DNA of 64,000 bases, from NCBI RefSeq assembly GCF_013170805.1, contig NZ_CP051293.1, forward strand, positions 3,850,001 to 3,914,000, written 5' to 3'. A program made the translations under genes and the position numbers. The notes beneath the pieces are model-generated. The model made no database searches and was not told the DNA's origin. It saw only the letters and a list, made by a program, of their open reading frames with translations. Each line of letters starts with the position of its first letter. The stretch's first letter is position 1. Source of the DNA: Mesorhizobium sp. NZP2077 (GTDB lineage Bacteria; Pseudomonadota; Alphaproteobacteria; Rhizobiales; Rhizobiaceae). Positions 1 through 64,000 of the stretch are shown here, piece after piece.

Positions 1-129
1 GCCCAGCTTTATCTGGCAGCAAACCCCCATTTCAGGATTAGCCATTGGGTTGAATCCCAGCCCTATCGCGACCTGGCCTTGCGAGACATGTACCTCGAAG
101 ACCTTCGTAAGGCTGGCTTTCCGGAATGA
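1..129 (+). CDS. C-terminal end of an adenylate/guanylate cyclase-like protein (partial)
   Basis: Only the last 42 codons are in the window, reading in frame from the first base to a TGA at 127-129. The tail contains HWVESQPYRD and ends YLEDLRKAGFPE. I recognise this as the usual C-terminus of rhizobial class III adenylate cyclases that carry TPR repeats, which often end in a similar LRKAGLPE-type tail. The catalytic domain is not visible, so the function is inferred from family memory of the tail alone. It could be another TPR protein sharing this ending. Confidence 0.55.
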   Translation, partial: AQLYLAANPHFRISHWVESQPYRDLALRDMYLEDLRKAGFPE

Positions 130-603
130 CCAACTTTTTACTCGACGGAGCCACCATGGTGGAGTCGGCTTGGGCCCTTCTGCCACGAGGCAGCGGCAGC
201 CGGTCATGACCGCTTTCGTCTCGGAAGCAGATATTCGTGCATGATCTAACCATGCGCGTTTATGAATTCACGCCATAGCGCAAGGTCGGTTTCTGTCCCG
301 TTATCCCGAAAGGGGAGGGTCCGCTCCCGACCCCATTGTGGTCATTCGAGAACTGGCGGCCACTGCCAACTGTTTGCGCCTTCAGAAACACCCCGACCCT
401 GGCCGTCTTCGGAATTCAGGCGATCTCAGGTTAGCCAACGCGCACCGTTTGACGATGCTGTGCTGCAGGAGGCGACACCGAATCGGTCAGAAGAAGGCCG
501 CGCGCAAGTCGCAGCCGGTCGCTGTTCAAACAACGATTTCGACAACGAAAAGCCGCCGATGACAGCGCTCACTCGAAAATAGCAATAATTTCAGCTAGTT
601 AGC
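130..603. other. Intergenic stretch without a recognisable gene
   Basis: About 470 bp between the cyclase-like tail and the tRNA-Glu fragment. Short open frames occur on both strands, but none has a convincing ribosome binding site or a family-like protein pattern. It may be decayed sequence beside the tRNA-Glu remnant. Confidence 0.5.
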
Positions 604-651
604 TGGTACGCCCAAGGGGAATCGAACCCCTGTTACCGCCGTGAAAGGGCG
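604..651 (-). pseudogene. 3' half of a tRNA-Glu(TTC), 5' half missing
   Basis: The reverse strand reads from the anticodon arm (CCCTTTCACGGCGG, anticodon TTC) through a perfect T arm (GGGGTTCGATTCCCC), the 3' acceptor strand TGGGCGT, discriminator A and an encoded CCA. The matching 5' acceptor strand and D arm are absent: similarity stops inside the 5' strand of the anticodon stem. Such a half tRNA is what a tRNA-targeting integrative element leaves at one junction. It should not make a functional tRNA. Confidence 0.75.
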
Positions 652-802
652 TTGGACGATAGTGAAGTTCGTCCAAGGCCTTCCGTCATGCTGAACGCGG
701 CGATCATCAGAACAGGCCCATAGCGAAACCAGATTCTGTAGATATGCTGTAGATCAGCCGTTTTCCGGAGCTTGTTAGGATCGACCAAGTCGTTGAAAAT
801 AT

Positions 803-877
803 TGGCTCCCCGGGCCGGATTCGAACCAGCGACCAACCGGTTAACAGCCGGTTGCTCTACCACTGAGCTACCGGGGA
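803..877 (-). tRNA. tRNA-Asn(GTT)
   Basis: The reverse complement is a complete 75-nt tRNA including encoded CCA. The acceptor TCCCCGG pairs with CCGGGGA; the D arm is GCTCAGTGGTAGAGC; the anticodon arm CCGGCTGTTAACCGG carries GTT; the T arm is CTGGTTCGAATCCGG; the discriminator is G. All four stems pair. This is the standard bacterial tRNA-Asn. A good promoter lies immediately upstream on the same strand. Confidence 0.95.
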
Positions 878-905
878 ACGGAGGCTCTTTGAGCAAGTGG
901 CGCAG

Positions 906-934
906 CCTATAGCAAACACCTTTCGGCTTTGCAA
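906..934 (-). promoter_or_regulatory. Promoter of tRNA-Asn
   Basis: On the reverse strand TTGCAA (-35) and TATAGG (-10) are separated by exactly 17 bp. The -10 ends about 28 bp before the first tRNA base, leaving room for a short 5' leader. Predicted by eye only. Confidence 0.55.
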
Positions 935-1098
935 AGAAGCATTTCGCTTTTTTCCGAGAGTTTTTCGCTCAGGCGTTTTCTCGCAACCGGCGGCGTCCGC
1001 CCTCATATTAGCCGTCTTGGCGATGGCCGCGGAACCGAAAGGTCGGTCGCGGCTTGCGTAAACAGGCATTTTCGAGCACGAGACGGACAGCCATTGGC

Positions 1099-1386
1099 AT
1101 GACGGAAGCAGACGAAAACCGGATACCTGCCCGAAAGCTCTCGATATTCGGGCGCGAGTTCACCATGCCGCAGTCGCGTGGCCTCAGAATCGCGATCGGC
1201 ATTCTTTTGACCATCGGCGGTATTCTCGGCTTTCTGCCGATTCTCGGCTTCTGGATGGTGCCGATCGGACTGTTGGTGCTGTCCTATGAATTCGCCATGG
1301 TGCGCCGCCACCGGCGCCGCTTCGTCGTCTGGTGGGAGCGGCGGCGACGGCCAGATGGAACGACTGGCACCAAGCCGCGCCTTTGA
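1099..1386 (+). CDS. Small PGPGW-like inner membrane protein
   Basis: A 95-residue protein starting MTEADENRI. It has one long hydrophobic stretch, roughly residues 32-62, built as two short helices around a Pro/Gly turn (GILGFLPILGFWMVPIGLL), followed by a strongly basic cytoplasmic tail (RRHRRRF and ERRRRPDG). This resembles the PGPGW family of putative transmembrane proteins common in Alphaproteobacteria, whose role is unknown. An upstream in-frame ATG at 1054 would add 15 residues; I prefer 1099 because the acidic N-terminus fits the family better. It is monocistronic, between tRNA-Asn and the island edge. Confidence 0.7.
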   Translation: MTEADENRIPARKLSIFGREFTMPQSRGLRIAIGILLTIGGILGFLPILGFWMVPIGLLVLSYEFAMVRRHRRRFVVWWERRRRPDGTTGTKPRL

Positions 1387-1482
1387 CCTCGCCATCCTTA
1401 CGCCGCGTTATGCCCTTGTTCGGGTTTCGGATTTTCGCGAATCGGCCTTTGGGTTAGAACTTCTCCTGAGATTCTCGCGGAT

Positions 1483-1653
1483 TTACTTGAGAACGGCGGC
1501 AGCCGAAGCAAGGCGCGCGCGGTCGCGCGGCGAAAGCCTGGCGGTGCCGTCTATGGCGAGGCAATCGATGGCATGGCGCAGCAACGCCTCGCATCCCGAT
1601 CGCGACAGGCCGTCCCAGGCATCCGTTCCATCGTTCGGCCTTGCCGGTCGCAT
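1483..1653 (-). CDS. Hypothetical 56-residue protein
   Basis: A short frame that begins ATGCGACCGG and is preceded at about 8 bases by a strong GAGGAGGA ribosome binding site. The protein is hydrophilic with Ala/Arg-rich helical composition (LLRHAIDCLAIDG, SPRDRARLASAAA) and no domain I recognise. The good ribosome binding site and the amphipathic pattern are the only support. It may be a real small rhizobial protein or chance. Confidence 0.4.
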   Translation of the reverse strand: MRPARPNDGTDAWDGLSRSGCEALLRHAIDCLAIDGTARLSPRDRARLASAAAVLK

Positions 1654-1821
1654 GGCGCAGTCCTCCTCGTTTCTCAACGGTGGCCGGGGCGTGGAGTTTC
1701 TCCTGACCTCCTGCTATCCTTAACGATCTGCTAATGTGCGTCACGACCGCTGTGGCCGCGACGCTCGATGCGTAGGATGGGATTCATCCAGAGGAAACCG
1801 CGCGGAATGCGTGGTGGCCGC

Positions 1822-1849
1822 TTGACGCCATTTTCGCCGCAACCTATTG
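1822..1849 (+). promoter_or_regulatory. tRNA-Cys promoter, left (original chromosomal) copy
   Basis: TTGACG, 16 bp, then CTATTG, 28 bp before the first tRNA-Cys base. The same two boxes with the same spacing recur at 40825-40852 in front of the intact tRNA-Cys, while the spacer and the leader differ between copies. Conserved boxes with diverged spacers support a real promoter. Confidence 0.6.
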
Positions 1850-1858
1850 GAACCGGGT

Positions 1859-1917
1859 GGAACGCCGGGAGCAACGAGGCCTCGTGGCGGAGTGGTTACG
1901 CAGAGGACTGCAAATCC
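1859..1917 (+). repeat. attL-type direct repeat with the 5' half of tRNA-Cys
   Basis: These 59 bp are identical to 40862-40920. They hold about 19 bp of leader and the first 40 nt of tRNA-Cys (1878-1917), through the anticodon GCA and the 3' side of its stem. After 1917 the sequence departs from tRNA-Cys: GGCGCAGG in place of TTGCACCC. This copy therefore cannot make tRNA. It marks the left junction of an integrated element whose right junction is the intact tRNA-Cys. Confidence 0.9.
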
Positions 1918-1989
1918 GGCGCAGGATCGTCGATCATGTCAAACCCTAGCAGAATCAAGGCGTGTTCTGAATCGCTAGGATTCATTCGC

Positions 1990-3312
1990 CTATTTTCGGG
2001 GCTTTTTCGGCTTTGATTCTGAAGGACTTTCTTCGTTTTCAGAAATCCCGAAGCGCCTCTTGGTGGCAGTCAGCACGCGCTTTTCGGTCTCCTTGGCGTA
2101 TAGTCGATACGCACTCGAGCGATGGGTCGAGAGGGCCTTTCCTTGCCCTTCTGTCAGCTCTGATTCTTCCAACTCAGTCATGCCGCCATGGCGCGCCTTG
2201 TCGATCGTGAATTCCGGCATGCCCAACTGGTCTGCCATTTCCCTGACTTCCTGGGAGAGCAGCGTTCCGTCTCCGTAAAGTGCTCCGTTGCGTTTCGACA
2301 CGATCGAAGGGCTCCGCCGCGGCACTCTCGCAAACACCTGTTCGGCTTCATCGTAAAACCGCACCGTCTTCCACTTGTCGTTGAACAAGATCTTGGCTTC
2401 CAGAGGGTGATCCACCTCGCCGCCGTTCTTTCTGTGCCGGACCTTGAATTTGTCAGGGGCTGCGGGCGATCGATAGTTGGACCATTCGGCGTACCCGGCC
2501 GAAATGCTGCTGGGTCGCATAAGGAACTCGAACGCAAGCACGGCCGCCGCCGCCAGTTCTGGCCGGCCTTTCTCGACCGCTCCCCAGGCGAATTGGTAGA
2601 CGGGTTTTCGGCCAACGTGGCCTTTCGTCTTTTTCTCTCTCCGCTTCTTGGTCACTCCACTCCACGGATTCGGAACGTCTCGTCGAAAAAGATGCGGGAA
2701 CAGCGGTTGCATCCGCGCCCAGGCCGTTTCGCAGTAGATGATCACCTTTTCCGCGGTGCGCAGTTTACCCGTGTCACTGAACAGGTGATAGACCGCGATC
2801 GCGGTCAGCACTGCAAACTCGCGAACATGGACGTCGCCGTACCTGACACCGCTGGTAAGGCTGCGAAGCATGGAAACCCGCTTGAAGATTTGCAGGTAGT
2901 CGGCTCGTGACGGTTCGGCGACGCGTTCGATGAATGCATCGCTCGTCACATAGTAGTCGAGCAGCCATCCAACGGTGCCAAACCTGAAATGCCCTTCTTC
3001 GAGAGATCGCACCTCCGGCGCTTGGCGATTGCGGTTCTCCCTCCACTCATTGAGCCGGACCATGCAGGCTTCAGCCGCTATATCCAGTTCATTTTGCGAG
3101 AGATTCTCCCCGAGAGTGCACGACCGCCACGGACATCCCGCCTTCTTGTAGACAGTGGGCAGCACCCAGTAGAAGCCTGTCTTGCCCGATTCCAGAACCT
3201 TTGGCTGAACATACTTGGGGAGCACGATCTCGTAGCTCACACCCTTGGCGGCGGATCGACGTCGTTTCCGAGGTTGAGTCCCAGCCTGTTGTCCAGATGG
3301 CTCTTCAACCAT
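1990..3312 (-). CDS. Tyrosine recombinase (island integrase)
   Basis: A 440-residue phage-type integrase, transcribed toward the left att repeat, whose end is only 72 bp from its stop. The C-terminal catalytic domain shows box I Arg266 (FLMRPSSIS), a beta-hairpin Lys around 295 (RHRKNGG), the Arg374-His375 pair (DKARHGGMT), His397 (LSTHRSSAYRLYAK) and a likely nucleophile Tyr405. The first His of the usual HxxR is Asp371, a departure from the consensus. The N-terminus is basic (RKRRRS), typical of arm-site binding. It should catalyse insertion into and excision from tRNA-Cys. The start overlaps the upstream excisionase-like frame by 76 bp, suggesting coupled expression. Confidence 0.9.
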   Translation of the reverse strand: MVEEPSGQQAGTQPRKRRRSAAKGVSYEIVLPKYVQPKVLESGKTGFYWVLPTVYKKAGCPWRSCTLGENLSQNELDIAAEACMVRLNEWRENRNRQAPEVRSLEEGHFRFGTVGWLLDYYVTSDAFIERVAEPSRADYLQIFKRVSMLRSLTSGVRYGDVHVREFAVLTAIAVYHLFSDTGKLRTAEKVIIYCETAWARMQPLFPHLFRRDVPNPWSGVTKKRREKKTKGHVGRKPVYQFAWGAVEKGRPELAAAAVLAFEFLMRPSSISAGYAEWSNYRSPAAPDKFKVRHRKNGGEVDHPLEAKILFNDKWKTVRFYDEAEQVFARVPRRSPSIVSKRNGALYGDGTLLSQEVREMADQLGMPEFTIDKARHGGMTELEESELTEGQGKALSTHRSSAYRLYAKETEKRVLTATKRRFGISENEESPSESKPKKPRK

Positions 3313-3482
3313 AGCCTCCGTCTCCCTTTCCCGGTTCCTTCATCGACTATGGGATCTGGATATTCGGTGCCGACGCGGGACAGAAACGCCTCCACGGTCC
3401 GCTCGCCCACATACCCCGCCGCAATCTCTGGAAGCATCCTTGACGGCCAGCAGCCGGTCGGGATGAAGGACGGTCGAGACAT
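3237..3482 (-). CDS. AlpA/MerR-type small DNA-binding protein, candidate excisionase
   Basis: An 81-residue protein starting MSRPSFIPTGCWPSR with a purine-rich ribosome binding site (GAGGTGTGTGAG). The core runs WPSRMLPEIAAGYVG, then RTVEAFLSRVG, then YPDPIV and RRLWLKSHLD. This is the pattern of short winged-helix proteins found beside integrases in Rhizobiales (RWPR..AA.Y...P.PI...W....D). It most likely controls the direction of recombination (excisionase) or island transcription. It lies upstream of, and overlaps out of frame with, the integrase. I infer the role from fold pattern and position; catalytic motifs are not expected. Confidence 0.6.
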   Translation of the reverse strand: MSRPSFIPTGCWPSRMLPEIAAGYVGERTVEAFLSRVGTEYPDPIVDEGTGKGRRRLWLKSHLDNRLGLNLGNDVDPPPRV

Positions 3483-4427
3483 CTCACACACCTCACACGC
3501 CACCAATGTCACCCTTACTGGACCAGTCCGGCCGGGTGCCAATGATGCTCCGGCTGGCTTCCGTCTTCCTCCACGCCCTTTTGCACTTCTCAGGTCGCTC
3601 TGAAACGCGACGCTACCTCTTCCTGAACACGTGCGCGCGTGAGGCAGGACGATGCGTCCGCGCTTCGTGGACGGGTCGACCGGAGGCCCAGAGTGGTACG
3701 TGGGCCGGTAGGACCACGGATGTTGGGCCACTCACCATCTCCGCTCATCTGCGTCTCCTTCGGCCCGCCTCCTCCCCCTCTCGCTCTGATAGGCTAAGAG
3801 AATATCTATCATATTTTCTAATTTATCTCAACATGCCTCTGAACCATCCCAGCGTAATGGCGGAGGCCAAATGGCTATTGGCAGGCTATAAATTGAATTT
3901 TGTCAACAATATCTCGAATCCTATAGTCATGATATCCTTTGAAGTGACACAGAGGTCTTTTGAAAGGACTCATTGTCGTCGATATGGAATTTTTTGTTCG
4001 CAATTCGGACATAATGTAACATGAAAATATTCAACCGTCGGCCAACGAGTTCTAGGATCTCTCGGCCAAAGGCGGCTTGGTAGTCTCATTTGTCGATGTC
4101 TGCCCGGTGCGTCTAGACCCGCAAATCGATACGCTTGATCAAGCTCTTGCGAATCCTGAGAACCAGGAAAGGAGAGGCGTCTAGAACCGGAAATTGGCGT
4201 GCTTCGGGTTTCGATCCGCAGGGTCGTGGCCGTCTCAACGAATGCCCGAACACCTTCCTCCGCAGGCATGCGCCAGCGCATCATTTGGCCTGCCAGCCGA
4301 AAGCGCTCACGCTTCCGATCCGGAGAGCAGTTCCCGTTGCGGCACAAGACGAAGCGGGGATCGCTGCTCCCGACTGCTTTGCATCGTTCATTGTGATGTA
4401 GCTCTGCCGAACAGACTGGACCGATGC
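3483..4427. other. Gene-poor region upstream of the integrase, with an AT-rich core
   Basis: About 940 bp with no convincing gene. Roughly 3780-4030 is clearly richer in A and T than its surroundings, a composition often seen at regulatory regions or recently acquired DNA. It may hold the promoter of the excisionase-integrase pair. Longer open frames on both strands look like chance: no family pattern and no ribosome binding site. Confidence 0.45.
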
Positions 4428-5230
4428 ATGCCAAATTTGCCGTTCTTCACGATCGACGTGTTCACCGGCACTCGCTTCGGCGGCAATCCTCTCGCCGTCG
4501 TAATCGGCGGCGATGCGCTGGATGATGGGACGATGCAGGCGATAGCTGCTGAATTCAATCTAAGCGAGACGACCTTTGTCTTGGCGCCTGCCGACCCAAA
4601 TAATGTCAGCCCGCCGCGTCCGTATCTTCAACCGAACGAGATTCCCGGGATTGTGCGCGTTCAGATCGAGCGCGATGCCAATGGCGCACCGGTCGGCGAC
4701 GCTATCGATGCCTCCCCAACCGTTGACTATCGGAGAAACGGTTGCACTTGAGTTCATCGCTCGTGCGGCTGCAATTGACGCCGGCTGACGTGGTGACAAC
4801 GCACCACGCGCCCGTATCAGTCTCAAACGGCAACGCCTTTGTCGTTGCGGAAATTACAGGCGAGGCGCTGTCATGTTGCGATCCCAATCTAGCTGCGTTC
4901 CGCGAAGCACTAGATGCCCATCCGCAGTTCGGCAGCCGCTTTCCCGTCCACGTCTATACCAAAGAGGGAAGTACGCTCCGCGCGAGGATGTTTGCGCCAC
5001 TTTCCGGAACCTGGGAAATCCAGCCACAGGAAGTGCCAACACGCCGCTCGCCTGCTTGCTGTTATCGCTCGAGCCGGGCGCGCAGGAAGCCAGTTTCAAA
5101 ATCCACAAGGGCGTTGAAATGGGAAGGCCCAGCCTGTTGCATGTCGATGCGCGCCGAACACCGGAGGGGATCGTTGCGACCTTGCGCGGATCATGTGTGG
5201 CGGTGTCATGCATGGCGAGATCGAACTATG
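4428..5230 (+). pseudogene. Degraded PhzF-family isomerase
   Basis: The first frame starts [14 protein letters not shown] and carries FGGNPLAVV and [14 protein letters not shown], the N-terminal signature of PhzF/YddE epimerase-like enzymes. It breaks near 4640-4750. Homology continues in a second frame (4742 onward, TPADVVTTHHAPVSVSNGNAFV) and then a third (about 4990 onward, NPATGSANTPLACLL, matching the family's DPATGSA motif). The segment that normally carries the mid-domain FAGHPT-type motif is missing between frames. At least two frameshifts and an internal deletion are needed, so this is a dead gene, probably a relic from before or during island assembly. Confidence 0.75.
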
Positions 5231-5343
5231 ACCGCGTGATGGATGGCGCTGGCGGGGCTCGCCGGGATGCTTTTTTAGCGACAGCTAACGGAACGGAAAC
5301 AGCTCTGCGATATTGAATCAAATTCGAGTTGCGGGAAGTTCCG

Positions 5344-6232
5344 ATGCGTAAGCGTGCCGGTGGTGGGGTCCGGTTGTCGTTCATTGCACCTCTGATGCCG
5401 ACCTTGGTGGAGAAGCCGCCCGAGGGCGACGGATGGATCCACGAAATAAAATTTGACGGCTATCGCTCGCAGATCGTCAGGGACGCCGGACGGCGTGCGC
5501 ATCTTCACCAGGCGCGGTCTCGACTGGACGTCGAAATACCGCGACCTCGCCATGGCGGCCGGCGAGCTCGAGGTGGAAAGCGCAATCATCGACGGCGAGA
5601 TCATCGTTCTCAACGATGCTGGCCTGTCGGACTTCAGCGAGTTGCGCAAGGCCATCGCACGGCGCCAGTACGACCTCTATTTCGTCGCCTTTGATCTGCT
5701 GCACCTTAACGGCCACGATTTGCGCGACATGCCGCTAGAGGATCGCCGCGAGATCCTGGCCGAGTTGATACCGGAAGGCGGTCGCATCCAGTTCAGCCAG
5801 GCTCTGCCGGGCGATGCCAAGGCGATCTTCCATCTGGTCGATCAGGCCGGCCTTGAGGGCATGGTTTCGAAGCGCAAAGACAGTAAATACCGGAGCGGCA
5901 ACTCGACTGCCTGGCTGAAAACGAAGGCCTACAGCATCGTCGAATATGAACTGCTGGGCGTCGAGCGCGAGCCCGGTAAGCCGGCCTTTGCCCTGATGGC
6001 CGAGCGAGGCACTGGCCGCTATATCGGCTCGGCTTTCATAACTTTGAACCGGGAGATGCGCGAACGGCTCTGGCAGCGCGTCCAGCAGCACGCAGGACCG
6101 GCGCCAAAGGGCATGAAGCGCCCGGCCACTCAATGGGTCAAGCCTGGGCTTATCGCCACCGTGAAGCACCTGCGCGGCGAGGAAGATTTGCGCCGCGCCT
6201 CGCTGCAGGATTTCCGCGAGGAGGGCGGGTAG
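5344..6232 (+). pseudogene. LigD-type ATP-dependent DNA ligase domain, split by a frameshift
   Basis: The first frame (start MRKRAGGGVRLSFIAPL) carries the adenylation motif EIKFDGYR, with the Lys that would be AMP-linked. It loses homology near 5490. The next frame resumes at once with DGVRIFTRRGLDWTSKY, IDGEIIVL, YFVAFDLLHLNG, EGMVSKRKDSKYRSG and the LKTKAY motif, then an OB-fold-like C-terminus ending at 6232. Together they make about 296 residues, the size of a stand-alone LigD ligase domain without polymerase or phosphoesterase modules, as in rhizobial accessory non-homologous end-joining ligases. One base gained or lost around 5485-5495 explains the break. It is either a recent inactivation or a sequence error. 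No Ku gene is visible. Confidence 0.8.
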
Positions 6233-6341
6233 CCATGTCGATCCGGCGCAAAGCCGGAGGCTGGCATTCTGCTTAGCGTCGGGCCTTCAGCCAGCCAGCC
6301 GCGACTATTGGGACACTAGCACAAGGCGCATACAAGAGAGT

Positions 6342-6605
6342 TCATTCCATATCTGGAACTTCGCCACTGACGAACAGCGTCGTGGGCGGCCCGTAGTCAC
6401 CCAGTGCAGGGTCTGCGTCACGGCTCCATGCTATGACGCCGACATGACCGGCTGAAAGGCCCTTGGCAGTGCGGATCGCGCGGTCTTCGCTCTGCTGGTC
6501 TGCCGGACCATATGCCGTGAAAAGCTCGCCGTCGTCGCCTCGATCAAACGCAACGACCACAATCAGCTTCGGCTTTGCGGGGGTAGGCAGCACGTTGTCC
6601 GACAT
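6342..6605 (-). CDS. Conserved hypothetical protein, last gene of the YedK operon
   Basis: An 87-residue acidic soluble protein starting MSDNVLPTP, with a beta-rich core (KLIVVVAFDRGDDGELFTAY) and ending SGEVPDME. I recognise it only as a conserved rhizobial small protein of unknown role. Its ATG lies 9 bp after the stop of the zinc-ribbon frame, which itself overlaps the YedK gene, so all are likely co-transcribed from the SOS-box promoter at 7818-7843. Confidence 0.65.
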   Translation of the reverse strand: MSDNVLPTPAKPKLIVVVAFDRGDDGELFTAYGPADQQSEDRAIRTAKGLSAGHVGVIAWSRDADPALGDYGPPTTLFVSGEVPDME

Positions 6606-6614
6606 TCAAATCTC

Positions 6615-6791
6615 CTAGAGGAACCGCTCGCCGTCGCCGCGGTGCTCGAAACAGAACCAATGGGGTGCCTGCCTTGGCTTCGCGAAACCCCAGCCGGCGT
6701 CTCAGCCGCAACCCGAGTGCTCACAGAAGTGATGCTGGATGCCCGGCGGAGTGACATGGTCCTGCCTGGGCAGTCTGAATTCGTCGCTCAT
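6615..6791 (-). pseudogene. Small Cys/His zinc-ribbon-like gene interrupted by an in-frame TGA
   Basis: The frame starts at an ATG overlapping the YedK stop by 4 bases (ATGA), a strong sign of translational coupling. It reads HVTPPGIQHHFCEHSGCG, then a TGA, then DAGWGFAKPRQAPHWFCFEH and stops at 6615. The two halves together carry a CxxH..C and a C..H arrangement suggestive of a zinc-binding protein of about 58 residues. A single TGG to TGA change (Trp to stop) would explain the interruption. I recall a family of short Rhizobiales proteins with this layout but cannot name it. It is either inactivated or read through at low level. Confidence 0.55.
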
Positions 6792-7480
6792 AGCAGCTTG
6801 ATTGGTTCGATCAGCCCTGCGTAGTCATTGGGCTGCTTGTTGATGGCCGCCGCGTTGACCTCCCGGCCGACGCGGTAGAATTGCAGGTTCGCGTCGATGT
6901 CCTGACTGAGGATGTCCTTCAGGTCGCCGGCTGGCGTCTTGGGATCGAGCCAGGCGTCGTAGTAGGCTGGACCGAGGATGAGCGGCTGGCGGTCGTGGAT
7001 CTGATTGACCGGCGCCGCTGACGGCTCGGTGATGATGGTGCAACTGGTGATTTCGAGATTGGAATTGTAAGCCCACAGGCCAGCAAATGAGAACGGAGCG
7101 TGATCGGGCTGAAAAATGAACCATGGATCCTTCTTCCCGTCTGCCGGCGATATCGTCCATTCATAGTAGCCATCGGCTGGGATCAGGCAGCGCCTCGACT
7201 TGAAGGCATCTCGAAACGCAGGCGTCGTGTCGACGCCTTCGATCCGAGCATTGAACATCGCCGCTTTGGGCATTTCCTTCGCCCAGAAAGGCACCAGCCA
7301 CCAGCGGCCGGTTCGGAGCCTGTGGTTGCCGTCATCGCCGGCGGTGATGAACGGCACCTCGTCGGTAGGCGCTATGTTGTAGCGTGGAGCGTCATTGCGG
7401 CCGACCTCAGCGGGCGCCGTCAGCCGGTAGAGGCGGTGGATTTCCGACCATGACAGATATCGGGTGTAGCGACCGCACAT
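6788..7480 (-). CDS. SOS response-associated peptidase / abasic-site sensor (YedK/HMCES family)
   Basis: A 230-residue protein starting MCGRYTRYLS. Cys2 is the conserved catalytic nucleophile that, after Met removal, crosslinks covalently to abasic sites in single-stranded DNA. Other family motifs are RYNIAPT (near residue 35), the NARIEGVDTTPAF segment, CLIPADGYYEW (catalytic Glu near 105) and IHDRQPLIL (active-site His near 161). Length and motif order are those of a complete SRAP protein. It follows a 92-residue protein by 32 bp and overlaps the next frame by 4 bp. A perfect alphaproteobacterial LexA box upstream indicates SOS control, as the family name suggests. Confidence 0.93.
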   Translation of the reverse strand: MCGRYTRYLSWSEIHRLYRLTAPAEVGRNDAPRYNIAPTDEVPFITAGDDGNHRLRTGRWWLVPFWAKEMPKAAMFNARIEGVDTTPAFRDAFKSRRCLIPADGYYEWTISPADGKKDPWFIFQPDHAPFSFAGLWAYNSNLEITSCTIITEPSAAPVNQIHDRQPLILGPAYYDAWLDPKTPAGDLKDILSQDIDANLQFYRVGREVNAAAINKQPNDYAGLIEPIKLL

Positions 7481-7512
7481 GTCTTACCCCTAGTTGCCCG
7501 CAGAAATCTCGA

Positions 7513-7791
7513 TCAGTGGCGAACGTCGGCCTTCGTGATTTCCCGGAGATAGATGTCGGTCTGATGGCGTATGGCCTCCGACAGAGATAACGCAAGATCG
7601 GGGTCGTCGGGATAGTTCGCCAAGGACCAGGTTGCGGTAAGCTGGGCAATGGCCACTTTCTGACTAACATCGGACAGGCCACGCATCTGCTTGGCCATCC
7701 TGTCGACCGCCCTGTCAATCGCTGGACGCTCACGCTTTACCAGGGCGTAAAGCTCGGGCTGTTCGGATTCGGTGGCGATGATAGGTTTCAT
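7513..7791 (-). CDS. Conserved hypothetical protein, first gene of the SOS-controlled operon
   Basis: A 92-residue mostly helical protein starting MKPIIATESEQPELYALVKRE. I do not recognise a domain. Its composition (many Ala, Asp, Arg; no hydrophobic segment) suggests a small cytosolic helical bundle. It lies directly downstream of the LexA box and promoter at 7818-7843 and 32 bp upstream of the YedK gene on the same strand, so it probably belongs to the DNA-damage response. Confidence 0.65.
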   Translation of the reverse strand: MKPIIATESEQPELYALVKRERPAIDRAVDRMAKQMRGLSDVSQKVAIAQLTATWSLANYPDDPDLALSLSEAIRHQTDIYLREITKADVRH

Positions 7792-7817
7792 GGCTGGGTC
7801 TCCAATTTGCCGTTAGT

Positions 7818-7843
7818 GAACAAAAAGAGAACGAAAGAGTCAA
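7818..7843 (-). promoter_or_regulatory. SOS (LexA) box and promoter of the YedK operon
   Basis: The plus strand reads GAAC, 7 bases, GAAC at 7818-7832, which is GTTC-N7-GTTC on the reverse strand: the exact alphaproteobacterial LexA operator. A TTGACT (-35) lies just upstream on the reverse strand (7838-7843), so the operator falls in the spacer and overlaps the -10 region, the expected place for repression. The next gene downstream begins at 7791. Confidence 0.8.
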
Positions 7844-7885
7844 GAGCCCCTTGACCTGACAGGAATATGTTCCTCATTTCAGGGC

Positions 7886-8203
7886 ATGCCGGAGACCTAC
7901 GCACCCAAACGACGGGACTACCCGCTGTCCAATCTCAACGATGGCCGGCGCTTGGTCCGCGTGACGTGCCGATACTGCAAGCGGCTCTGCAACTATTTTC
8001 CAGATGACCTCATCCAGATTTTTGGCGATGTAGATGTCGACTCTTTGGCGCGCCGTATGAAATGCGAGAACGGCAAGGATCACGGTTCGCTCGATGTTGT
8101 AGCGTTTGCCCCAACTGGGCGCGAGGCAGTGGGGCTCCGGATTCGGCGACTAGTAGCGATCAAAATCAATCGCGTGCCGATTTGGCGAGACGATCCGGCG
8201 TAG
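7886..8203 (+). CDS. Conserved hypothetical zinc-binding protein
   Basis: A 105-residue protein with CRYCKRLCNYF near residue 28 and MKCENGKDHG near 59, giving a CxxC..C...H layout typical of a short zinc ribbon. Between them is the segment LIQIFGDVDVDSLARRM, which I recall as conserved in many Rhizobiales and plasmid-borne proteins of unknown role. A TTGACC box at 7851-7856 upstream could be the -35 of its own promoter, divergent from the SOS operon. It may be a small DNA-associated accessory protein. Confidence 0.65.
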   Translation: MPETYAPKRRDYPLSNLNDGRRLVRVTCRYCKRLCNYFPDDLIQIFGDVDVDSLARRMKCENGKDHGSLDVVAFAPTGREAVGLRIRRLVAIKINRVPIWRDDPA

Positions 8204-8325
8204 GCGCGCGCTAAGGTCGGTTTTGCACTGCGCGGTTGGATACCTGATAGGTGCACCACAGCGCCGCGGCGTGACGCTGGACTCTCATCGTCAGAGGACG
8301 CATTCTTCCCTTAAGGGAAGGGGTC

Positions 8326-8688
8326 ATGGGCACTTCTGTTCATGCTAACAGGTTGCGGAGGCGACGGCCTTGGTGGCGCTCGCTTCTGCGCTATCGTCTC
8401 GGCACAGTTCTGGTGATGCTCGCTGTCACTTCCGCGGCCTATTTTGCCGTCGATGTCCGGCATGATCTGCCCCGAGTTCATTCCTACGGTTCGTCGACCA
8501 GCAACTCTGCCGTTCGCAAGGTGGGCTGCGACATCAAGGGCAACATCAACGAGCGGGGCGAGCGCATCTATCACATGCCAGGCCAGGAATACTATCTGGC
8601 GACGCGCATCAATCCAACCCGAGGCGAGCGCTGGTTCTGCTCGCAATGGGAAGCGTGGTGGGCGGGCTGGCGTAAGGCGAAAGTGTAG
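8326..8688 (+). CDS. Membrane-anchored sunset-domain (ExoI-tail-like) protein
   Basis: A 120-residue protein. A basic N-terminus (NRLRRRRPWWRSLLRYR) precedes one transmembrane helix (about residues 28-44, LVMLAVTSAAYFAV). The C-terminal half carries CDIKGNINERGERIYHMPG, then YYLATRIN, GERWFC and EAWWAGWRKA. This is the short domain that often follows thermonuclease-like domains and occurs alone in rhizobia, with two Cys probably forming a disulfide outside the membrane. The biochemical role is unknown. It starts 5 bp upstream of the next small membrane gene's region and probably shares its transcript. Confidence 0.75.
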   Translation: MGTSVHANRLRRRRPWWRSLLRYRLGTVLVMLAVTSAAYFAVDVRHDLPRVHSYGSSTSNSAVRKVGCDIKGNINERGERIYHMPGQEYYLATRINPTRGERWFCSQWEAWWAGWRKAKV

Positions 8689-8693
8689 AGGGG

Positions 8694-8918
8694 ATGGCGA
8701 TTTTCCTTTTGCTTGTCATTGTCATCGTCCTAGTTGGGGCATCGGTGTTTTTTGGCGCTATGGGAATCGTCCTTGGACTGTTCGCCGCTGTGTTCGTCCT
8801 GGTCTATTTTTTCGGAATGACGGTCCAAGGGTTCCTAATCAGCTTCGTGGTCTTTCTGGCCGGTCTCTTTGTGTTCAACCTCTTTTTCCCGGACGATCGC
8901 CCGAAAGGCAAAGGTTGA
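8694..8918 (+). CDS. Small integral membrane protein
   Basis: A 74-residue, almost entirely hydrophobic protein (MAIFLLLVIVIVLVGAS..., FGMTVQGFLISFVVFLAGLF) with two to three predicted helices and a short basic tail (DDRPKGKG). It starts 5 bp after the sunset-domain gene with GAGGGG just upstream, so the two are probably translated from one message. No family recognised. Confidence 0.6.
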   Translation: MAIFLLLVIVIVLVGASVFFGAMGIVLGLFAAVFVLVYFFGMTVQGFLISFVVFLAGLFVFNLFFPDDRPKGKG

Positions 8919-9057
8919 TTGTTTGGGCTGCTGCCGATACGGAGAAGGCCACAAAATGTACTTCGCACACTCAAATCTTGCCGGATTCCCATAATAGACG
9001 GTCTGAGGTAGACTAACGGATAATCTGCAAGCTGAGTCCGGCAGATCGTGGGGGAAA

Positions 9058-9945
9058 GTGGAACTCAATACGACGCAGCTGTCGGCACTGACGCGCCTGT
9101 TTTCGTCGACCGTGTTCGGTGAACTGGCGAAGAAGGGGCGATCTCCGCTTTTGATGCGCCTGTTGGGCCACACGGTGGACGTGGCGCCCTGTCAAAGCCA
9201 TGCCACGATCGGCGATGCGTTCGAAGCAGCTTTCGCCGTGCTGAAGACTGCCGGCATGCGCAACGAGTATGTCTACCGTTCGGCACTTACCCAAAAAATA
9301 TTGATGGGCAAGCACTCGCTGCGCACTGCATCCATGCTGAATGAGTTTCGGGCCGGGACGTGCAAGGCTGATCTCGTGATCCTCAATGGGACCGCCACGG
9401 TCTATGAGATCAAGTCGGAGCGGGACTCACTGGCACGGCTGGCGAACCAGGTTCAGAACTACCAGAGGGTCTTCGCGACAGTGAACGTCATCGCGAGCGA
9501 AGATCACATAGAGGGCGTGCGCCAGGTCGTCCCCGGCGAGGTTGGGATCATGTGCCTATCCCGGCGCTATCATGTCTCAGTCGAGCGAGAGGCGATCGAC
9601 CGACCCGATCGCATCTGCCCGGTGACCGTGTTCGAATCGCTCCGGTCGGCAGAGGCGGCGGCAATTCTGAAAGCGCTCGGCTTCGACGTGCCGGCAGTGC
9701 CAAACACACAGCGCCATGGCGTCATGCGCGACCTTTTCGCCAAGCTCGAGCCCGCTCCGCTCCACAGCGAGATGGTGAGCACTCTCAAGCGCACCCGCAG
9801 TCTTGCGTCGCTCAGCGATCTAGTCGATCAGCTCCCGGCGTCACTTCATGCCGCGGCCCTGTCTGTGCCGGTGCGCCGCTCGGATCATGGCCGGCTCGTC
9901 GAAGCCGTGGCGACACCGCTCGATGCGGCGATGGCTTGGGCGTAG
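9058..9945 (+). CDS. sce7726-family protein, PD-(D/E)XK nuclease-like
   Basis: A 295-residue protein starting at GTG after GTGGGGGAAA. The middle shows the PD-(D/E)XK core: Asp105 (KADLVIL), Glu117-x-Lys119 (YEIKS) and Gln131 (NQVQNY), the arrangement of restriction-type nucleases. I recognise the family as sce7726, named for a Sorangium protein and usually encoded directly upstream of an sce7725 protein, exactly as here. The next start is 5 bp downstream, and the third gene is a RES-domain toxin-like enzyme. The activity is unproven; the fold suggests DNA cleavage or nicking within a defence or toxin-antitoxin-like operon. Confidence 0.85.
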   Translation: MELNTTQLSALTRLFSSTVFGELAKKGRSPLLMRLLGHTVDVAPCQSHATIGDAFEAAFAVLKTAGMRNEYVYRSALTQKILMGKHSLRTASMLNEFRAGTCKADLVILNGTATVYEIKSERDSLARLANQVQNYQRVFATVNVIASEDHIEGVRQVVPGEVGIMCLSRRYHVSVEREAIDRPDRICPVTVFESLRSAEAAAILKALGFDVPAVPNTQRHGVMRDLFAKLEPAPLHSEMVSTLKRTRSLASLSDLVDQLPASLHAAALSVPVRRSDHGRLVEAVATPLDAAMAWA

Positions 9946-9950
9946 CGCGT

Positions 9951-10895
9951 ATGTACAATCCTTATTTTCGGGGGAAGCAATTCGAACTGATCACGATCCG
10001 GGAGACGGCCGGGCTGATGGCCGGTGCCGGCTTCGTGCCGATCATCGAGCCGGTGAAGGAAGCCCTGAAGGGCCTCGAGAGGACGCTGCAGACGATCAGC
10101 GATGCCGGAGGTCGAGCGATCGTAATCGTCAATCCCTATCACGGCGACCATCAGGAAGATGGCGTCGGCATAACCAAAGTGCTGCAGGCCGACTATATCG
10201 GCAATGACGCGATCTCTGCTGGCATCCTACTGCGCAGCAACACGACCTTGGCCCAGGCGATAGCCGCCTGTGAAGCTCATAAGGACCACAATCCGACATT
10301 TGTGCATGCTGGGTTCACGTCACAGAAGGCGCTGGCCGAATATCTCGGCGAAGACCTGCCGGCTTCGCAGCATGTGTTCATCGAGGAACACGCGAACACG
10401 CTCTATCGCAAACATTTCGACGGCAGCACGCGCGTTCTCATACGCGATGGCTTCAAGCGTCTAAAAAATGCTGAATATGCGAAGACCCCTGTCGAGGAAT
10501 TCTCCGAGCTACACCTCACTTACAGCAGCGATCTGAACATGGCCGGCTTTGGCGATTTCCTGGTCGTGGGGGATAGCTATTCCGAGAGCGGCGGCCCGGC
10601 CTATGCGGTTGCGATCCACCTCACCTTCATTGATCCCGACAAGGACGACGTGATGTACATCTATCACTTCGTCTCGACATCGAACGACACGCCTACCGAC
10701 CCGGCAGGCAAGTTCGCGCAAGCGCTCAAGAAGCTCATCGACAAGCTCAACACCGGAAACTCCAAGCTGCTTGAGACCGATGCGATCAAGGAGTTTCGCG
10801 ACCTCCATGCGAAGGGCCACTTCCCTGGCCTCGGTCATGTTAAGAAACTCGCGATGAAGCATCATATCGAGACGCTCGCCGGCTATCTGGGCTGA
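9951..10895 (+). CDS. sce7725-family (beta protein) partner
   Basis: A 314-residue protein starting MYNPYFRGKQFELITIRE. The N-terminal YFRGKQFEL, then FVPIIEPVKE and IVIVNPYHGDH, are hallmarks of the sce7725/beta-protein family (named after a phage beta protein). Strand-helix alternation suggests a TIM-barrel-like fold. The family nearly always follows sce7726; function unknown. Here the gap to sce7726 is 5 bp and to the RES gene 8 bp, so all three are one operon. It may act as sensor, antitoxin or structural partner of the nuclease. Confidence 0.85.
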   Translation: MYNPYFRGKQFELITIRETAGLMAGAGFVPIIEPVKEALKGLERTLQTISDAGGRAIVIVNPYHGDHQEDGVGITKVLQADYIGNDAISAGILLRSNTTLAQAIAACEAHKDHNPTFVHAGFTSQKALAEYLGEDLPASQHVFIEEHANTLYRKHFDGSTRVLIRDGFKRLKNAEYAKTPVEEFSELHLTYSSDLNMAGFGDFLVVGDSYSESGGPAYAVAIHLTFIDPDKDDVMYIYHFVSTSNDTPTDPAGKFAQALKKLIDKLNTGNSKLLETDAIKEFRDLHAKGHFPGLGHVKKLAMKHHIETLAGYLG

Positions 10896-10903
10896 GACTG
10901 GAA

Positions 10904-11968
10904 ATGTCCAAACGGCGATGCTGCCCGGAATGCTTCGACGATCGCGGCCTTCGTGAGCAGATCTTCCCATTCCTTGGTCCTGAGCACGGCACCTGCAGTT
11001 TCTGCGGCACGCCCGACGTTGACCTCCTCGAGCCGCTGGCGCTGGCACCCTTTTTCGGGCTGGTCGTTAACGTCTATGAGCGAAGCGAGAACGGCAAGTC
11101 GCTCGCCGAGTGGATGAAGGGGGACTGGCAGCTGTTCTCACATCCAGCTATGGACGTCGCGCACGCCAAGGAGTTGCTCGCCGAGATACTCGACGACGGC
11201 GAGATTGTGCGCGCGTCGTTCGTGCCATCGCCCAGCTACAAAAGCGAAGGGCTGGTGCAGTGGGAGACGCTGCGCGACGAGATGATGTACCGGAATCGTT
11301 GGTTCCTGGACATGAGCCTTGATACTGACCGCTTGCGCCAGCTCCTCGACCATCTCCCGGCCGCAGATCTGCCACGGAAATGGTTTCGCGCCAGGATTCG
11401 CGCCGGCGATGAAATCTATGAAATCGACAAGATGGGCGCGCCACCCAAGCGCCTGGCGTCGCACGGTCGCGCCAATCCGGCAGGCATCCCGTATCTTTAC
11501 CTGGGATCAATGCCAGAGACGGCGGCCGCAGAAATTCGACCCCATACAGGCGAGGTCGCCTGTGTCGCGGACTTCACAATTCCGGAAATCCAGGCTGTCG
11601 ATCTGCGCAATCCGCGCAAGCTTGTGTCTCCCTTCATCCTCGAAGATGCCGGCGCCATCGGCCAGCTGCGCGCAGATCTGCCGTTTCTTGAGCGACTCGG
11701 TGAGGAGCTGACCCGACCCGTGCTGCCGTCGGGCGCCGCGATCGATTACATCCCCAGCCAGTATCTTTGCGAATTCATCAAAAAGAGCGGCTTCGACGGT
11801 GTTGTTTATCGCAGCTCAGTCAGTGACGGCATCAACTTGGCTCTGTTCGACCCCACCAAAGCCCAAGGCGGCGGCGTTTCCATATACAACGTCGACCGAG
11901 TCTCTGTTCAAGTCTCGCAAGCCGTAGAACCAGGCGCGGGCAGGAGAACACGAAGCGGCGACGGATAA
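10904..11968 (+). CDS. RES-domain NAD+ phosphorylase-like protein with zinc N-terminal domain
   Basis: A 354-residue protein. Residues 1-50 hold CCPEC and CSFCG, two knuckles of the HEPN/RES N-terminal domain type 1. The C-terminal half holds a RES fold: KWFRARI (the Arg), GRANPAGIPYLYLG, ETAAAEIRP (the Glu) and YRSSVSDG (the Ser). RES proteins degrade NAD+ by phosphorolysis and act as growth-arresting toxins. There is no small Xre/MbcA-type antitoxin next to it; instead it is the third gene after sce7726-sce7725. I infer that NAD+ depletion is the output of this three-gene operon. Confidence 0.85.
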   Translation: MSKRRCCPECFDDRGLREQIFPFLGPEHGTCSFCGTPDVDLLEPLALAPFFGLVVNVYERSENGKSLAEWMKGDWQLFSHPAMDVAHAKELLAEILDDGEIVRASFVPSPSYKSEGLVQWETLRDEMMYRNRWFLDMSLDTDRLRQLLDHLPAADLPRKWFRARIRAGDEIYEIDKMGAPPKRLASHGRANPAGIPYLYLGSMPETAAAEIRPHTGEVACVADFTIPEIQAVDLRNPRKLVSPFILEDAGAIGQLRADLPFLERLGEELTRPVLPSGAAIDYIPSQYLCEFIKKSGFDGVVYRSSVSDGINLALFDPTKAQGGGVSIYNVDRVSVQVSQAVEPGAGRRTRSGDG

Positions 11969-12076
11969 AGGCGGGCGGGCGACAGCCCGGCATCCCACTA
12001 CAGCAACTCGACCTTGTTTCGCACTTGACGATACCTCAAGCTGATGATGTTTGGTCCCCTAGAGGGAGCCAACACA

Positions 12077-12622
12077 ATGCAGTTGATTAATCCGTTTCGC
12101 ACAGGGCTTCTCAAGGATTGCGAGAAGGGCGATCTCATCGCGCTGAGCTCTTCAGAGCGGCAGCGACCGGCCTATGCCGTGCTATCGCATTTCATCAGCG
12201 ATCAAGGCGACCATCTCGCGGTGCTGGCAGTCCTTCGACCATCAGACCAGGACCCGCCAAATCTCAGGGTGATCAACAGCCACAACGACTGCATCAATCT
12301 CGGATCGAAATGGATATTCGAAGTCGAGATGCCGGATGCGGCGGCGGCTGGTAGTGGATTCGAGGAGGATGGTTCGAGGCCAGGCATCGTGACAATCGCC
12401 GGCAGCGCCCCGATCATTAGGCTCGGCCGTGAGCCCGGAGACACTCGTTCGCCGCCATCACATTTCAATTTTTCCACGATGCAGGCGGAAGCCGCCGCGC
12501 CGCGTGGATACACTGTCTCGGTAGGCCGGTGGGCTGTTTGGCTAAACGAGGAGAAGCGGAGCCGTGTCGACGCCGAACCGCTGTTTCGGTGGCCTACTCA
12601 GACCGCACGGACGCCGGCCTGA
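12077..12622 (+). CDS. Hypothetical protein
   Basis: A 181-residue soluble protein; start MQLINPFRTG chosen for the GAGGGAG ribosome binding site 8 bases upstream rather than the ATG at 12044. The first 90 residues look like a compact beta-rich domain (ALSSSERQRPAYAVLSHF, HLAVLAVLRP); the rest is low-complexity and probably disordered. No family recognised. Its 3' end overlaps the convergent RHH gene, so one of the two C-termini may be longer than the natural product. Confidence 0.5.
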   Translation: MQLINPFRTGLLKDCEKGDLIALSSSERQRPAYAVLSHFISDQGDHLAVLAVLRPSDQDPPNLRVINSHNDCINLGSKWIFEVEMPDAAAAGSGFEEDGSRPGIVTIAGSAPIIRLGREPGDTRSPPSHFNFSTMQAEAAAPRGYTVSVGRWAVWLNEEKRSRVDAEPLFRWPTQTARTPA

Positions 12623-12862
12623 AAAGGCGTGTTTTCGGAAACCGAACGCCCGGCAGTTCACTCGGCCTTGAAGCACCTGGTGGCGGCGCAACCAGTCACG
12701 AACGATCAGCCGAACGGCTTCCGGCCGCGTGACGTCATGCTCGGCAACGAATTGATCGACGCCGTCGAGCAAGTCCGGCTGCAAGCGGACCATGATCGGC
12801 ACGCCCTTTCCGGTTGGGGCGGGGCCGCGTTTCTTTGATACCACGGTTTCTTGCTCTGGCAT
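12542..12862 (-). CDS. Ribbon-helix-helix DNA-binding protein
   Basis: A 106-residue protein. Residues 10-65 read KKRGPAPTGKGVPIMVRLQP, then LLDGVDQFVAEH and TRPEAVRLIVRDWL: a CopG/Arc-type beta strand followed by two helices, with a typical rhizobial lead-in. It probably binds DNA as a dimer, as a repressor or antitoxin. The tail beyond about residue 66 is Arg/Pro-rich and overlaps the convergent gene, so it may be an extension caused by loss of the original stop. No toxin gene is adjacent. Confidence 0.7.
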   Translation of the reverse strand: MPEQETVVSKKRGPAPTGKGVPIMVRLQPDLLDGVDQFVAEHDVTRPEAVRLIVRDWLRRHQVLQGRVNCRAFGFRKHAFSGRRPCGLSRPPKQRFGVDTAPLLLV

Positions 12863-12959
12863 AAAACTCTGATATCACAATTCTTGCTCTCACGGAAGCA
12901 CTGGGGCTGACGTGACGGTGCCGTACCCGCCGTCGAAAGGCTGCGGGCCGGTTCCCCGC

Positions 12960-13457
12960 TTAGACGGCAGTTGGTTCGAATTTGCGCACATATTGCAGCA
13001 CTGGCACTTCAGCAAATTTGTCGATGCCAGCTTCCGGCTGGTTTGAGATCGTCGCTGCGGCTACTGCTTGCGAGACTGGATTGTCGGCACCGACGACAGC
13101 CTCCACAAAGAATGTGTGGACGTTTGCATTGGCAAAGCCATGCTTGAGCTCTGCAAGGGCTGCTGTGACCACCTCTTTCGCGCGTCCTTGGTTTCGACAT
13201 TGCTCGGGAACAGCGTATCCGAGCTGGAAACACGGGAGCCCTTGCATAGGCTCAGCCACCGCCAAGATGGCGATTGCTGTTACCGTGCCATCTTTTTGGA
13301 TGCGCGCGTAAGTGAACCGAGGACTCCCAGCGGGCTGATCTAGCAACACGTAAAGATCAGGGTCTAGTTTGCAGTGCTCAGGAAAAATCTCCCCATCTGC
13401 AAGGGCTTTCTGGAACGATACCAGTCCAACGGCAGGGTCGGTTAGCTGTTGCGTCAT
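12960..13457 (-). CDS. GNAT-family acetyltransferase-like protein
   Basis: A 165-residue protein. A central strand-loop-helix (FQLGYAVPEQCRNQGRAKEV, with the loop in place of Q/RxxGxG/A) followed by AALAELK, then FVEAVVGADNPVSQAVA, matches the acetyl-CoA binding core and C-terminal arm of GNAT enzymes. The substrate cannot be told. The CoA-binding loop is slightly off consensus (CRNQGRA). Monocistronic, on the reverse strand. Confidence 0.65.
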   Translation of the reverse strand: MTQQLTDPAVGLVSFQKALADGEIFPEHCKLDPDLYVLLDQPAGSPRFTYARIQKDGTVTAIAILAVAEPMQGLPCFQLGYAVPEQCRNQGRAKEVVTAALAELKHGFANANVHTFFVEAVVGADNPVSQAVAAATISNQPEAGIDKFAEVPVLQYVRKFEPTAV

Positions 13458-13519
13458 AAGATAAACTCCATCGATCTACCAGCCAGCTCGGCGGCGTGCG
13501 CCGGGCGCAATTGCCTTCC

Positions 13520-14014
13520 TCACGGTTTCACGACCCTGCCTCGATATTTGGGGCAGAGCATTGTGAAAGCTGGCGCGGCGAAGATCCCGCCGGATGCACA
13601 GTTCGCCTCGACGGGCATTTTGAAGGTCATTTCCCCCAACCTGAGGGTGCCCTTGGTGCAATTTGCCTCCGCGCTAATTTCGTCGCCAAGGAGGGCCACC
13701 TTCGTTTCTCGAATGCACTTTTCCGGTGACGAGAAGCTGCCTTGGTCCACGTAGCCTTCATGGCACGCCTTAACGATATCCGGTTCGCTGAACTTTGCCC
13801 TGGCCCGCGCATGCTTGGTGTTAATGCCCGTAAGCTCGATAACGGTCGCAGGGGGCTCGATACAGCTTCGCTGTAGCTCGGCGCCTAATGCCGCGGCGGC
13901 AAACGAAGAGAATCCGGCGGCGAAGATGAAGGCTCTAATCGAGGACATCTTCAGGAGCGCCAAAAGAGCGGAGATCGACCACCGACGCGGTTTGTTTAAC
14001 GTCCCGTCCGACAT
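13520..14014 (-). CDS. Hypothetical exported Cys-containing protein
   Basis: A 164-residue protein; the start at 14014 (MSDGTLNK) has a strong GGAGGAAGATCC site upstream. An N-terminal hydrophobic stretch (AFIFAAGFSSFAAAALGA) looks like a signal peptide cut near AALGA. The mature part has several Cys (SCIEPP, KACHEGY, KCIRETK, ANCTKG, ANCASG, LCPKY), consistent with disulfides in the periplasm. No family recognised. It starts 93 bp downstream of tRNA-Ser on the same strand. Confidence 0.6.
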   Translation of the reverse strand: MSDGTLNKPRRWSISALLALLKMSSIRAFIFAAGFSSFAAAALGAELQRSCIEPPATVIELTGINTKHARARAKFSEPDIVKACHEGYVDQGSFSSPEKCIRETKVALLGDEISAEANCTKGTLRLGEMTFKMPVEANCASGGIFAAPAFTMLCPKYRGRVVKP

Positions 14015-14106
14015 GGATCTTCCTCCGGGTATCTCGTTGTTGGGCGGTTGTTCCTTGTCGACGGCTTGCCCAAGTAGCAGTTCGCTGATCTGCGTGTCGC
14101 GGGTAC

Positions 14107-14196
14107 TGGCGGAGCGAGTGTGATTCGAACCCACGGTACCGTTCCCGGTACGGAAGTTTTCAAGACTTCTGCCTTAAACCACTCGGCCATCGCTCC
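14107..14196 (-). tRNA. tRNA-Ser(TGA)
   Basis: The reverse complement is a complete 90-nt type II tRNA: acceptor GGAGCGA pairs TCGCTCC, discriminator G, encoded CCA; D arm GGCCGAGTGGTTTAAGGC; anticodon loop CTTGAAA with TGA; long variable arm (TACCGGGAACGGTA); T arm GGGTTCGAATCAC. It lies inside the 39-kb island, unusual for a tRNA that is normally part of the backbone. Confidence 0.95.
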
Positions 14197-14386
14197 AAAT
14201 GTGATATTTACGTGATATTTTCCAGATCTCGATCCCCGTCTGATACCAGACTTCTGCGGTTTCTTCCTCGCTTTGCAACGGTTTTCAAGACCAGAGCCCA
14301 CAAGAGGCCGGGCATTTCCTATTCCTGCCCTATTCAAAGATATTTCTGATTTCTGGGAAAGGGCGAAGGAACTTATGAAATCAAGA

Positions 14387-14431
14387 GGCTGGGGAACCTG
14401 GATTCGAACCAGGACTAACGGAGTCAGAGTC
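14387..14431 (-). pseudogene. 3' half of a tRNA-Gln(CTG), 5' half missing
   Basis: The reverse strand reads GACTCTGACTCCG (anticodon arm, CTG), TTAGT, a T arm CCTGGTTCGAATCCAGG, then TTCCCCA and discriminator G, followed by CCT where CCA would be expected. The 5' acceptor strand and D arm are missing; the break lies at the 5' side of the anticodon stem. Same geometry as the tRNA-Glu half at 604-651, consistent with a former integration junction. Confidence 0.75.
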
Positions 14432-14556
14432 GTTCATCATCAGGTCCCGAACGCCTGCGTTCCGCCTTCGTACGAAGGGGTTGTAGCAGGTCGTTCTTGG
14501 CCCATAGCGTTCCGGTAGGTCGCGCATGCCGCGCTGGATACTGATTCAGGCTCACC

Positions 14557-14710
14557 ATGAGCAGATATGACCTCGATCGACTTCGAGTGGCGCGTGATCG
14601 AGCCGCTGCTACCCAACAGCCGAGAGAAGTGCCACGCGTTGACAATCGGCGTGTGCTAAATGGAATCTTCTTCGTTCTGCGCTCCGGCGCGCCATGGAAA
14701 GCCGCTAGTC
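14557..14710 (+). mobile_element. Remnant of an IS5-family transposase
   Basis: Starts MSRYDL; the adjacent frame continues DFEWRVIEPLLPNS; the first frame resumes with VPRVDNRRVLNGIFFVLRSG and APWK, the N-terminus of IS5-type (IS427-like) DDE transposases. At least two frameshifts and loss of everything after about residue 50, including the DDE core. No terminal inverted repeats identified. It is a dead insertion-sequence fragment. Confidence 0.7.
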
Positions 14711-14764
14711 GGTGGCGGCGAGGCAGGCCTATTGCTGTCACCTGCCGACGTTGCGGGTCCGATC

Positions 14765-15022
14765 TCACTTTCTTGCGTCCGGCTTCCGCATCGCAATGGC
14801 AGGACCGTGGTCGGCAGTAGACGGCAGAAATACCACCCCGGCTTTCTCGAGCGCTGTTCGAACCCTGTCCACTACGTCGAACGCAACCCCCTTTCCGCCA
14901 GCTTCGATCCTGACGATCGTCTGACGGCCAACCCCCGCGCGCTCGGCCAGGTCTTCCTGGCTGAGTTCCAGCAGCGCCCTCGCTACCCGCATCATCCGGA
15001 TGGTATCGGAAAAGGACTCCAT
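14765..15022 (-). CDS. XRE-family helix-turn-helix regulator
   Basis: An 85-residue protein. The core IRMMRVARALLELSQEDLAE, then GVGRQTIVRIEAGGKG, is a standard Cro/C1-type helix-turn-helix (ALLELSQEDLAERAGVGRQT). The C-terminal DRVRTALEKAGVVFLP segment is typical of small single-domain XRE repressors, in which the helix-turn-helix is followed by the phrase I.F.P. It could regulate the island or be an orphan antitoxin; no partner is adjacent. Confidence 0.8.
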   Translation of the reverse strand: MESFSDTIRMMRVARALLELSQEDLAERAGVGRQTIVRIEAGGKGVAFDVVDRVRTALEKAGVVFLPSTADHGPAIAMRKPDARK

Positions 15023-15257
15023 CGGCCAACGAAGCGAGTAGCGAACTTCGTGTCAACAATTGGGACATTATGTACCAAATTATGGACGTAAGGATTCGAA
15101 TCAGGTACATAGTGACCACACCGGGGACGCGATCCCGATCTCACGCCGGAAAGTCGGCGATTCGGGCACTGCGGGTAAGAGCGAGTTAGGGGGCGAGCAG
15201 AAGGTGGCGGACCGCAAATGGACGCGGCCCTATGAGCGATGCGAGAAGAGAGACGTC
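15023..15257. other. Intergenic region upstream of the XRE gene
   Basis: Contains the likely XRE promoter (15040-15090 has TTGGGACATTATGTACC and related AT-rich runs, possibly an operator) and no convincing gene. Confidence 0.35.
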
Positions 15258-15470
15258 ATGCTGCGCTTTGGACCAAACATCGATCTTGATCTGACAGCTT
15301 TCGGGGAGGAAAGAGTCCGGCTTGAGGCTCTGGTCGCCGACCTTTGGCACGTTAGTCTCAACAAGCGCCCGGCGTCGAGCGCCACACGTGATGCGCCGAT
15401 CCTGGAGGAATGGCGTTTGGCGCTTCGCCCGACCCTTTGCCTCACCGGATTGACCACAGGGCATCACTGA
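15258..15470 (+). pseudogene. Truncated DUF6634-like small protein
   Basis: A 70-residue frame: MLRFGPNIDLDLTAFGEE, then APILEEWRLALRPTLCLTGL and TTGHH before a stop. The phrase AP-L-W-P-CL-G-GH matches what I recall of the rhizobial DUF6634 family, which normally continues about 40 residues after GHP. Here it stops at GHH, and a possible continuation (TTGTLFF) is in another frame, suggesting decay. Family assignment is from memory of the motif. Confidence 0.35.
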
Positions 15471-15793
15471 CCGGCCTTCCCAGCTGATACCACCGGGACT
15501 CTGTTCTTCCCAAACCGAGTTGCTCGGAGAACATCCACAGGCCAGACGTCACAATCGCCCGTTGCTGGCCCGGAAGCTTCGGATGTGTCTCGAAGGATTC
15601 GTGAGATGGTGACCGCTCCGCAAACAGGAATCCCGCTCTCCGAACGTCTTTCGTCCGACGCCGACCGGGTCGCAGGCTCCACAGAACTCCAGGACTCCGT
15701 CGGAACATCGGACCAGAAGAACTGCCGATCAGTAGCCGATCGCGACGGTATCGATATGTCGGGGGCCAAGCCCTCGACCGATCGAGGATCCAA
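15471..15793. other. Intergenic region before the metallophosphoesterase cassette
   Basis: About 320 bp without a supported gene; it should contain the promoter of the following cassette. The GAGGATCC just before 15794 includes the ribosome binding site of the first metallophosphoesterase. No clear -35/-10 pair found by eye. Confidence 0.4.
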
Positions 15794-16633
15794 ATGAAAC
15801 TCTGGATCTGGTCCGACCTCCATCTCGAGATGCAGGAAATCGCGCTGCCCTCTGCTGCTCCCGACGGCGTTGATGCGATCGTTTGCGCAGGCGACCTGTC
15901 CTATGCTCCCGATGTCGAGCGACACGCCTTCGACATCGTGCATCGATACGGCGTGCCGGTGATCTTCGTGCCGGGCAATCACGAGTTCTACAGCAATCGC
16001 GGAGCTCGTCCGCCGCGAACGAAGCCTTCGGATCACCGTCTGATGAAACAGGCGGCCGAGGCGTCGAGGTCCTGGGCGCAGCCGTTTCATGTCCTCGACG
16101 ACGACACTGCGGAACTCGGCGGCGTGCGGTTTGTCGGCGGCACGTTGTGGACCGATTTCCGAATGTACTTGGTGAACGAGGTCGGCGTTCGGAGGCGGAT
16201 GCAATCGGCACTCGCTCAATTGGCGGATTTCTCGAGAATCTGGCTTGGCGACGGCGAGCAGCTGTCGCCGCAGGTTATGCTCGGTTTCCACCTGCTGACC
16301 CGCGGATTCATCGAGCGCCAGCTGGCGATCCCGTTCGATGGCAAGACGGTTGTCGTCACGCACCATCTGCCTCACCCGCATTGTACACCTGCGGCTTACG
16401 TCGGCAGGGAAAGCAACTACCTGTTTGCCTGCAGCAAGGAGGCATTCGAAAGTATCCTGACTTCAGACGCGGCGCCGGCACTCTGGGTCTGCGGCCATAC
16501 GCATCACTACTCTGACGTCAAGGTTGGCCGAACGCGGATCGTCTGCAATCCGTTTGGGTACCTTGCGGTCGCCAGCGAGCGCGACAACGATTTTCAGTGG
16601 GACCTCGTGATCGACACGGAGGACCTGACGTGA
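15794..16633 (+). CDS. Calcineurin-type metallophosphoesterase (first of two)
   Basis: A 279-residue single-domain phosphoesterase. Metal ligands in order: Asp8 and His10 (WSDLHLE), Asp34 (CAGDLSY), Asn62-His63-Glu64 (PGNHEFY), His in VVVTHHLPHP and the pair in VCGHTHHYS. This is the complete dinuclear-metal set. Substrate unknown; the small cap suggests nucleotides, phosphoproteins or RNA/DNA ends rather than large structures. It precedes an FtsH-like protease by 121 bp, and a paralogue follows that protease, so the three form a cassette. It lacks the C-terminal capping regions of SbcD/Mre11. Confidence 0.9.
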   Translation: MKLWIWSDLHLEMQEIALPSAAPDGVDAIVCAGDLSYAPDVERHAFDIVHRYGVPVIFVPGNHEFYSNRGARPPRTKPSDHRLMKQAAEASRSWAQPFHVLDDDTAELGGVRFVGGTLWTDFRMYLVNEVGVRRRMQSALAQLADFSRIWLGDGEQLSPQVMLGFHLLTRGFIERQLAIPFDGKTVVVTHHLPHPHCTPAAYVGRESNYLFACSKEAFESILTSDAAPALWVCGHTHHYSDVKVGRTRIVCNPFGYLAVASERDNDFQWDLVIDTEDLT

Positions 16634-16754
16634 AGACCCCGAGTGCCTTGCCCTGCAGGGCGGATCCTCTGCTGCTTCGGACGCCGGCGGCGACTTGGCT
16701 GGAGATGCCGTGCTGTGCCGAGGGCTGTTCAATGCCCTGTGATCGGAGAACGTA

Positions 16755-18869
16755 ATGTCCGGTTCCACGCCGAAGTCGGCTGTCGCCAACAAATCGAACG
16801 TCATCCAGTCTGATCTCCTGGCGAGGGCGTATCTTGATATCCTCGCCCGCCAAGAGGGCGTGAACTCCAGGCCCATGTTGCGAGCTGGGTCTGGCGATCC
16901 GTCCGATCCCGTCGAAATCCTTCTCGACGACCTGATGGACACGCCAGCTGAAGAACGCGTATCGGTCCGTCCCGACCTCGCGGCCGTGGCAGTGCTGACG
17001 GCCCGCGCCGTCGAGGCCGAGCCCGGGTTGACACGGACATTGCGGCGCGGAGCTCCGGTGGTCACCATCGCCACCCATACGCCCGACCGTGTTGCGTCTG
17101 TCCAAAAGGTGATCGAAGTCTGCGCCCTCCCGGACGAGCGTTCCATTGTGACCAACGGCCGCCAATCGAGGCCGGGACAGGACGACGTGCTGATCGTCGC
17201 CAGGGACGGAACCGAAAAGAGCCATAAGCCCGACTCCGGCAACGACTCCGTCGCCGACGCGCTGCATGCGCGTTCGACGATCATCGGCATCGCGCCCGAT
17301 CCACGGCGGCAGCTGCCACGCGACCTGATGCGATCGGCGGAGTTCCATCTGGTCTTGCCGGAAATCGATCAGAGCGCCCTGCTGCTCGTCATCGAGGCAG
17401 TCACGGGCAAGCGGCCGGAGCGATCGATCGATGCAGCGGCCATCCGGCTGCTCGACATCGCCGATCTGGTGCTTGCGTTGCGGCCGGACCGCAGCCCCGA
17501 AGACTGCGTCGTAAGGCTCGAAGATCTCGTCGCGGGGAAGGGAGAGTTCCATTCAGACGGACCAGCGCTCGAGGACCTCGACGGCTACGGAACAGCAAAG
17601 GACTGGGGCATCGAACTGGTCGCCGATTTCGCGGACTACAAAGCAGGGCGCATCAAGTGGGACGAAGTGGATAATCGCGGGCTGCTGCTTTCCGGTCCTC
17701 CGGGCGTAGGCAAGACGAGCTATGCTCGGGCGCTCGCAAAGTCGGCACGTGTGCCGCTCGTCGCGACCAGCGTCGCTGACTGGAGTGCGGCAAGCTACCT
17801 GTCGGGCACGCTACAGGCGATCAAGGATGTTTTCGCACGGGCGCGCCAACTAGCGCCCTGCATCTTGTTCATTGATGAGCTCGATGGCATTTCCGACAGG
17901 GCGCGCTTGAGCGGGGACTATGTCGAGTACTGGTCCCAGATCGTCAATTTGTTCCTGGAGCTGCTGCAGGGCGTCGACGAGCGGCCGGGCGTTGTCGTGA
18001 TAGGGGCAACCAACCATCCCGACATGATCGACCCGGCGGTCAAACGGGCAGGTCGGCTGGATCGTGAGATTGCGATAGCAAGGCCGGACGTGAAGGCGCT
18101 CGCCGGGATTTTTCGCCATCATCTCGGCAACCAGTTGCCAGAAGCCGACATGGTACCCGTCGCCTTGGCCGCGCGGGGCGCAACCGGAGCCGACGTCGAG
18201 GCTTATGTGCGCAGGGCCCGAGGCGCTGCAAGACGCGGACGCCGCGAACTGCAACTCGATGACCTTCTGGCAGAGGTCCGCTCGAACAGGGAGCCTCCCT
18301 CCCGCGAGGAGCGGCGCAGGCTTGCCGTGCACGAGGCAGGCCACGCTGTCGCCGCTACTTTGCTTGGCCGCATGGAGGTCATCGGCGTTTCCATCGGCGA
18401 TTGGGATGGTTTGACCCAAATCGCCGACGTCGACAGCGGCACAAGCCCTGAGCATTGCAACGATATCTTGGTCATGCTGATGGCCGGTCGTGCCGCCGAA
18501 GAGCTGGTGCTCGGCAACCCCTCGGCAGGCGCGGGCGGCGCGCCAGGCTCCGATCTTTCCCACGCCACCGAACTCGCAAAGAAGATGGAGCTGAGGTTCG
18601 GCTTCGGCGAATACGGCCCCGTGTTTCTGCCCGATGGGGCGCATGACCCGCTCACGACAGTTCCGGGACTGTTCATCGCCGTAAAGAACCGCCTGGAACG
18701 TGCGATGGCGGGCGCCGCGGAGTTGCTGGCGAAGAACAGGGCGGTCCTGGATGCAGTTGCGGACGCTCTCGACCAATCGGGTTACCTGTCTGCGGACGAC
18801 GTCTCCCGCCTCGTACGAGAGGCCGATGGTTGCACTGAAGATCATGGCGGGCTGCGGCGATCTGAGTGA
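16755..18869 (+). CDS. Soluble FtsH-like AAA ATPase / M41 zinc metalloprotease
   Basis: A 704-residue protein. Residues about 1-290 are a novel N-terminal region without membrane helices. The AAA domain has Walker A GPPGVGKTS at 314-322, Walker B CILFIDELD and the second region of homology GATNHPDMIDPAVKRAGRLD with its arginine fingers. The protease domain has HEAGH at 526-530 and the third zinc ligand Asp in GAPGSDLSHATELA. It therefore has every catalytic element of FtsH but no transmembrane segment, so it probably acts in the cytosol on soluble substrates. It sits between two metallophosphoesterases. I infer an ATP-driven protease that regulates, or is regulated by, those enzymes. Confidence 0.9.
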   Translation: MSGSTPKSAVANKSNVIQSDLLARAYLDILARQEGVNSRPMLRAGSGDPSDPVEILLDDLMDTPAEERVSVRPDLAAVAVLTARAVEAEPGLTRTLRRGAPVVTIATHTPDRVASVQKVIEVCALPDERSIVTNGRQSRPGQDDVLIVARDGTEKSHKPDSGNDSVADALHARSTIIGIAPDPRRQLPRDLMRSAEFHLVLPEIDQSALLLVIEAVTGKRPERSIDAAAIRLLDIADLVLALRPDRSPEDCVVRLEDLVAGKGEFHSDGPALEDLDGYGTAKDWGIELVADFADYKAGRIKWDEVDNRGLLLSGPPGVGKTSYARALAKSARVPLVATSVADWSAASYLSGTLQAIKDVFARARQLAPCILFIDELDGISDRARLSGDYVEYWSQIVNLFLELLQGVDERPGVVVIGATNHPDMIDPAVKRAGRLDREIAIARPDVKALAGIFRHHLGNQLPEADMVPVALAARGATGADVEAYVRRARGAARRGRRELQLDDLLAEVRSNREPPSREERRRLAVHEAGHAVAATLLGRMEVIGVSIGDWDGLTQIADVDSGTSPEHCNDILVMLMAGRAAEELVLGNPSAGAGGAPGSDLSHATELAKKMELRFGFGEYGPVFLPDGAHDPLTTVPGLFIAVKNRLERAMAGAAELLAKNRAVLDAVADALDQSGYLSADDVSRLVREADGCTEDHGGLRRSE

Positions 18870-18994
18870 AGCAGGGAAGCGAATGACCTCACCGGGCCGG
18901 TCGCGCGTCGATCGGACGGAGGAGATTCGTCAGCGGCTAAGATGTGAATCCTGGCAGGGATCCCCCGCCTGAATGAACCAACGGAACTATTCCT

Positions 18995-19753
18995 ATGAAA
19001 ATCTGGCTGTTTTCCGATCTTCACCTGGAATTTGCCGATCTCCGCCAGCCGCTGACGATCCCGGATGCAGACGTTTGTGTCGTCGCGGGAGATCTTTGTC
19101 GCGCGCCCGCCAACGGCGCTTACTGGTTGGGCAAAAACGTCGTGCCGGCGATGCCTTGCGTATATGTCGCGGGCAACCACGAATTCTATAAAGGCTCGAT
19201 CAAAGAGGGGCTGGAAGACGGGCGCGGGGCGGCCGCCCAGTTCCCGAATGTGCATTTTTTGGAGAACGATTTTGTCGTGATCGACGGCGTTCGGTTCCTC
19301 GGCGCCACGCTTTGGACCGACTTCCAGATTGAGGGACACCCACATGTCGCAATGTTCCATGCTCGCGAGCGCATGAACGACTTCAAGCTGATCGCGGAAC
19401 AGCGCAATCCATGGCGACGTTTCCTGCCGGGGACGGCGTATCGGATGCATCGGGAGTCGCGCAAATTCATCGAAACCACTTTGAAAGCCGATCCGGTCAA
19501 GACCGTCGTGGTCACCCATCACCTGCCGCACGCACGGTCCATCCCTTCGCGCTTCAAGGGTGATTTGCTGAATGCCGCCTTTGCGAGCGACCTATCAAAC
19601 GTGATCGAAGACGGACATCCAGCTTTGTGGGTGCACGGACATACTCACGACAGCTGCGACTATGAGATCGGGAGCACGCGCGTAATCTGCAATCCGTACG
19701 GTTACGACGGCGAAAATAGCGCCTTTGATCCGGCGCTGGTCGTGGGAGTGTAG
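18995..19753 (+). CDS. Calcineurin-type metallophosphoesterase (second of two)
   Basis: A 252-residue paralogue of the first enzyme (MKIWLFSDLHLEF against MKLWIWSDLHLEM). Ligands: Asp8, His10, Asp33 (VAGDLCR), Asn61-His62-Glu63 (AGNHEFY), His in VVVTHHLPHARS and WVHGHTHDS, then CNPYGYDG, as in the first copy's CNPFGYLA. The duplication on both sides of a protease suggests that the pair matters for function, perhaps as a heterodimer or with different substrates. 125 bp after the protease stop. Confidence 0.9.
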   Translation: MKIWLFSDLHLEFADLRQPLTIPDADVCVVAGDLCRAPANGAYWLGKNVVPAMPCVYVAGNHEFYKGSIKEGLEDGRGAAAQFPNVHFLENDFVVIDGVRFLGATLWTDFQIEGHPHVAMFHARERMNDFKLIAEQRNPWRRFLPGTAYRMHRESRKFIETTLKADPVKTVVVTHHLPHARSIPSRFKGDLLNAAFASDLSNVIEDGHPALWVHGHTHDSCDYEIGSTRVICNPYGYDGENSAFDPALVVGV

Positions 19754-20067
19754 TAGCGAGGCCGCCATCGATAAATGCAGGTTGTGCCACTTGGCGTGGG
19801 CGCCTCGGCACACGATCAGCGCGCCGAACTGATCGATCAAATGGCCGCGGATCAATCTGAACAAAATTGTGGTTGCCGATATCACGAATAGGCGGCGGCG
19901 AACGCCAGCTGATCATACCCGCGTACCTCACATCGGCACTCTGGGTTTACATCGGCAGCCAGGCCCCTAGTTTTAGAGGTTCGCGCCGTGCACCTCCTGA
20001 GTGCGGGGATGATCGAGAACGGGCAGCTTAGGCCGGCCCCCAAAAAACTTCCGAAAGGATAACTGCT
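19754..20067. other. Intergenic region before the FKBP gene
   Basis: 314 bp without a supported gene. Ends with CGAAAGGATAACTGCT, a good ribosome binding site for the FKBP gene. No terminator with a T run found after the metallophosphoesterase. Confidence 0.4.
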
Positions 20068-20502
20068 ATGACACAGGCCAAGAATGGCGACACCGTGCGC
20101 ATCAACTACAATGGACGCCTAGTCGACGGCACTCAATTCGATTCTTCCGGCAGCGAACCGCTGCAATTCACGTTGGGTGAAGGACAGGTGATCCCCGGTC
20201 TTGAAACCCATGTCGAGGGCATGGAGGTGGGCGCGAAAAGCACCGTCACCGTTCCCGCCGACGCAGCCTATGGCCCCCACCGCCCCGAAGCGGTCATGAC
20301 CATCGATCGCGCCAAGGTGCCAGACAACATCAATGTTGATATCGGCACTCGATTGCAGGTCAGAACCCGCGAGGGGCAACCCATGCCGGTAACAGTCGTC
20401 GAAGTGGACGACGCCAGCGTCAAGCTCGACGGCAACCATCCGTTAGCCGGGCAGGATCTGGTGTTCGAGGTTGAACTGGTCGAGATCGTTCAGGCGGCGT
20501 AG
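20068..20502 (+). CDS. FKBP-type peptidyl-prolyl isomerase (SlyD-like)
   Basis: A 144-residue protein: GDTVRINYNGRLVDGTQFDS, then PLQFTLGEGQVIPGLE and VPADAAYGPH are the FKBP signature, with an inserted-flap arrangement (MTIDRAKVPDNINVDIG, then NHPLAGQDLVFEVELVEI) matching SlyD-type enzymes. It lacks a signal peptide, so it should act as a cytosolic proline isomerase/chaperone. It lacks SlyD's His-rich tail. An intact folding enzyme among defence genes could be a backbone gene carried along or island cargo. Confidence 0.93.
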   Translation: MTQAKNGDTVRINYNGRLVDGTQFDSSGSEPLQFTLGEGQVIPGLETHVEGMEVGAKSTVTVPADAAYGPHRPEAVMTIDRAKVPDNINVDIGTRLQVRTREGQPMPVTVVEVDDASVKLDGNHPLAGQDLVFEVELVEIVQAA

Positions 20503-21029
20503 GGCCTACCCCATACGGCCCAGAATTGGTCGGCTTCGCGACGTCCCTTACGAGCATTCCCCGGCAGGTGGCGATTCAGGCAAGATCGGGAGTTGGCGGT
20601 AGCCATGGTCCGCGCCACCTCGGCGGCGCGGCCTCGGCGAGTTCCTCGTTCGTAGGGTTACGTTCAATGAATGCTGGGCCCGACTTTGCGACACTATGAA
20701 CGCGAAGGATTCCATGTGGCCATGTACTTCTTGGTCATGCGTGATCAGAAATTTACCTATACGCCGCTGGCTGTCAGGTTTGATCATTTTTGGAAGCTCG
20801 ACCACTTCTGGCGTTCGACGGACCCATGCTGAGAAATATCAAAACGGCGCCGATGCATAGCCAAGGCTTTCCCAGTCCGGCACTCTTGTCTTCCCTGCGG
20901 CTTTATCGCTTTGCTCGACGCCAACCTGCCGCACGAGCTTCGGCCTCAGAGCAAAACCAGCGCTCGCCCTTTCCGGTCGATATGACTGTCTCGGCATAAT
21001 GTTCGGTGTGCTGTCAGGCGGGAACACCG
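20503..21029. other. Gene-poor region between the FKBP and GmrSD-like genes
   Basis: 527 bp without a supported gene. GGGCCTACCCCATACGGCCC just after the FKBP stop can form a small hairpin but has no T run. Short frames lack ribosome binding sites. Confidence 0.4.
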
Positions 21030-23132
21030 CTATTCCGCGGCTGCTTCGCGCCGCCAATCGTCAGCCACAAGCCAGCCGCCTTGGTCGTCTTGAAAGTGCC
21101 AATCATTCCAGCCGTTCCGATGGGTACGGGTAATGAACCTCGAAGCGGCGGAAAGCGACCCGAACTTGCGGTCTACTCCATCGACGACGAGCGTACCGTT
21201 CTCGATGTGACCATCATAGCGGCGGCCTGCATAGGTGAAGCGACAAGCGGTGCCATCGGTCGGCAACCCGGACGCGCCGGCTGTAGTCTCAGCTTCTTCA
21301 AGCGGCGAAGGCGCCATCCAAATATGAATGGCATTTTGGAAGAGCAAAAGCCCGCGTTCGGTAATGGAGGCCTCATCCCAACTATCGAATCGATTGAGAT
21401 CGCGGTTCAGCGCGAGGCTCGAATGAGACCTCACCGCCGGCATTTTTGCGCTGTAAGGACCATTCGACACTGTCGAGTTTAACGCACCCGTTAGCAGCGT
21501 CAGATTGCCGAGCCGGTTAACAACCGCATCACGTTCCGCTTGCCTGGTCAGATGGTCGATATCCATGTCGTCGTCGTCTTCGAGATGCTCGAACCCTGGG
21601 ACTTTCCAAGCCTCTCGCCATTGTTGGGGCATAATGTGTTCGATGGTGAGCGCTGATTTGATCTCGATGTCTTCGTTGAGCGCGGACCTTTTGGCCATCT
21701 CGATCGCTTCGAAAAGATATCGCAACCTCGGCTGGCGTGCCCCTTTGTACTGATCTCGGCCGAGCCAGGCGTTCCGCCACTCTTCGTCGCTTGGCCAGCG
21801 GTCAATGTCGGACCGTCGGCTGGAAAGATATGCGACCATTTCATCGAGCTTGTCGTTCTCGGCTTCGCGAAGACGGTCGATGAGGCCGACGAAGAGTCTA
21901 TTGTAGTTCTTGTTCGTGAGGCCGCAGATGTCCCGCCGCAGGATATAGCTTTCGAGAACTTCGAGAGCGCTGTCGATTTCGTGGGCCACATTGGGGTCGG
22001 TGGCGAGATAGATTACCAACGGCATGACCGTCGACACGTCGAACGCATCAGCGAATCGCCCGAAGTTTCCTATAGGATCGTTCAAGCCCTGGTCAAATAA
22101 GCGCTTCTCGATCGCAGCTGTAGCAGAAATCGACTCCAGTTCCGTGGTCACGTCCGCGAAAGGTCGATCGGTGAGTATCCACCGACGATAGTTATCGAAG
22201 AGCCCCTCGACCGACACCAAGTCTCCGATGTGCATCGCAAGATGATCGGTGAGCATCCAGTCGAGGCGAGTTCGGGTCTGCCGCCCCCGGGAGGCCGGCC
22301 GGCCCCAGAACGCCCTGTCGAGTGGCAGCCAGTGCTTCTCATAGAGCTTATCCACAACAAGGGAATGGTGCGCCTGACCGAGACCTTTCGCCCGCTGGAA
22401 AATGAAGTTGCGCATCAAATCGCCCGGTGTGAGGTCCACGCCTCGACTGTTGAGCGTCTCGAAGATCGTTTGAGGATCGTCTCCACTCTCAAGCTCGATC
22501 GATACGGCGGCGAGGCCTTCCTTCAAGGCCTCGAACAAGATTTCCAGCCGGTATTCTTCGAAGTCGCCGTCGGCGGTGACCTGCTGCTCGATACGACCCT
22601 TGAAATAGTTGTGAGCTGCTACCGACCTTCTGACCACGCCATCTTCGTCATTGGGTCGCGGTCCTATGGCATCGAGGTCCGTTGTGGGATCGACGATGGA
22701 AACGAGCGACCGTCGGTCGGTGATGGAGGGCCATAGCTTAAACCGCTCGACGTCAGGACTCTCCATCACACCATCGTTCAAGAGGTACTTCTGAACCTCG
22801 GCCTCATATCGGGATCCATAGGCTTTGGCTACATCTCGAAGCGCTGCTAGAAGCAGTTGGAATGTCGTCAGCCGCTGCTGGCCATCAATGATCTCGAATG
22901 CCTGCACCTGTTTTCCAAAGGTCTTTATTTGGGCGATGACGATGGCGCCCATAAAATGAGGGGTGAGGGTGGAGCGGTCCTCCATCAGCCTCGACATGGC
23001 ACGCTCGATATCTTCCCACAGCAGGTCAAGCTGTGGTGCAGCCTTCCAGGCATACTGGCGCTGGTATAGCGGGATCAGGAACCTCTTCTTGCCGTCGAAT
23101 AGTTCTATGATCGATCGTGTGTATGGTTTCAC
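21030..23132 (-). CDS. GmrSD-like DUF262/DUF1524 nuclease with C-terminal RAMA-like domain
   Basis: A 700-residue type IV restriction-like protein. The N-terminal DUF262 (ParB-like NTPase) has LYQRQYAW (22-29) and IDGQQRLTT (82-90). The middle is helical. The DUF1524 His-Me finger near 490-545 has TIEHIMPQQW and NRLGNLTLLTG. The last 80 residues (FTYAGRRYDGHIENG, SLSAASRFITRTHRNGWNDW) resemble the RAMA/DUF4357 module that recognises modified DNA or accompanies methylases. Family members cut DNA carrying modified cytosines, using nucleotide hydrolysis. It is divergent from an R-M operon with a 400-bp shared upstream region. Confidence 0.88.
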   Translation of the reverse strand: MKPYTRSIIELFDGKKRFLIPLYQRQYAWKAAPQLDLLWEDIERAMSRLMEDRSTLTPHFMGAIVIAQIKTFGKQVQAFEIIDGQQRLTTFQLLLAALRDVAKAYGSRYEAEVQKYLLNDGVMESPDVERFKLWPSITDRRSLVSIVDPTTDLDAIGPRPNDEDGVVRRSVAAHNYFKGRIEQQVTADGDFEEYRLEILFEALKEGLAAVSIELESGDDPQTIFETLNSRGVDLTPGDLMRNFIFQRAKGLGQAHHSLVVDKLYEKHWLPLDRAFWGRPASRGRQTRTRLDWMLTDHLAMHIGDLVSVEGLFDNYRRWILTDRPFADVTTELESISATAAIEKRLFDQGLNDPIGNFGRFADAFDVSTVMPLVIYLATDPNVAHEIDSALEVLESYILRRDICGLTNKNYNRLFVGLIDRLREAENDKLDEMVAYLSSRRSDIDRWPSDEEWRNAWLGRDQYKGARQPRLRYLFEAIEMAKRSALNEDIEIKSALTIEHIMPQQWREAWKVPGFEHLEDDDDMDIDHLTRQAERDAVVNRLGNLTLLTGALNSTVSNGPYSAKMPAVRSHSSLALNRDLNRFDSWDEASITERGLLLFQNAIHIWMAPSPLEEAETTAGASGLPTDGTACRFTYAGRRYDGHIENGTLVVDGVDRKFGSLSAASRFITRTHRNGWNDWHFQDDQGGWLVADDWRREAAAE

Positions 23133-23533
23133 TGTTTTCCCCGAAGCGCTTACTCAAAAATATCGGTATTAGAGTCTAGTCACATTACGCAAGCGGATAC
23201 TGCGGCGTTGTCGCTGCCGGCTTTGTCGGTGGACTGCGAAGTGGCTCCGCCGCGCGTAGAATTCGCGTTGAGCTTGAAGTCTCTCCCGAGATGGTAGCTT
23301 CGTGCCCCCGAAAGGCTGTTCCCTTGTGATCGGGTCGAGACCTAGATGCTTTGAGCACGATACCCTTTGTCCCTAGGCGGCGGTTGCGCATCGTGACGCT
23401 TTCTGCAGAGTCTGAGGCATGAGCGGTTGCGGACGCGTTGTCACGAAGCCTTCAAGATGCCACGAACAGCCTTGGTCCATAGCGAGACGGCACGTAGGCG
23501 AAGCTCCCATTTACCGTAGGCACGCAACCTGTC
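23133..23533. promoter_or_regulatory. Divergent upstream region of the GmrSD-like gene and the R-M operon
   Basis: 400 bp with no gene between divergent units; both promoters should lie here. No operator-like symmetric repeat or perfect promoter was identified by eye. Confidence 0.4.
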
Positions 23534-24199
23534 ATGTATCGCCAAATGAGCCTAATCAAGTCGAAGAAGCGCGTTGCTGATCACGGGGAGGTCTTCACTC
23601 CCACCTGGCTGGTGGACGCAATGCTGGACCTGGTCCAAGGCGAGGCCGACCGCGTCGATGCGCGATTTCTTGAGCCTGCATGCGGCAGCGGCAACTTCTT
23701 AGTCAGGGTTCTTCAACGGAAGCTTGCCGCCGTCGAAATCAAGTTCAGCAAATCTGAATTCGAAAGGCGACATTACGCGCTTCTCGGGCTGATGTGCACC
23801 TACGGGATTGAGCTCTTAGCTGACAATATCGCGGAATGCCGAGCGAATATGCTCGATGTTTTGACGGAGTATTTAAGCATCGACGAGGCGGATGACCTGT
23901 ATCGCGCAGCGTTCTTCGTGCTGTCGCAGAACCTTTTGCGTGGCGACGCGCTGACAATGCGGTCGGAGAACGGCAAGCCAATTATCTTCGCCGAGTGGGG
24001 TTATCTCGGCAAAGGGAAGTTCCAGCGTCGGGATTTCCGACTGGATGTATTGACAGGGTCATCAGCCTTTAGCGCCGAAGGATCGCTGTTTGCTCATCTA
24101 GGCAAGCATGAAATTTTCACTCCGATTAAAACTTGGCCAACGATGACGGTTAGCGATCTGGCCGCCGCCCGTGACGGCATCCCGCAGGAGGCTGCATGA
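23534..24199 (+). CDS. N6-adenine methylase-like subunit carrying SAM motif I
   Basis: A 221-residue protein. GEVFTPTWLVDAMLDLV is the helix that precedes motif I in adenine methylases of type I/IIG systems, and FLEPACGSGNFLVRVL is the SAM-binding motif I. There is no NPPY catalytic motif; the next gene, overlapping by 4 bp, has it. Thus the methylase seems to be split over two genes. An alternative start is the Met at 23546. I expect the two to work together to modify host DNA, or this one to be a regulatory paralogue. Confidence 0.85.
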   Translation: MYRQMSLIKSKKRVADHGEVFTPTWLVDAMLDLVQGEADRVDARFLEPACGSGNFLVRVLQRKLAAVEIKFSKSEFERRHYALLGLMCTYGIELLADNIAECRANMLDVLTEYLSIDEADDLYRAAFFVLSQNLLRGDALTMRSENGKPIIFAEWGYLGKGKFQRRDFRLDVLTGSSAFSAEGSLFAHLGKHEIFTPIKTWPTMTVSDLAAARDGIPQEAA

Positions 24200-25848
24200 A
24201 CACGCAAGCGGGTTTTGCCCTACGGGGCCGCAATCCCGACGTGCTGACCTGCATCGCGAACTTGTCGAACGACGAGGTCTTCACCCCACCCGAGTTCGCG
24301 AACCGCATGCTGGACACGCTGGCCGATGCCTGGGCAGCCGAACATAATGGCGCGAACATCTGGGCCGATAAGACCGTAAAGTTCCTGGACCCATTCACGA
24401 AGTCGGGGGTGTACTTGCGGGAAATCACCAGCCGTCTAACTGCCGGGCTGGCGAGTGAGATCCCCGATCCGCAAACTCGGGTGGATCACATCCTGACCCG
24501 ACAAATCTTTGGTATTGGCATCACCCAGATCACCAGCCTGCTGGCCAGGCGAAGCCTATATTGCTCCAAGTATGCCAATGGCGCCCACTCAATAGCCCGC
24601 AGCTTCAAAACTGAAAGCGGGAACATCTGGTTTGAACGCACCGAACACACATGGATGGCCGCCAAGTGCAAATTCTGTGGTGCGAGTCAAGAATCCTTGG
24701 ACCGTGGCGAGGGCCTTGAGACCCACGCCTATGCGTTCATCCACACCGACGATATCAAGACTCGGATCGCCGAGCTGTTTGGAGGCGACATGCATTTCGA
24801 CGTGATCATAGGAAACCCGCCTTATCAACTTGACGACGGCGGGCACGGCACCAGCGCAGCACCAATCTACCAGCTGTTTGTTGACCAGGCAAAAAAGCTC
24901 GAGCCGCGATATCTAACGATGGTCATCCCTTCGCGCTGGTTCGCAGGCGGCAAAGGTCTTGACGACTTTCGGGAGTCGATGCTTTCCGACGATCGCCTGC
25001 GCTCTCTTGACGACTACCTCAGTGCCGCGGATGTCTTCCCGGGCGTAGGTCTAAAAGGCGGCGTCTGCTATTTTCTGTGGGATAACGAGAATCGAGGTCC
25101 ATGTCGCGTCGCTACTCATTTCAAAGATTGGCCGGTCTCGGTAACGACACGTCCGTTGCTTGAGAGCGGCGCAGATGTCTTTATCCGATTCAATGAAGGT
25201 CTCTCCATCCTTCGGAAGGTAGTCGCCCGCGAAACGGGGCAAGACAAAATCATATCTCTGCCAGCGGAACGTCGATTTGATAGGCTCGTCAGTTCGGCCC
25301 GCGTATTCGGTTTTAGAACCTTCTTCAAAGGAAGGAAGAATAGATCACCCGGTGATTTAACGATCTATCAGAATGGTGGAACGGGTTACGTGGCTCGGAG
25401 TGAAGTGACTTCCGGACAACACCTAATTGATCGGTGGAAACTATTCGCTGGATATGCCGCACCTGGCACCGGCAACAGGGACACCTACCCTCACCGAATC
25501 ATAAGCACGCCTTTCGTAGCCGGTCCTGAAACAGTTTCATCCGAAACGTATTTGAGCATCGGGCCCTTCGACACGAAGGAGGAGGCCGAGAGCGCGCTCT
25601 CTTACCTCTCTTGTCGCCTTACACGCCTTCTGATCCTTCTTCACAAGTCCTCCCAACATGTGACCAGAAAGGTCTACACCTTCGTCCCCGTCCAAGACTG
25701 GACGCGGACGTGGACCGATGCGGCCCTATATGCCCACTACAGCCTGTCCGACGATGAGATCGCTTTCATCGAAAAGATTGTCCGCCCGATGGGATTGGAG
25801 AGAGATCTGGTGGGCGACGTCTCGGTGGACGACGGCGACGATGAATAA
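24196..25848 (+). CDS. Eco57I-like restriction-modification methylase
   Basis: A 550-residue protein. The N-terminal EVFTPPEFANRMLDTLAD resembles the first gene's lead-in, but motif I is degenerate (FLDPFTKSGVYL). The catalytic motif is DVIIGNPPYQLDD near residue 203-214, so it should methylate the N6 of adenine. After it are PIYQLFVDQA, VIPSRWFAGGKG and GVCYFLWDN, family motifs of Eco57I-type enzymes, followed by a probable target-recognition region. It overlaps both neighbours by 4 to 8 bp, so the operon is translationally coupled. Confidence 0.88.
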   Translation: MNTQAGFALRGRNPDVLTCIANLSNDEVFTPPEFANRMLDTLADAWAAEHNGANIWADKTVKFLDPFTKSGVYLREITSRLTAGLASEIPDPQTRVDHILTRQIFGIGITQITSLLARRSLYCSKYANGAHSIARSFKTESGNIWFERTEHTWMAAKCKFCGASQESLDRGEGLETHAYAFIHTDDIKTRIAELFGGDMHFDVIIGNPPYQLDDGGHGTSAAPIYQLFVDQAKKLEPRYLTMVIPSRWFAGGKGLDDFRESMLSDDRLRSLDDYLSAADVFPGVGLKGGVCYFLWDNENRGPCRVATHFKDWPVSVTTRPLLESGADVFIRFNEGLSILRKVVARETGQDKIISLPAERRFDRLVSSARVFGFRTFFKGRKNRSPGDLTIYQNGGTGYVARSEVTSGQHLIDRWKLFAGYAAPGTGNRDTYPHRIISTPFVAGPETVSSETYLSIGPFDTKEEAESALSYLSCRLTRLLILLHKSSQHVTRKVYTFVPVQDWTRTWTDAALYAHYSLSDDEIAFIEKIVRPMGLERDLVGDVSVDDGDDE

Positions 25849-28801
25849 GCCGAGTATCGACGAAATCCTCGCACCGAAGCCGGAAGCGCGCCCACGCATC
25901 TACGCTTATGCAATCGCCGACGAGGCGCACGCCGGGCTTCTCAAGGTTGGCCAGACAACGCGTGACGTGAAAAGTCGCGTGGCGGAACAGCTTCGCACCG
26001 CCGCCATCAAGAACTTCCGCATTGAGCTGGACGCGCCTGCCGAGCGCGAAGATGGCTCCATCTTCTCCGATCACGACGTGCGCGCAGCGTTGGCCCGCAA
26101 GGGCTTTGTAAGAAGCGAGCTGGAATGGATGCGCTGCACGGTTGCCGACGTGGCGACCGTGCTCACTGAACTGCGGACAGGGAAGAAGCTGGGCGGCAAC
26201 CATCACCAGACCTTCGGAATGCGCCTCGAACAGGCTGAAGCGGTTCGTGTGACGCACTCCTATTTCCATTCCCGCTGGGCCGAAGATGTGCATGCCGTAC
26301 CGCGTTTCCTATGGAACGCGAAGATGCGCTTCGGCAAAACGTTTGCCTCCTACCAGCTGGCGAAGACGATGGGCGCCAAGCGGGTGCTGGTTTTGACGTT
26401 CAAGCCCGCCGTAGAAGACGCATGGCAGACGGATCTTGAAAGTCATGCGGACTTTGACGGGTGGCAATACCTGTCGCGATCCTCGGGGAGCGATCCGACA
26501 CAGATCGAACCCAAGAAGCCGGTTGTCTATTTCGGCTCCTTCCAGGACTTGCTGGGCCGGGATGCGGCCGGGAACATCAAGCCTCGCAACGAATGGCTGC
26601 ACCAGGTGAACTGGGACCTTGTGGTGTTCGACGAATACCATTTCGGCGCTTGGCGAGAGACCGCCAAGGAACTGTTCGAGGGCGAGGAAGATTCAGTCGC
26701 CAAACGGGAAGCCAAGCTCGAATACGCTGCCGGGCTGGACGATATAAACGAGGACTTGAATGTTCTGTCGCAGAAGGAAACCGATTTCCTTCCCATCACT
26801 ACCAAAGCATATCTCTACCTCTCTGGCACGCCGTTTAAGGCGCTGTCGACGGGCGAGTTCATCGAAGAGCAGATCTTCAACTGGACCTATACCGACGAAC
26901 AGCGCGCCAAAGCCGAATTTACCGAGCGAAATCCGGACAAGTGGAACCCATATGGTGCGTTGCCGCAGATGCGGCTGTTGACCTACCAGATGCCCGACGA
27001 ATTGTTGGCGGTTGCAAGTTCAGGCGAGTTCGACGAGTTCGACCTGAACGAGTTCTTCTCGGCCACCGGGACGGGTAATGGCGCAGTGTTCAAGCACAAG
27101 AGCGACGTCCAGAAATGGCTGGACATCATCCGGGGCCAGTACGCGCCGAGAGCTGTCGAAAGCCTCAAGACCGGCACCAGGCCGCCATTCCCGTATTCCG
27201 ATGTGCGCCTGTTGCCCTACCTGCAACACTCGTTCTGGTTTTTGCCAAATGTGGCGGCATGTCATGCGATGGCCAGCCTGTTGGCTGAAAAGCACAACAC
27301 GTTCTGGCATGAGTACGGTGTGGTGGTGGCGGCCGGTGCGTCCGCCGGGATTGGCCTTGAGGCGCTGCCGCCCGTGCGGAAGGCTATCGGAAGCGGGTTC
27401 GATACCAAAACCATCACCCTGTCCTGCGGTAAGCTTACCACTGGCGTGACGGTTGCGCAGTGGTCTTCCATCCTGATGCTGCGCAACCTAAAGTCGCCGG
27501 AGACCTATTTCCAGGCGGCGTTTCGTGTCCAGTCGCCATGGTCGATCAAGAACCCGAATGGCGACAATCCGAACGAGGAGGAAATCTTCAAGCCCTCCTG
27601 CTTCGTGTTCGACTTCGCGCCGACGCGCGCCCTTCGGCAGCTTTCAGAATACGGCATCGGCCTATCACCGAATGAGCCAAATCCAGAAAACGCGGTCCGG
27701 GATCTGGTCTCATTTCTGCCAGTGCTGGCGTATGACGGCGCAAATATGATGCAAATCGATGCGGGTAGCATCCTCGACATGGCGATGGCCGGCACCTCGG
27801 CCACGCTTCTCGCTCGCAAATGGGAGAGCGCGCTGCTGGTGAACGTGGACAACGATACGCTGCGCCGGATCATGAACAACGCCGAGGCGATGGCAGCGGT
27901 CGAACGCATCGAGGGTTGGCGCACGCTAGGCGACAACGTCATCGAGACCATCATCAATAGGAGCGACAAGGTCAAAGAACTCAAGAACAAGGCCAAGTCC
28001 GGGGAACTGACGGAAAAGGAGAAGAAGGAACTCACGGACGAGGAGAAGGAATACAAGTCCAAGCGAAAACTCGTGCAGGAAAAGCTGATCAAGTTCGCGA
28101 CCCGAATTCCAGCATTCATGTATCTGACGGATTTCCGCGAGAATACCCTTCAAGACGTGATCACCAAGCTGGAGCCGGATCTGTTCCTGACTGTCACGGG
28201 GTTGACTGTGCAGGATTTCCACCTGCTTGTGCGTCTCAAGGTTTTCAACACCGAGCAAATGAACCAGGCGGTGTTCGCTTTCCGCCGATACGAGGACGCC
28301 TCGCTGCGGTATACAGGCATCGAGAGCCACCAAGGGCTGACGCATTACGGCCTTTACGACACGGTGGTGGCTAAGGAAGCCTTACAATGGGCCACCGTCG
28401 AAACCGCCATCAAAAAGCGTATCTTACAGCATTGGGGCGAATCTCCTGCTGCCTTGTGCGCCCTCAGCATTATTGACGGCATCGAAAAGCGTGGGCTTGT
28501 CGAAAGCTCAACGCTCCGAATAAGTGACATCCTGACAATGCTTGATATGGAGGAACTCTCTGGCGAAATTGTCTCCGCATTGGCGATCCTTACTCAATCG
28601 GAGATCCCGGTTCTTCAAACCAGGGGCGAGTTTATTGATGGCGACGGCCGCCGACACGAATTGTCGCGAGGCGAATTTCAGCGTGTACTGAAAAACGATG
28701 TTATGAATCATCCAATTACCAAGTCAGAGGTGGCGCGAGCTGCATCTGTAGTTTGGCCTATCTTTGTGATAGACAAAAATGCATTGGACGCACGCGAGTA
28801 A
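25841..28801 (+). CDS. GIY-YIG nuclease / DEAD-like helicase fusion of an R-M system
   Basis: A 986-residue protein. Residues 17-50 (IYAYAIADEAHAGLLKVGQT and RDVKSRVAEQL) are a T5orf172/GIY-YIG-type N-terminal domain. The superfamily 2 helicase follows: Walker A-like KMRFGKTFAS near 160-168, DEYHFGAW near 263, LSGTPFK, and a motif VI region TYFQAAFRVQSPW. A Lys/Glu-rich coil (KELKNKAKSGELTEKEKKEL) lies near 710. It should translocate or unwind DNA for restriction, with the small PD-(D/E)XK gene and possibly GIY-YIG supplying cleavage. Starts inside the previous gene (ATGAATAA overlap). Confidence 0.9.
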   Translation: MNKPSIDEILAPKPEARPRIYAYAIADEAHAGLLKVGQTTRDVKSRVAEQLRTAAIKNFRIELDAPAEREDGSIFSDHDVRAALARKGFVRSELEWMRCTVADVATVLTELRTGKKLGGNHHQTFGMRLEQAEAVRVTHSYFHSRWAEDVHAVPRFLWNAKMRFGKTFASYQLAKTMGAKRVLVLTFKPAVEDAWQTDLESHADFDGWQYLSRSSGSDPTQIEPKKPVVYFGSFQDLLGRDAAGNIKPRNEWLHQVNWDLVVFDEYHFGAWRETAKELFEGEEDSVAKREAKLEYAAGLDDINEDLNVLSQKETDFLPITTKAYLYLSGTPFKALSTGEFIEEQIFNWTYTDEQRAKAEFTERNPDKWNPYGALPQMRLLTYQMPDELLAVASSGEFDEFDLNEFFSATGTGNGAVFKHKSDVQKWLDIIRGQYAPRAVESLKTGTRPPFPYSDVRLLPYLQHSFWFLPNVAACHAMASLLAEKHNTFWHEYGVVVAAGASAGIGLEALPPVRKAIGSGFDTKTITLSCGKLTTGVTVAQWSSILMLRNLKSPETYFQAAFRVQSPWSIKNPNGDNPNEEEIFKPSCFVFDFAPTRALRQLSEYGIGLSPNEPNPENAVRDLVSFLPVLAYDGANMMQIDAGSILDMAMAGTSATLLARKWESALLVNVDNDTLRRIMNNAEAMAAVERIEGWRTLGDNVIETIINRSDKVKELKNKAKSGELTEKEKKELTDEEKEYKSKRKLVQEKLIKFATRIPAFMYLTDFRENTLQDVITKLEPDLFLTVTGLTVQDFHLLVRLKVFNTEQMNQAVFAFRRYEDASLRYTGIESHQGLTHYGLYDTVVAKEALQWATVETAIKKRILQHWGESPAALCALSIIDGIEKRGLVESSTLRISDILTMLDMEELSGEIVSALAILTQSEIPVLQTRGEFIDGDGRRHELSRGEFQRVLKNDVMNHPITKSEVARAASVVWPIFVIDKNALDARE

Positions 28802-29439
28802 TGAATCCCCCTGATCAAACAGTTGCAAGGCTTCGGGATGCGTATGTCGGTACGCCATTTGGCGCCAGCCTTGAATATGTTCTCGCCCAAGATCACGCTT
28901 CACGGTTAGTCGCTCTTCAATCCGCCGTGGATTTCGCGTGCAATCAGTTGGAGCAGCACAAGCACAAGAAGCAAGGGGCGGATAAGAAAGGGCTTAGTGA
29001 GGACGAGATCACACTGCAGATTTGCGAAATGCTCAACAGTGGAGGCTTTCAGGCCGCCCATGATGACGATACTGGCGGCCACTGCGACATTGTGGTTAAG
29101 GGAAGAGACCTCTTCCTCTGGCTTGCAGAAGCCAAGAAACATGACGGCTATCACTGGCTCGACAAAGGCTTCCAGCAGCTTTCCACACGGTATTCTACAG
29201 GTACGATAGGACAGGACCATGGTGAGGTGTTGGTCTATTGTTACACCAAAGATGCCAAGAATATGCTCTCAAAATGGCGCGAGGAGTTGCAGGCACGTAA
29301 CGTGAATCTGAAGACCACTGACTCCTCGACGGGAAATGCACTGATGTTCCACTCAACTCACAAGCACGCCTCCTCTGGGCTAGACTTTCATGTGCGTCAC
29401 AAGGCTATCGCCCTGTATTGGGATCCCAAGGACAAATAG
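28801..29439 (+). CDS. PD-(D/E)XK restriction endonuclease-like subunit
   Basis: A 212-residue protein whose ATG shares one base with the previous stop (TAATG). A helical N-terminal half is followed by the nuclease core: GGHCDIVVKG (Asp96), LWLAEAKKHDG (Glu110, Lys112) and WLDKGFQQLSTRY, in line with the PD-(D/E)XK fold. It closes the four-gene operon. I infer it is the cleavage subunit working with the helicase. Confidence 0.8.
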   Translation: MNPPDQTVARLRDAYVGTPFGASLEYVLAQDHASRLVALQSAVDFACNQLEQHKHKKQGADKKGLSEDEITLQICEMLNSGGFQAAHDDDTGGHCDIVVKGRDLFLWLAEAKKHDGYHWLDKGFQQLSTRYSTGTIGQDHGEVLVYCYTKDAKNMLSKWREELQARNVNLKTTDSSTGNALMFHSTHKHASSGLDFHVRHKAIALYWDPKDK

Positions 29440-29923
29440 GATGGTGATTTTCGATCTGAATGGGCGATGCATTGTCGGCACGCCGCAACTCAGCTAAGCC
29501 TCCTTTGGGCGCGCTCAGCGATCTGTCGGCAACGCGCGCTGATCTCGAGCTTCCGTCCAAGCAGCTCCACCGCAGTCGAGTGATGCAAGAGCGACAAGGT
29601 GCGAGCAGCTCAAGATCGGCCGGCCACCGTGGCGAATGGCAGTTAGCTCGCCCATCACTCGGAAGACCGGACAGACCGCTGCCGGCCCGGAGCGGACTTT
29701 CGTCGCCTGTCAGGCGGGCGCCGGCTTCGCGCCCAATTCCGGACGTAAGCAACGGCACCTGGCCCGACCTTGGAAGCGTACATTCCCAACCTTTACTGCG
29801 CCTCGCTTAGCTGATGACTGTGCCCGAAGAGGAGTTCAACGAATAGTGCGAGACGCCCAAGCTCGGTCTTGAAACAAACAACCCCAAGATCGGCTTTGAA
29901 GATTTGCGCTCGACACGCTAGTC
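29440..29923. other. Intergenic region between the R-M and SIR2 operons
   Basis: About 480 bp with no supported gene. A 116-codon frame exists at 29460-29810 but has no ribosome binding site and an Arg/Pro/Ser-rich chance-like composition. The promoter of the SIR2 operon is expected near the 3' end. Confidence 0.45.
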
Positions 29924-31687
29924 TTGTACGCAACGTTACATGGGCGGCGCGTGAATCGGAAATCGCGCGAGGACGCGACGGAAATAGGGGGGCGATTGCC
30001 AGCAGCTTGGGAAATTAGCGTCGCCGACACCATTGCGTTGCTCGAAGCGGACTTTCCTGAAATGGCCAGCGCAGTAGCGCGGGGCAGCTACGCGTTATGG
30101 CTCGGCTCAGGCATTTCACTCGACCGCGTTGTTGGCGTTCCTGCCGTCATTGGCCGTGTCATCGAGTATCTGCGGTCACGCTTGGATGCGGGAGATCCGG
30201 CATGTCGATATAACGTTGCCCTCAATCAGGTCCTCGCAAACCTCTCGCTGCCAGAGCGTGAGAGGCTGCACCTTGATTTGCCGATCGACGACTGGCCTGA
30301 GGCGGATCGACGTGCGATCACGTCGCGCTTGGCCGGTTTCTATGCTGAGGTGTTAGAAACGCCTCTGGAAGGGGAAGCGGATCCTGACTTTTTGCTCTGG
30401 ACGGCAGTCGATGTGCCAGGCAGCTTTACCGGCGACGATCCGGACGTCGAACATCTCTGCGTCGTGATCCTGACGCTCGAGGGGGCCTTTCGCGATATCA
30501 CCTCGGCGAACTGGGATTACCTGATCGAGGCAGCTGAGCGAACGTTGATAGGCGCGGTCGGCGCCAAAATCGATGTTTGCATCCGAGCGGTTGATTTCCA
30601 GAACGCGGGCGGCCGCGCGAAGCTTCTCAAATATCATGGCTGTGCGGTTCGGGCGGTTGCTGACGCTGTCGTCTATCGGCCGCTGTTGATCGCGCGCACT
30701 CCCCAGATCACCCAATATGGGGTCAACGTCGCTTACACGGTCATGCGCGACCACCTGACGGCCTTAGTGCAGCAACGCCGCACGCTGATGATCGGCTTCT
30801 CGGCGCAGGACACAGACGTTCAGCAAATATTTGTCCATGGCGCCAACGGTAGTGGTTGGGAATGGAACACGGCGCCCAGTCCTTTCCTCTTTGCCGAGGA
30901 CGCGCTTTCGGGAGGTCAGCGCGGCATCTTGGCTAGCGCTTACGGGGAACAGTATGCCCCAAATCGGCCCGCCATTGAAAAGGCGGCAAGGGTCCGCGCA
31001 TTCGCCAAACCACTGCTGCTCGCGCTACTCATTTCGGTTCTCGAGCTCAAGGCCGCTGCGCTGGCGGACCTAGGACTGCCAGCAGCATGGAATCCTGCCG
31101 AGAGAAACACAGTCATAGAGGGCCTACGGCACATTCGTGATGCGGCGGCAACGGCGGCTGAGCCGGAACGCCTCGCGTTTATTCGCAATCTGATTGCGGC
31201 TATGATGCTGGGGCTCGACCTCTATCATCACGGCAAATCCGACACCGGTCGCTACATTCCGTTGTCATCGGATCCCATCCAGCAAATCGCTGATGTGCCA
31301 GAAACAACGGGTCTCAGGCAGGCGGCCATTGCGCTTGCGCTCCTTGGCAAAGGCGCTGCCGCAGGTGACTGGTCAATTTCCGCCGGCACGGCTACGAGCA
31401 CACCGATCAACCTACAACAGGGGGCGCGCGTCACACGCGTATTCGTCGCGGCCAATGACGATGTGGCCGGAAAAATGATACAAGCAGGCCATATCGATCC
31501 CGACTCCGTTGACACTATCCTGCTGCTGAGTACTTCACCCAAGGCAAGGCAGGCCCGATCGTCGTCGGGGCCAGTGGGGAGGACTGGCAAGATCGGCCTG
31601 CGCGAGATCTGCTTGACCGCGGTGATCGACACTGCAACGGATGCACTCGATTTGATCGACGCCTTCAAGCGGAGCGCGAGCCTGTGA
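29924..31687 (+). CDS. SIR2-like NADase-type defence protein
   Basis: A 587-residue protein (start uncertain: TTG at 29924, GTG at 29951 or a later site). The SIR2-like_2 core has LWLGSGISLDR near 58-68 (NAD loop), TSANWDYLIE near 193 (catalytic Asn/Asp), KYHG near 235 (catalytic His) and MIGFSAQDTDVQQIF near 290. It lacks the Cys4 zinc of deacetylase sirtuins. Proteins of this type deplete NAD+ during phage infection. The C-terminal half (about 340-587) is a mostly helical region without a clear match, probably sensor or partner-binding. It overlaps the next gene by 4 bp. Confidence 0.88.
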   Translation: MYATLHGRRVNRKSREDATEIGGRLPAAWEISVADTIALLEADFPEMASAVARGSYALWLGSGISLDRVVGVPAVIGRVIEYLRSRLDAGDPACRYNVALNQVLANLSLPERERLHLDLPIDDWPEADRRAITSRLAGFYAEVLETPLEGEADPDFLLWTAVDVPGSFTGDDPDVEHLCVVILTLEGAFRDITSANWDYLIEAAERTLIGAVGAKIDVCIRAVDFQNAGGRAKLLKYHGCAVRAVADAVVYRPLLIARTPQITQYGVNVAYTVMRDHLTALVQQRRTLMIGFSAQDTDVQQIFVHGANGSGWEWNTAPSPFLFAEDALSGGQRGILASAYGEQYAPNRPAIEKAARVRAFAKPLLLALLISVLELKAAALADLGLPAAWNPAERNTVIEGLRHIRDAAATAAEPERLAFIRNLIAAMMLGLDLYHHGKSDTGRYIPLSSDPIQQIADVPETTGLRQAAIALALLGKGAAAGDWSISAGTATSTPINLQQGARVTRVFVAANDDVAGKMIQAGHIDPDSVDTILLLSTSPKARQARSSSGPVGRTGKIGLREICLTAVIDTATDALDLIDAFKRSASL

Positions 31688-32235
31688 CCCCACTCGATCG
31701 CGCTATCGCGCTGCTGAAAGACAAAGGCTATCGCACGGTGCAGCAGCCTTTCGGGATTGGTAGCGCAACATACAGCTTCGATGCCGTCCTAACCGCCGAG
31801 CAGTCGCTCGACCTTGTACTGCTCCAGGATACGACGTTGGGTTCGGGGGAGCGCATCCGACGCGAGGTGCTTGCCTTTGGGCGCTCGCTCGACGTGCTCG
31901 GGTCTCGTAGAACGCTGACATTGATCCTTGTCGGACAGCCACTCGAGCCCGCAATCTTGGCATCACTGTCACAGGTATGCCGTGTCCTTCCGGTTGGACC
32001 ACTAGAGGCCGGCGATGCACGGATGCGCGATTGTCTGGCCGTACTGCTCCCACTTGAACTGCCCGACGCTGCGGATATGCAAGGTGACTGGGGCAGCGAA
32101 GTTCGGCGTCGCCTTTCGGCGGAAGAAGTGCGCGCAGCGACCAGCTACCTGTCGGCTGCGGAACAAGGTGAGGCCGGAGTACGCTTGGAATTACGCAAGC
32201 GGGTCGAGCGTGCCCTGTCGGGGGCATTGTCATGA
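31684..32235 (+). CDS. Small middle protein of the SIR2 operon
   Basis: A 183-residue protein starting at GTG overlapping the SIR2 stop (GTGA) and ending with ATGA overlap to the ATPase. It is alpha/beta (SLDLVLLQDT, TLTLILVGQP) with a helical C-terminus (RRRLSAEEVRAATSYLSAAE). No named family recognised. Position between an effector and an SMC-like ATPase recalls the middle component of ABC-three-component (ABC-3C) systems, but the sequence gives no direct proof. Probably links the sensor ATPase to the SIR2 effector. Confidence 0.7.
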   Translation: MTPLDRAIALLKDKGYRTVQQPFGIGSATYSFDAVLTAEQSLDLVLLQDTTLGSGERIRREVLAFGRSLDVLGSRRTLTLILVGQPLEPAILASLSQVCRVLPVGPLEAGDARMRDCLAVLLPLELPDAADMQGDWGSEVRRRLSAEEVRAATSYLSAAEQGEAGVRLELRKRVERALSGALS

Positions 32236-34646
32236 CGTACCAGCTGACCGAGCTCGTCGTCAGCAACTTTCGCAGCATCAAGGGTACGCTAACGATCCCG
32301 CTCGATGCTCCGATCGTTCTCGTTCACGGCCCGAATGGCGTCGGCAAGACCAGCATCGCAACCGCCATCGAACTTGCCCTGACGGGTGACGTAGGGGGCC
32401 TAAGGCGGTCCGACGAGAAGGTTCAGAACCATCTCGTCAATCGCGATGCGTTGGAGGCAGCCATTGTGTTGCGGATGACTGGCGGACCCAAGTCGGAGAC
32501 GAACATATCGATCCGCGACGGCCTCATTCGCGGAACGCCTATTCTCGACGACGATGGCCGGATCTTTTTCACGGACCGCTGCTATTTGTCTCAATCCACT
32601 CTCGGTCGGCTGCTGGATATCTATCAAGCGCCAACATCGCGCGATCCGTCTAACACGCCATTGACGAGCTTTGTGAAGAAGCTGCTGGGGCTCGACCAGC
32701 TCGAAGCACTCATCGACGGAGTGCACCCGGCCGGCCACAAGGCGCGAATGTCCAAGCTCAGCGCTGATTTCGATCGCGCCGATCAACTCGAAGGGCGATT
32801 GCAGGGCGAACAGCGCGAAATCGATGCGCTACAGCGCAGCCAAAATGCTGAAATCGCCCGGTTGAAAGCGGAATTCGAGCAGCTTCGCAAGACTCTCGAG
32901 TTGCCCGAAGATTTGTCCGCCGCCGCTGCAATGCTCGCCAAGAGCGAGGATCCCGAACTCGTAGCGCGACATGAAGCGCGTGTGAGCGGCGTGACGTCGC
33001 TTCAGTTTCAATGGTCGAGCTTCACGTCGAAGGAAGCGCAGGAGGATCGCGCATCTCTTGAAACTGAAGAGGCTGACGCCGCGCGGGCTCTGGAAAGTTA
33101 TAGTGCAGGGCCGGGCCGCCGGCTCGCCACCTCCATTTCAAGCATTCGGCCGATCTTTCCCGATTCGGCCGACCCCGAGCGGACCGATCCGGAAGAGGCG
33201 CGCATCGGTGCGATCCGATTGGTCGATCGCGAAATCGTGCGACTCGATGGGCTGCTGTCATCGGCCGCTGCCGCGAGCCAGTCGATCAGCGTCAGGGATC
33301 AGTCGATCAGTCAGCAGCAGGCCCGGCTGAAGCTGTTGAACGAGCAGATCGCCGATATCGCCGGAGATTCGGCCGGGCTTGGACAGGCGCTGGCGGCGTT
33401 GCTGCCGCATGTCACCGATGATGTCTGTCCGGTCTGCGATCGGGCCTTCAATGAGGTGTCCGAGATTAGGTTGCGGACCCACTTGTCGCAGGAAGTGGCC
33501 CGACTGATTGGACAGTCCGAGAAGCTCAATTCGCTCATTGCGGAACGCCAACAGGTCCAGACGCGGCTTGCAGGGTTCGAGCGAAGCCGCAGCGCCGAAA
33601 CCGCGCGCGTGATCACACCTATAGATGCAACCACGTACCAGCAGCGGCTGGCGACGCTGCGCACTGCCAAGGGCGAACTCGAAGCCCTTGCAGTGGAGAC
33701 CGTACAGGGAACTGGGATCCGCAACCGTCACGCGACTGCAGCAAGCAAGGTCGCCCAGTTGCGCTTGCGCGATGCAACGAGCGCAGAAATTCGGAGCACG
33801 CTGTCGACTCTGGCGGAAACGATTGCCGAGCCGCCGATCGGCGAGGCCGAGACAACGCAGGATGCCTTGTCCAGACTGATCTTTGCGACCGAAACCGCAC
33901 TCAAGACGGCTATCGCCCTGCAGGCTGATCGCAAAACCGCAGCGGAGACCATCGCGCGTCTGCTGGCACTTGCGTCTGAAAAGACCGAGCGTGATGCCCA
34001 GACGGCCAGGCGAACCCAGAGGTTGGCTCAACTGACTGCGGCGCAGCGCGCGGTGAAGCGTGAGCGAGATCTCGCGAGCAATCTTGGCCGCGCCGCGACT
34101 GAAGCGCGAAGTACTATCATCGGCCGTGTCTTCAATGAGCGACTGAATGCGATCTGGCGTGACCTGTTCGTTCGTCTCGCGCCAAACGAACCGTTCGTGC
34201 CCGCCTTCATGCTCCCTACATCGGGTGAGAAGACCGTCAACGCCATGCTAGAAACAGTGCACCGCGAAGGGGGTAGCTATGGCAGGCCCGGCGCGATGCT
34301 CAGTGCGGGCAATCTCAACACAGCAGCGCTTACGCTGTTCCTGGCCCTGCATCTGTCGGTGAAGCCAGAGCTACCATGGCTGCTCCTCGACGATCCGGTC
34401 CAGTCGATGGACGAACTCCACGTCGCTCAGTTCGCGGCTTTGCTGCGCACGCTCGCCAAGCGTGAAAAGCGGCAGCTGATCATCGCTATTCATGAGCGTC
34501 CATTGTTCGAATATCTGTCGCTGGAACTGAGCCCTGCGTTCGTGGGGGACAAATTGATCACGGTAGAGGTCAGCAAGTCGCCTGAAGGATCGACGCTTTA
34601 CAGAACAAATGTCGTCGGTTTCGAGCCCGATCGATTGGTCGCATAG
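32232..34646 (+). CDS. Rad50/RecF-like AAA ATPase with zinc-hook motif
   Basis: An 804-residue protein. N-terminal half-ATPase: VVSNFRSIKGTL then Walker A GPNGVGKTS near 33-41. Two coiled-coil stretches (LEGRLQGEQREIDALQRSQN onward, and about 410-620) flank a Rad50-type zinc hook, CPVC at 399-402. The C-terminal half has a signature-like MLSAGNLNTAALTLF and Walker B LLLDDPVQSMD near 716-726, then a His-containing IAIHER switch. It should dimerise on DNA and act as sensor for the SIR2 effector. Last gene of a coupled operon. Confidence 0.9.
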   Translation: MTYQLTELVVSNFRSIKGTLTIPLDAPIVLVHGPNGVGKTSIATAIELALTGDVGGLRRSDEKVQNHLVNRDALEAAIVLRMTGGPKSETNISIRDGLIRGTPILDDDGRIFFTDRCYLSQSTLGRLLDIYQAPTSRDPSNTPLTSFVKKLLGLDQLEALIDGVHPAGHKARMSKLSADFDRADQLEGRLQGEQREIDALQRSQNAEIARLKAEFEQLRKTLELPEDLSAAAAMLAKSEDPELVARHEARVSGVTSLQFQWSSFTSKEAQEDRASLETEEADAARALESYSAGPGRRLATSISSIRPIFPDSADPERTDPEEARIGAIRLVDREIVRLDGLLSSAAAASQSISVRDQSISQQQARLKLLNEQIADIAGDSAGLGQALAALLPHVTDDVCPVCDRAFNEVSEIRLRTHLSQEVARLIGQSEKLNSLIAERQQVQTRLAGFERSRSAETARVITPIDATTYQQRLATLRTAKGELEALAVETVQGTGIRNRHATAASKVAQLRLRDATSAEIRSTLSTLAETIAEPPIGEAETTQDALSRLIFATETALKTAIALQADRKTAAETIARLLALASEKTERDAQTARRTQRLAQLTAAQRAVKRERDLASNLGRAATEARSTIIGRVFNERLNAIWRDLFVRLAPNEPFVPAFMLPTSGEKTVNAMLETVHREGGSYGRPGAMLSAGNLNTAALTLFLALHLSVKPELPWLLLDDPVQSMDELHVAQFAALLRTLAKREKRQLIIAIHERPLFEYLSLELSPAFVGDKLITVEVSKSPEGSTLYRTNVVGFEPDRLVA

Positions 34647-34885
34647 CGAGACACGGCGTTATGATTTTAGGCGAGGTTATTGTCGCCGAATGCGAGCTGT
34701 AGCTGGTGCTCATCCTCCGCGATTCTAAGTGACCATTTGCCTCAGGACAACTGTGGCCATCGATGGCAGGCCAATACCGATGCCCGCCTTTGAATCTCGG
34801 CAGCCTCCGCTCTGACGATCCAAATAGTGGTGATGAGGATTGCGAATAACGTCCTGAAGTAACTCATTTTTCCAGACCTGTCGCC

Positions 34886-36214
34886 TTACGGCGCGTCAAA
34901 TGCTGTTACCGAAAGCGATTGTGGTCGAACGGTTCCGGAAGGGACCGCGTAAAGCGTATAGGTGAGATGTTGCGTGATGATCTGATTCGATGTTGTCTCG
35001 GTCTGCAGTTGCTCGACGCCAGGAAACTGGCCGACGGCGGCGGTATTGAAAAATGATCTGCAATCAGCTCGAAGCATGTCACCAACCGCATATTGGATGC
35101 GGTAGCTCCCGTCGGGGATGCCACGAAACTCCGCAGTAGCGTTATTGCTGACGTAGAACGATGCGGTCATCTTGTTCGAGAACGAATTACGAACTTTCAC
35201 GATGGCCGGACCTCCAGAGCCATTCCTGATTTCCAGGACGTGGCCTTCCGACGACATGGAATTGCTGAATCCTCCCAATGCATCACCGTTTCTTGGGTGG
35301 GTGGCACAGGCATTCGCTACCGGAACCACCTTTTCGGGGGCGGCCTTGGTCGCTCGTGGCGGTGGCGTATAAGTCGACGTGTATGAATGCCGCGGAATTG
35401 GCTTCCCGGTCCACCAAGAGGAAATTTGATCCTGCATGAAGATGCCGACGATCAGCAGCGGAAGCGCTGCTGCCATGGCAACGTACTTCAGGCGCTCGAC
35501 AGGATTGAATTGCCATGGGTTCTTAAGACGGGATCGCTTCGGGTCGATCCCAGCGTTCTCCAGTTCCTTGGACAATTCTGCTGCCCGAGCTGAGATCTCA
35601 GGATCCGATGCCTTTCTGGACATCTGGGCCAGGGAATAGGCGATGTTGACGTTCCCGCGCGACAGGAAGGCCAGGCAATTGTACCAGGTTAGCCTTTCCT
35701 CGGCCTCCTTCGAGTGTTCGCCGCCGAATCCGTTTCCCAGGATAACGCCGACCGTGTAGATCGGCCCCCATGGAAATCCCCACCATCCAGTGAACATTGT
35801 AATCAGGGACGACTTGAAGGCCTCTTTCCTGGCACATGAGGCGCAGAAAATTCCTTGAATGGGTGTCCTGACCGTAGCCAGAACGAAACTGTAGACACGG
35901 CGGAATACGACGTATCTTGGCTGGGCGGTTACCTGTCCGCAGCGGGAGCAGCATATTGGGTCAAGCTGCTTCTGCCTCACCTCTTCAGCCGATGCTTGGT
36001 AGCCTGAGCTGTCGTATTCGGCCCGAGACTCGGGATCGGATAGAATCTTATATGCTGCGTTCACATGCTGAAAGAGAGTCGCGGAGGCATTGCCCGAGGT
36101 GTCCGGATGCGTCTCCTTGGCCCGCTGCCTGAATGCATTCTTGATTTCTTCGGCTGTTGCCGATGGTGAAACGCCAAGGACGGCATAGAGCCCCTTGGGA
36201 TCGCTGTTGCGCAT
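34886..36214 (-). CDS. Membrane protein with N-terminal J domain
   Basis: A 442-residue protein from the start at 36214 (MRNSDPKGLYAVLGVSPSAT); an upstream Met at 36313 is possible. The J domain (1-70) holds the HPD triad at 36-38 (KETHPDTSG), so it can stimulate a DnaK. CCSRCGQV and FCASCARK form a zinc ribbon. Then come one or two hydrophobic stretches (SLITMFTGWWGFPWG; YVAMAAALPLLIVGIFM) and a C-terminal beta-rich domain (ALEIRNGSGGPAIVKV-like, near residue 345 onward). Likely spans the membrane with the J domain inside. It is divergent from the HNH-RecQ gene. Confidence 0.85.
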   Translation of the reverse strand: MRNSDPKGLYAVLGVSPSATAEEIKNAFRQRAKETHPDTSGNASATLFQHVNAAYKILSDPESRAEYDSSGYQASAEEVRQKQLDPICCSRCGQVTAQPRYVVFRRVYSFVLATVRTPIQGIFCASCARKEAFKSSLITMFTGWWGFPWGPIYTVGVILGNGFGGEHSKEAEERLTWYNCLAFLSRGNVNIAYSLAQMSRKASDPEISARAAELSKELENAGIDPKRSRLKNPWQFNPVERLKYVAMAAALPLLIVGIFMQDQISSWWTGKPIPRHSYTSTYTPPPRATKAAPEKVVPVANACATHPRNGDALGGFSNSMSSEGHVLEIRNGSGGPAIVKVRNSFSNKMTASFYVSNNATAEFRGIPDGSYRIQYAVGDMLRADCRSFFNTAAVGQFPGVEQLQTETTSNQIITQHLTYTLYAVPSGTVRPQSLSVTAFDAP

Positions 36215-36407
36215 AGTGTTGCCCCCGAACCCTCGTGACGGGCCTTGCCCAGCCCCCTCACGAGTATTCGAATATTGTCGAAAGCCGTGGATAGCAACGG
36301 AAATGCCGTTCATTAGTGAACATCGGGTTCGATTAAGCCGATAGGTCAGTCTTTCATAAACCTCTTCTGCTATTCCCGTTGTTTTCGGGGACTTGGATGT
36401 AGCGGAA
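36215..36407. promoter_or_regulatory. Divergent promoter region of the J-domain and HNH-RecQ genes
   Basis: About 190 bp separate the preferred starts and must hold both promoters. An AT-rich core (36340-36380, TCATAAACCTCTTCTG) is plausible for the rightward promoter. No operator pattern seen. Confidence 0.4.
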
Positions 36408-38084
36408 ATGGATCAACCGATTGCCACAGATCCGTGGCGCGAGATACGACTTCAAGTTCTCAAGCGCGACAACTACCGCTGCGTCTCGTGCTCGACCCCG
36501 GTGAAATCGTCGGAAGCCGACATCCATCATCTGCTGCCCAAATCGATGGGCGGGACGGACGAACTCTCGAATCTAGTCACCCTTTGCGACGGCTGCCATG
36601 CCGCCCATCATCCGAATCTGGCCGGCGGCCTTGCAAGGCGGGTTATCGAGAGATGGGCAGTCCGGCTGGCCCGCTGGTTGGATACCGATGGCCAGGTTTC
36701 CGAAGGCGTCGGCAATTTCGGCCCGGCTCTCCGCCTATTCGGATTGGATCGCTTCCGGCAAGGCCAATTGCCGATCGTGCTGGCGGCGCTATCCGGAAAA
36801 TCGATCCTGGTGGTCAGCCCAACCGGATCAGGCAAGACCCTCTGCTTCCAACTGCCTGCCGTGCTCCGCCGCGGCCTGACCATGGTCGTCAGCCCTCTCA
36901 AGACTCTGATGTCGGAGCAGGTGTCAGATCTACTCGCCAGGAAAATTCCGGCCACCTTCGTAAACAGTGATTTGAACGCCGAAGAGAAGCAAACCCGGTT
37001 TTCCCATTTGGAACGGGGCGCGATCAAATTGCTGTATCTGGCTCCCGAGCGTTTTTTCGTCCGGAGCGAGGACGAGCGGGCACGGCTGAAGCAGACGAAG
37101 CCATCATTTATTGTCGTCGACGAAGCCCATTGCGTCGATCAGTGGGGCCGGGACTTCCGGCGCGAATACGGCCGCCTCAAGGAAGTCCGCGAAAAGCTGG
37201 GCGGCCCGCCGGTCTTGGCATTCACCGCTACCGCGGGGCGGGAGATGCAGCAGCGCATCCTGGCATCGCTGGGCCTCGAGGACGCCGAAGTTTTCGTTCG
37301 AGACGTTGACAGACCGAATATCGCGTTGCTCCGGTGGCGATGCTCGGTCGAAAAACGTGCGGAGGAAATCGCCTCTCTTCTGCGGTTGCCGCAGGTCCGA
37401 GGACAGAAGGCCATGGTATTCGTGCCGTCGACGAAGGTCGGCGAGGAACTGCAGGCTGCACTACGCAATCTCGGATTGGAGGTGCCCTTCTACCATTCAA
37501 GGCTGGGCAACGCGTGGGAACGCCAGGAACTCGTCAAGCGGTTCCTTGGACAAAGCAAGCCGCCCGTTGACCAGATCATCTGCACGAATGCCTTTGGAAT
37601 GGGTCTCGATGTCCCGAAGGTGCGCCTCGTGATCCACTGGCAGCAATCAGCCTCGGTTGAAGACCAGCTACAGGAATTCGGGCGTGCCGGGAGGGACGGG
37701 AAGCCCTCCGTGGCGGTGATGTTCCACAATGGCTCGAGTATCGGCCGCGACATTTCGAGACTGCGTTTCATGGCCGAGAAGACAGTCGAGTCAGCGCAGG
37801 TTTCCACGTTTGACCGGCAGCAGATGCTGGAGCAGCGTTATCACCAGATCGACCAGGTCAGCGAACTGATGAGAACCCGGTCCTGCATGAGGGCGGCAAT
37901 CTCCGAATATTTTCAGGGACCGAAATCCACCCGACGTCCGAACCTCTCCGTCAGAATTCTGGATTGGGCGTTCGGCGCCAAGTCGAAGACCGGGCATTTC
38001 CGGGCCTGCTGTGATCACTGCGATAAAGCGGAGATCAGACGGAGAGGGCAGATGGGATACGTGTCCAGGATTCTCACTCCATGA
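36408..38084 (+). CDS. HNH nuclease-RecQ helicase fusion
   Basis: A 558-residue protein. Residues about 12-66 are an HNH domain (CVSCSTPV, DIHHLLPKSMGG, LSNLVTLCDGCHAAHH). Then a RecQ-type helicase: Walker A SPTGSGKT at about 137-144, DEAHC near 238, TATAG, and motif VI QEFGRAGRDG. The end carries RecQ-like zinc cysteines (TRSCMRAAISEYF, CCDHCD). There is no HRDC or long winged helix, so it is shorter than housekeeping RecQ (about 610 residues) despite the added nuclease. It should unwind and cut DNA 3' to 5'. The start at 36408 is preferred over TTG at 36393. Confidence 0.93.
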   Translation: MDQPIATDPWREIRLQVLKRDNYRCVSCSTPVKSSEADIHHLLPKSMGGTDELSNLVTLCDGCHAAHHPNLAGGLARRVIERWAVRLARWLDTDGQVSEGVGNFGPALRLFGLDRFRQGQLPIVLAALSGKSILVVSPTGSGKTLCFQLPAVLRRGLTMVVSPLKTLMSEQVSDLLARKIPATFVNSDLNAEEKQTRFSHLERGAIKLLYLAPERFFVRSEDERARLKQTKPSFIVVDEAHCVDQWGRDFRREYGRLKEVREKLGGPPVLAFTATAGREMQQRILASLGLEDAEVFVRDVDRPNIALLRWRCSVEKRAEEIASLLRLPQVRGQKAMVFVPSTKVGEELQAALRNLGLEVPFYHSRLGNAWERQELVKRFLGQSKPPVDQIICTNAFGMGLDVPKVRLVIHWQQSASVEDQLQEFGRAGRDGKPSVAVMFHNGSSIGRDISRLRFMAEKTVESAQVSTFDRQQMLEQRYHQIDQVSELMRTRSCMRAAISEYFQGPKSTRRPNLSVRILDWAFGAKSKTGHFRACCDHCDKAEIRRRGQMGYVSRILTP

Positions 38085-38141
38085 ATGTCGAGTTGACACG
38101 TCGGATAGCCGAAATGAAGTTGTCGCCTGTTGGAGATCACC

Positions 38142-38917
38142 ATGCCGTCAGAATCCCGCTCGCCACGACTCGCCGTTTTGATCGATGCCGACAATGCCTC
38201 GGCCAAGATAGCCGACGGTCTGTTTGAGGAGATCGCCAAGATCGGTGAAGCCAGCGTCCGTCGCATCTATGGCGACTTTTCGAGCGCGCGCTCCAAGACC
38301 TGGGCCGATATCCTTTCAAAGCACGCTATCATCCCTCAGCAACAGTTCGCGTATACAACGGGCAAGAACGCCTCTGATATCACGCTGGTGATCGACGCCA
38401 TGGACCTGCTCCATAGCGGACGGTTTGACGGCTTCTGCCTGGTCTCATCGGATAGCGACTTCACGCGGCTTGCGGCCCGCATCCGAGAGCAGGGCGTCGA
38501 TGTCTTCGGTTTCGGCGAACAGAAGACGCCTGAGAGCTTCCGCCAGGCCTGTCGCCGCTTCATTATACGGAGAACCTGTCGGTGGCCGAGCAAGCTGCCA
38601 ACCAGGATTCCGCCCCTGTGAGCAAAGCTCTCAAATCCCCAAGTGCCGCGACGCCGATAATCAAGAAGATGATCGCCCAGATGGAGAGCGAAGACGGCTG
38701 GGTCTCACTCGGAGCCGTGGGCACCCAGCTTGCCAATCTGGCTTCCGACTTCGACCCGCGGACATTTGGTTTCCGAAAACTAAGCGATCTGGTGCGGAAG
38801 ACGAATGCATTCGACATGGAGCATCCTGAAGGCGGCAGCATGCGTATCCGCATCAAGCCGACCGCAGGGGGTCTCACCCCGACGAAGAAGTCTCCTGGAT
38901 CTCGGTCCAAGGGCTGA
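38142..38917 (+). pseudogene. NYN (PIN-like) RNase with OST-HTH domain, broken by a one-base deletion
   Basis: The first frame (MPSESRSPRLAVLIDADNAS; GGAG site upstream) is a complete NYN domain with LIDADN, KNASDITLVIDAMDLL and LVSSDSDFTRLA acidic residues, ending near FRQACRRFI. At 38563-38566 (ATTATAC) one T seems lost from a TTT; reading on in the other frame gives ENLSVAEQA, then PIIKKMIAQMESEDGWVSLG and FGFRKLSDLVRK, an OST-HTH/LOTUS domain, to a stop at 38917. The joined product would be about 259 residues, the normal NYN-OST-HTH size. A truncated NYN protein (to 38621) may still be made. It could be a true frameshift, programmed slippage, or sequence error. Confidence 0.85.
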
Positions 38918-38936
38918 ACGCGGGGATGGCGACGGC

Positions 38937-39716
38937 ATGACTTATGCCTTGTTCCAGATGTGGTCGGACTTTCGGCAATCCTTGATCAGGAGGCATCAGT
39001 TCTATGTCGAGCAGGCGCAGAAGCGCTTGCTCTCGCAGTTCGAAAACATTGAGCCTGAAGCCGACAGGGCGGGCGAGGTATGGCTGAAAGAGCGCGGTCG
39101 GTACTTTGACCCGGATCGAGATGACGAGGGTAGCTTCTACGAGGCGGCAAACGACGTCCGGATCGAGTTCTACGGTCTCTTGAGTGATATGCGCGAGAAC
39201 ACTCGCCTGAGCGTTGTCGCCGGAATGTTCCATGAGTGGGACAAGCAGTTACGTGGTTGGCTGTCTCGCGAGATTAGGCACTGGCATCATGGTGATATTG
39301 CCGCCGCGAAAATGTGGTCGGTCAATTTCGATCAGATTGCCGAGTTATTAGAGAGCCTGGGCTGGCCGGTCCGAACCACGGATTATTTCAGCAAGCTCGA
39401 TGCCTGCCGCCGCGTGGTCAATGTCTACAAACACGGCAAAGGCGATTCCCTTGATGATCTAAAGAGCCGATATCCGGAATATCTGCCCGATCCGTTCGAG
39501 GGATCTGGGCGGCCTCTCTCACACCTTGAATATCGAGACCACACGCATCTCAAAGTAAGCGACGATCAGCTGCAGGCGTTCTCTGATGCCATCGTTTCGT
39601 TCTGGCAGAATGTTCCCGAGAGCATCTACGACACACAGGTCGCCGAAGTGCCGGATTGGTTCGGCAAGGCCATCCAGAAGGATCAGGCCAATCGAAAACA
39701 GGCGAGGAAGAAATGA
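38937..39716 (+). CDS. Hypothetical helical protein following the NYN gene
   Basis: A 259-residue soluble, charged, mostly helical protein starting MTYALFQMWSDFRQSL. It has a segment RRVVNVYKHGKGDSLDDL that recalls the short N..KH.KG stretch of HEPN-like or DUF-type helical bundles (conserved Asn-x-x-Lys-His-Gly), but I cannot name a family. It is 19 bp after the NYN-OST-HTH locus and overlaps the next gene by 4 bp, so it may be part of the same operon. Confidence 0.6.
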   Translation: MTYALFQMWSDFRQSLIRRHQFYVEQAQKRLLSQFENIEPEADRAGEVWLKERGRYFDPDRDDEGSFYEAANDVRIEFYGLLSDMRENTRLSVVAGMFHEWDKQLRGWLSREIRHWHHGDIAAAKMWSVNFDQIAELLESLGWPVRTTDYFSKLDACRRVVNVYKHGKGDSLDDLKSRYPEYLPDPFEGSGRPLSHLEYRDHTHLKVSDDQLQAFSDAIVSFWQNVPESIYDTQVAEVPDWFGKAIQKDQANRKQARKK

Positions 39717-40444
39717 TGAAAACGACACTCGCATTCGTTTTCGTAACCGCCCTCTCATGGCCTGCGGCCGCGGCATGTCTCGATCTCTCCAAGCAACCTG
39801 CGATTTCCGCATCCGGAGAACTGATCCGACCCATGTTCGCCGGGCCGCCGAATTTCGAGGATGTCCGCAAGGGTGACGCACCGGAGCCGTCCTACATCCT
39901 GGCACTGGATTCCCCGTTCTGCGTCACTGGGGATGACTTTCTGGAAGACGGGCAAACGATCGACCGAATCCAGCTCCTGGATGACAAGGGTATCCTGCTC
40001 AAACTAGTCGGCCATCCCATCGAAGTTACGGGCAACGATCCCTTCGGCGCTCACACCGGGCATCACCATGCCCCCTTGCTGATGGATGTGGTTTCCGCCT
40101 CCCTGAACGAAGTCCCCGCCGACGCCTCGTTAGCACAAACGACTGTGGAAGCGTTCTACCTGTATCTGGAGACCGGGGATGGGGCGTCGGCTGCCATGAA
40201 TGTGGTCCCCGAGAAACGCGGTAAGGGGCCGTTTTCGGCGGCAGCGCTGACGAAATTCTATGGCAACCTGAAACGGCCGCTGAAATTGCTCGGGGTGACA
40301 CAGTCATCCGAGAACCGGTTCAGGGCGAAATACACGTTCGAAACCCAAGATGGTAAAGTCTGCAACGGCTCGTCGATCGTGACCACAAAACAGGCCAGCG
40401 GCATGAACCTGGTGGCGTCGATCAAAGTAGAAAACGGATGCTGA
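39713..40444 (+). CDS. Exported DUF4431-domain protein
   Basis: A 243-residue protein starting MMKTTLAFVFVTALSWPAAA, a clear signal peptide with likely cleavage before ACLDL. Mature residues contain SASGELIRPMFAGPPN, then SYILALDSPFCVTGDDF and GNDPFGAHTGHHHAPLLMDV, the DUF4431 pattern. The last 90 residues (SLAQTTVEAFYLYLETGDG, KFYGNLKRPLKLL) form a second helical domain typical of small periplasmic proteins. Its ATG overlaps the upstream stop (ATGATG). Function unknown; a periplasmic product at the end of a nuclease operon is odd. Confidence 0.75.
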   Translation: MMKTTLAFVFVTALSWPAAAACLDLSKQPAISASGELIRPMFAGPPNFEDVRKGDAPEPSYILALDSPFCVTGDDFLEDGQTIDRIQLLDDKGILLKLVGHPIEVTGNDPFGAHTGHHHAPLLMDVVSASLNEVPADASLAQTTVEAFYLYLETGDGASAAMNVVPEKRGKGPFSAAALTKFYGNLKRPLKLLGVTQSSENRFRAKYTFETQDGKVCNGSSIVTTKQASGMNLVASIKVENGC

Positions 40445-40824
40445 TCGGACCAGACGTCCACTCGCCTCTCGATCCATTCGCGGCGCCCGGCCGCGAGACT
40501 GCCCGTGCGATTATGCCGCGAGCTTCTGGGTTTATGCGGTCGGTCGCACGATGTCGCACAATCACGATGTCGCACAATGATGAGTCAGCACCCCGCGCAG
40601 GCACGTGGTGCTGGTCGATATCCACGGCAAGCAAACGGTTGCGGCTACGTGGAGGAGAGCGCGGTTCGGTCGACACCAAAGCGGAAGCGGTCACGGACGA
40701 AATCGTCAACACCGACAAGTTCAACGAACCCTTGGGGCTCTGCACCGTGGGCCGCAGCATTCCCTTCTCGGCGAACTCCGTTCAGAATGGGCCGTCGATT
40801 ATTTTCAGAATGGGACGCGGGCGC
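40445..40824. other. Right inner edge of the island, without supported genes
   Basis: 380 bp between the DUF4431 gene and the tRNA-Cys promoter. Short open frames on the plus strand have no ribosome binding site or family pattern. A fragment reading VVLVDIHGKQT may be decayed coding sequence. Confidence 0.4.
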
Positions 40825-40852
40825 TTGACGGCATTCTGCCGCCAACCTATTG
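40825..40852 (+). promoter_or_regulatory. tRNA-Cys promoter, right (element-supplied) copy
   Basis: TTGACG, 16 bp, CTATTG, 28 bp before the first tRNA base: the same boxes and spacing as at 1822-1849, but with spacer and leader changes. It drives the only intact tRNA-Cys in the window. Confidence 0.65.
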
Positions 40853-40861
40853 AGTCCGCTC

Positions 40862-40920
40862 GGAACGCCGGGAGCAACGAGGCCTCGTGGCGGAGTGGTT
40901 ACGCAGAGGACTGCAAATCC
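40862..40920 (+). repeat. attR-type direct repeat
   Basis: Identical over 59 bp to 1859-1917. It ends at the 3' side of the anticodon stem of tRNA-Cys; from 40921 the tRNA continues normally. The distance between copies gives an element of about 39.0 kb. Confidence 0.9.
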
Positions 40921-40954
40921 TTGCACCCCGGTTCGATTCCGGGCGAGGCCTCCA
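40881..40954 (+). tRNA. tRNA-Cys(GCA), intact, target of the island
   Basis: Complete 74-nt tRNA including CCA: acceptor GGCCTCG/CGAGGCC, D arm GGCGGAGTGGTTACGC, anticodon arm AGGACTGCAAATCCT (GCA), T arm CCCCGGTTCGATTCCGGG, discriminator T. Its 5' half lies in the direct repeat and so was probably provided by the element; its 3' half is original chromosome. A TCGATTCCGG run and Rho-independent features are absent downstream. Confidence 0.96.
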
Positions 40955-41045
40955 ATACCCGGGCTCCCGCGCGCTCAGCGCCGGAGCCTGACGTTCTCAT
41001 CGAAATGAACCGCGGTTCTGACGCGGCAAGCGGATTGGTTGGAAC

Positions 41046-41714
41046 ATGAGCGCTGATTTTGCCGAGCTTCGCGTCAAGATGGTCGATGGCCAGGTTCGCA
41101 CCACCGACGTGACCAGCGCCCCACTGCTGGATGCCATGCTTTCCGTGCCGCGCGAGGTTTTCGTCGGTGAGCGCCAGCGCGATCTTGCCTATATCGACGA
41201 GGACATCCGCATCGCCGACGGCGCCGATGGCGCGCGCTATCTCATGGAAGCATCGCCGCTGGCCAAGCTGATGCAGCTGGCCGAGATCAACCCGACCGAT
41301 TCGGCGCTCGATGTCGGCTGCGGCACTGGCTACGCTTCGGCCATACTGTCGCGGCTGGCGGGGTCCGTCGTCGCGCTCGAAAACGATTCGACGCTGGCGC
41401 AAACCGCGGCGTCGACCCTTTCCGGCCTGGGCTGCGGCAATGTGACCGTGGTCCAGGGCGCGCTGCCGCAGGGGCATGCGGCCAAGGCGCCTTATGACGT
41501 CATCTTTGTCGGCGGCAGCGTCGAGAAAGTGCCGGCGCCGCTGCTCGACCAGCTTGCCGAGGGCGGCCGACTCGTTGCGGTCGAAGGGCAGGGCAATTCC
41601 GCCGTGGCGCGACTTTTTTTTAAGGCTGGGGGGGTTGTAACCGGGAGACGGGCATTTAATGCGGCAATTAAGCCACTACCCGGGTTCGAACGTGAGCATG
41701 CTTTTGAATTCTGA
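41046..41714 (+). CDS. Protein-L-isoaspartate O-methyltransferase family protein
   Basis: A 222-residue protein: FAELRVKMVDGQVRTTDV at the N-terminus and LDVGCGTGYASAILSRLA (SAM motif I), then APYDVIFVGGSVEKVPAPLL and GGRLVAVEG, characteristic of the PCMT family. Members repair isoaspartyl residues, but this shorter alphaproteobacterial subtype, always upstream of tolC, lacks part of the substrate loop and may have another substrate. First backbone gene after tRNA-Cys; 159 bp upstream of tolC. Confidence 0.88.
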   Translation: MSADFAELRVKMVDGQVRTTDVTSAPLLDAMLSVPREVFVGERQRDLAYIDEDIRIADGADGARYLMEASPLAKLMQLAEINPTDSALDVGCGTGYASAILSRLAGSVVALENDSTLAQTAASTLSGLGCGNVTVVQGALPQGHAAKAPYDVIFVGGSVEKVPAPLLDQLAEGGRLVAVEGQGNSAVARLFFKAGGVVTGRRAFNAAIKPLPGFEREHAFEF

Positions 41715-41873
41715 ATGATTTGGCCTTGCAGCAGAGGCTTTGTCATGGTCGCCTGCATTTGAACAATCGTTGCTGATCCCAGACTGGGGGCACTTTGGGA
41801 CCGAGCGACAGGGAGCATTAAAAACACGCCACTCCGGCTGCTCTTAACGAGAAGTTGGCGCGGCGCGGTTCCC

Positions 41874-43277
41874 ATGGGAAAACGAATGAGGGATATACCC
41901 GTGCCGTCTGTGTCCAAGACCCTTTTTGCCGCTGTCCTCGTTTCCGCGACCGCGCTGTCTCCCCTGACCGCCTCGGCGGAAACCATCTCCGGCGCACTGG
42001 CCAAGGCCTATCAGTACAATTCCTCGCTGAATTTATCCCGCGCCGGTGTGCGCGTTACCGACGAAGGCGTGGCCATCGCCAAGTCGGGCTGGCGCCCAAC
42101 CATCAACGGATCCGCCGACGCGAACTATGTGAACACGCGCGCCAGCGGCGCCAACAGCAAAACATCATCGGCCAGCGTCGGTATTGTCATCAACCAGACC
42201 CTGTTCGACGGTTTTCAGACCAGGAACAATGTGGCGGCCGCGGAAGCCCAGGTGAAGGCGTCGGTGGAGAGCCTGCGTAACACCGAAGAGAACACGCTGT
42301 TCAATGCGGCCACCGCCTACATGGACGTGATCCGCGACCGGCAGATCGCGGTGCTGACCGAACAGAACCTGCAGTTCCTGACCGAGCAGGCGCGCGCCGC
42401 GCGCTCGCGTTTCGAGGTTGGCGAGGGTACGCGCACCGACGTTGCGCAGGCCGATGCGTCGCGCGCCTCGGCGGTGGCCTCGCTCAGCGCCGCCCGCGCG
42501 CAGGCATTGGCCAGCGCCGCAACCTATCACCAGGTGGTCGGCGACGAGCCGGGCAAGCTCAAGCCGGCTGCGCCGCTGGCGAAGCTGTTGCCGTCGAGCC
42601 TCAATTCGGCGATTGCCATTGGTTCGGCCGAACATCCGGCCATTCTCTCCACCCAGCATCTGGTCGACGCGGCCGCGTTTTCGGTGAAGTCGGCGGAAGG
42701 CGCACTGCTGCCGCAGCTTAGCGCCTCGGCGGGCATCTCGGATGACTATCTCAATCGCAATCCGAATGCCGGATCGAACGGCAATTCGACCTCGGCCAAT
42801 ATCGGCGCGACACTGACCATTCCGATCTATTCGGGCGGCCGGACCTCGGCGCACGTGCGGCAGAACAAGGAATCGCTGGGCGAGGCCCGCATCCAGGTCG
42901 ATGTCAGTCGCGACCAGGTTCGCCAGGCCGTTGCCACCGCATGGTCGCAATACACCGCGGCACAACAGAGCGTCTCCGCCAACAGGCAGGTCATCGACGC
43001 CGCGCAATTGGCGCTGAACGGCGTCATCGAAGAGCGCAATGTCGGCCAGCGCACCACGCTCGACGTGCTCAATGCGCAGGCCACCGTCATCACCGCCAAG
43101 ATCAGCCAGGCCAATTCCGAGCACGATGTGGTCGTGGCGAGCTATGCCATCCTGTCAGCGATGGGGCGTCTGTCGGTCGATCGGCTCGCCTTGCAGGTGA
43201 CCAAGTACAAGCCTGAAGAGCACTACAACGCCGTCAAGGACAAATGGACCGGCCTGCGCACGCCGGACGGCCGCTAG
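41874..43277 (+). CDS. tolC: TolC-family outer membrane export protein
   Basis: A 467-residue precursor with signal peptide (TLFAAVLVSATALSPLTASA, cut before ETIS). Two TolC repeats: the first from ALAKAYQYNSSLNLSRAGVR, the second from LNSAIAIGSAEHPAILS; NEGxRT-like RFEVGEGTRTDVAQADASRA and RNVGQRTTLDVLNAQA are the paired turns of the family. It forms the trimeric outer membrane/periplasmic channel for type I secretion and RND efflux; the rhizobial version is BepC-like. An alternative start at 41886 has a GGGA site. Confidence 0.92.
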   Translation: MGKRMRDIPVPSVSKTLFAAVLVSATALSPLTASAETISGALAKAYQYNSSLNLSRAGVRVTDEGVAIAKSGWRPTINGSADANYVNTRASGANSKTSSASVGIVINQTLFDGFQTRNNVAAAEAQVKASVESLRNTEENTLFNAATAYMDVIRDRQIAVLTEQNLQFLTEQARAARSRFEVGEGTRTDVAQADASRASAVASLSAARAQALASAATYHQVVGDEPGKLKPAAPLAKLLPSSLNSAIAIGSAEHPAILSTQHLVDAAAFSVKSAEGALLPQLSASAGISDDYLNRNPNAGSNGNSTSANIGATLTIPIYSGGRTSAHVRQNKESLGEARIQVDVSRDQVRQAVATAWSQYTAAQQSVSANRQVIDAAQLALNGVIEERNVGQRTTLDVLNAQATVITAKISQANSEHDVVVASYAILSAMGRLSVDRLALQVTKYKPEEHYNAVKDKWTGLRTPDGR

Positions 43278-43349
43278 GCCGCCGGTTGGAATTCTCGCGT
43301 CCACGCAGAACGCGATTTTTCGAAAACCCGTCCCGTTTCTTCGGCTTTG

Positions 43350-43445
43350 CGCTCTATATCCTCGTTTTGATGCAATTCCGTAGGGAAAGCGCTACGCGCT
43401 TTTCCCGGGGAAATCGTTTCGTACTTTTTCCTGGAATTGCTCTAA
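43350..43445. repeat. Structured intergenic repeat (Mesorhizobium type)
   Basis: Outer arms GCAATTCC (43372-43379) and GGAATTGC (43433-43440) are perfect inverted repeats, and an inner hairpin pairs GGGAAAGCGC with GCGCTTTTCCC. I recall very similar sequences (TTTTGATGCAATTCC ... CTGGAATTGCTCTA) scattered between genes of Mesorhizobium genomes. The role is unknown; such elements can alter mRNA ends. Confidence 0.6.
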
Positions 43446-43579
43446 TCTGTTGAAATCCCACATGTCCCCAGATTGGGGATTCTCGTGCGGCGATCCGTCG
43501 GTTACGCTGTCGCCATGATTCGATCCGGCTCGTGCCGGGGCGAAAGACCACAGAGGTCACAAGGGCGGCGGATGTGACG

Positions 43580-44473
43580 ATGGCAACGGCAAGCAGCGCG
43601 CAGCGCGAACCTTCCATGGAAGAGATACTGGCTTCCATCAGGAGGATCATCGAGGACAGCGACAACGGCCGCAAGCAGCCCGGCGAGGCCGATGAACTGC
43701 GCCAGGACCTGGAGCCATCGTCGAGCGAGGCTCCGGCCACTGATGTCGATGCGTTTCGCGCAGAGTTGCATGCGGCCCCTGAAGTCAGGAAGCCGGTTGC
43801 GCTCACGGAAGTCCAGGCGCCGTCGCCCGAGCCCGCGCGCCCCGAGCCCGTGCACATGGAACAGCAGACACGTGCCGATCCCGCGCCCGCCAAGCCGTCG
43901 ATGACGCTTGCCGAGGTCAGCGCCAGGATAGCAGCCGAGCCGGTTCCCGCCGTCAGGGCCGACGCGGCAATGGTCCCGCAGGCTGGGGCCCCGCAGGCCA
44001 GCGCGACAAGCGATGCCATCATTGCCGATTGGCGGCGCGAGATCGCGGCGGTCGGAGAGCAGGCAAGAGCGATACCGGACAGGAGCGTCCGCAGGCCGGT
44101 CGCCCAACCCGAGGCGCCCCAGCCCGAGGCGCCCCAACTCGAGGCGCCGACGAGCGAGCCGGTGGTGGAGGCCGCGTTCGAGCGGCCTTCTTCAAACAAC
44201 GCTCCGGCAGGCACCGCTCAGGCACGTGCAGCGGTAACTGAAGCGCCTGCGGTCCGCGCCGCAATCCTTTCCGAACATACCGGCCGGCAGGTCGCTGCAG
44301 CCTTCGGCGAACTGTCCGACGCCTTTGCCAGCCGCAGCAAGAAGACATTCGACGAGATGGCCGAGGAGATGCTGCGGCCGATGCTGCAGGACTGGCTGGA
44401 CAACAATCTGCCGACGCTGGTCGAAAGGCTGGTGCGCGAGGAGATCGAGCGCGTCGCGCGCGGCGCGCAGTAA
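43580..44473 (+). CDS. PopZ/DUF2497 polar organising protein
   Basis: A 297-residue protein (start MATASSAQREPSMEEIL; an upstream start at 43532 is less likely). The N-terminal PSMEEILASIRRIIEDSD helix and the C-terminal KTFDEMAEEMLRPMLQDWLD, then RLVREEIERVARG are the conserved ends of PopZ/DUF2497. The middle (about 50-215) is disordered, Pro/Glu-rich, with a tandem PEAPQ/LEAP repeat. PopZ self-assembles at the cell pole and anchors ParB and other proteins. It precedes valS, as usual in Rhizobiales. Confidence 0.88.
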   Translation: MATASSAQREPSMEEILASIRRIIEDSDNGRKQPGEADELRQDLEPSSSEAPATDVDAFRAELHAAPEVRKPVALTEVQAPSPEPARPEPVHMEQQTRADPAPAKPSMTLAEVSARIAAEPVPAVRADAAMVPQAGAPQASATSDAIIADWRREIAAVGEQARAIPDRSVRRPVAQPEAPQPEAPQLEAPTSEPVVEAAFERPSSNNAPAGTAQARAAVTEAPAVRAAILSEHTGRQVAAAFGELSDAFASRSKKTFDEMAEEMLRPMLQDWLDNNLPTLVERLVREEIERVARGAQ

Positions 44474-44497
44474 GGCTCACGCATCGGTCATGGATGA

Positions 44498-44524
44498 AAC
44501 GCCGCTGCGGAAGGCGGCGTTTTT
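44498..44524 (+). terminator. Rho-independent terminator after popZ
   Basis: AACGCCGC pairs with GCGGCGTT around an 8-nt loop (TGCGGAAG), followed by TTTTTCG. It lies 24 bp after the popZ-like stop. Confidence 0.8.
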
Positions 44525-44725
44525 CGTTTATGGCGTCCGCCGGATACCAAGGGCGAAGTTTTGAGCGGAGTGTGGGCATGGCCTTCCCACGGCATTCCGT
44601 TGAAATAGGCAGGGCCACGCCTATTTGCTTCTCATGAGCCGAGGCGGCGCTTGCGGTTGACTTGGCCCAGACCTTCCGATTTACACCGAACCAGCAAAAA
44701 TCCCGACAGCGCGGACCATTTTCCC

Positions 44726-47509
44726 ATGCTTGAAAAGACCTACGACGCAAAGACCGTCGAGCCGAAGATCGCCAAGACCTGGGAAGAGGCCGACGCATTT
44801 CGCGCCGGCGCAGGCGCCGAGGAGGGCGCCGAGGCCTTCACCATCGTCATCCCACCGCCCAACGTCACCGGCTCGCTGCATATGGGCCACGCGCTCAACA
44901 ACACGTTGCAGGACATTCTGGTGCGCTTCGAGCGCATGCGCGGCAAGAACGTGCTGTGGCAGCCGGGCATGGACCATGCCGGCATCGCCACGCAGATGGT
45001 GGTCGAACGCCAGCTGATGGAAAAGCAGATCCACCGCCGCGATCTCACGCGCGAGCAGTTCATCGAGAAAGTGTGGGAGTGGAAGGCCGAATCCGGCGGC
45101 GCCATCTTCAACCAGCTGAAGCGGCTCGGCGCCTCGGCCGACTGGTCGCGCGAACGCTTCACCATGGACGAGGGCCTGTCCAAGGCCGTGCTCGAAGTGT
45201 TCGTCACCCTCTACAAGCAAGGCCTGATCTACAAGGACAAGCGCCTTGTGAACTGGGACCCGAAGCTGCTGACCGCGATCTCCGACCTCGAGGTCGAGCA
45301 GCAGGAGGTCAACGGCAATCTCTGGCACTTCCGCTATCCGATCGAGGGTGAGACCTTCGATCCGGAAAATCCGCAGACCTTCATCACGGTGGCGACGACG
45401 CGCCCGGAAACGATGCTGGGCGATACGGCGGTGGCGGTGCACCCGGACGACGAGCGATACCGGCATCTGATCGGCAAGAACGTGGTGCTGCCGATCGTTG
45501 GTCGCAAGATTCCGATCGTGGCGGACGAGTATTCCGATCCGGAAAAAGGCTCCGGCGCGGTGAAGATCACGCCGGCGCATGATTTCAACGACTTCGAGGT
45601 CGGCAAGCGCCACAAGCTGCCAGCGATCAATATTCTCACCATCGAGGCTGCGATAAACCTCAAAGACAATGAGGATTTCCTCGCCGGGCTCGAGGTGACG
45701 CCGGATCGCCAGGCGGTCTGGGACGATCTCAACGGGCTCGACCGTTTCGTCGCGCGCAAGAAGATCGTCGAGCTGATGGAGGCCGGCGGCTTCCTTGAAA
45801 AGATCGAGCCGCACCGCCATGCCGTGCCGCATGGCGACCGCGGCGGCGTGCCGATCGAGCCGTTCCTGACCGAGCAGTGGTATGCCAATGCGGCCGAGCT
45901 CGCCAAGCCGGCGATCGCCTCGGTGCGTGAAGGCCGCACCAATTTCGTGCCGAAGAACTGGGAAAAAACCTATTTCGACTGGATGGAAAACATCCAGCCC
46001 TGGTGCATCTCCCGCCAGCTGTGGTGGGGCCACCAGATTCCGGCCTGGTACGGACCGGACGGGCGCGTCTTCGTCGAGAAGACCGAGGAAGAGGCGCTGG
46101 GCGCGGCGATCGAATATTATCTGGCGCTGGAAGGGCCATGGAAGGCCTGGGTCGAGGACAAGCTCGAGAACTACAAGCCTGGTGAGATCCTGACCCGTGA
46201 CGAGGATGTGCTCGACACCTGGTTCTCCTCGGCGCTGTGGCCGTTCTCGACTTTGGGCTGGCCGGACCAGACGCCGGAGCTGAAGACCTACTACCAGACC
46301 GACGTGCTGGTGACTGGTTTCGACATTATCTTCTTCTGGGTCGCCCGCATGATGATGATGGGTCTGCATTTCATGGACGAGGAACCGTTCCACACCGTCT
46401 ATGTGCACGCGCTGGTGCGCGACAAGAACGGGCAGAAGATGTCGAAGTCGAAAGGCAACGTCATCGACCCGCTCGATCTGATCGACGAGTTTGGCGCCGA
46501 TGCGCTGCGCTTCACGCTGACGGTGATGGCGGCACAGGGGCGTGATGTGAAGCTCGACCCGGCGCGCATCGCCGGCTACCGCAATTTCGGCACCAAGCTG
46601 TGGAACGCGACGCGCTTTGCCGAGATGAACGAAGTCGCCCGCAATGACGATTTCTGGCTGAACGACGCCAAGCTGGCGGTCAACCGCTGGATCCTGACCG
46701 AGCTGACGCGGGCCGCACGCGAGATCACCGACGGCATCACCTCATACCGCTTCAACGAGGCGGCCGGTGCTGCCTACCGCTTCGTCTGGAACCTTTTCTG
46801 CGATTGGTATCTGGAGCTGCTGAAGCCGGTGTTCATGGGCACGGACGAGGCGGCCAAGGCCGAAAGCCGCGCCTGCGTCGCCTTCGTGCTCGACGAGATC
46901 TACAAGCTCTTGCACCCGATGATGCCGTTCATGACGGAAGAGCTGTGGGCGCAGACGGCGGGTCAGGGCAAGGAGCGCTCCTCGCTGCTTTGCCACGCCG
47001 CCTGGCCGTCGCCGGACTTCGAGGACGCGGAAGCTGCCGCCGACATCAACTGGCTGGTCGACCTCGTCTCCGGCATCCGCTCGGTGCGTTCCGAGATGAA
47101 CGTGCCGCCGGCGGCGATCGCGCCGCTGGTCGTGGTCGGCGCCAATGATGTCACGCGCGAGCGGTTGGTGCGCGAAGAGTCCGCGATCAAGCGGCTGGCG
47201 CGCGTCGGCGACATCTCGTCGGCTGACACAGCACCCAAGGGCTCGGCGCAGATCGTCCTCAACGAGGCGACGATCTGCCTGCCGCTCGGCAGCCTGATCG
47301 ACCTCATCGCCGAGGCCGCCCGGCTGCAGAAGGAACTGGCCAAGGTGACCGAGGAAATCGCCCGGCTGCACAAGAAGCTGTCCAACGAACGGTTTGTCGC
47401 CAGCGCGCCGGCCGAGATCGTCGACGCCGAGCGTGAAAAGCTCGCCGAATACCGCGACGCGCAGGACAAGCTTTCGGTGGCGTTGACCAGGGTTCGCGAC
47501 GCCGGTTGA
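44726..47509 (+). CDS. valS: Valyl-tRNA synthetase
   Basis: A 927-residue class I synthetase; start MLEKTYDAKTVEPK. It has the HIGH motif (PPPNVTGSLHMGHALNN), the editing domain (TTRPETMLGDTAVAVHPDD), the KMSKS motif (GQKMSKSKGNVIDPLD) and the C-terminal coiled-coil tRNA-binding arm (LIAEAARLQKELAKVTEEIA). Complete at the usual length, so charges tRNA-Val. Single gene after the popZ terminator. Confidence 0.98.
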   Translation: MLEKTYDAKTVEPKIAKTWEEADAFRAGAGAEEGAEAFTIVIPPPNVTGSLHMGHALNNTLQDILVRFERMRGKNVLWQPGMDHAGIATQMVVERQLMEKQIHRRDLTREQFIEKVWEWKAESGGAIFNQLKRLGASADWSRERFTMDEGLSKAVLEVFVTLYKQGLIYKDKRLVNWDPKLLTAISDLEVEQQEVNGNLWHFRYPIEGETFDPENPQTFITVATTRPETMLGDTAVAVHPDDERYRHLIGKNVVLPIVGRKIPIVADEYSDPEKGSGAVKITPAHDFNDFEVGKRHKLPAINILTIEAAINLKDNEDFLAGLEVTPDRQAVWDDLNGLDRFVARKKIVELMEAGGFLEKIEPHRHAVPHGDRGGVPIEPFLTEQWYANAAELAKPAIASVREGRTNFVPKNWEKTYFDWMENIQPWCISRQLWWGHQIPAWYGPDGRVFVEKTEEEALGAAIEYYLALEGPWKAWVEDKLENYKPGEILTRDEDVLDTWFSSALWPFSTLGWPDQTPELKTYYQTDVLVTGFDIIFFWVARMMMMGLHFMDEEPFHTVYVHALVRDKNGQKMSKSKGNVIDPLDLIDEFGADALRFTLTVMAAQGRDVKLDPARIAGYRNFGTKLWNATRFAEMNEVARNDDFWLNDAKLAVNRWILTELTRAAREITDGITSYRFNEAAGAAYRFVWNLFCDWYLELLKPVFMGTDEAAKAESRACVAFVLDEIYKLLHPMMPFMTEELWAQTAGQGKERSSLLCHAAWPSPDFEDAEAAADINWLVDLVSGIRSVRSEMNVPPAAIAPLVVVGANDVTRERLVREESAIKRLARVGDISSADTAPKGSAQIVLNEATICLPLGSLIDLIAEAARLQKELAKVTEEIARLHKKLSNERFVASAPAEIVDAEREKLAEYRDAQDKLSVALTRVRDAG

Positions 47510-47869
47510 AGGGCAGATTCGCAACCGGGCAGGGACCGGTTTCCCTTGGGTCAACTGCCTCAAAAACAGGCATTCCGCAGCGTTAATGTTGACGTAAACG
47601 GAAACTTTTAGCCCCATTGTTGCCATAATGTAACAACGGGGCCGTAACCCCCTGAAAATGGCTGTTTTTCAGCCTTCTTGGACGACTTTCCTTCATTTTC
47701 TGCTCCGATAGCTACACGTTGGGCCGCTTTTTAGCCTTGCGGTGCCTATCTGCATTTTGTCGAAAATACGTTTGGCAAGCATGTACATGTACGCCCCAAG
47801 AATTCGTTGTTGCACCGTTAACCTGAATTGGTTCTAGCTTGCTGCACTAGTTATTCGGGGAGGACATCC
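47510..47869. other. Long untranslated region upstream of the outer membrane protein
   Basis: 360 bp with no gene. It holds a small hairpin (CTGAAAATGGCTGTTTTTCAG, about 47652-47672) and AT-rich tracts at 47580-47770, probably promoter and leader of the porin gene. A GGGGAGGA site lies just before its ATG. Confidence 0.5.
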
Positions 47870-49108
47870 ATGAACAATTTGCGTCTGAAAGCACTGCTGG
47901 GGGCGGGGTGCTTTTCGCTGGCTTTGATCGGTGCGGTAATGCACCCGGCTCACGCGGGCGGCTTGGAACGCGGCGGCTACGACATCGATCTGCTGTTCGA
48001 TCCGGCGCAGGTCGCGACCGAGGCGGAAGCGACCTATGTGATGCCGGATCGCAAGTACGAGAATGCGAGGGGGCCGGGCGGAGCCAATCTCGGCTGGGGC
48101 ACCTCGGCCGACGGCGCCGAGGGCTATTGGGTACCCCGCATCGGCGTCAAGGCCCAGGTTGTGCAGGGCGTCGACTGTATGTTCGACTATTCGCAGCCCT
48201 GGGGGGCCCATGTTGCGCCCGGCGTCTGGAACGGTGCGTTTTCCAATATGGAGACCGACATCAAGAGCGACAACTACGCGGGCACCTGCTCGTACAAGAT
48301 GGATGCGGGGAAGGGTCAACTTCGCTTCATCGGCGGCGTCTTTTACCAGAAGGTCTACGGCTACAAGGAAAGCCTTGTGTCGCCCTTTGTGCCCGATTTC
48401 GGGGGCACGGGTCGCGTCGACTTGACGAGCAATGGCTGGGGCTGGCGTGCCGGCCTTGCTTACGAAATACCAGACATCGCATTGCGGGCGAGCCTCGTCT
48501 ACAATTCGAAGGTCAAGCTCGACAACATCTCGGGCACTCTCGATCTGACGAATGTCGGCGGCCCCGTCATCCCGATTTACGGCTCTACCCAGTACATGCC
48601 GGATGTGGTCGAGCTGAAATTACAGTCGGGAATTGCGCCCGGATGGCTCGCCTTTGGCTCGATCAAATGGGTCAATTGGAGCGTTTTGCAAAGCGTCCCG
48701 ATTTGTGCGGTGGGTACTCCTTCTGCACTGTGCGTCACGGGCGACAAAGTTCATTCAGCCCAGTTGACCTCTCTCGACCTGATGTATCGTGACGGCTGGA
48801 CGGTTACAGGCGGTATTGGCCACAAGTTCAACGATCAGTGGGCGGCCGCCGGCCAGCTTTCCTGGGATCGTGGCACCTCGCACGGCTATGGCTCTCAGAC
48901 CGATACGTGGACGCTGGGTGGCGGCGTGGCCTACACCCCGAAGCCCAATATCGAAATTCGTTTGGCAGGTGCGATCGGAGTGTTGACCAGCGGCCATTCC
49001 GGCATGGTGGTCGGAGACAATGGTTATGTTGCCGGCGACGATGCCAGCTATGACTTCGGCAATGATCTGGTTACGGCGTTTTCCGGGGGCATCAAGATCA
49101 AGTTCTAA
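47870..49108 (+). CDS. FadL/OmpP1-like outer membrane transporter
   Basis: A 412-residue precursor from MNNLRLKALL; signal peptide cut after HPAHA. The mature start GGLERGGYDIDLLFDP and a beta-barrel with regular alternation (GWGWRAGLAYEIPD, ELKLQSGIAPGWLAFGSIKW, TVTGGIGHKFNDQWAAAGQLSW) ending in GGIKIKF (C-terminal Phe for barrel insertion) fit the FadL/OmpP1 family. In Rhizobiales such proteins are abundant outer membrane proteins, probably taking up hydrophobic compounds. A strong terminator follows. Confidence 0.88.
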   Translation: MNNLRLKALLGAGCFSLALIGAVMHPAHAGGLERGGYDIDLLFDPAQVATEAEATYVMPDRKYENARGPGGANLGWGTSADGAEGYWVPRIGVKAQVVQGVDCMFDYSQPWGAHVAPGVWNGAFSNMETDIKSDNYAGTCSYKMDAGKGQLRFIGGVFYQKVYGYKESLVSPFVPDFGGTGRVDLTSNGWGWRAGLAYEIPDIALRASLVYNSKVKLDNISGTLDLTNVGGPVIPIYGSTQYMPDVVELKLQSGIAPGWLAFGSIKWVNWSVLQSVPICAVGTPSALCVTGDKVHSAQLTSLDLMYRDGWTVTGGIGHKFNDQWAAAGQLSWDRGTSHGYGSQTDTWTLGGGVAYTPKPNIEIRLAGAIGVLTSGHSGMVVGDNGYVAGDDASYDFGNDLVTAFSGGIKIKF

Positions 49109-49123
49109 CTATCTGGAAATTCG

Positions 49124-49157
49124 AGAAAAAAGCCGGGCATTGCCCGGTTTTTTTGTT
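49124..49157 (+). terminator. Rho-independent terminator after the FadL-like gene
   Basis: A-rich start, then CCGGGCA/TGCCCGG with a very short loop and a run of seven to eight T. Begins 16 bp after the stop codon. Confidence 0.88.
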
Positions 49158-49398
49158 TGAGCCGGGATCGCCGGCGATGCCGTCATTAAAGCTGCGTTGC
49201 ATATTAGCCGCACTGGGACCGCCTCGTGCGATTGTGACGTTTTGGCAACACTTTCTGAACAACCCCTGCGCTAGAAGTCAGGTCGAGGAAATTGCCCATT
49301 TCCCGCCATAAACCCGGCGCACCTCGATCTTGTCTCGGGACACGCGCCAAAAGGCTCGGCGATGGGACAGGCCGCACCGCCCCGCGGCAAGGAAGAGA

Positions 49399-51123
49399 AT
49401 GGACGCCAAAGTCATTTCAAAGGCTAAGCTCCCTAGCCGCCATGTGACTGTCGGTCCGGCGCGTGCGCCGCACCGGTCCTACCTCTATGCCATGGGCCTG
49501 TCGGCTGCTGAGATCGCGCAGCCGCTGGTCGGCGTCGCCTCCTGCTGGAACGAAGCCGCACCATGCAACATCTCGCTGATGCGCCAGGCGCAGGTGGTCA
49601 AGAAGGGTGTCGCGGCGGCCAACGGTACGCCGCGCGAATTCTGCACCATCACCGTCACCGACGGCATCGCCATGGGCCACCAGGGCATGAAGTCGTCGCT
49701 GGTGTCGCGTGAGGTCATTGCCGATTCGGTCGAACTCACCATGCGTGGCCATTGCTATGATGCGCTGGTCGGGCTGGCCGGCTGCGACAAGTCGCTGCCC
49801 GGCATGATGATGGCCATGGTGCGGCTCAACGTGCCGTCGATCTTCATCTATGGCGGCTCGATCCTGCCCGGCAGCTATCACGGCCGCCAGATCACCGTGC
49901 AGGATGTGTTCGAGGCGGTTGGCCAGCACTCTGTCGGCAAAATCGACGATGCCGAGCTTCTTGAAATCGAGCAGGTAGCCTGCCCGTCGGCCGGTTCCTG
50001 CGGCGCCCAGTTCACCGCCAACACCATGGCCACCGTTGCCGAGGCGATTGGTCTCGCGCTGCCCTATTCCTGCGGTGCGCCGGCCCCTTATGAAATGCGT
50101 GACCGTTTCAATTTCGCCTCCGGCGAAAAGATCATGGAACTGATCGCCAAAAACATCCGGCCGCGTGACATCGTCACGCTGAAGGCACTGGAGAATGCGG
50201 CGACCGTGGTTTCCGCCACCGGCGGCTCGACCAACGCAGCCCTGCATCTGCCGGCGATTGCGCATGAGGCAGGCATCAAATTCGATCTCTTCGACGTCGC
50301 AAAGATTTTCGAGAAGACGCCTTACATCGCCGACCTCAAGCCGGGCGGCAAATATGTCGCCAAGGACATGTTCGAGGCCGGCGGCATTCCGCTGTTGATG
50401 AAGACGCTGCTCGACCATGGCTATCTGCATGGCGATTGCCTGACGGTCACTGGCCGCACTTTGGCCGAAAACATGGAACATGTTGCCTGGAATGAACATC
50501 AGGATGTGGTCCGCCCGGCCAACAGACCAATTACCCAAACCGGCGGTGTCGTGGGGTTGAAGGGAAACCTCGCCCCCGAAGGCGCGATCGTGAAGGTCGC
50601 GGGCATGACGGAGTTGAAATTCTCCGGCCCGGCGCGCTGCTTCGATTCGGAAGAGGAATGTTTCGAGGCGGTGACGCATCGCAACTACAGGGAAGGCGAG
50701 GTTCTCGTCATTCGCTACGAAGGACCACGCGGCGGCCCGGGTATGCGCGAGATGCTGTCGACGACGGCGGCACTCTACGGCCAGGGCATGGGCGGCAAGG
50801 TGGCGCTGATCACCGACGGCCGCTTCTCGGGCGCGACACGCGGGTTCTGCATCGGCCATGTCGGGCCGGAAGCAGCCGTTGGCGGCCCGATCGGCCTCAT
50901 CCGGGATGGCGACGTGATTTCGATCGATGCCGTGAACGGCACGATCGAGGTGGCGCTGACCGAGGCCGAACTGGCGGCGCGGGCCAAGACCTGGAAGGCA
51001 CGTACGACCGACTACCAGTCGGGCGCGATTTGGAAATACGCACAGACGGTCGGGTCTGCCCGCGACGGCGCGGTCACCCATCCGGGCGGTGCGAAAGAAA
51101 CACACTGCTATGCGGATATCTGA
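49399..51123 (+). CDS. ilvD: Dihydroxyacid dehydratase
   Basis: A 574-residue enzyme of branched-chain amino acid synthesis (dihydroxy-acid to 2-keto acid). Start [16 protein letters not shown]. Fe-S and substrate motifs: [43 protein letters not shown] and [16 protein letters not shown]. Three Cys that ligate the cluster are present. Full length. It overlaps the exoR start by 14 bp. Confidence 0.97.
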
Positions 51124-51961
51124 GTTGTTGAAGTCAACACCAGAGTTGTTGAGGTCATCTGTCCTTCCGGCACTGGTCGCTGTCGCGATCTTTGGCGCCG
51201 TGGGCCAGGCTTTGGCCTTCGACGACAAGGTGTTCGACGACAAGACCGGCGTGAAGCCGCAGTCGAGCCCCTGGGCGGTGTTCCAGTTTGGCTTCTCCGC
51301 TTACAAGAACGGCCACAAGGAACAGGCCGCCGAAGCCTACAAATACGCCGCCGAAAACGGCCAGATCGGCGCCACTTGGAAGCTTGCCCGCATGTATGCC
51401 GAGGGCGACGGCGTGGCGCGCGACGACTATGAGGCGTTCAAGTTCTTCTCCGAGATCGTCGACCAGGATGTCGAGCCCGGTTCGCCGGAAGAAAGCTATG
51501 TCTCCGACGCGCTGGTGGCGCTCGGCGATTATCTGCGCACGGGTATCCCCGGCAGCCCGGTCACCGAGAACGAGGTGGCGGCCCAGGAATATTACATGCG
51601 CGCCGCCGCCAACTACCGCAACCCGAACGCCCAGTTCGAGATGGGACAGATGTTCCTGAAGGGCGAGGGCGGCGTGAAGGCCAGCGTCAAGCAGGCCGGG
51701 CGCTGGTTCCAGCTCGCCGCCGAGAAGGGCCATGCCGGCGCCCAGGCGACACTTGGCCATCTCTTGTTCCAGAGCGGCAAGATCGTTCGCGGCCTGGCGA
51801 TGATGACCGCGGCACTCGAACGCGCGTCGCCGGCCGACCAGCCCTGGATCCGCGGCATGCAGGAAGAAGCCTTCGCCGCAGCCGGCGAAGCCGACCGGCG
51901 CACGGCGATTTCTCTGGCGGATGACATCCTGACCAAGGGCACCGCCAACACGGAACAGTAG
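51110..51961 (+). CDS. exoR: ExoR-type exopolysaccharide regulator
   Basis: A 283-residue precursor from [17 protein letters not shown]; signal region ([20 protein letters not shown]). The mature part has Sel1 repeats ([52 protein letters not shown]). This matches rhizobial ExoR, a periplasmic inhibitor of the ExoS-ChvI two-component system controlling succinoglycan, motility and acid response. It is positioned as in other rhizobia, and its presence is one reason for the host assignment. Confidence 0.92.
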
Positions 51962-52064
51962 GCGCCGACGGCACCTGCTGCGGGTTCTTGGCGAAAACGG
52001 GCAAGCGATTCTTCGCCCCCCTCTGCGCGCCGGACCTGTCTTTAGAGATCAGCTGATCAAAAAA

Positions 52065-52364
52065 TCAGTTCTCAGTCGGCTCCGTCGGCACCATGCTTGG
52101 CGCGGGCGTCGAGATCGGCGTGACGTGCAGGTGCGGCGCCATCGTGTTTTCGGGGCAGCTGTCGCCGACCTTCGTCCAGGATGTGTTGTTGAGCACCATC
52201 TCGCAGCGGGCCAGATGGCTCTGGTCGGCAACCGTCAGGCAGGCGACCTGACCGACCGGATAGGATTTTCCATTGGCGAGACATTCCGGGGCGGCGACAG
52301 CCGGCACCATGGCGGCCGTGGCAATTGCCAAGCCGATCGGACAAACAACAAATCGAATGGTCAT
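52065..52364 (-). CDS. Small exported hypothetical protein
   Basis: A 99-residue precursor from MTIRFVVCPIGLAIATAAMV, signal peptide cut after AVA. The mature 70 residues contain four Cys (PECLANG, VACLTV, ARCEMV, DSCPEN), probably two disulfides, and a Pro/Thr-rich tail. The pattern G-YPVGQ-CL--- resembles short periplasmic proteins common in Rhizobiales. Role unknown. First of a reverse-strand group. Confidence 0.65.
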   Translation of the reverse strand: MTIRFVVCPIGLAIATAAMVPAVAAPECLANGKSYPVGQVACLTVADQSHLARCEMVLNNTSWTKVGDSCPENTMAPHLHVTPISTPAPSMVPTEPTEN

Positions 52365-52463
52365 GGGAACCCCAGCCGCCATGATGATCTCCCATCATGC
52401 GCCCGAATGTGGCGATATGAGGTCCAGCATGGCGTGCCCGGCCTCGGGGCGCAGGGCCTCCCG

Positions 52464-53258
52464 TCAGGCCGACTGTAGCGCGAGATCGATCGCCACCGGC
52501 ACGTGATCAGATGGCTTTTCCCAGGCGCGCACATGCTTCTCGATCGAGGCCGACGAGAATCGGTTGGCGGCTTCCGGCGACAGCAGCAGATGATCGATGC
52601 GGATGCCGTTGTTCTTCTGCCAGGCGCCGGCCTGATAATCCCAGAAGGTGTAGGTGTCGGGCGCATCGGTGACCGCGCGCACCGCTTCGGTGAAACCGAG
52701 GTTGAGCAGCCGGCGGAAGGCTTGCCGTGTCTGCGGCTGGAACAGCGCGTCGCCCAGCCAGTTCTCCGGAAACCGCGCGTCGATCGGCTCGGGAATGACA
52801 TTGTAGTCGCCGGCCAGCACCAGTGCCTCTTCCAGCCTTAGTCGTTCTTCGGCCCAGCGCTCCAACCGCGCCATCCAGGACAGCTTGTAGGGGAACTTTT
52901 TCTCGTCATCGATCGGGTTGCCGTTCGGCAGATAGAGCGAGACGACCCGCAGCGCGCCCTTGTCGGTCGAGAACACGCCTTCGATGAAGCGCGCCTGCTC
53001 GTCGGTGTCGTCGCCCGGCAGGCCGCGATTGACTTCGTCAAAGCGCAGCTTCGACAGCAGCGCCACGCCGTTGAAACCCTTCTGGCCATGGGTTTCGACA
53101 TTGTAGCCCAGCGCCTCGATCTCGGCGCGCGGGAACTGCTCGTCGACCGTCTTGATCTCCTGGAGGCAGACGATGTCGGGCGCGCTTTCGGTCAGCCAAT
53201 GGGTGAGGTTGCCGAGGCGGGCGCGAACGCCGTTGATGTTCCAGGTGACGATTTTCAT
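52464..53258 (-). CDS. xthA: Exodeoxyribonuclease III / AP endonuclease
   Basis: A 264-residue protein: MKIVTWNINGVRARL, CLQEIKTVDE (catalytic Glu), GDYNVIPEPIDA (Asp/Asn), RIDHLLLS and SDHVPVAIDL (catalytic His). All catalytic residues of the ExoIII/APE1 family are present and length is normal. It cleaves abasic sites and 3' ends in base excision repair. It lies 7 bp upstream of the VOC gene's stop. Confidence 0.96.
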   Translation of the reverse strand: MKIVTWNINGVRARLGNLTHWLTESAPDIVCLQEIKTVDEQFPRAEIEALGYNVETHGQKGFNGVALLSKLRFDEVNRGLPGDDTDEQARFIEGVFSTDKGALRVVSLYLPNGNPIDDEKKFPYKLSWMARLERWAEERLRLEEALVLAGDYNVIPEPIDARFPENWLGDALFQPQTRQAFRRLLNLGFTEAVRAVTDAPDTYTFWDYQAGAWQKNNGIRIDHLLLSPEAANRFSSASIEKHVRAWEKPSDHVPVAIDLALQSA

Positions 53259-53265
53259 GGGCGGT

Positions 53266-53658
53266 CTATTCTTCCTGCGGCGGGTGGCGTTCGACGAGGC
53301 CGATCGTATTGCCTGCCGGGTCCTTTAGGAAGGCCATCCACTCGCTTTCCCCCGCCGGGCCGAATGTGCCTTCGGTGTCGCGATGGACAAGCGCTGGCGG
53401 CGCGGTGAAGGGGACGCCCGAGGCTTTCGCCTCGGCGTGGAAAGCCTCGAGGCCCGCAATGTCGAGATAGACCGTGCCGGCCGGCACACCGTCGGTGAAT
53501 AGCAGACGCACATCGCCCGCCATGATGAAGGCGATACCGGGGGGATCGTAGCGGGCGTGAACACCCATGCCAAGGACATCGCGCCAGAAGGCCAGCGTCG
53601 AATCAAGGTTGCGTCCTGCCGACAGCGCGACCTGACGGACCGCGCCTATGCCAGGCAT
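53266..53658 (-). CDS. VOC (glyoxalase-fold) family protein
   Basis: A 130-residue single VOC module from MPGIGAVRQVALS: VALSAGRNLDSTLAFWRDVL, then GIAFIMAGDVRLLF, YLDIAGLEAFHAEA, and the C-terminal AFLKDPAGNTIGLVE. The last phrase has the Glu that is a usual metal ligand; the N-terminal His is not evident. Substrate unknown, possibly methylglyoxal-type or stress compound. It follows erpA by 4 bp and precedes xthA by 7 bp. Confidence 0.85.
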   Translation of the reverse strand: MPGIGAVRQVALSAGRNLDSTLAFWRDVLGMGVHARYDPPGIAFIMAGDVRLLFTDGVPAGTVYLDIAGLEAFHAEAKASGVPFTAPPALVHRDTEGTFGPAGESEWMAFLKDPAGNTIGLVERHPPQEE

Positions 53659-53662
53659 GCCG

Positions 53663-54010
53663 CTAGATGGAGAAGCTCGTGCCGCAGCCACAGGAGGCGA
53701 CAGCGTTCGGATTGCGGATCTGGAAGGACTGGCCCATCAGATCGTCGACGAAGTCGATCACCGAACCGCCCATATAGACCAGCGACAGATCGTCGATCAG
53801 CACCGTGGCGCCGTCCTTCTCGATGGCGACGTCGTCGTCGTTGCGGGCGTCGACCAGGTCAAACTTGTAGGAAAAGCCCGAGCAGCCGCCGCCTTCGACG
53901 GAAACGCGCAGCGCCGTTTTGCCGGCCTCGCCAGAGACAATCTTGGCGATCCGCTTGGCCGCGGCCTCGGTCATATCGACTTTCATGGCAGTCTTGGCAT
54001 CCGCGCCCAT
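53663..54010 (-). CDS. erpA: Iron-sulfur cluster insertion protein (ErpA/HesB type)
   Basis: A 115-residue A-type carrier. MTEAAAKRIAKIVSGE, GGGCSGFSYKFDL (first Cys) and ASCGCGTSFSI (CxC near the C-terminus) carry the three conserved Cys. It delivers 2Fe-2S or 4Fe-4S clusters to apoproteins. Starts at 54010 (MGADAKTA) or 53986 (MKVDMTEA). Divergent from dgt. Confidence 0.93.
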   Translation of the reverse strand: MGADAKTAMKVDMTEAAAKRIAKIVSGEAGKTALRVSVEGGGCSGFSYKFDLVDARNDDDVAIEKDGATVLIDDLSLVYMGGSVIDFVDDLMGQSFQIRNPNAVASCGCGTSFSI

Positions 54011-54100
54011 GGGCGTCACCTTGCTTTCGGTTTCACATGATAGGTATGAAGCGCGAGGGGCCAAGTCAACTAGATCAAGTCAACTGCGGCAGCATCAGCC

Positions 54101-55315
54101 ATGACCAATGAGTTGGGCGACATCGGATTCGGCTATCGGCCGCGCGCGACCTATGCCACTGATCCAGCGCGCTCGCGTGGCCGGCTGTTCGATGAGGTCG
54201 AGAGCCCGACCCGCACGCCGTTCCAGCGCGACCGCGACCGCATCATCCATTCGACGGCCTTCCGGCGGCTCAAGCACAAGACGCAGGTCTTCATCGCCCA
54301 TGAAGGCGACCACTATCGCACAAGGCTGACGCATTCGATCGAGGTGGCACAGATCGCGCGTGCGCTGGCGCGAGCGCTGCGCGGCGACGAGGATCTGGCC
54401 GAGGCGGTGGCGCTGGTGCATGATTTCGGCCACACCCCCTTCGGCCATACCGGCGAGGACGCGCTGAACGACAAGATGGCGGCCTGGGGCGGTTTTGATC
54501 ACAACGCGCAGTCGCTACGCATCGTGACGCGGCTGGAAGCGCGCTATGCCGAATTCGACGGGCTGAACTTGACCTGGGAGACGCTGGAGGGCCTGGTCAA
54601 GCACAATGGCCCGCTGACGGACGCCGGCGGCAAAGGCCTGAAAGGGCCGGTGCCGCAAGCGATCCGCGATTATTCGGAGCTGCAGGATCTCGAACTCGAC
54701 CGGTTCGCCGGCATCGAGGCGCAGTGCGCGGCAATTGCCGACGACATCGCCTACAACACGCATGACATCGATGACGGCCTGCGGGCAGGGCTGCTGACGC
54801 TCGATATGCTGAAAACGGTCTCGCTGCCGGGGTCGATCCTGGCGGGGGTCCGCGAGCGCTATCCGGTGCTTGATGACGTGCGCACCGGCCATGAGCTGAT
54901 GCGGCGGCAGATCACCGCCATGGTCGAGGATGTTATAGTCTCGGCGACCGCCAATCTGGAGCGTGTCGGGCCGCGCAGCGCCGATGCGGTGAGGGAGGCG
55001 GGTGAGACGATGGTGACCTTTTCCGCCGAGATGGCCGAGGCCGAGAAGGAACTGAAGGCCTTTCTCTACAAGCACCTCTACCGGCACAAGGAGGTGATGC
55101 GGGTGCGCGCCGGCGCCGAGCAGATCGTCAGGGACCTGTTCGACGTCTATTTCGCCGATCCGCGTGCCATGCCGGACGGCTGGCGTGAGGGGCTGGACAG
55201 GGCCGAGGATCGCATCAAGGCGCGCAGTGTGGCCGATTTCCTGGCAGGGATGACCGACACCTATGCGCTCAAGGAACACAGGCGTTTGTTTGACCGCACC
55301 CCGGATTTGAGCTAG
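54101..55315 (+). CDS. dgt: Deoxyguanosinetriphosphate triphosphohydrolase-like protein
   Basis: A 404-residue HD-domain protein: [32 protein letters not shown] (first His), [20 protein letters not shown] (HD pair and second His), then [15 protein letters not shown] (Asp). All HD ligands are present. Hydrolyses dNTPs to nucleoside and triphosphate; the shorter alphaproteobacterial type has broad specificity. 62 bp upstream of argS, forming a conserved pair. Confidence 0.95.
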
Positions 55316-55377
55316 GGCGGGCGCGATTTTGCCGGCCAACGAGCCGGATTCGCCATAAAGCCGCCAGAGCAATACCC

Positions 55378-57135
55378 ATGAACATCTTCGCCGATTTCAC
55401 CGCGCGAGTCACAAAGGCTGTCGAAGCGCTTGATCTGAAAGACAAGGACGGCGTTTCGCCCGACCTGTCGCGCATTGCCGTCGAACCGCCACGCGACCCC
55501 AGCCATGGCGATCTCGCGACCAATGCGGCAATGGTGCTGGCCAAGCCCACCGGCCAGAACCCGCGCGCGCTGGCCGAACGGCTGGCGCTGGCGCTGCGTG
55601 ATGACAAGGATGTCGCCGCCGTCGAGGTTGCCGGCCCCGGCTTCGTCAATCTCAGGCTCAAGGACGGCTTCTGGCAGGCGCATCTAACCGCGCTGCTCGG
55701 GCAGGGCCGCGACTATGGCCGCTCGACGATCGGCGCCGGCCGGAAAACCAATGTCGAATTTGTTTCCGCCAACCCGACCGGGCCGATGCATGTCGGCCAT
55801 TGCCGGGGTGCTGTTGTCGGCGATGCGCTCGCCAATCTGATGGCCTTCGCCGGCTATGATGTCACCAAAGAATACATCATCAACGATGCCGGCGGACAGA
55901 TCGACGTGCTCGGCCGCTCAGTTATATTGCGGTATCGGGAGGCGTTGGGCGACGAGATCGGCGAAATTCCGCCAGGCCTTTATCCTGGCGATTATTTGGT
56001 TCCTCTTGGCCAAGCATTGGCGAAAGAGTTAGGCCGGAGCCTGCTCCAAATGCCGGATGACGAGGCGCTGGCCATCGTCAAGGACCGCGCCATCGACGCG
56101 ATGATGGCGATGATCCGCGATGATCTGGCGCTGCTTAACGTGCATCACGACGTGTTCTTCTCCGAACGCACGCTGCACGCCGACAATGCCAGGAAGATCC
56201 GCTTGGCGATCAATGACCTGACGCTGAAGGGTCATATCTACAAGGGCAAGCTGCCGCCGCCCAAGGGCGAGAAGCCTGATGACTGGGAAGACCGTGAGCA
56301 GACGCTGTTCCGCTCGACCGCGGTCGGCGACGACATGGACCGGGCGCTGGTCAAGTCCGATGGCGCGTTCACCTATTTCGCCGCCGATGTGGCGTATCTG
56401 AAGGACAAGGTCGATCGCGGCTTCGTCGACCTGATCTACGTGCTTGGCGCCGACCATGGTGGTTACGTCAAGCGGCTGGAAGCCTTGGCGCGGGCGATTG
56501 CCGGCGACGAGGTGAAGCTCACGGTTCTGCTGTGCAATCTGGTCAAGCTGTTTCGCGACGGCGAGCCGGTCCGGATGGGAAAAAGGGCTGGGAATTTCAT
56601 CACGGCGCGGGAAGTTATTGAAGAGGTGGGCCGCGACGCGGTGCGCTTCATGATGCTGTTCCGCAAGAACGATGCGCCGCTCGACTTCGACTTTGCCAAG
56701 GTTACCGAGCAGTCGAAGGACAATCCGGTGTTTTATGTGCAGTACGCCTCGGCGCGCTGCCATTCGGTGTTCCGGCAGGCCAGCGAGCAGCTGGGCGAGG
56801 TGAATTTCGATCGCAACAGCCTCTCCGCCGCGGCGGCTTTGCTGACCGACGAGGGCGAGATCGGCCTGATCCGCAAGCTCGCTGAATATCCGCGCCTGAT
56901 CGAGTCCGCCGCTCTTGCGCTGGAGCCACATCGGCTGGCATTTTATCTCTACGATCTGGCTTCCAGCTTCCACGGACACTGGAACCGGGGCACGGATAAT
57001 CCGGACTTACGGTTTGTTAAGGTTAACGATCGTAAATTGACGCATGCCAGACTAGGGCTGGTGCAGGCTGTTTCGGACGTTCTCACGTCCGGCCTGACGC
57101 TGATCGGGGCCGCCGCGCCCACCGAAATGCGTTAG
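55378..57135 (+). CDS. argS: Arginyl-tRNA synthetase
   Basis: A 585-residue class I synthetase; N-terminal additional domain, HIGH-like [23 protein letters not shown]-equivalent [16 protein letters not shown] and a C-terminal DALR-type domain ([19 protein letters not shown] region). Complete. Charges tRNA-Arg. Confidence 0.97.
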
Positions 57136-57238
57136 GTTTGACTAAAAAACCTGTCACCTTTTGCCCACATTGCGCTGGTAAGGGCCAACCCTGCGCGACG
57201 TCCATGGCGTCCGAATGAGTGCGAGTTCGGGAACAATA

Positions 57239-60200
57239 ATGGCAGACAGAACCCAGCTGAGAGTAGCCGACAACAACGACATCGCTGACGATGATCCGTT
57301 CGCGGAACTGACCAGGATCATGGGATTCGACCCACGCCAGCCGGTCAAGCAGCAGGCGCCGGCCCAGCCACAGGCGGCTAGTCAGTCCACGCAAGGGGAC
57401 GATTTCGACATCGACCTCGAAAAGGAACTGATGGGCGAGTTCGACGCGGGCGACAGCGCTGCCGCTCCGGTTGTCGAGGTTCATGAGCCGGCATTCGAAA
57501 TGTCGGCTACGCATCCTGCTGACGACGATCTTGTGGCTGACGATGATCTTGCGCTGTCGCTCGACGACGATTTTCATCTGGACTTCACCGGTGCCGACGA
57601 CCATGCGGTCGTCGCCAGCCATGCCGATACCGGCGCTGCCGAAGTCGCGCCGGCTGTCGAGCCTGCCTTCGACGTCGATTTCGACAATGCCGTCGCCAGT
57701 TCGCTCGAGGATGTTTCGCCCTATGAAGACGATCTGCCGATGGAGGACGAGCTTGCCGCGTCGCTCGATCGGGATTTCCGCATCGAGGACCATGCTGTCC
57801 AGATCGAAGACGAGGCCGTCGAGCCCCAGCATGCCGTTGCCGAAGTGCCGGTGGCTGTCGAGCTGGCCCCCGAGCTTGAATTCGATGATGCGGTCGCGCT
57901 TTCGCTCGAAGACGAGCTGATGCTGGACGACCATTCTCTGGACGACCATTCCGCGGATCAGCATCATGTGACCGCGACCGCGGTCGACTATCCAGAACCG
58001 GTGCTGGCCACCGCGCATGAGGCCCAGGCGATTTCCGACGAGGATTTCGAGGGTCACTTCGACGACGCCATGGCTGATGTCGATATGGATTTTGACGTTC
58101 AGGCGGACGAGCCGGTGGCCTTTCATGGCGCGGAAACGCACGAAATGCTCGTCGATGCCGCGGACGCCAGGGCCGACTTCTCAAGCGCTGAGGCCGTTTC
58201 GGATGATGCGTTCGATCTGAATTTGGACGACGCGTTTGCCGAGCCTGTCATAGAGCCGGTCGCCGAGGTCGCGACCGCCGCGGCCCAGCCGGTAGGTCCG
58301 TCAGCCATCATGGCCGAGCCGGTGCGGGCTCCCGTGGGGGACGAACGAAGCCTCGAAGACGAGTTGAACGCGCTTCTGGGCGCCATGACGGCGCGCACGG
58401 TGCCGTCGGCCAAGGAGCCTGTCGTGGCTCCCCCTGTCATCGCTCAGCCCTTTGTGGCTCAGCCAGCTGCCGCTCGTGGTCAGCAGTATGTTCCCGCGCC
58501 TGCAACGGCTGCCGAGGACCCTGCCGATCTCGTTGGCGATCTCGACTGGGATCTCGACGAACAAGCGCCCGAGGATTTGCATCCCTCCAGTGCGGCTCAC
58601 GCTGATGCTGCTGATCAAGTCGACGTCGATTTCGACAATGATGCGTTCGATGCGGCCTTGGCCAGGAACCTCGATCCGCGTGACGAGGTCGCTTCCCAGC
58701 AGGCCGATTCCCTCGATTGGCTGGCCGAACGCTCCGCGCCGGCCGAGCCGACCCGGTCGTGGAGCCGTGTGACGCCGGTTCCCCAGCAGCCGGCATTCGC
58801 CGCGCAGCCGGCCGCCTCGATGGCGGCCAGGGCCGCCGCGCCTGAAGTGGCTCCAGCAGTGGCTGTTGTGCCCTCCTACCGTGCCCCCGAGCCGGTTGCG
58901 GCTGCTCCCTATGCAGCCCCCGCATCCGCGCCGCAGCAGCGACAGGCCCCGCGCTACGAAGAGATGCCCGATGTCGAAACGGTTGATGTGCCGGAGCGCG
59001 TCGTGGCGCTGGCGGACGATCTCGACATTCCGGAACTGCATTTCGAGGAAGATGAGCCGGCCTCGCCTGGCTATGACGATCTCGACGCCGAGTTCGCCAG
59101 CCTGCTGACGGAAATGAATTCGGTGGAGGTCGCGCCTGCTCCTGCTGCTCCCGCGAGCAGCGCTGCTTATGCCGACGAATCCTACAACGCCGGATTCACT
59201 TCGGGCTATCAGGCGCCATCCTATGAAGAGCCCAAGCCGGGTTATGACGGGGTCAAACCGGCCTACCAGCCGGAAGCGCGGACTTATGCGGCGCGTCCGG
59301 CGGAAATGCCGGCCCGCGCTGCTGCGGCGAACACAGGCTATGCCGACGCCGCCGACGGCTTCGACCTCGACAATCTGCCCGGCAGCCAGCCGGTTTCGCA
59401 GGCGGACGATTTCACCGTCGATGAACTCGACTATGATCCCGAACTGGACGAGGCGATGTCCGTTCCGGGTCTCGGCGAGCGGGAAGCGGCAAAGCCCGTG
59501 CGTCGGCGTGGCCTGTTGATGGCCGGGATCATCGGCGCTGTCGTGGTTGCCGGTGGCCTCGGTGCCTTTGCGCTGTCCTTCGGTGGCAAGCACGGCAGCG
59601 AAGCTCCTGTCATCGTCAAGGCCGACAATTCGCCGATCAAGGTCAAGCCGGAAAATCCGGGCGGCACCGTGGTGCCGAATCAGGACAACAAGGTCTATGA
59701 CGCGGTGGTCAAGGGCGCCAAGCCCGCCGAACCCGTGCAGCAGAAGCTTGTCACCAACACCGAGCAACCGGTGGACGTGCAGGCGAAGGATCCGGCCCGT
59801 GCCGTCGATCTTTCTGCTGATCAGAGTGCTGCCGCCGGCGGCGCCGATGACGGCAATGCCGCGCCGACCGCAAGTGCTGCGCCGGCTGACACTGCCGCGC
59901 CGGCCGACAATGCGGCGGCGCCCGCGCCCAAGTCCGAAGATCGCATCGCGCAGGTGCTGCAGGATACCGACAAGGGCACCAACACCGATGTCGTCGCCGT
60001 TGCGCCGCGTAAGGTGAGGACCATGGTGGTCAAGTCGGATGGCTCGCTGGTGCCTCGCGAGGATCCGGCACCGGCCGCGCCGCAGGTTGCGGCGGCTGAG
60101 CCGAGCGATCCGGCGCCGCAGCATGTCGCGCCGTCGGCCCAGGCCGATGCCGACCAGACCGGCACCGTGGCGCCCGCCGCCGCCCAGGCGGACGACGAGC

Positions 60201-60610
60201 CGGCCCTCAAGCCGGCAGCCAAGCCGGCGAAGGCGCAGTCAGCCAACACGCCGGCCAAGGTTGCGATCGCGCCGCAGCGTCCGTCCGACCAGCCGGTCGA
60301 CGTCGTCGGCGAGGTCAAGCCCGATCAGGTCGCTTCCATCGATCCGGCAACGACGGCGACCGGTGGCGGTTCGTGGTCGATGCAGGTTGCCTCGCAGCCG
60401 ACGGTGGAAAGCGCTCAGTCGACCTACCAGGATCTGCAACGCCGCTATGGCAGCGTGCTTGCCGGCCGCACCGCCAACATCGTCAAGGCCGAGATTGCCG
60501 GCAAGGGCACGTTCTACCGGGTCCGCGTTGTCGCCCAGTCGCGCAACGATGCCATCAATTTGTGCACCAGCTACAAGGCCGCCGGCGGCAACTGCTTCGT
60601 GTCGCGCTAA
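57239..60610 (+). CDS. Very acidic SPOR-domain membrane protein
   Basis: A 1123-residue protein. Residues 1-750 are a long disordered acidic region with degenerate repeats of a D-D-L-A-L-S-L-D-D type motif and Ala/Pro/Val-rich linkers. One transmembrane helix follows (LLMAGIIGAVVVAGGLGAFA, near 757-780), then another Ala/Pro-rich stretch and a C-terminal SPOR domain (SWSMQVASQPTVESAQSTYQ onward, about 1045-1122) that binds denuded peptidoglycan at septa. The acidic half is cytoplasmic. Place argS-SPOR-nagZ is conserved in Rhizobiales. Function inferred: cell division or envelope. Confidence 0.9.
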   Translation: MADRTQLRVADNNDIADDDPFAELTRIMGFDPRQPVKQQAPAQPQAASQSTQGDDFDIDLEKELMGEFDAGDSAAAPVVEVHEPAFEMSATHPADDDLVADDDLALSLDDDFHLDFTGADDHAVVASHADTGAAEVAPAVEPAFDVDFDNAVASSLEDVSPYEDDLPMEDELAASLDRDFRIEDHAVQIEDEAVEPQHAVAEVPVAVELAPELEFDDAVALSLEDELMLDDHSLDDHSADQHHVTATAVDYPEPVLATAHEAQAISDEDFEGHFDDAMADVDMDFDVQADEPVAFHGAETHEMLVDAADARADFSSAEAVSDDAFDLNLDDAFAEPVIEPVAEVATAAAQPVGPSAIMAEPVRAPVGDERSLEDELNALLGAMTARTVPSAKEPVVAPPVIAQPFVAQPAAARGQQYVPAPATAAEDPADLVGDLDWDLDEQAPEDLHPSSAAHADAADQVDVDFDNDAFDAALARNLDPRDEVASQQADSLDWLAERSAPAEPTRSWSRVTPVPQQPAFAAQPAASMAARAAAPEVAPAVAVVPSYRAPEPVAAAPYAAPASAPQQRQAPRYEEMPDVETVDVPERVVALADDLDIPELHFEEDEPASPGYDDLDAEFASLLTEMNSVEVAPAPAAPASSAAYADESYNAGFTSGYQAPSYEEPKPGYDGVKPAYQPEARTYAARPAEMPARAAAANTGYADAADGFDLDNLPGSQPVSQADDFTVDELDYDPELDEAMSVPGLGEREAAKPVRRRGLLMAGIIGAVVVAGGLGAFALSFGGKHGSEAPVIVKADNSPIKVKPENPGGTVVPNQDNKVYDAVVKGAKPAEPVQQKLVTNTEQPVDVQAKDPARAVDLSADQSAAAGGADDGNAAPTASAAPADTAAPADNAAAPAPKSEDRIAQVLQDTDKGTNTDVVAVAPRKVRTMVVKSDGSLVPREDPAPAAPQVAAAEPSDPAPQHVAPSAQADADQTGTVAPAAAQADDEPALKPAAKPAKAQSANTPAKVAIAPQRPSDQPVDVVGEVKPDQVASIDPATTATGGGSWSMQVASQPTVESAQSTYQDLQRRYGSVLAGRTANIVKAEIAGKGTFYRVRVVAQSRNDAINLCTSYKAAGGNCFVSR

Positions 60611-60626
60611 ACGCGTTCAACCATTC

Positions 60627-60663
60627 AAAGCCGGCGCGGCCCAAGGTCGCGCCGGCTTTTTCA
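60627..60663 (+). terminator. Rho-independent terminator after the SPOR gene
   Basis: AAAGCCGGCGCG pairs with CGCGCCGGCTTT around GCCCAAGGT, followed by TTTTC. Just after it are two copies of TTTTTCATGTGCC, a short tandem-like repeat. Confidence 0.88.
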
Positions 60664-60777
60664 TGTGCCCAGCGTTTTTCATGTGCCAACCCTTTTTATG
60701 TGGAAGCAAGTCAGGTGCTTCCACGCATGTGTCCAGAGACGATTCCCTTTGGCTGCGCGAAGCCCTAAACTCCTGAT

Positions 60778-61797
60778 ATGACCGAATCAAAAGCCATGAT
60801 CCTCGGCTGTGCCGGGAAATCGCTCACCCGCGAAGAAATCAATTTCTATCGCAATGAATGCCCATGGGCCTTCATCCTGTTTGCCCGCAACATCGGCGAG
60901 ACCGAGCAGATCCGCGATCTGGTCGCCGAGATGCGCGACTGTATCGGACGCCCGGACGCGCTGGTGTTCATCGACCAGGAAGGCGGCAGGGTGCAACGCC
61001 TGCGGCCGCCGCTGGCGCCGAACTATCCGGCGGGCGGGGCGCTTGGCGCGCTGTGGCGCGACGATCACGACGCCGGCGCCCGTGCCGCCTGGCTGATGGC
61101 GCGTCTGCACGCCTTCGACTTGCTACGCTACGGTATCACTGCGGATTGCCTGCCGGTGCTCGACGTGCCGATCGAGGGCGCCAGCGACGTCATCGGCGCT
61201 CGTGCCTATGGCAAGGAGCCGCGCCCGGTCATCGAACTCGGCCGTGCGGCGGCGGAAGGGCTGATGGCGGGCGGCGTGCTACCTGTCATGAAACACATTC
61301 CGGGCCATGGCCGGGCCTTTGCCGACACCCACTTCGAGCTGCCGATAGTCAACGCCTCGCTCAGCGATCTGCAGCGGCATGATTTTGCCCCGTTTAGGGA
61401 GCTCAACGACCTGCCGATGGCGATGACGGCACATGTCGTCTACAGCGCCATCGACCCCAACAACCCGGCGACCACCTCCGGCAAGGTCATCGACGAGATC
61501 ATCCGCCGCGAGATCGGCTTCGATGGCTTGTTGATGAGCGACGACACCTCGATGAAGGCACTTTCTGGGGATTTCCCGACAAAGGCGGCCTCGATCCTTG
61601 CGGCGGGCTGCGATCTGGTCCTTCACTGCAATGGCGTTTTCGAGGAGATGGCGGGCATCGCCTCGCGCACCAAAGGGCTTGAGGGCAAGTCTCTGGAGCG
61701 CGCAAAGCGGGCACTGACCTATATAAAGAAACACGACGCGGTCGAGGAAACCGAGATACGCGCTGAATTCGCCACCTATTTCGATGCGGTGGCCTAA
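60778..61797 (+). CDS. nagZ: Beta-N-acetylhexosaminidase of murein recycling
   Basis: A 339-residue GH3 enzyme: FIDQEGGRVQRLRPP, then GGVLPVMKHIPGHGRAFADT (the KHIPGHG catalytic His loop) and GLLMSDDTSMKAL (catalytic Asp region). Removes N-acetylglucosamine from muropeptides in the cytoplasm. A full-length NagZ. Upstream of scpA by 9 bp. Confidence 0.95.
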   Translation: MTESKAMILGCAGKSLTREEINFYRNECPWAFILFARNIGETEQIRDLVAEMRDCIGRPDALVFIDQEGGRVQRLRPPLAPNYPAGGALGALWRDDHDAGARAAWLMARLHAFDLLRYGITADCLPVLDVPIEGASDVIGARAYGKEPRPVIELGRAAAEGLMAGGVLPVMKHIPGHGRAFADTHFELPIVNASLSDLQRHDFAPFRELNDLPMAMTAHVVYSAIDPNNPATTSGKVIDEIIRREIGFDGLLMSDDTSMKALSGDFPTKAASILAAGCDLVLHCNGVFEEMAGIASRTKGLEGKSLERAKRALTYIKKHDAVEETEIRAEFATYFDAVA

Positions 61798-61806
61798 CCA
61801 AGGGAA

Positions 61807-62661
61807 GTGACAGGGACAGTGGCGGAAACATTGGAAAGCAAGGCCGCGAAGGCCGCACCGATGGACCGTCTTTGGGCCGAGAACGACGATTCGCGCGTCA
61901 CCGGCGACCCGTCGCTGGTCGTCGACGTTGCCGGCTTCGAAGGTCCGCTCGACCTTCTCTTGCATCTTGCCCGCACCCAGAAGGTCGATCTGGCGCGTAT
62001 CTCGATCCTGGCGCTGGTCGAGCAGTATTTGACCTTTGTCGAGACGGCGAGGGCGCTGCGGCTCGAACTCGCAGCCGACTATCTGGTCATGGCGGCGTGG
62101 CTCGCCTTCCTCAAATCGAAGCTCCTGATCCCCAAGCAGCCGGGGGAAGAGGGCGAAAGCGGCGAGGAACTGGCGGCGGTGCTGCAATTCCGGCTGAAGC
62201 GGCTGGAGGCCATGCGCGACGCGGCGGCGCGTCTGGTCAACCGCAACCGGCTCGGCCGCGACGTGTTCGCGCGCGGCATGCCGGAAATGGTCATCATCGA
62301 GAAGCGCAATGCCTATTCGGCGTCGCTCTACGATCTCTTGACCGCCTATGCCCAGCAGCGGCAGAAGCATGCGATCAACAATGTGACCATCGCCAGGCGT
62401 GGTGTCTGGTCGCTCAAGGACGCGCGCGACATCCTGACCCGCCTGGTCGGGGCTGTCAGCGACTGGACGACGCTGGAAAGTTTCCTGATCGTGTATATGA
62501 CCAGTCCCGAGGAACGGCGCACGGCGATCGCCAGTTCGTTTGCGGCAACATTGGAACTGGTGCGCGACGGCACGATGGACTTGCGGCAGGATCAGACGTT
62601 CGCGCCGATCTATCTGCGCGGCCGCGTGCAGGCAACCAAGGCAGTCGAGGTGGCATCATGA
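61807..62661 (+). CDS. scpA: Segregation and condensation protein A
   Basis: A 284-residue kleisin starting at GTG (AAGGGAA upstream). DVAGFEGPLDLLLHLARTQK is the ScpA N-terminal signature; residues to about 110 hold the coiled coil and the SMC-binding part; the C-terminal winged helix (RLVGAVSDWTTLESFLI, ASSFAATLELVRDG) is complete. With ScpB it bridges SMC to organise the chromosome. Overlaps scpB by 4 bp. Confidence 0.95.
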   Translation: MTGTVAETLESKAAKAAPMDRLWAENDDSRVTGDPSLVVDVAGFEGPLDLLLHLARTQKVDLARISILALVEQYLTFVETARALRLELAADYLVMAAWLAFLKSKLLIPKQPGEEGESGEELAAVLQFRLKRLEAMRDAAARLVNRNRLGRDVFARGMPEMVIIEKRNAYSASLYDLLTAYAQQRQKHAINNVTIARRGVWSLKDARDILTRLVGAVSDWTTLESFLIVYMTSPEERRTAIASSFAATLELVRDGTMDLRQDQTFAPIYLRGRVQATKAVEVAS

Positions 62662-63425
62662 GCGAACGCGCCAACGCTTCGGTTATCCCCTTCAAGGTGG
62701 ATAATGGGCCGGAAGCGGGGGATCTCGACGAGGCTTCCGTCCAGAATCCGGTACAGAACCCGGCCGAGCGCCTGCATATGGCCGAGGCCGTGCGCATGGC
62801 CGAGGCGATTGTTTTCGCCAGCGCCGAGCCGGTCAGCGAAAAGCAGCTTGCCGCGCGCCTTCCAGACGGCATCAACATCGCCCTAGCGATGGCCGAGTTG
62901 CAGCAGGTTTATGCGCGGCGCGGCGTCAATCTGGTGCGCGTCGGTGACGCCTGGGCTTTCCGCACCGCAGGCGACCTGGCCTTCCTGATGAGCCGCGACA
63001 CGGTGCAGCAGCGCAAGCTGTCGCGAGCCGCCCTCGAAGTGCTGGCGATCATCGCCTATCACCAGCCGGTGACGCGCGCCGAGATCGAGGATATCCGCGG
63101 TGTCGAGACGTCGAAGGGCACGCTCGACACGTTGCTCGAGACGGAATGGGTGCGCATGCGCGGCCGTCGCAAAACACCCGGCCGTCCCGTTACCTACGGC
63201 ACCACCGAAACCTTCCTCGACCATTTTGCGCTCGAGGAAATCCGCGATCTTCCGGGCATGGAGGAACTGAAGGGGGCGGGCTTGCTTTCGGGCCGCATGC
63301 CGTCGAACTTCTCCATTCCGCAGCCGCCGGCCGACCCGGACGCGCCGACCGAGGACGAGGATCCGCTGACCGACATCGACCTCGAGGAGCTTGGCCTTTT
63401 GACGCCACGCGTCACGGAAGATTGA
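62658..63425 (+). CDS. scpB: Segregation and condensation protein B
   Basis: A 255-residue protein beginning MSERANASVIPFKVDNG. Two winged-helix units: AEAIVFASAEPVSEKQLAAR and RAALEVLAIIAYHQPVTRAE, followed by the conserved IRGVETSKGTLDTLLE segment, and a long acidic tail. Forms the ScpAB part of the condensin complex. Start overlaps the scpA stop (ATGA). Confidence 0.95.
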   Translation: MSERANASVIPFKVDNGPEAGDLDEASVQNPVQNPAERLHMAEAVRMAEAIVFASAEPVSEKQLAARLPDGINIALAMAELQQVYARRGVNLVRVGDAWAFRTAGDLAFLMSRDTVQQRKLSRAALEVLAIIAYHQPVTRAEIEDIRGVETSKGTLDTLLETEWVRMRGRRKTPGRPVTYGTTETFLDHFALEEIRDLPGMEELKGAGLLSGRMPSNFSIPQPPADPDAPTEDEDPLTDIDLEELGLLTPRVTED

Positions 63426-63604
63426 CCGCAAGCGTCTATCAAAAGCGGCTTTACGTCTTTACATGCGCCTTTTGGTAGCGGGCCGCGTTGCCGAAAATGC
63501 GTGACATCCGCCAGCCTTTCATAAACTCTGTCGCGGTTGTGTTTGAATCCCAACGCGAAAACGCATAGATCATCGCCAGGGAAAACATTCGAGAGAGATT
63601 TGCT

Positions 63605-63826
63605 ATGGGTTCATTTTCAATTTGGCACTGGATGATCGTGCTGGTCATCGTGCTTCTGGTGTTCGGTCGCGGCAAGATCCCCGAACTGATGGGCGACATG
63701 GCCAAGGGCATCAAGAGCTTCAAGAAGGGCATGGCCGACGACGACGTCGCCGAGGACAAGCGCACCGTCGAACACCGTGCCGATGAGACCGTTTCGGCCG
63801 TGAAGGAAAAGGCCAGCAAGAGCTGA
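63605..63826 (+). CDS. tatA: Twin-arginine translocase subunit TatA
   Basis: A 73-residue protein: short N-terminus, a single helix ([20 protein letters not shown]), hinge with FGRGK and amphipathic helix ([14 protein letters not shown]), then a charged tail. Oligomerises to form the Tat translocation pore. First gene of tatABC; the GAGAGATTTGCT before the ATG is its ribosome binding site. 178 bp after scpB. Confidence 0.95.
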
Positions 63827-63855
63827 GCCAAGAGTTCTAGTCGGAACAGATTGCC

Positions 63856-64000
63856 ATGTTTGAAGTCGGCTGGACCGAAATGCTGGTGATCGCGATCGTC
63901 ATGATCGTGGTCGTCGGGCCGAAGGATTTGCCCAACATGCTGCGCACCTTTGGGCGCACGACGGCGAAGCTGCGTGCCATGGCCGCCGACTTCCAGAAAC
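63856..64000 (+). CDS. tatB: Twin-arginine translocase subunit TatB (partial)
   Basis: The first 48 codons: MFEVGWTEMLVIAIVMIVVV, GPKDLPNMLRTFGRT, TAKLRAMAADFQK. The Glu-containing helix and hinge GPKDLP are typical of TatB, which binds the twin-arginine signal with TatC. It continues past the right edge of the window. Confidence 0.95.
   Translation, partial: MFEVGWTEMLVIAIVMIVVVGPKDLPNMLRTFGRTTAKLRAMAADFQK

Follow-up and report, generated by a model that had tools for sequence, protein, structure and literature searches.

A predicted soluble AAA-M41 protease and its calcineurin-like phosphoesterase neighbours: a candidate mobile conflict system in Mesorhizobium

Introduction

What is an FtsH-like protease doing between two phosphoesterases? 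In a 64,000-nucleotide stretch of Mesorhizobium sp. NZP2077 DNA (hereafter the window), the gene for an AAA-M41 protease is flanked by genes for two calcineurin-like metallophosphoesterases, MPE1 and MPE2 (Table 1). An initial annotation of this DNA suggested a conserved partnership, and its reading raises several questions; is the protease a variant of FtsH, are the three genes truly linked, and what might such a linkage accomplish? We propose here, with a probability a little short of one half (about 0.47), that the cassette is a compact representative of an alphaproteobacterial conflict system, modular and horizontally mobile and likely directed against phages or plasmids. Its two-tier AAA+ protease would gate an MPE effector.

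Table 1. Features of the cassette and of the DNA 5' of it (window positions)
Feature	Position	Strand	Basis
Exact 45-bp match to the 3' portion of a tRNA-Gln gene; perhaps the attachment-site scar left by an integrated element	14387..14431	-	Identity to L236
Small HTH protein of Xre/Cro type, 85 aa, 5' of the cassette; possibly a regulator	14765..15022	-	Pfam HTH_3, 36.3 bits (cut-off 23)
DUF6634-like ORF, 136 aa; tentative, C-terminus perhaps shortened	15060..15470	+	BLAST and home-made HMM place the ORF in the DUF6634 cluster
MPE1, calcineurin-like metallophosphoesterase, 279 aa; fast-evolving copy, full metal site	15794..16633	+	Pfam PF00149; residues; tree
Predicted soluble ATP-dependent protease, 704 aa	16755..18869	+	Pfam; models and fold comparison; profile comparison; residue check
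MPE2, calcineurin-like metallophosphoesterase, 252 aa; conserved copy, full metal site	18995..19753	+	Pfam PF00149; residues; tree

An FtsH-like core in a different setting

The three genes are real and lie where they had been annotated, with gaps of 121 bp between MPE1 and the protease and 125 bp between the protease and MPE2. Two Pfam domains score above their cut-offs in the protease, AAA (110.4 bits) and Peptidase_M41 (61.9 bits), and three regions can be delineated: a degenerate AAA-like domain (residues ∼70–264), an active AAA domain (∼303–512) and an M41 zinc peptidase (∼516–690). The full catalytic set that had been claimed for the protein is present, namely Walker A, Walker B, HEAGH (526–530) and the downstream D600; in a count taken without the split proteases of L007 and L026, Walker A, Walker B, HExxH and the downstream aspartate are kept in 67 of 67 unsplit homologues, the window's included.

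What is the N-terminal domain? The P-loop pattern is absent from it in all 67 proteases, and when the domain is taken alone, 47 of the 50 proteins among the fold matches listed are AAA+ by title. Comparison with the family's own AAA domain by hhalign gives an E-value of 2e-4 at a probability of 46%, and a search of the N-domain profile against PDB sequences gave no convincing match (best E 0.042). To judge from models and profiles, the domain appears to be a degenerate form of AAA+ that has no P-loop. Membership of a known housekeeping family would have spoken against the annotated partnership; the domain resembles degenerate AAA+ instead of any such family.

The label 'FtsH-like' is thus right for the AAA-M41 core, where AAA is followed by M41 with HExxH and a conserved aspartate in both FtsH and the window protease, but it does not describe a protein that has a second AAA-type domain and lacks a membrane part. 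The NCBIfam model FtsH_fam gives 190.4 bits, far under its 600-bit cut-off. Whereas membrane-bound FtsH carries N-terminal membrane helices and a periplasmic domain, the highest 19-residue Kyte–Doolittle mean in the window protease is 1.57 (median 1.58 over 69 rows), so that, as had been annotated, the protein is expected to have no membrane helix; the maximum of 2.08, in three Rhizobiaceae-type rows, falls near residue 503 and by position probably lies inside M41. Hydropathy, models and fold comparison all argue against the N-terminal region being a periplasmic FtsH domain, and we rejected that assignment. The window protease further differs from FtsH in its extra degenerate AAA-like domain and in being accessory and mobile; the genome keeps its own FtsH-type gene (G000:C1:1275072-1276172, M41 238.9 bits).

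Could the cassette be a stress or proteostasis accessory, in which a soluble spare AAA protease works with metabolic phosphatases and conflict plays no role? M41 and MPE are wide-ranging families, for the most part with housekeeping roles, and this MPE subfamily carries no assigned substrate, as such a reading would allow. Its distribution is patchy, however, with the N-domain in 15 of 397 genomes of the order and a near-full-length close match in 2 of 61 relatives, counting the genome of the window itself, and mobile elements and defence labels populate the flanks, all of which makes this explanation distinctly improbable.

Two intact phosphoesterases

Both MPEs match Pfam Metallophos above its cut-off (49.6 and 49.7 bits) and retain the eight metal/active-site positions checked, all eight of which are kept in 68 of 76 MPEs; their place in PF00149 rests on the domain match together with a complete DxH, D, GNH, H, GHxH metal site. 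The two proteins are 40% identical and have CNP-x-GY in common, which bears out their description as paralogues with complete metal sites and a similar C-terminal motif. Relative to the nearest relative, L029, dN/dS is 0.26 for MPE1, 0.19 for the protease and 0.12 for MPE2, so all three genes look maintained, and the corresponding dS values (0.71, 0.18 and 0.78) describe a mosaic of divergence. A quick MPE tree places MPE1 with the MPE2 clade at an SH-aLRT of only 88, and MPE1 and the degenerate second copies found elsewhere (see below) fall in separate clades. A search of PDB sequences with the MPE profile returned three weak matches only (6unc, SbcD 7dog and LMO2642 2xmo), which suggest no substrate.

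Linkage is real but facultative

How often do these genes travel together? Among 53 sampled protease loci, 20 of 20 MPE hits lie within 600 bp of the protease and on the same strand, with the genes overlapping or just a few bases apart in several loci, and no member of the MPE family was found elsewhere in the 733 kb of protease flank. The 53 exclude 27 of 80 loci (L081–L101 and L103–L108, distant AAA-M41 or AAA loci), in which there was likewise no MPE match. The hits, obtained with a profile built without extended protease ORFs, spread over 18 loci, two of them with remnants only, and 16 of the 18 have a single hit; in 29 of the 53, with adequate flanks, there is no MPE match, and on the 67-row protease tree the MPE comes or goes at least 10 times. 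In other words, the MPE–protease linkage is real but facultative. Five regions were inspected; four, with an MPE, were described as operons. In the fifth, L210, there is a protease but no MPE, and its layout is like that of L038.

The complete MPE–protease–MPE arrangement recurs in L029, L030 (where the first MPE is cut by the contig end), L162 and L164, and in one lineage the second MPE of this arrangement has lost metal ligands. Is the pair of MPEs the general form? We rejected this possibility, given the predominance of single MPEs and the separate tree clades. The annotated partnership therefore stands as a recurrent link between protease and MPE, but the MPE pair is not its conserved core. 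Two other candidates were also set aside: L059 is not an MPE–protease fusion, as an MPE remnant had been read into an extended ORF, and the cassette is not a phage gene set, as none of 99 phage records matching the protease covers 80% of it.

Might the genes be neighbours without any functional partnership, mere passengers of islands? The many loci that have no MPE and the differing divergence of the genes would be compatible with this, but the adjacency and co-orientation of every MPE hit, several of them overlapping or nearly so, and the return of the MPE link in distant clades and beside another family of AAA+ render it far-fetched.

That second family is a Lon-like AAA+ ATPase, present in 14 of 40 MPE regions (drawn from the better-scoring places, of which one or more, including one in G358, were skipped). 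In the four Lon-like proteins scanned, the matches end at the Lon AAA module, and the MPE is thus not tied to proteolysis. Related MPEs also adjoin DUF6634. Since the MPE can be single, missing or next to a Lon-like AAA+ instead, the suggestion that the protease frees one MPE by degrading the other cannot hold as a general mechanism, though it is conceivable in the lineage with degenerate second MPEs.

These observations also bear on whether control could run in the opposite direction, with the AAA-M41 protease as the effector, breaking down proteins of invader or host, and the MPE as a regulator that keeps it off by hydrolysing a nucleotide signal or product. The proteases that have no MPE match, with catalytic residues kept in every counted row, are consistent with this arrangement, and so are the MPE homologues that stand alone, as signal-destroying enzymes might; the MPE family by itself is common in phages, with homologues in 156 phage records. 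Weak matches to an NCBIfam cAMP phosphodiesterase model (22.8 and 16.3 bits against a cut-off of 225) point the same way. The Lon-like partners, whose matches stop at the AAA module, argue against it, and we regard a protease effector as unlikely. In the gated-MPE reading that we prefer, the AAA+ machine need not always be a protease.

A mobile setting with defence genes nearby

The 45-mer 5' of the cassette is identical to positions 213–257 of L236, within a tRNA-Gln(ctg) gene at 185–258 (ARAGORN), and lies 1.36 kb 5' of MPE1; the window contains no further copy at least 16 bases long, and so the element boundary is not defined. HTH ORFs of the loose BLAST cluster that includes the window's occur in 18 of 62 loci at varying positions. 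The neighbouring DUF6634-like ORF has no Pfam match at E 0.01, and the home-made HMM also matches an antisense ORF (15442–15708), so its assignment is not clean.

Among relatives, TnsA and TnsB are encoded within ∼5.5 kb of the protease in 15 of 62 loci. Window positions 9001–29500 gave no TnsA, TnsB or TnsC match, and the idea that the window's own cassette is Tn7 cargo led nowhere. Sampled flanks matched 37 PADLOC families under about eleven different labels, and control ORFs a single label (mad3, 5 ORFs). CBASS genes lie ∼3 kb from an AAA-M41/MPE pair whose genes overlap by 4 bp, a KwaB-like gene lies ∼1.5 kb from another MPE, and TIR genes are found near a third. The relatives cluster on mobile DNA, often near known anti-virus genes, and may therefore be parts of a bacterial immune system that is so far undescribed; the conflict or defence role initially envisaged for the cassette is plausible.

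Alternatively, the cassette could be an addiction module that stabilizes Tn7-like and other mobile elements, with the MPE as toxin, the protease or DUF6634 in control, and selection for retention, not for defence against phages. The recurrent TnsA and TnsB, together with nearby Xre and MbcA/ParS-type antitoxin-like genes, would suit such a module. The many unrelated defence labels in the sampled flanks would not, and large proteases are atypical in addiction modules; we consider this interpretation improbable and continue to favour a conflict system.

Relation to known systems

No named system with this layout was found in the searches made, in agreement with the initial annotation, and several systems resemble parts of it. 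IetAS is an anti-phage system of an AAA ATPase and a subtilisin-like protease. AAA+ ATPase and protease are coupled in both, and the window AAA matches IetA models at 97 bits, but the match does not extend beyond the AAA domain and NCBIfam IteA gives 94 bits against a cut-off of 510; moreover, IetA adjoins the subtilase IetS, whereas the window protease has a fused M41 and is flanked by MPEs. The PADLOC candidate PDC-S10 (PDLC04908), a single-protein model for which we know of no partner genes, scores 30 to 55 bits in four MPEs; the window MPEs reach 30.4 and 54.8 bits, over the front half only and with a model that has no curated cut-off.

Another architectural parallel is offered by the FtsH ternary systems (Kaur et al. 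2020, PMC7159879), which have a predicted conflict role and combine an inactive N-terminal AAA that has no P-loop and an active FtsH-type AAA with a second AAA+ ATPase (MoxR). The dead-then-live AAA order appears to recur in the window protease, on modest fold and profile evidence. According to the section on these systems, their partners are MoxR and vWA and their hosts deltaproteobacteria, actinobacteria and planctomycetes, and that section describes neither an M41 peptidase on the FtsH component nor a calcineurin-like enzyme (PMC7159879). Here, by contrast, M41 is fused or next door, with MPE, DUF6634 and in some cases a Lon-like AAA+ as partners. MoxR and vWA are absent among the Pfam-scanned window genes and the recognised recurrent neighbours, most neighbour clusters being unidentified.

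Mycobacteriophage Gp48 is likewise a calcineurin-type MPE, reported to have phosphodiesterase activity and to disrupt genomic DNA integrity (PMC12287305). It is phage-borne, and its likeness to the window MPEs is one of MPE type. In listings of the open-licence literature we found nothing joining MPE with M41/FtsH in defence, nothing with DUF6634, and no paper naming PDC-S10; term searches of PMC10853773, PMC12839542 and PMC8649781 gave 0, 1 and 0 passages, none of them on an MPE and M41/FtsH combination.

A model and its implications

How might such a cassette work? We envisage the protease as a soluble ATP-driven ring, in which a dead AAA tier would sit on top of an active AAA tier and an M41 chamber. 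The dead tier, the more divergent of the two, would likely serve as a sensing or adaptor tier, and the machine would act on the co-encoded calcineurin-like phosphodiesterase. While the cell is at rest, the MPE may be kept inactive by the AAA machine itself or by a small partner, perhaps a DUF6634-type protein or a second MPE (degenerate in some lineages). Engagement of the N-terminal tier by a phage- or plasmid-derived cue could then cause the inhibitor to be unfolded and degraded, and the released MPE would hydrolyse nucleic acid or nucleotides and so stop the infection.

A bolder and more doubtful generalization is that the whole family constitutes a mobile immune system, so far undescribed, in which a dead-AAA/live-AAA proteolytic ring controls a calcineurin-like phosphodiesterase. 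The motor would be interchangeable (an M41 protease or a Lon-like AAA+ that has no protease), a second phosphoesterase would have been recruited more than once and be catalytically dead in one lineage, and regulated proteolysis would trigger an effector that cleaves nucleotides or nucleic acids.

If this is true, evolution would have turned a family usually regarded as a membrane housekeeping protease into a soluble, mobile motor of immunity, and calcineurin-like phosphoesterases would gain a regulated AAA+ partner. The second MPE would offer a handle on effector control, and the function of the cassette would be captured in a concrete, testable model.

Composition of the cassette

The initial annotation proposed a cassette of two metallophosphoesterases (MPEs) on either side of a soluble FtsH-like protease, and the window, at G000:C1:3850001-3914000, bears this out: three co-oriented genes, with intergenic gaps of 121 and 125 bp, encode in order a Metallophos protein (MPE1), an AAA plus Peptidase_M41 protein and a second Metallophos protein (MPE2), each matching above the Pfam cut-off. 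Among the matches listed, the named organisms with the closest protease relatives are Mesorhizobium, and among those listed for 61 genomes of the genus (its own included), only one other genome (G028) matches across the cassette. Against the nearest relative, a locus of Mesorhizobium sp. Root102 (L029), dN/dS is 0.26, 0.19 and 0.12 for MPE1, protease and MPE2, and because these values are low, all three genes look maintained. Since dS against the same locus differs by gene (0.71, 0.18 and 0.78, respectively), this unequal divergence suggests that parts of the cassette have been exchanged. Judging from their metal sites, both MPEs look active.

Coordinates of the cassette and of associated features
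Region	Positions	Feature
Window	9058-11968	sce7726 and sce7725 family proteins, then RES-domain protein
Window	14387-14431	45-bp exact copy of tRNA-Gln(ctg) 3' part, upstream of cassette
Window	14541-14697	Short stretch between tRNA fragment and cassette
Window	15794-16633 (+)	MPE1
Window	16755-18869 (+)	AAA-M41 protease
Window	18995-19753 (+)	MPE2
Window	29924-34646	Row of SIR2-like protein, 183-aa ORF, SMC-like AAA_23 ATPase
Window	36393-38084	Single ORF with HNH nuclease and DEAD-box helicase domains
L023	5678-6697	Degenerate MPE paralogue beside protease
L160	8002-9231	Degenerate MPE paralogue beside protease
L162	9992-10972	Degenerate MPE paralogue beside protease
L163	10503-11540	Degenerate MPE paralogue beside protease
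L164	10143-11090	Degenerate MPE paralogue beside protease
L236	G000:C1:4872000-4872600	Region of own genome with complete tRNA-Gln(ctg) gene

Linkage of protease and MPE

Is the partnership of MPE and protease a conserved one, as the initial annotation suggested? For genome contigs with a protease alignment, a pattern scan yielded a sample of at least 80 protease loci, of which 53 (L029–L080 and L102) were counted, with sequences of the window's MPE family as the only queries. Eighteen of these loci contain 20 MPE matches, every one on the same strand as the protease and within 600 bp of it, margins that represent ~9% of the 733 kb of total flank; two of the 18 (L059 and L074) hold remnants only. 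However, 29 of the 53 loci show no match to this MPE family although the flank reaches 1 kb or more on either side, and in six others the flank is too small to judge. In other words, close, co-oriented linkage stands where an MPE is present, but the many protease loci that lack one are the strongest argument against a strict partnership. The same absence leaves room for a rival reading in which the protease itself would be the effector.

In a quickly built protease tree (67 rows, with several long branches), with MPE states assigned by hand and remnants scored as present, MPE presence or absence changes at least 10 times. The MPE-bearing groups are those with Rhizobium/Agrobacterium, Devosia, Afipia/Nitrobacter, Mesorhizobium, Bosea and Methylorubrum members; MPE is absent from one 16-row Methylobacterium/Methylorubrum clade, one row of which (L050) has less than 1 kb upstream. 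Among plasmid records, an MPE is annotated beside the protease in Bosea, Bradyrhizobium barranii, Rhizobium acidisoli and Methylorubrum extorquens CM4, and none is annotated within 7 kb of it in Azospirillum, Agrobacterium and Rhizobium sp. TH2; the AM1 plasmid record, which carries no annotation, gave no MPE match on sequence search. AAA and M41 are two adjoining ORFs in Rhizobiaceae and Mesorhizobium-genus loci (L026, L027 and L207–L209), and since such separate ORFs occur in several loci, the AAA-M41 fusion is not obligatory.

Second MPE copies

The MPE–protease–MPE order is found in the window, in L029, in L030 (where a contig end cuts the first MPE) and in L162 and L164 of genus g88; in two further g88 loci, L160 and L163, both MPEs are upstream of the protease. 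In a quickly built MPE tree of 79 rows, in which many forks are weak, the MPE1 sequences of the Mesorhizobium group make up a single long-branched clade beside the MPE2 clade (support 88), and the second copies of L160 and L162–L164 form a separate clade with the upstream MPE of L023 (M. extorquens CM4). All five members of this latter clade have lost several metal residues and look like dead partner subunits; Pfam, run on four degenerate copies, gave no family in three and a sub-cut-off match in one. Because MPE1 and the degenerate copies fall in separate clades, second copies trace, as placed on this tree, to at least two origins, with degeneration in one clade. All eight metal/active-site positions are kept in 68 of 76 aligned MPEs; besides the five degenerate copies, the exceptions are two sequences that each differ at a single position and one truncated at a contig end.

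A sister module with a Lon-like ATPase

Among 397 genomes sampled evenly from the order (own included), 15 have the protease N-domain and 47 a member of the MPE2 family. Of 40 MPE regions examined, 22 have an AAA+ partner, which is the protease in nine and a Lon-like AAA+ ATPase in 14 (both in one), the latter family being itself derived from recurrent neighbours in these same regions and lying on the other strand in three of its 14. DUF6634 is the sole partner in two regions, and none of the three was found in 16. Against a cut-off of 608 bits, the four Lon-like proteins scanned score between 71.8 and 95.6 for the Lon AAA module. Four further Mesorhizobium-genus loci (L206–L209), chosen for DNA-level resemblance of their MPE to MPE2, each have one run of DUF6634, Lon-like AAA, AAA (three of four), M41 and MPE, with AAA and M41 encoded separately (Pfam scan on L207 and L206). 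The gene order in L029 is DUF6634–Lon-AAA–DUF6634–MPE–protease–MPE; window 9001-29500 has no Lon-like AAA match. The MPE/Lon-like AAA+ set is a sister module.

An MPE is near a Lon-like AAA+ in L163, L165, L166, L168, L171, L179–L182, L187, L189, L192, L193 and L198, where matches of the ATPase are restricted to the Lon AAA module and DUF6634 is often also present; tandem MPE pairs occur in L165, L180, L181 and L182. In L174, L177, L178 and L183, the ORF adjoining MPE is one that we take, from its start, to resemble SRAP, and the MPEs of L177 and L178 carry Ala in place of the first metal Asp. The MPE family is also found in 156 phage records (53 from Vibrio phages), with a best identity to MPE2 of about 44%; examples are Rhizobium phage RHph_N34 (L211) and Brevundimonas phage Kikimora (L212). 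Phage-borne MPEs possibly serve in counter-defence or nucleotide metabolism.

Defence setting and mobility

In the flanks of the 53 protease loci, 108 of 279 eligible ORFs (at least 200 aa) were scanned against PADLOC (E 1e-25) and matched 37 families; the 25 listed, each in one ORF, fall under about eleven labels: Hachiman HamB, QatA, QatD, DRT2, PrrC, dCTPase, IetA, phospholipase effector, type IV restriction enzyme, PDC-S36 and DndA/SspA, the last possibly just a generic cysteine desulfurase. As a control, 207 ORFs were taken from 20 regions spaced along the chromosome that carries the window; the 110 of them scanned matched a single family, mad3, found in five ORFs. This contrast, between one control genome and many test genomes, is large in label variety; counted in ORFs, for the families listed, it amounts to only a factor of about two. 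GmrSD, a methyltransferase/helicase cluster and sce7725/sce7726 genes are near the cassette in the window, and the row with the SIR2-like protein resembles another defence locus.

Of 62 loci, 15 have TnsA and TnsB clusters no more than ~5.5 kb away from the protease, and a few of these 15 are near-copies of each other (e.g. L040 and L067); Pfam confirmed TnsA in one example and TniB in one. The tRNA-Gln fragment upstream of the cassette is probably an integration scar, for which the window holds no matching second end. A further copy of the 45-bp fragment is present in L235, where no tRNA was detected, ~16.6 kb from the intact gene of L236. Because fragments stand at both places, tRNA-Gln seems to be a repeatedly used integration target in this genome. 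The short stretch between fragment and cassette, present in many genomes of the genus, is probably an insertion-sequence remnant.

Precedent and proposed mechanism

The initial annotation knew of no named system with this layout, and none of the open papers listed in searches describes an MPE with an AAA-M41 protein. As precedent, the FtsH ternary system (Kaur et al. 2020, PMC7159879) comes closest: its FtsH component, in the passages describing it, has a dead AAA domain followed by a live one, the order also apparent in the window protease; those passages mention neither an M41 domain nor a calcineurin-like enzyme, whereas the cassette has both.

We favour MPE, a predicted phosphodiesterase, as the effector for two reasons: modules of the M41 type and of the Lon type both have it, and the same paper (PMC7159879) reports that, among the predicted conflict systems of one group, GAP1-N1, the most frequent effector is a calcineurin-superfamily domain. 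The AAA machine would be the gate controlling MPE, a role favoured because the dead N-terminal tier is the more divergent AAA tier, and M41 might destroy either an inhibitor or MPE itself. The parts of the cassette are consistent with a conflict system that combines a phosphodiesterase effector with a gate driven by ATP.
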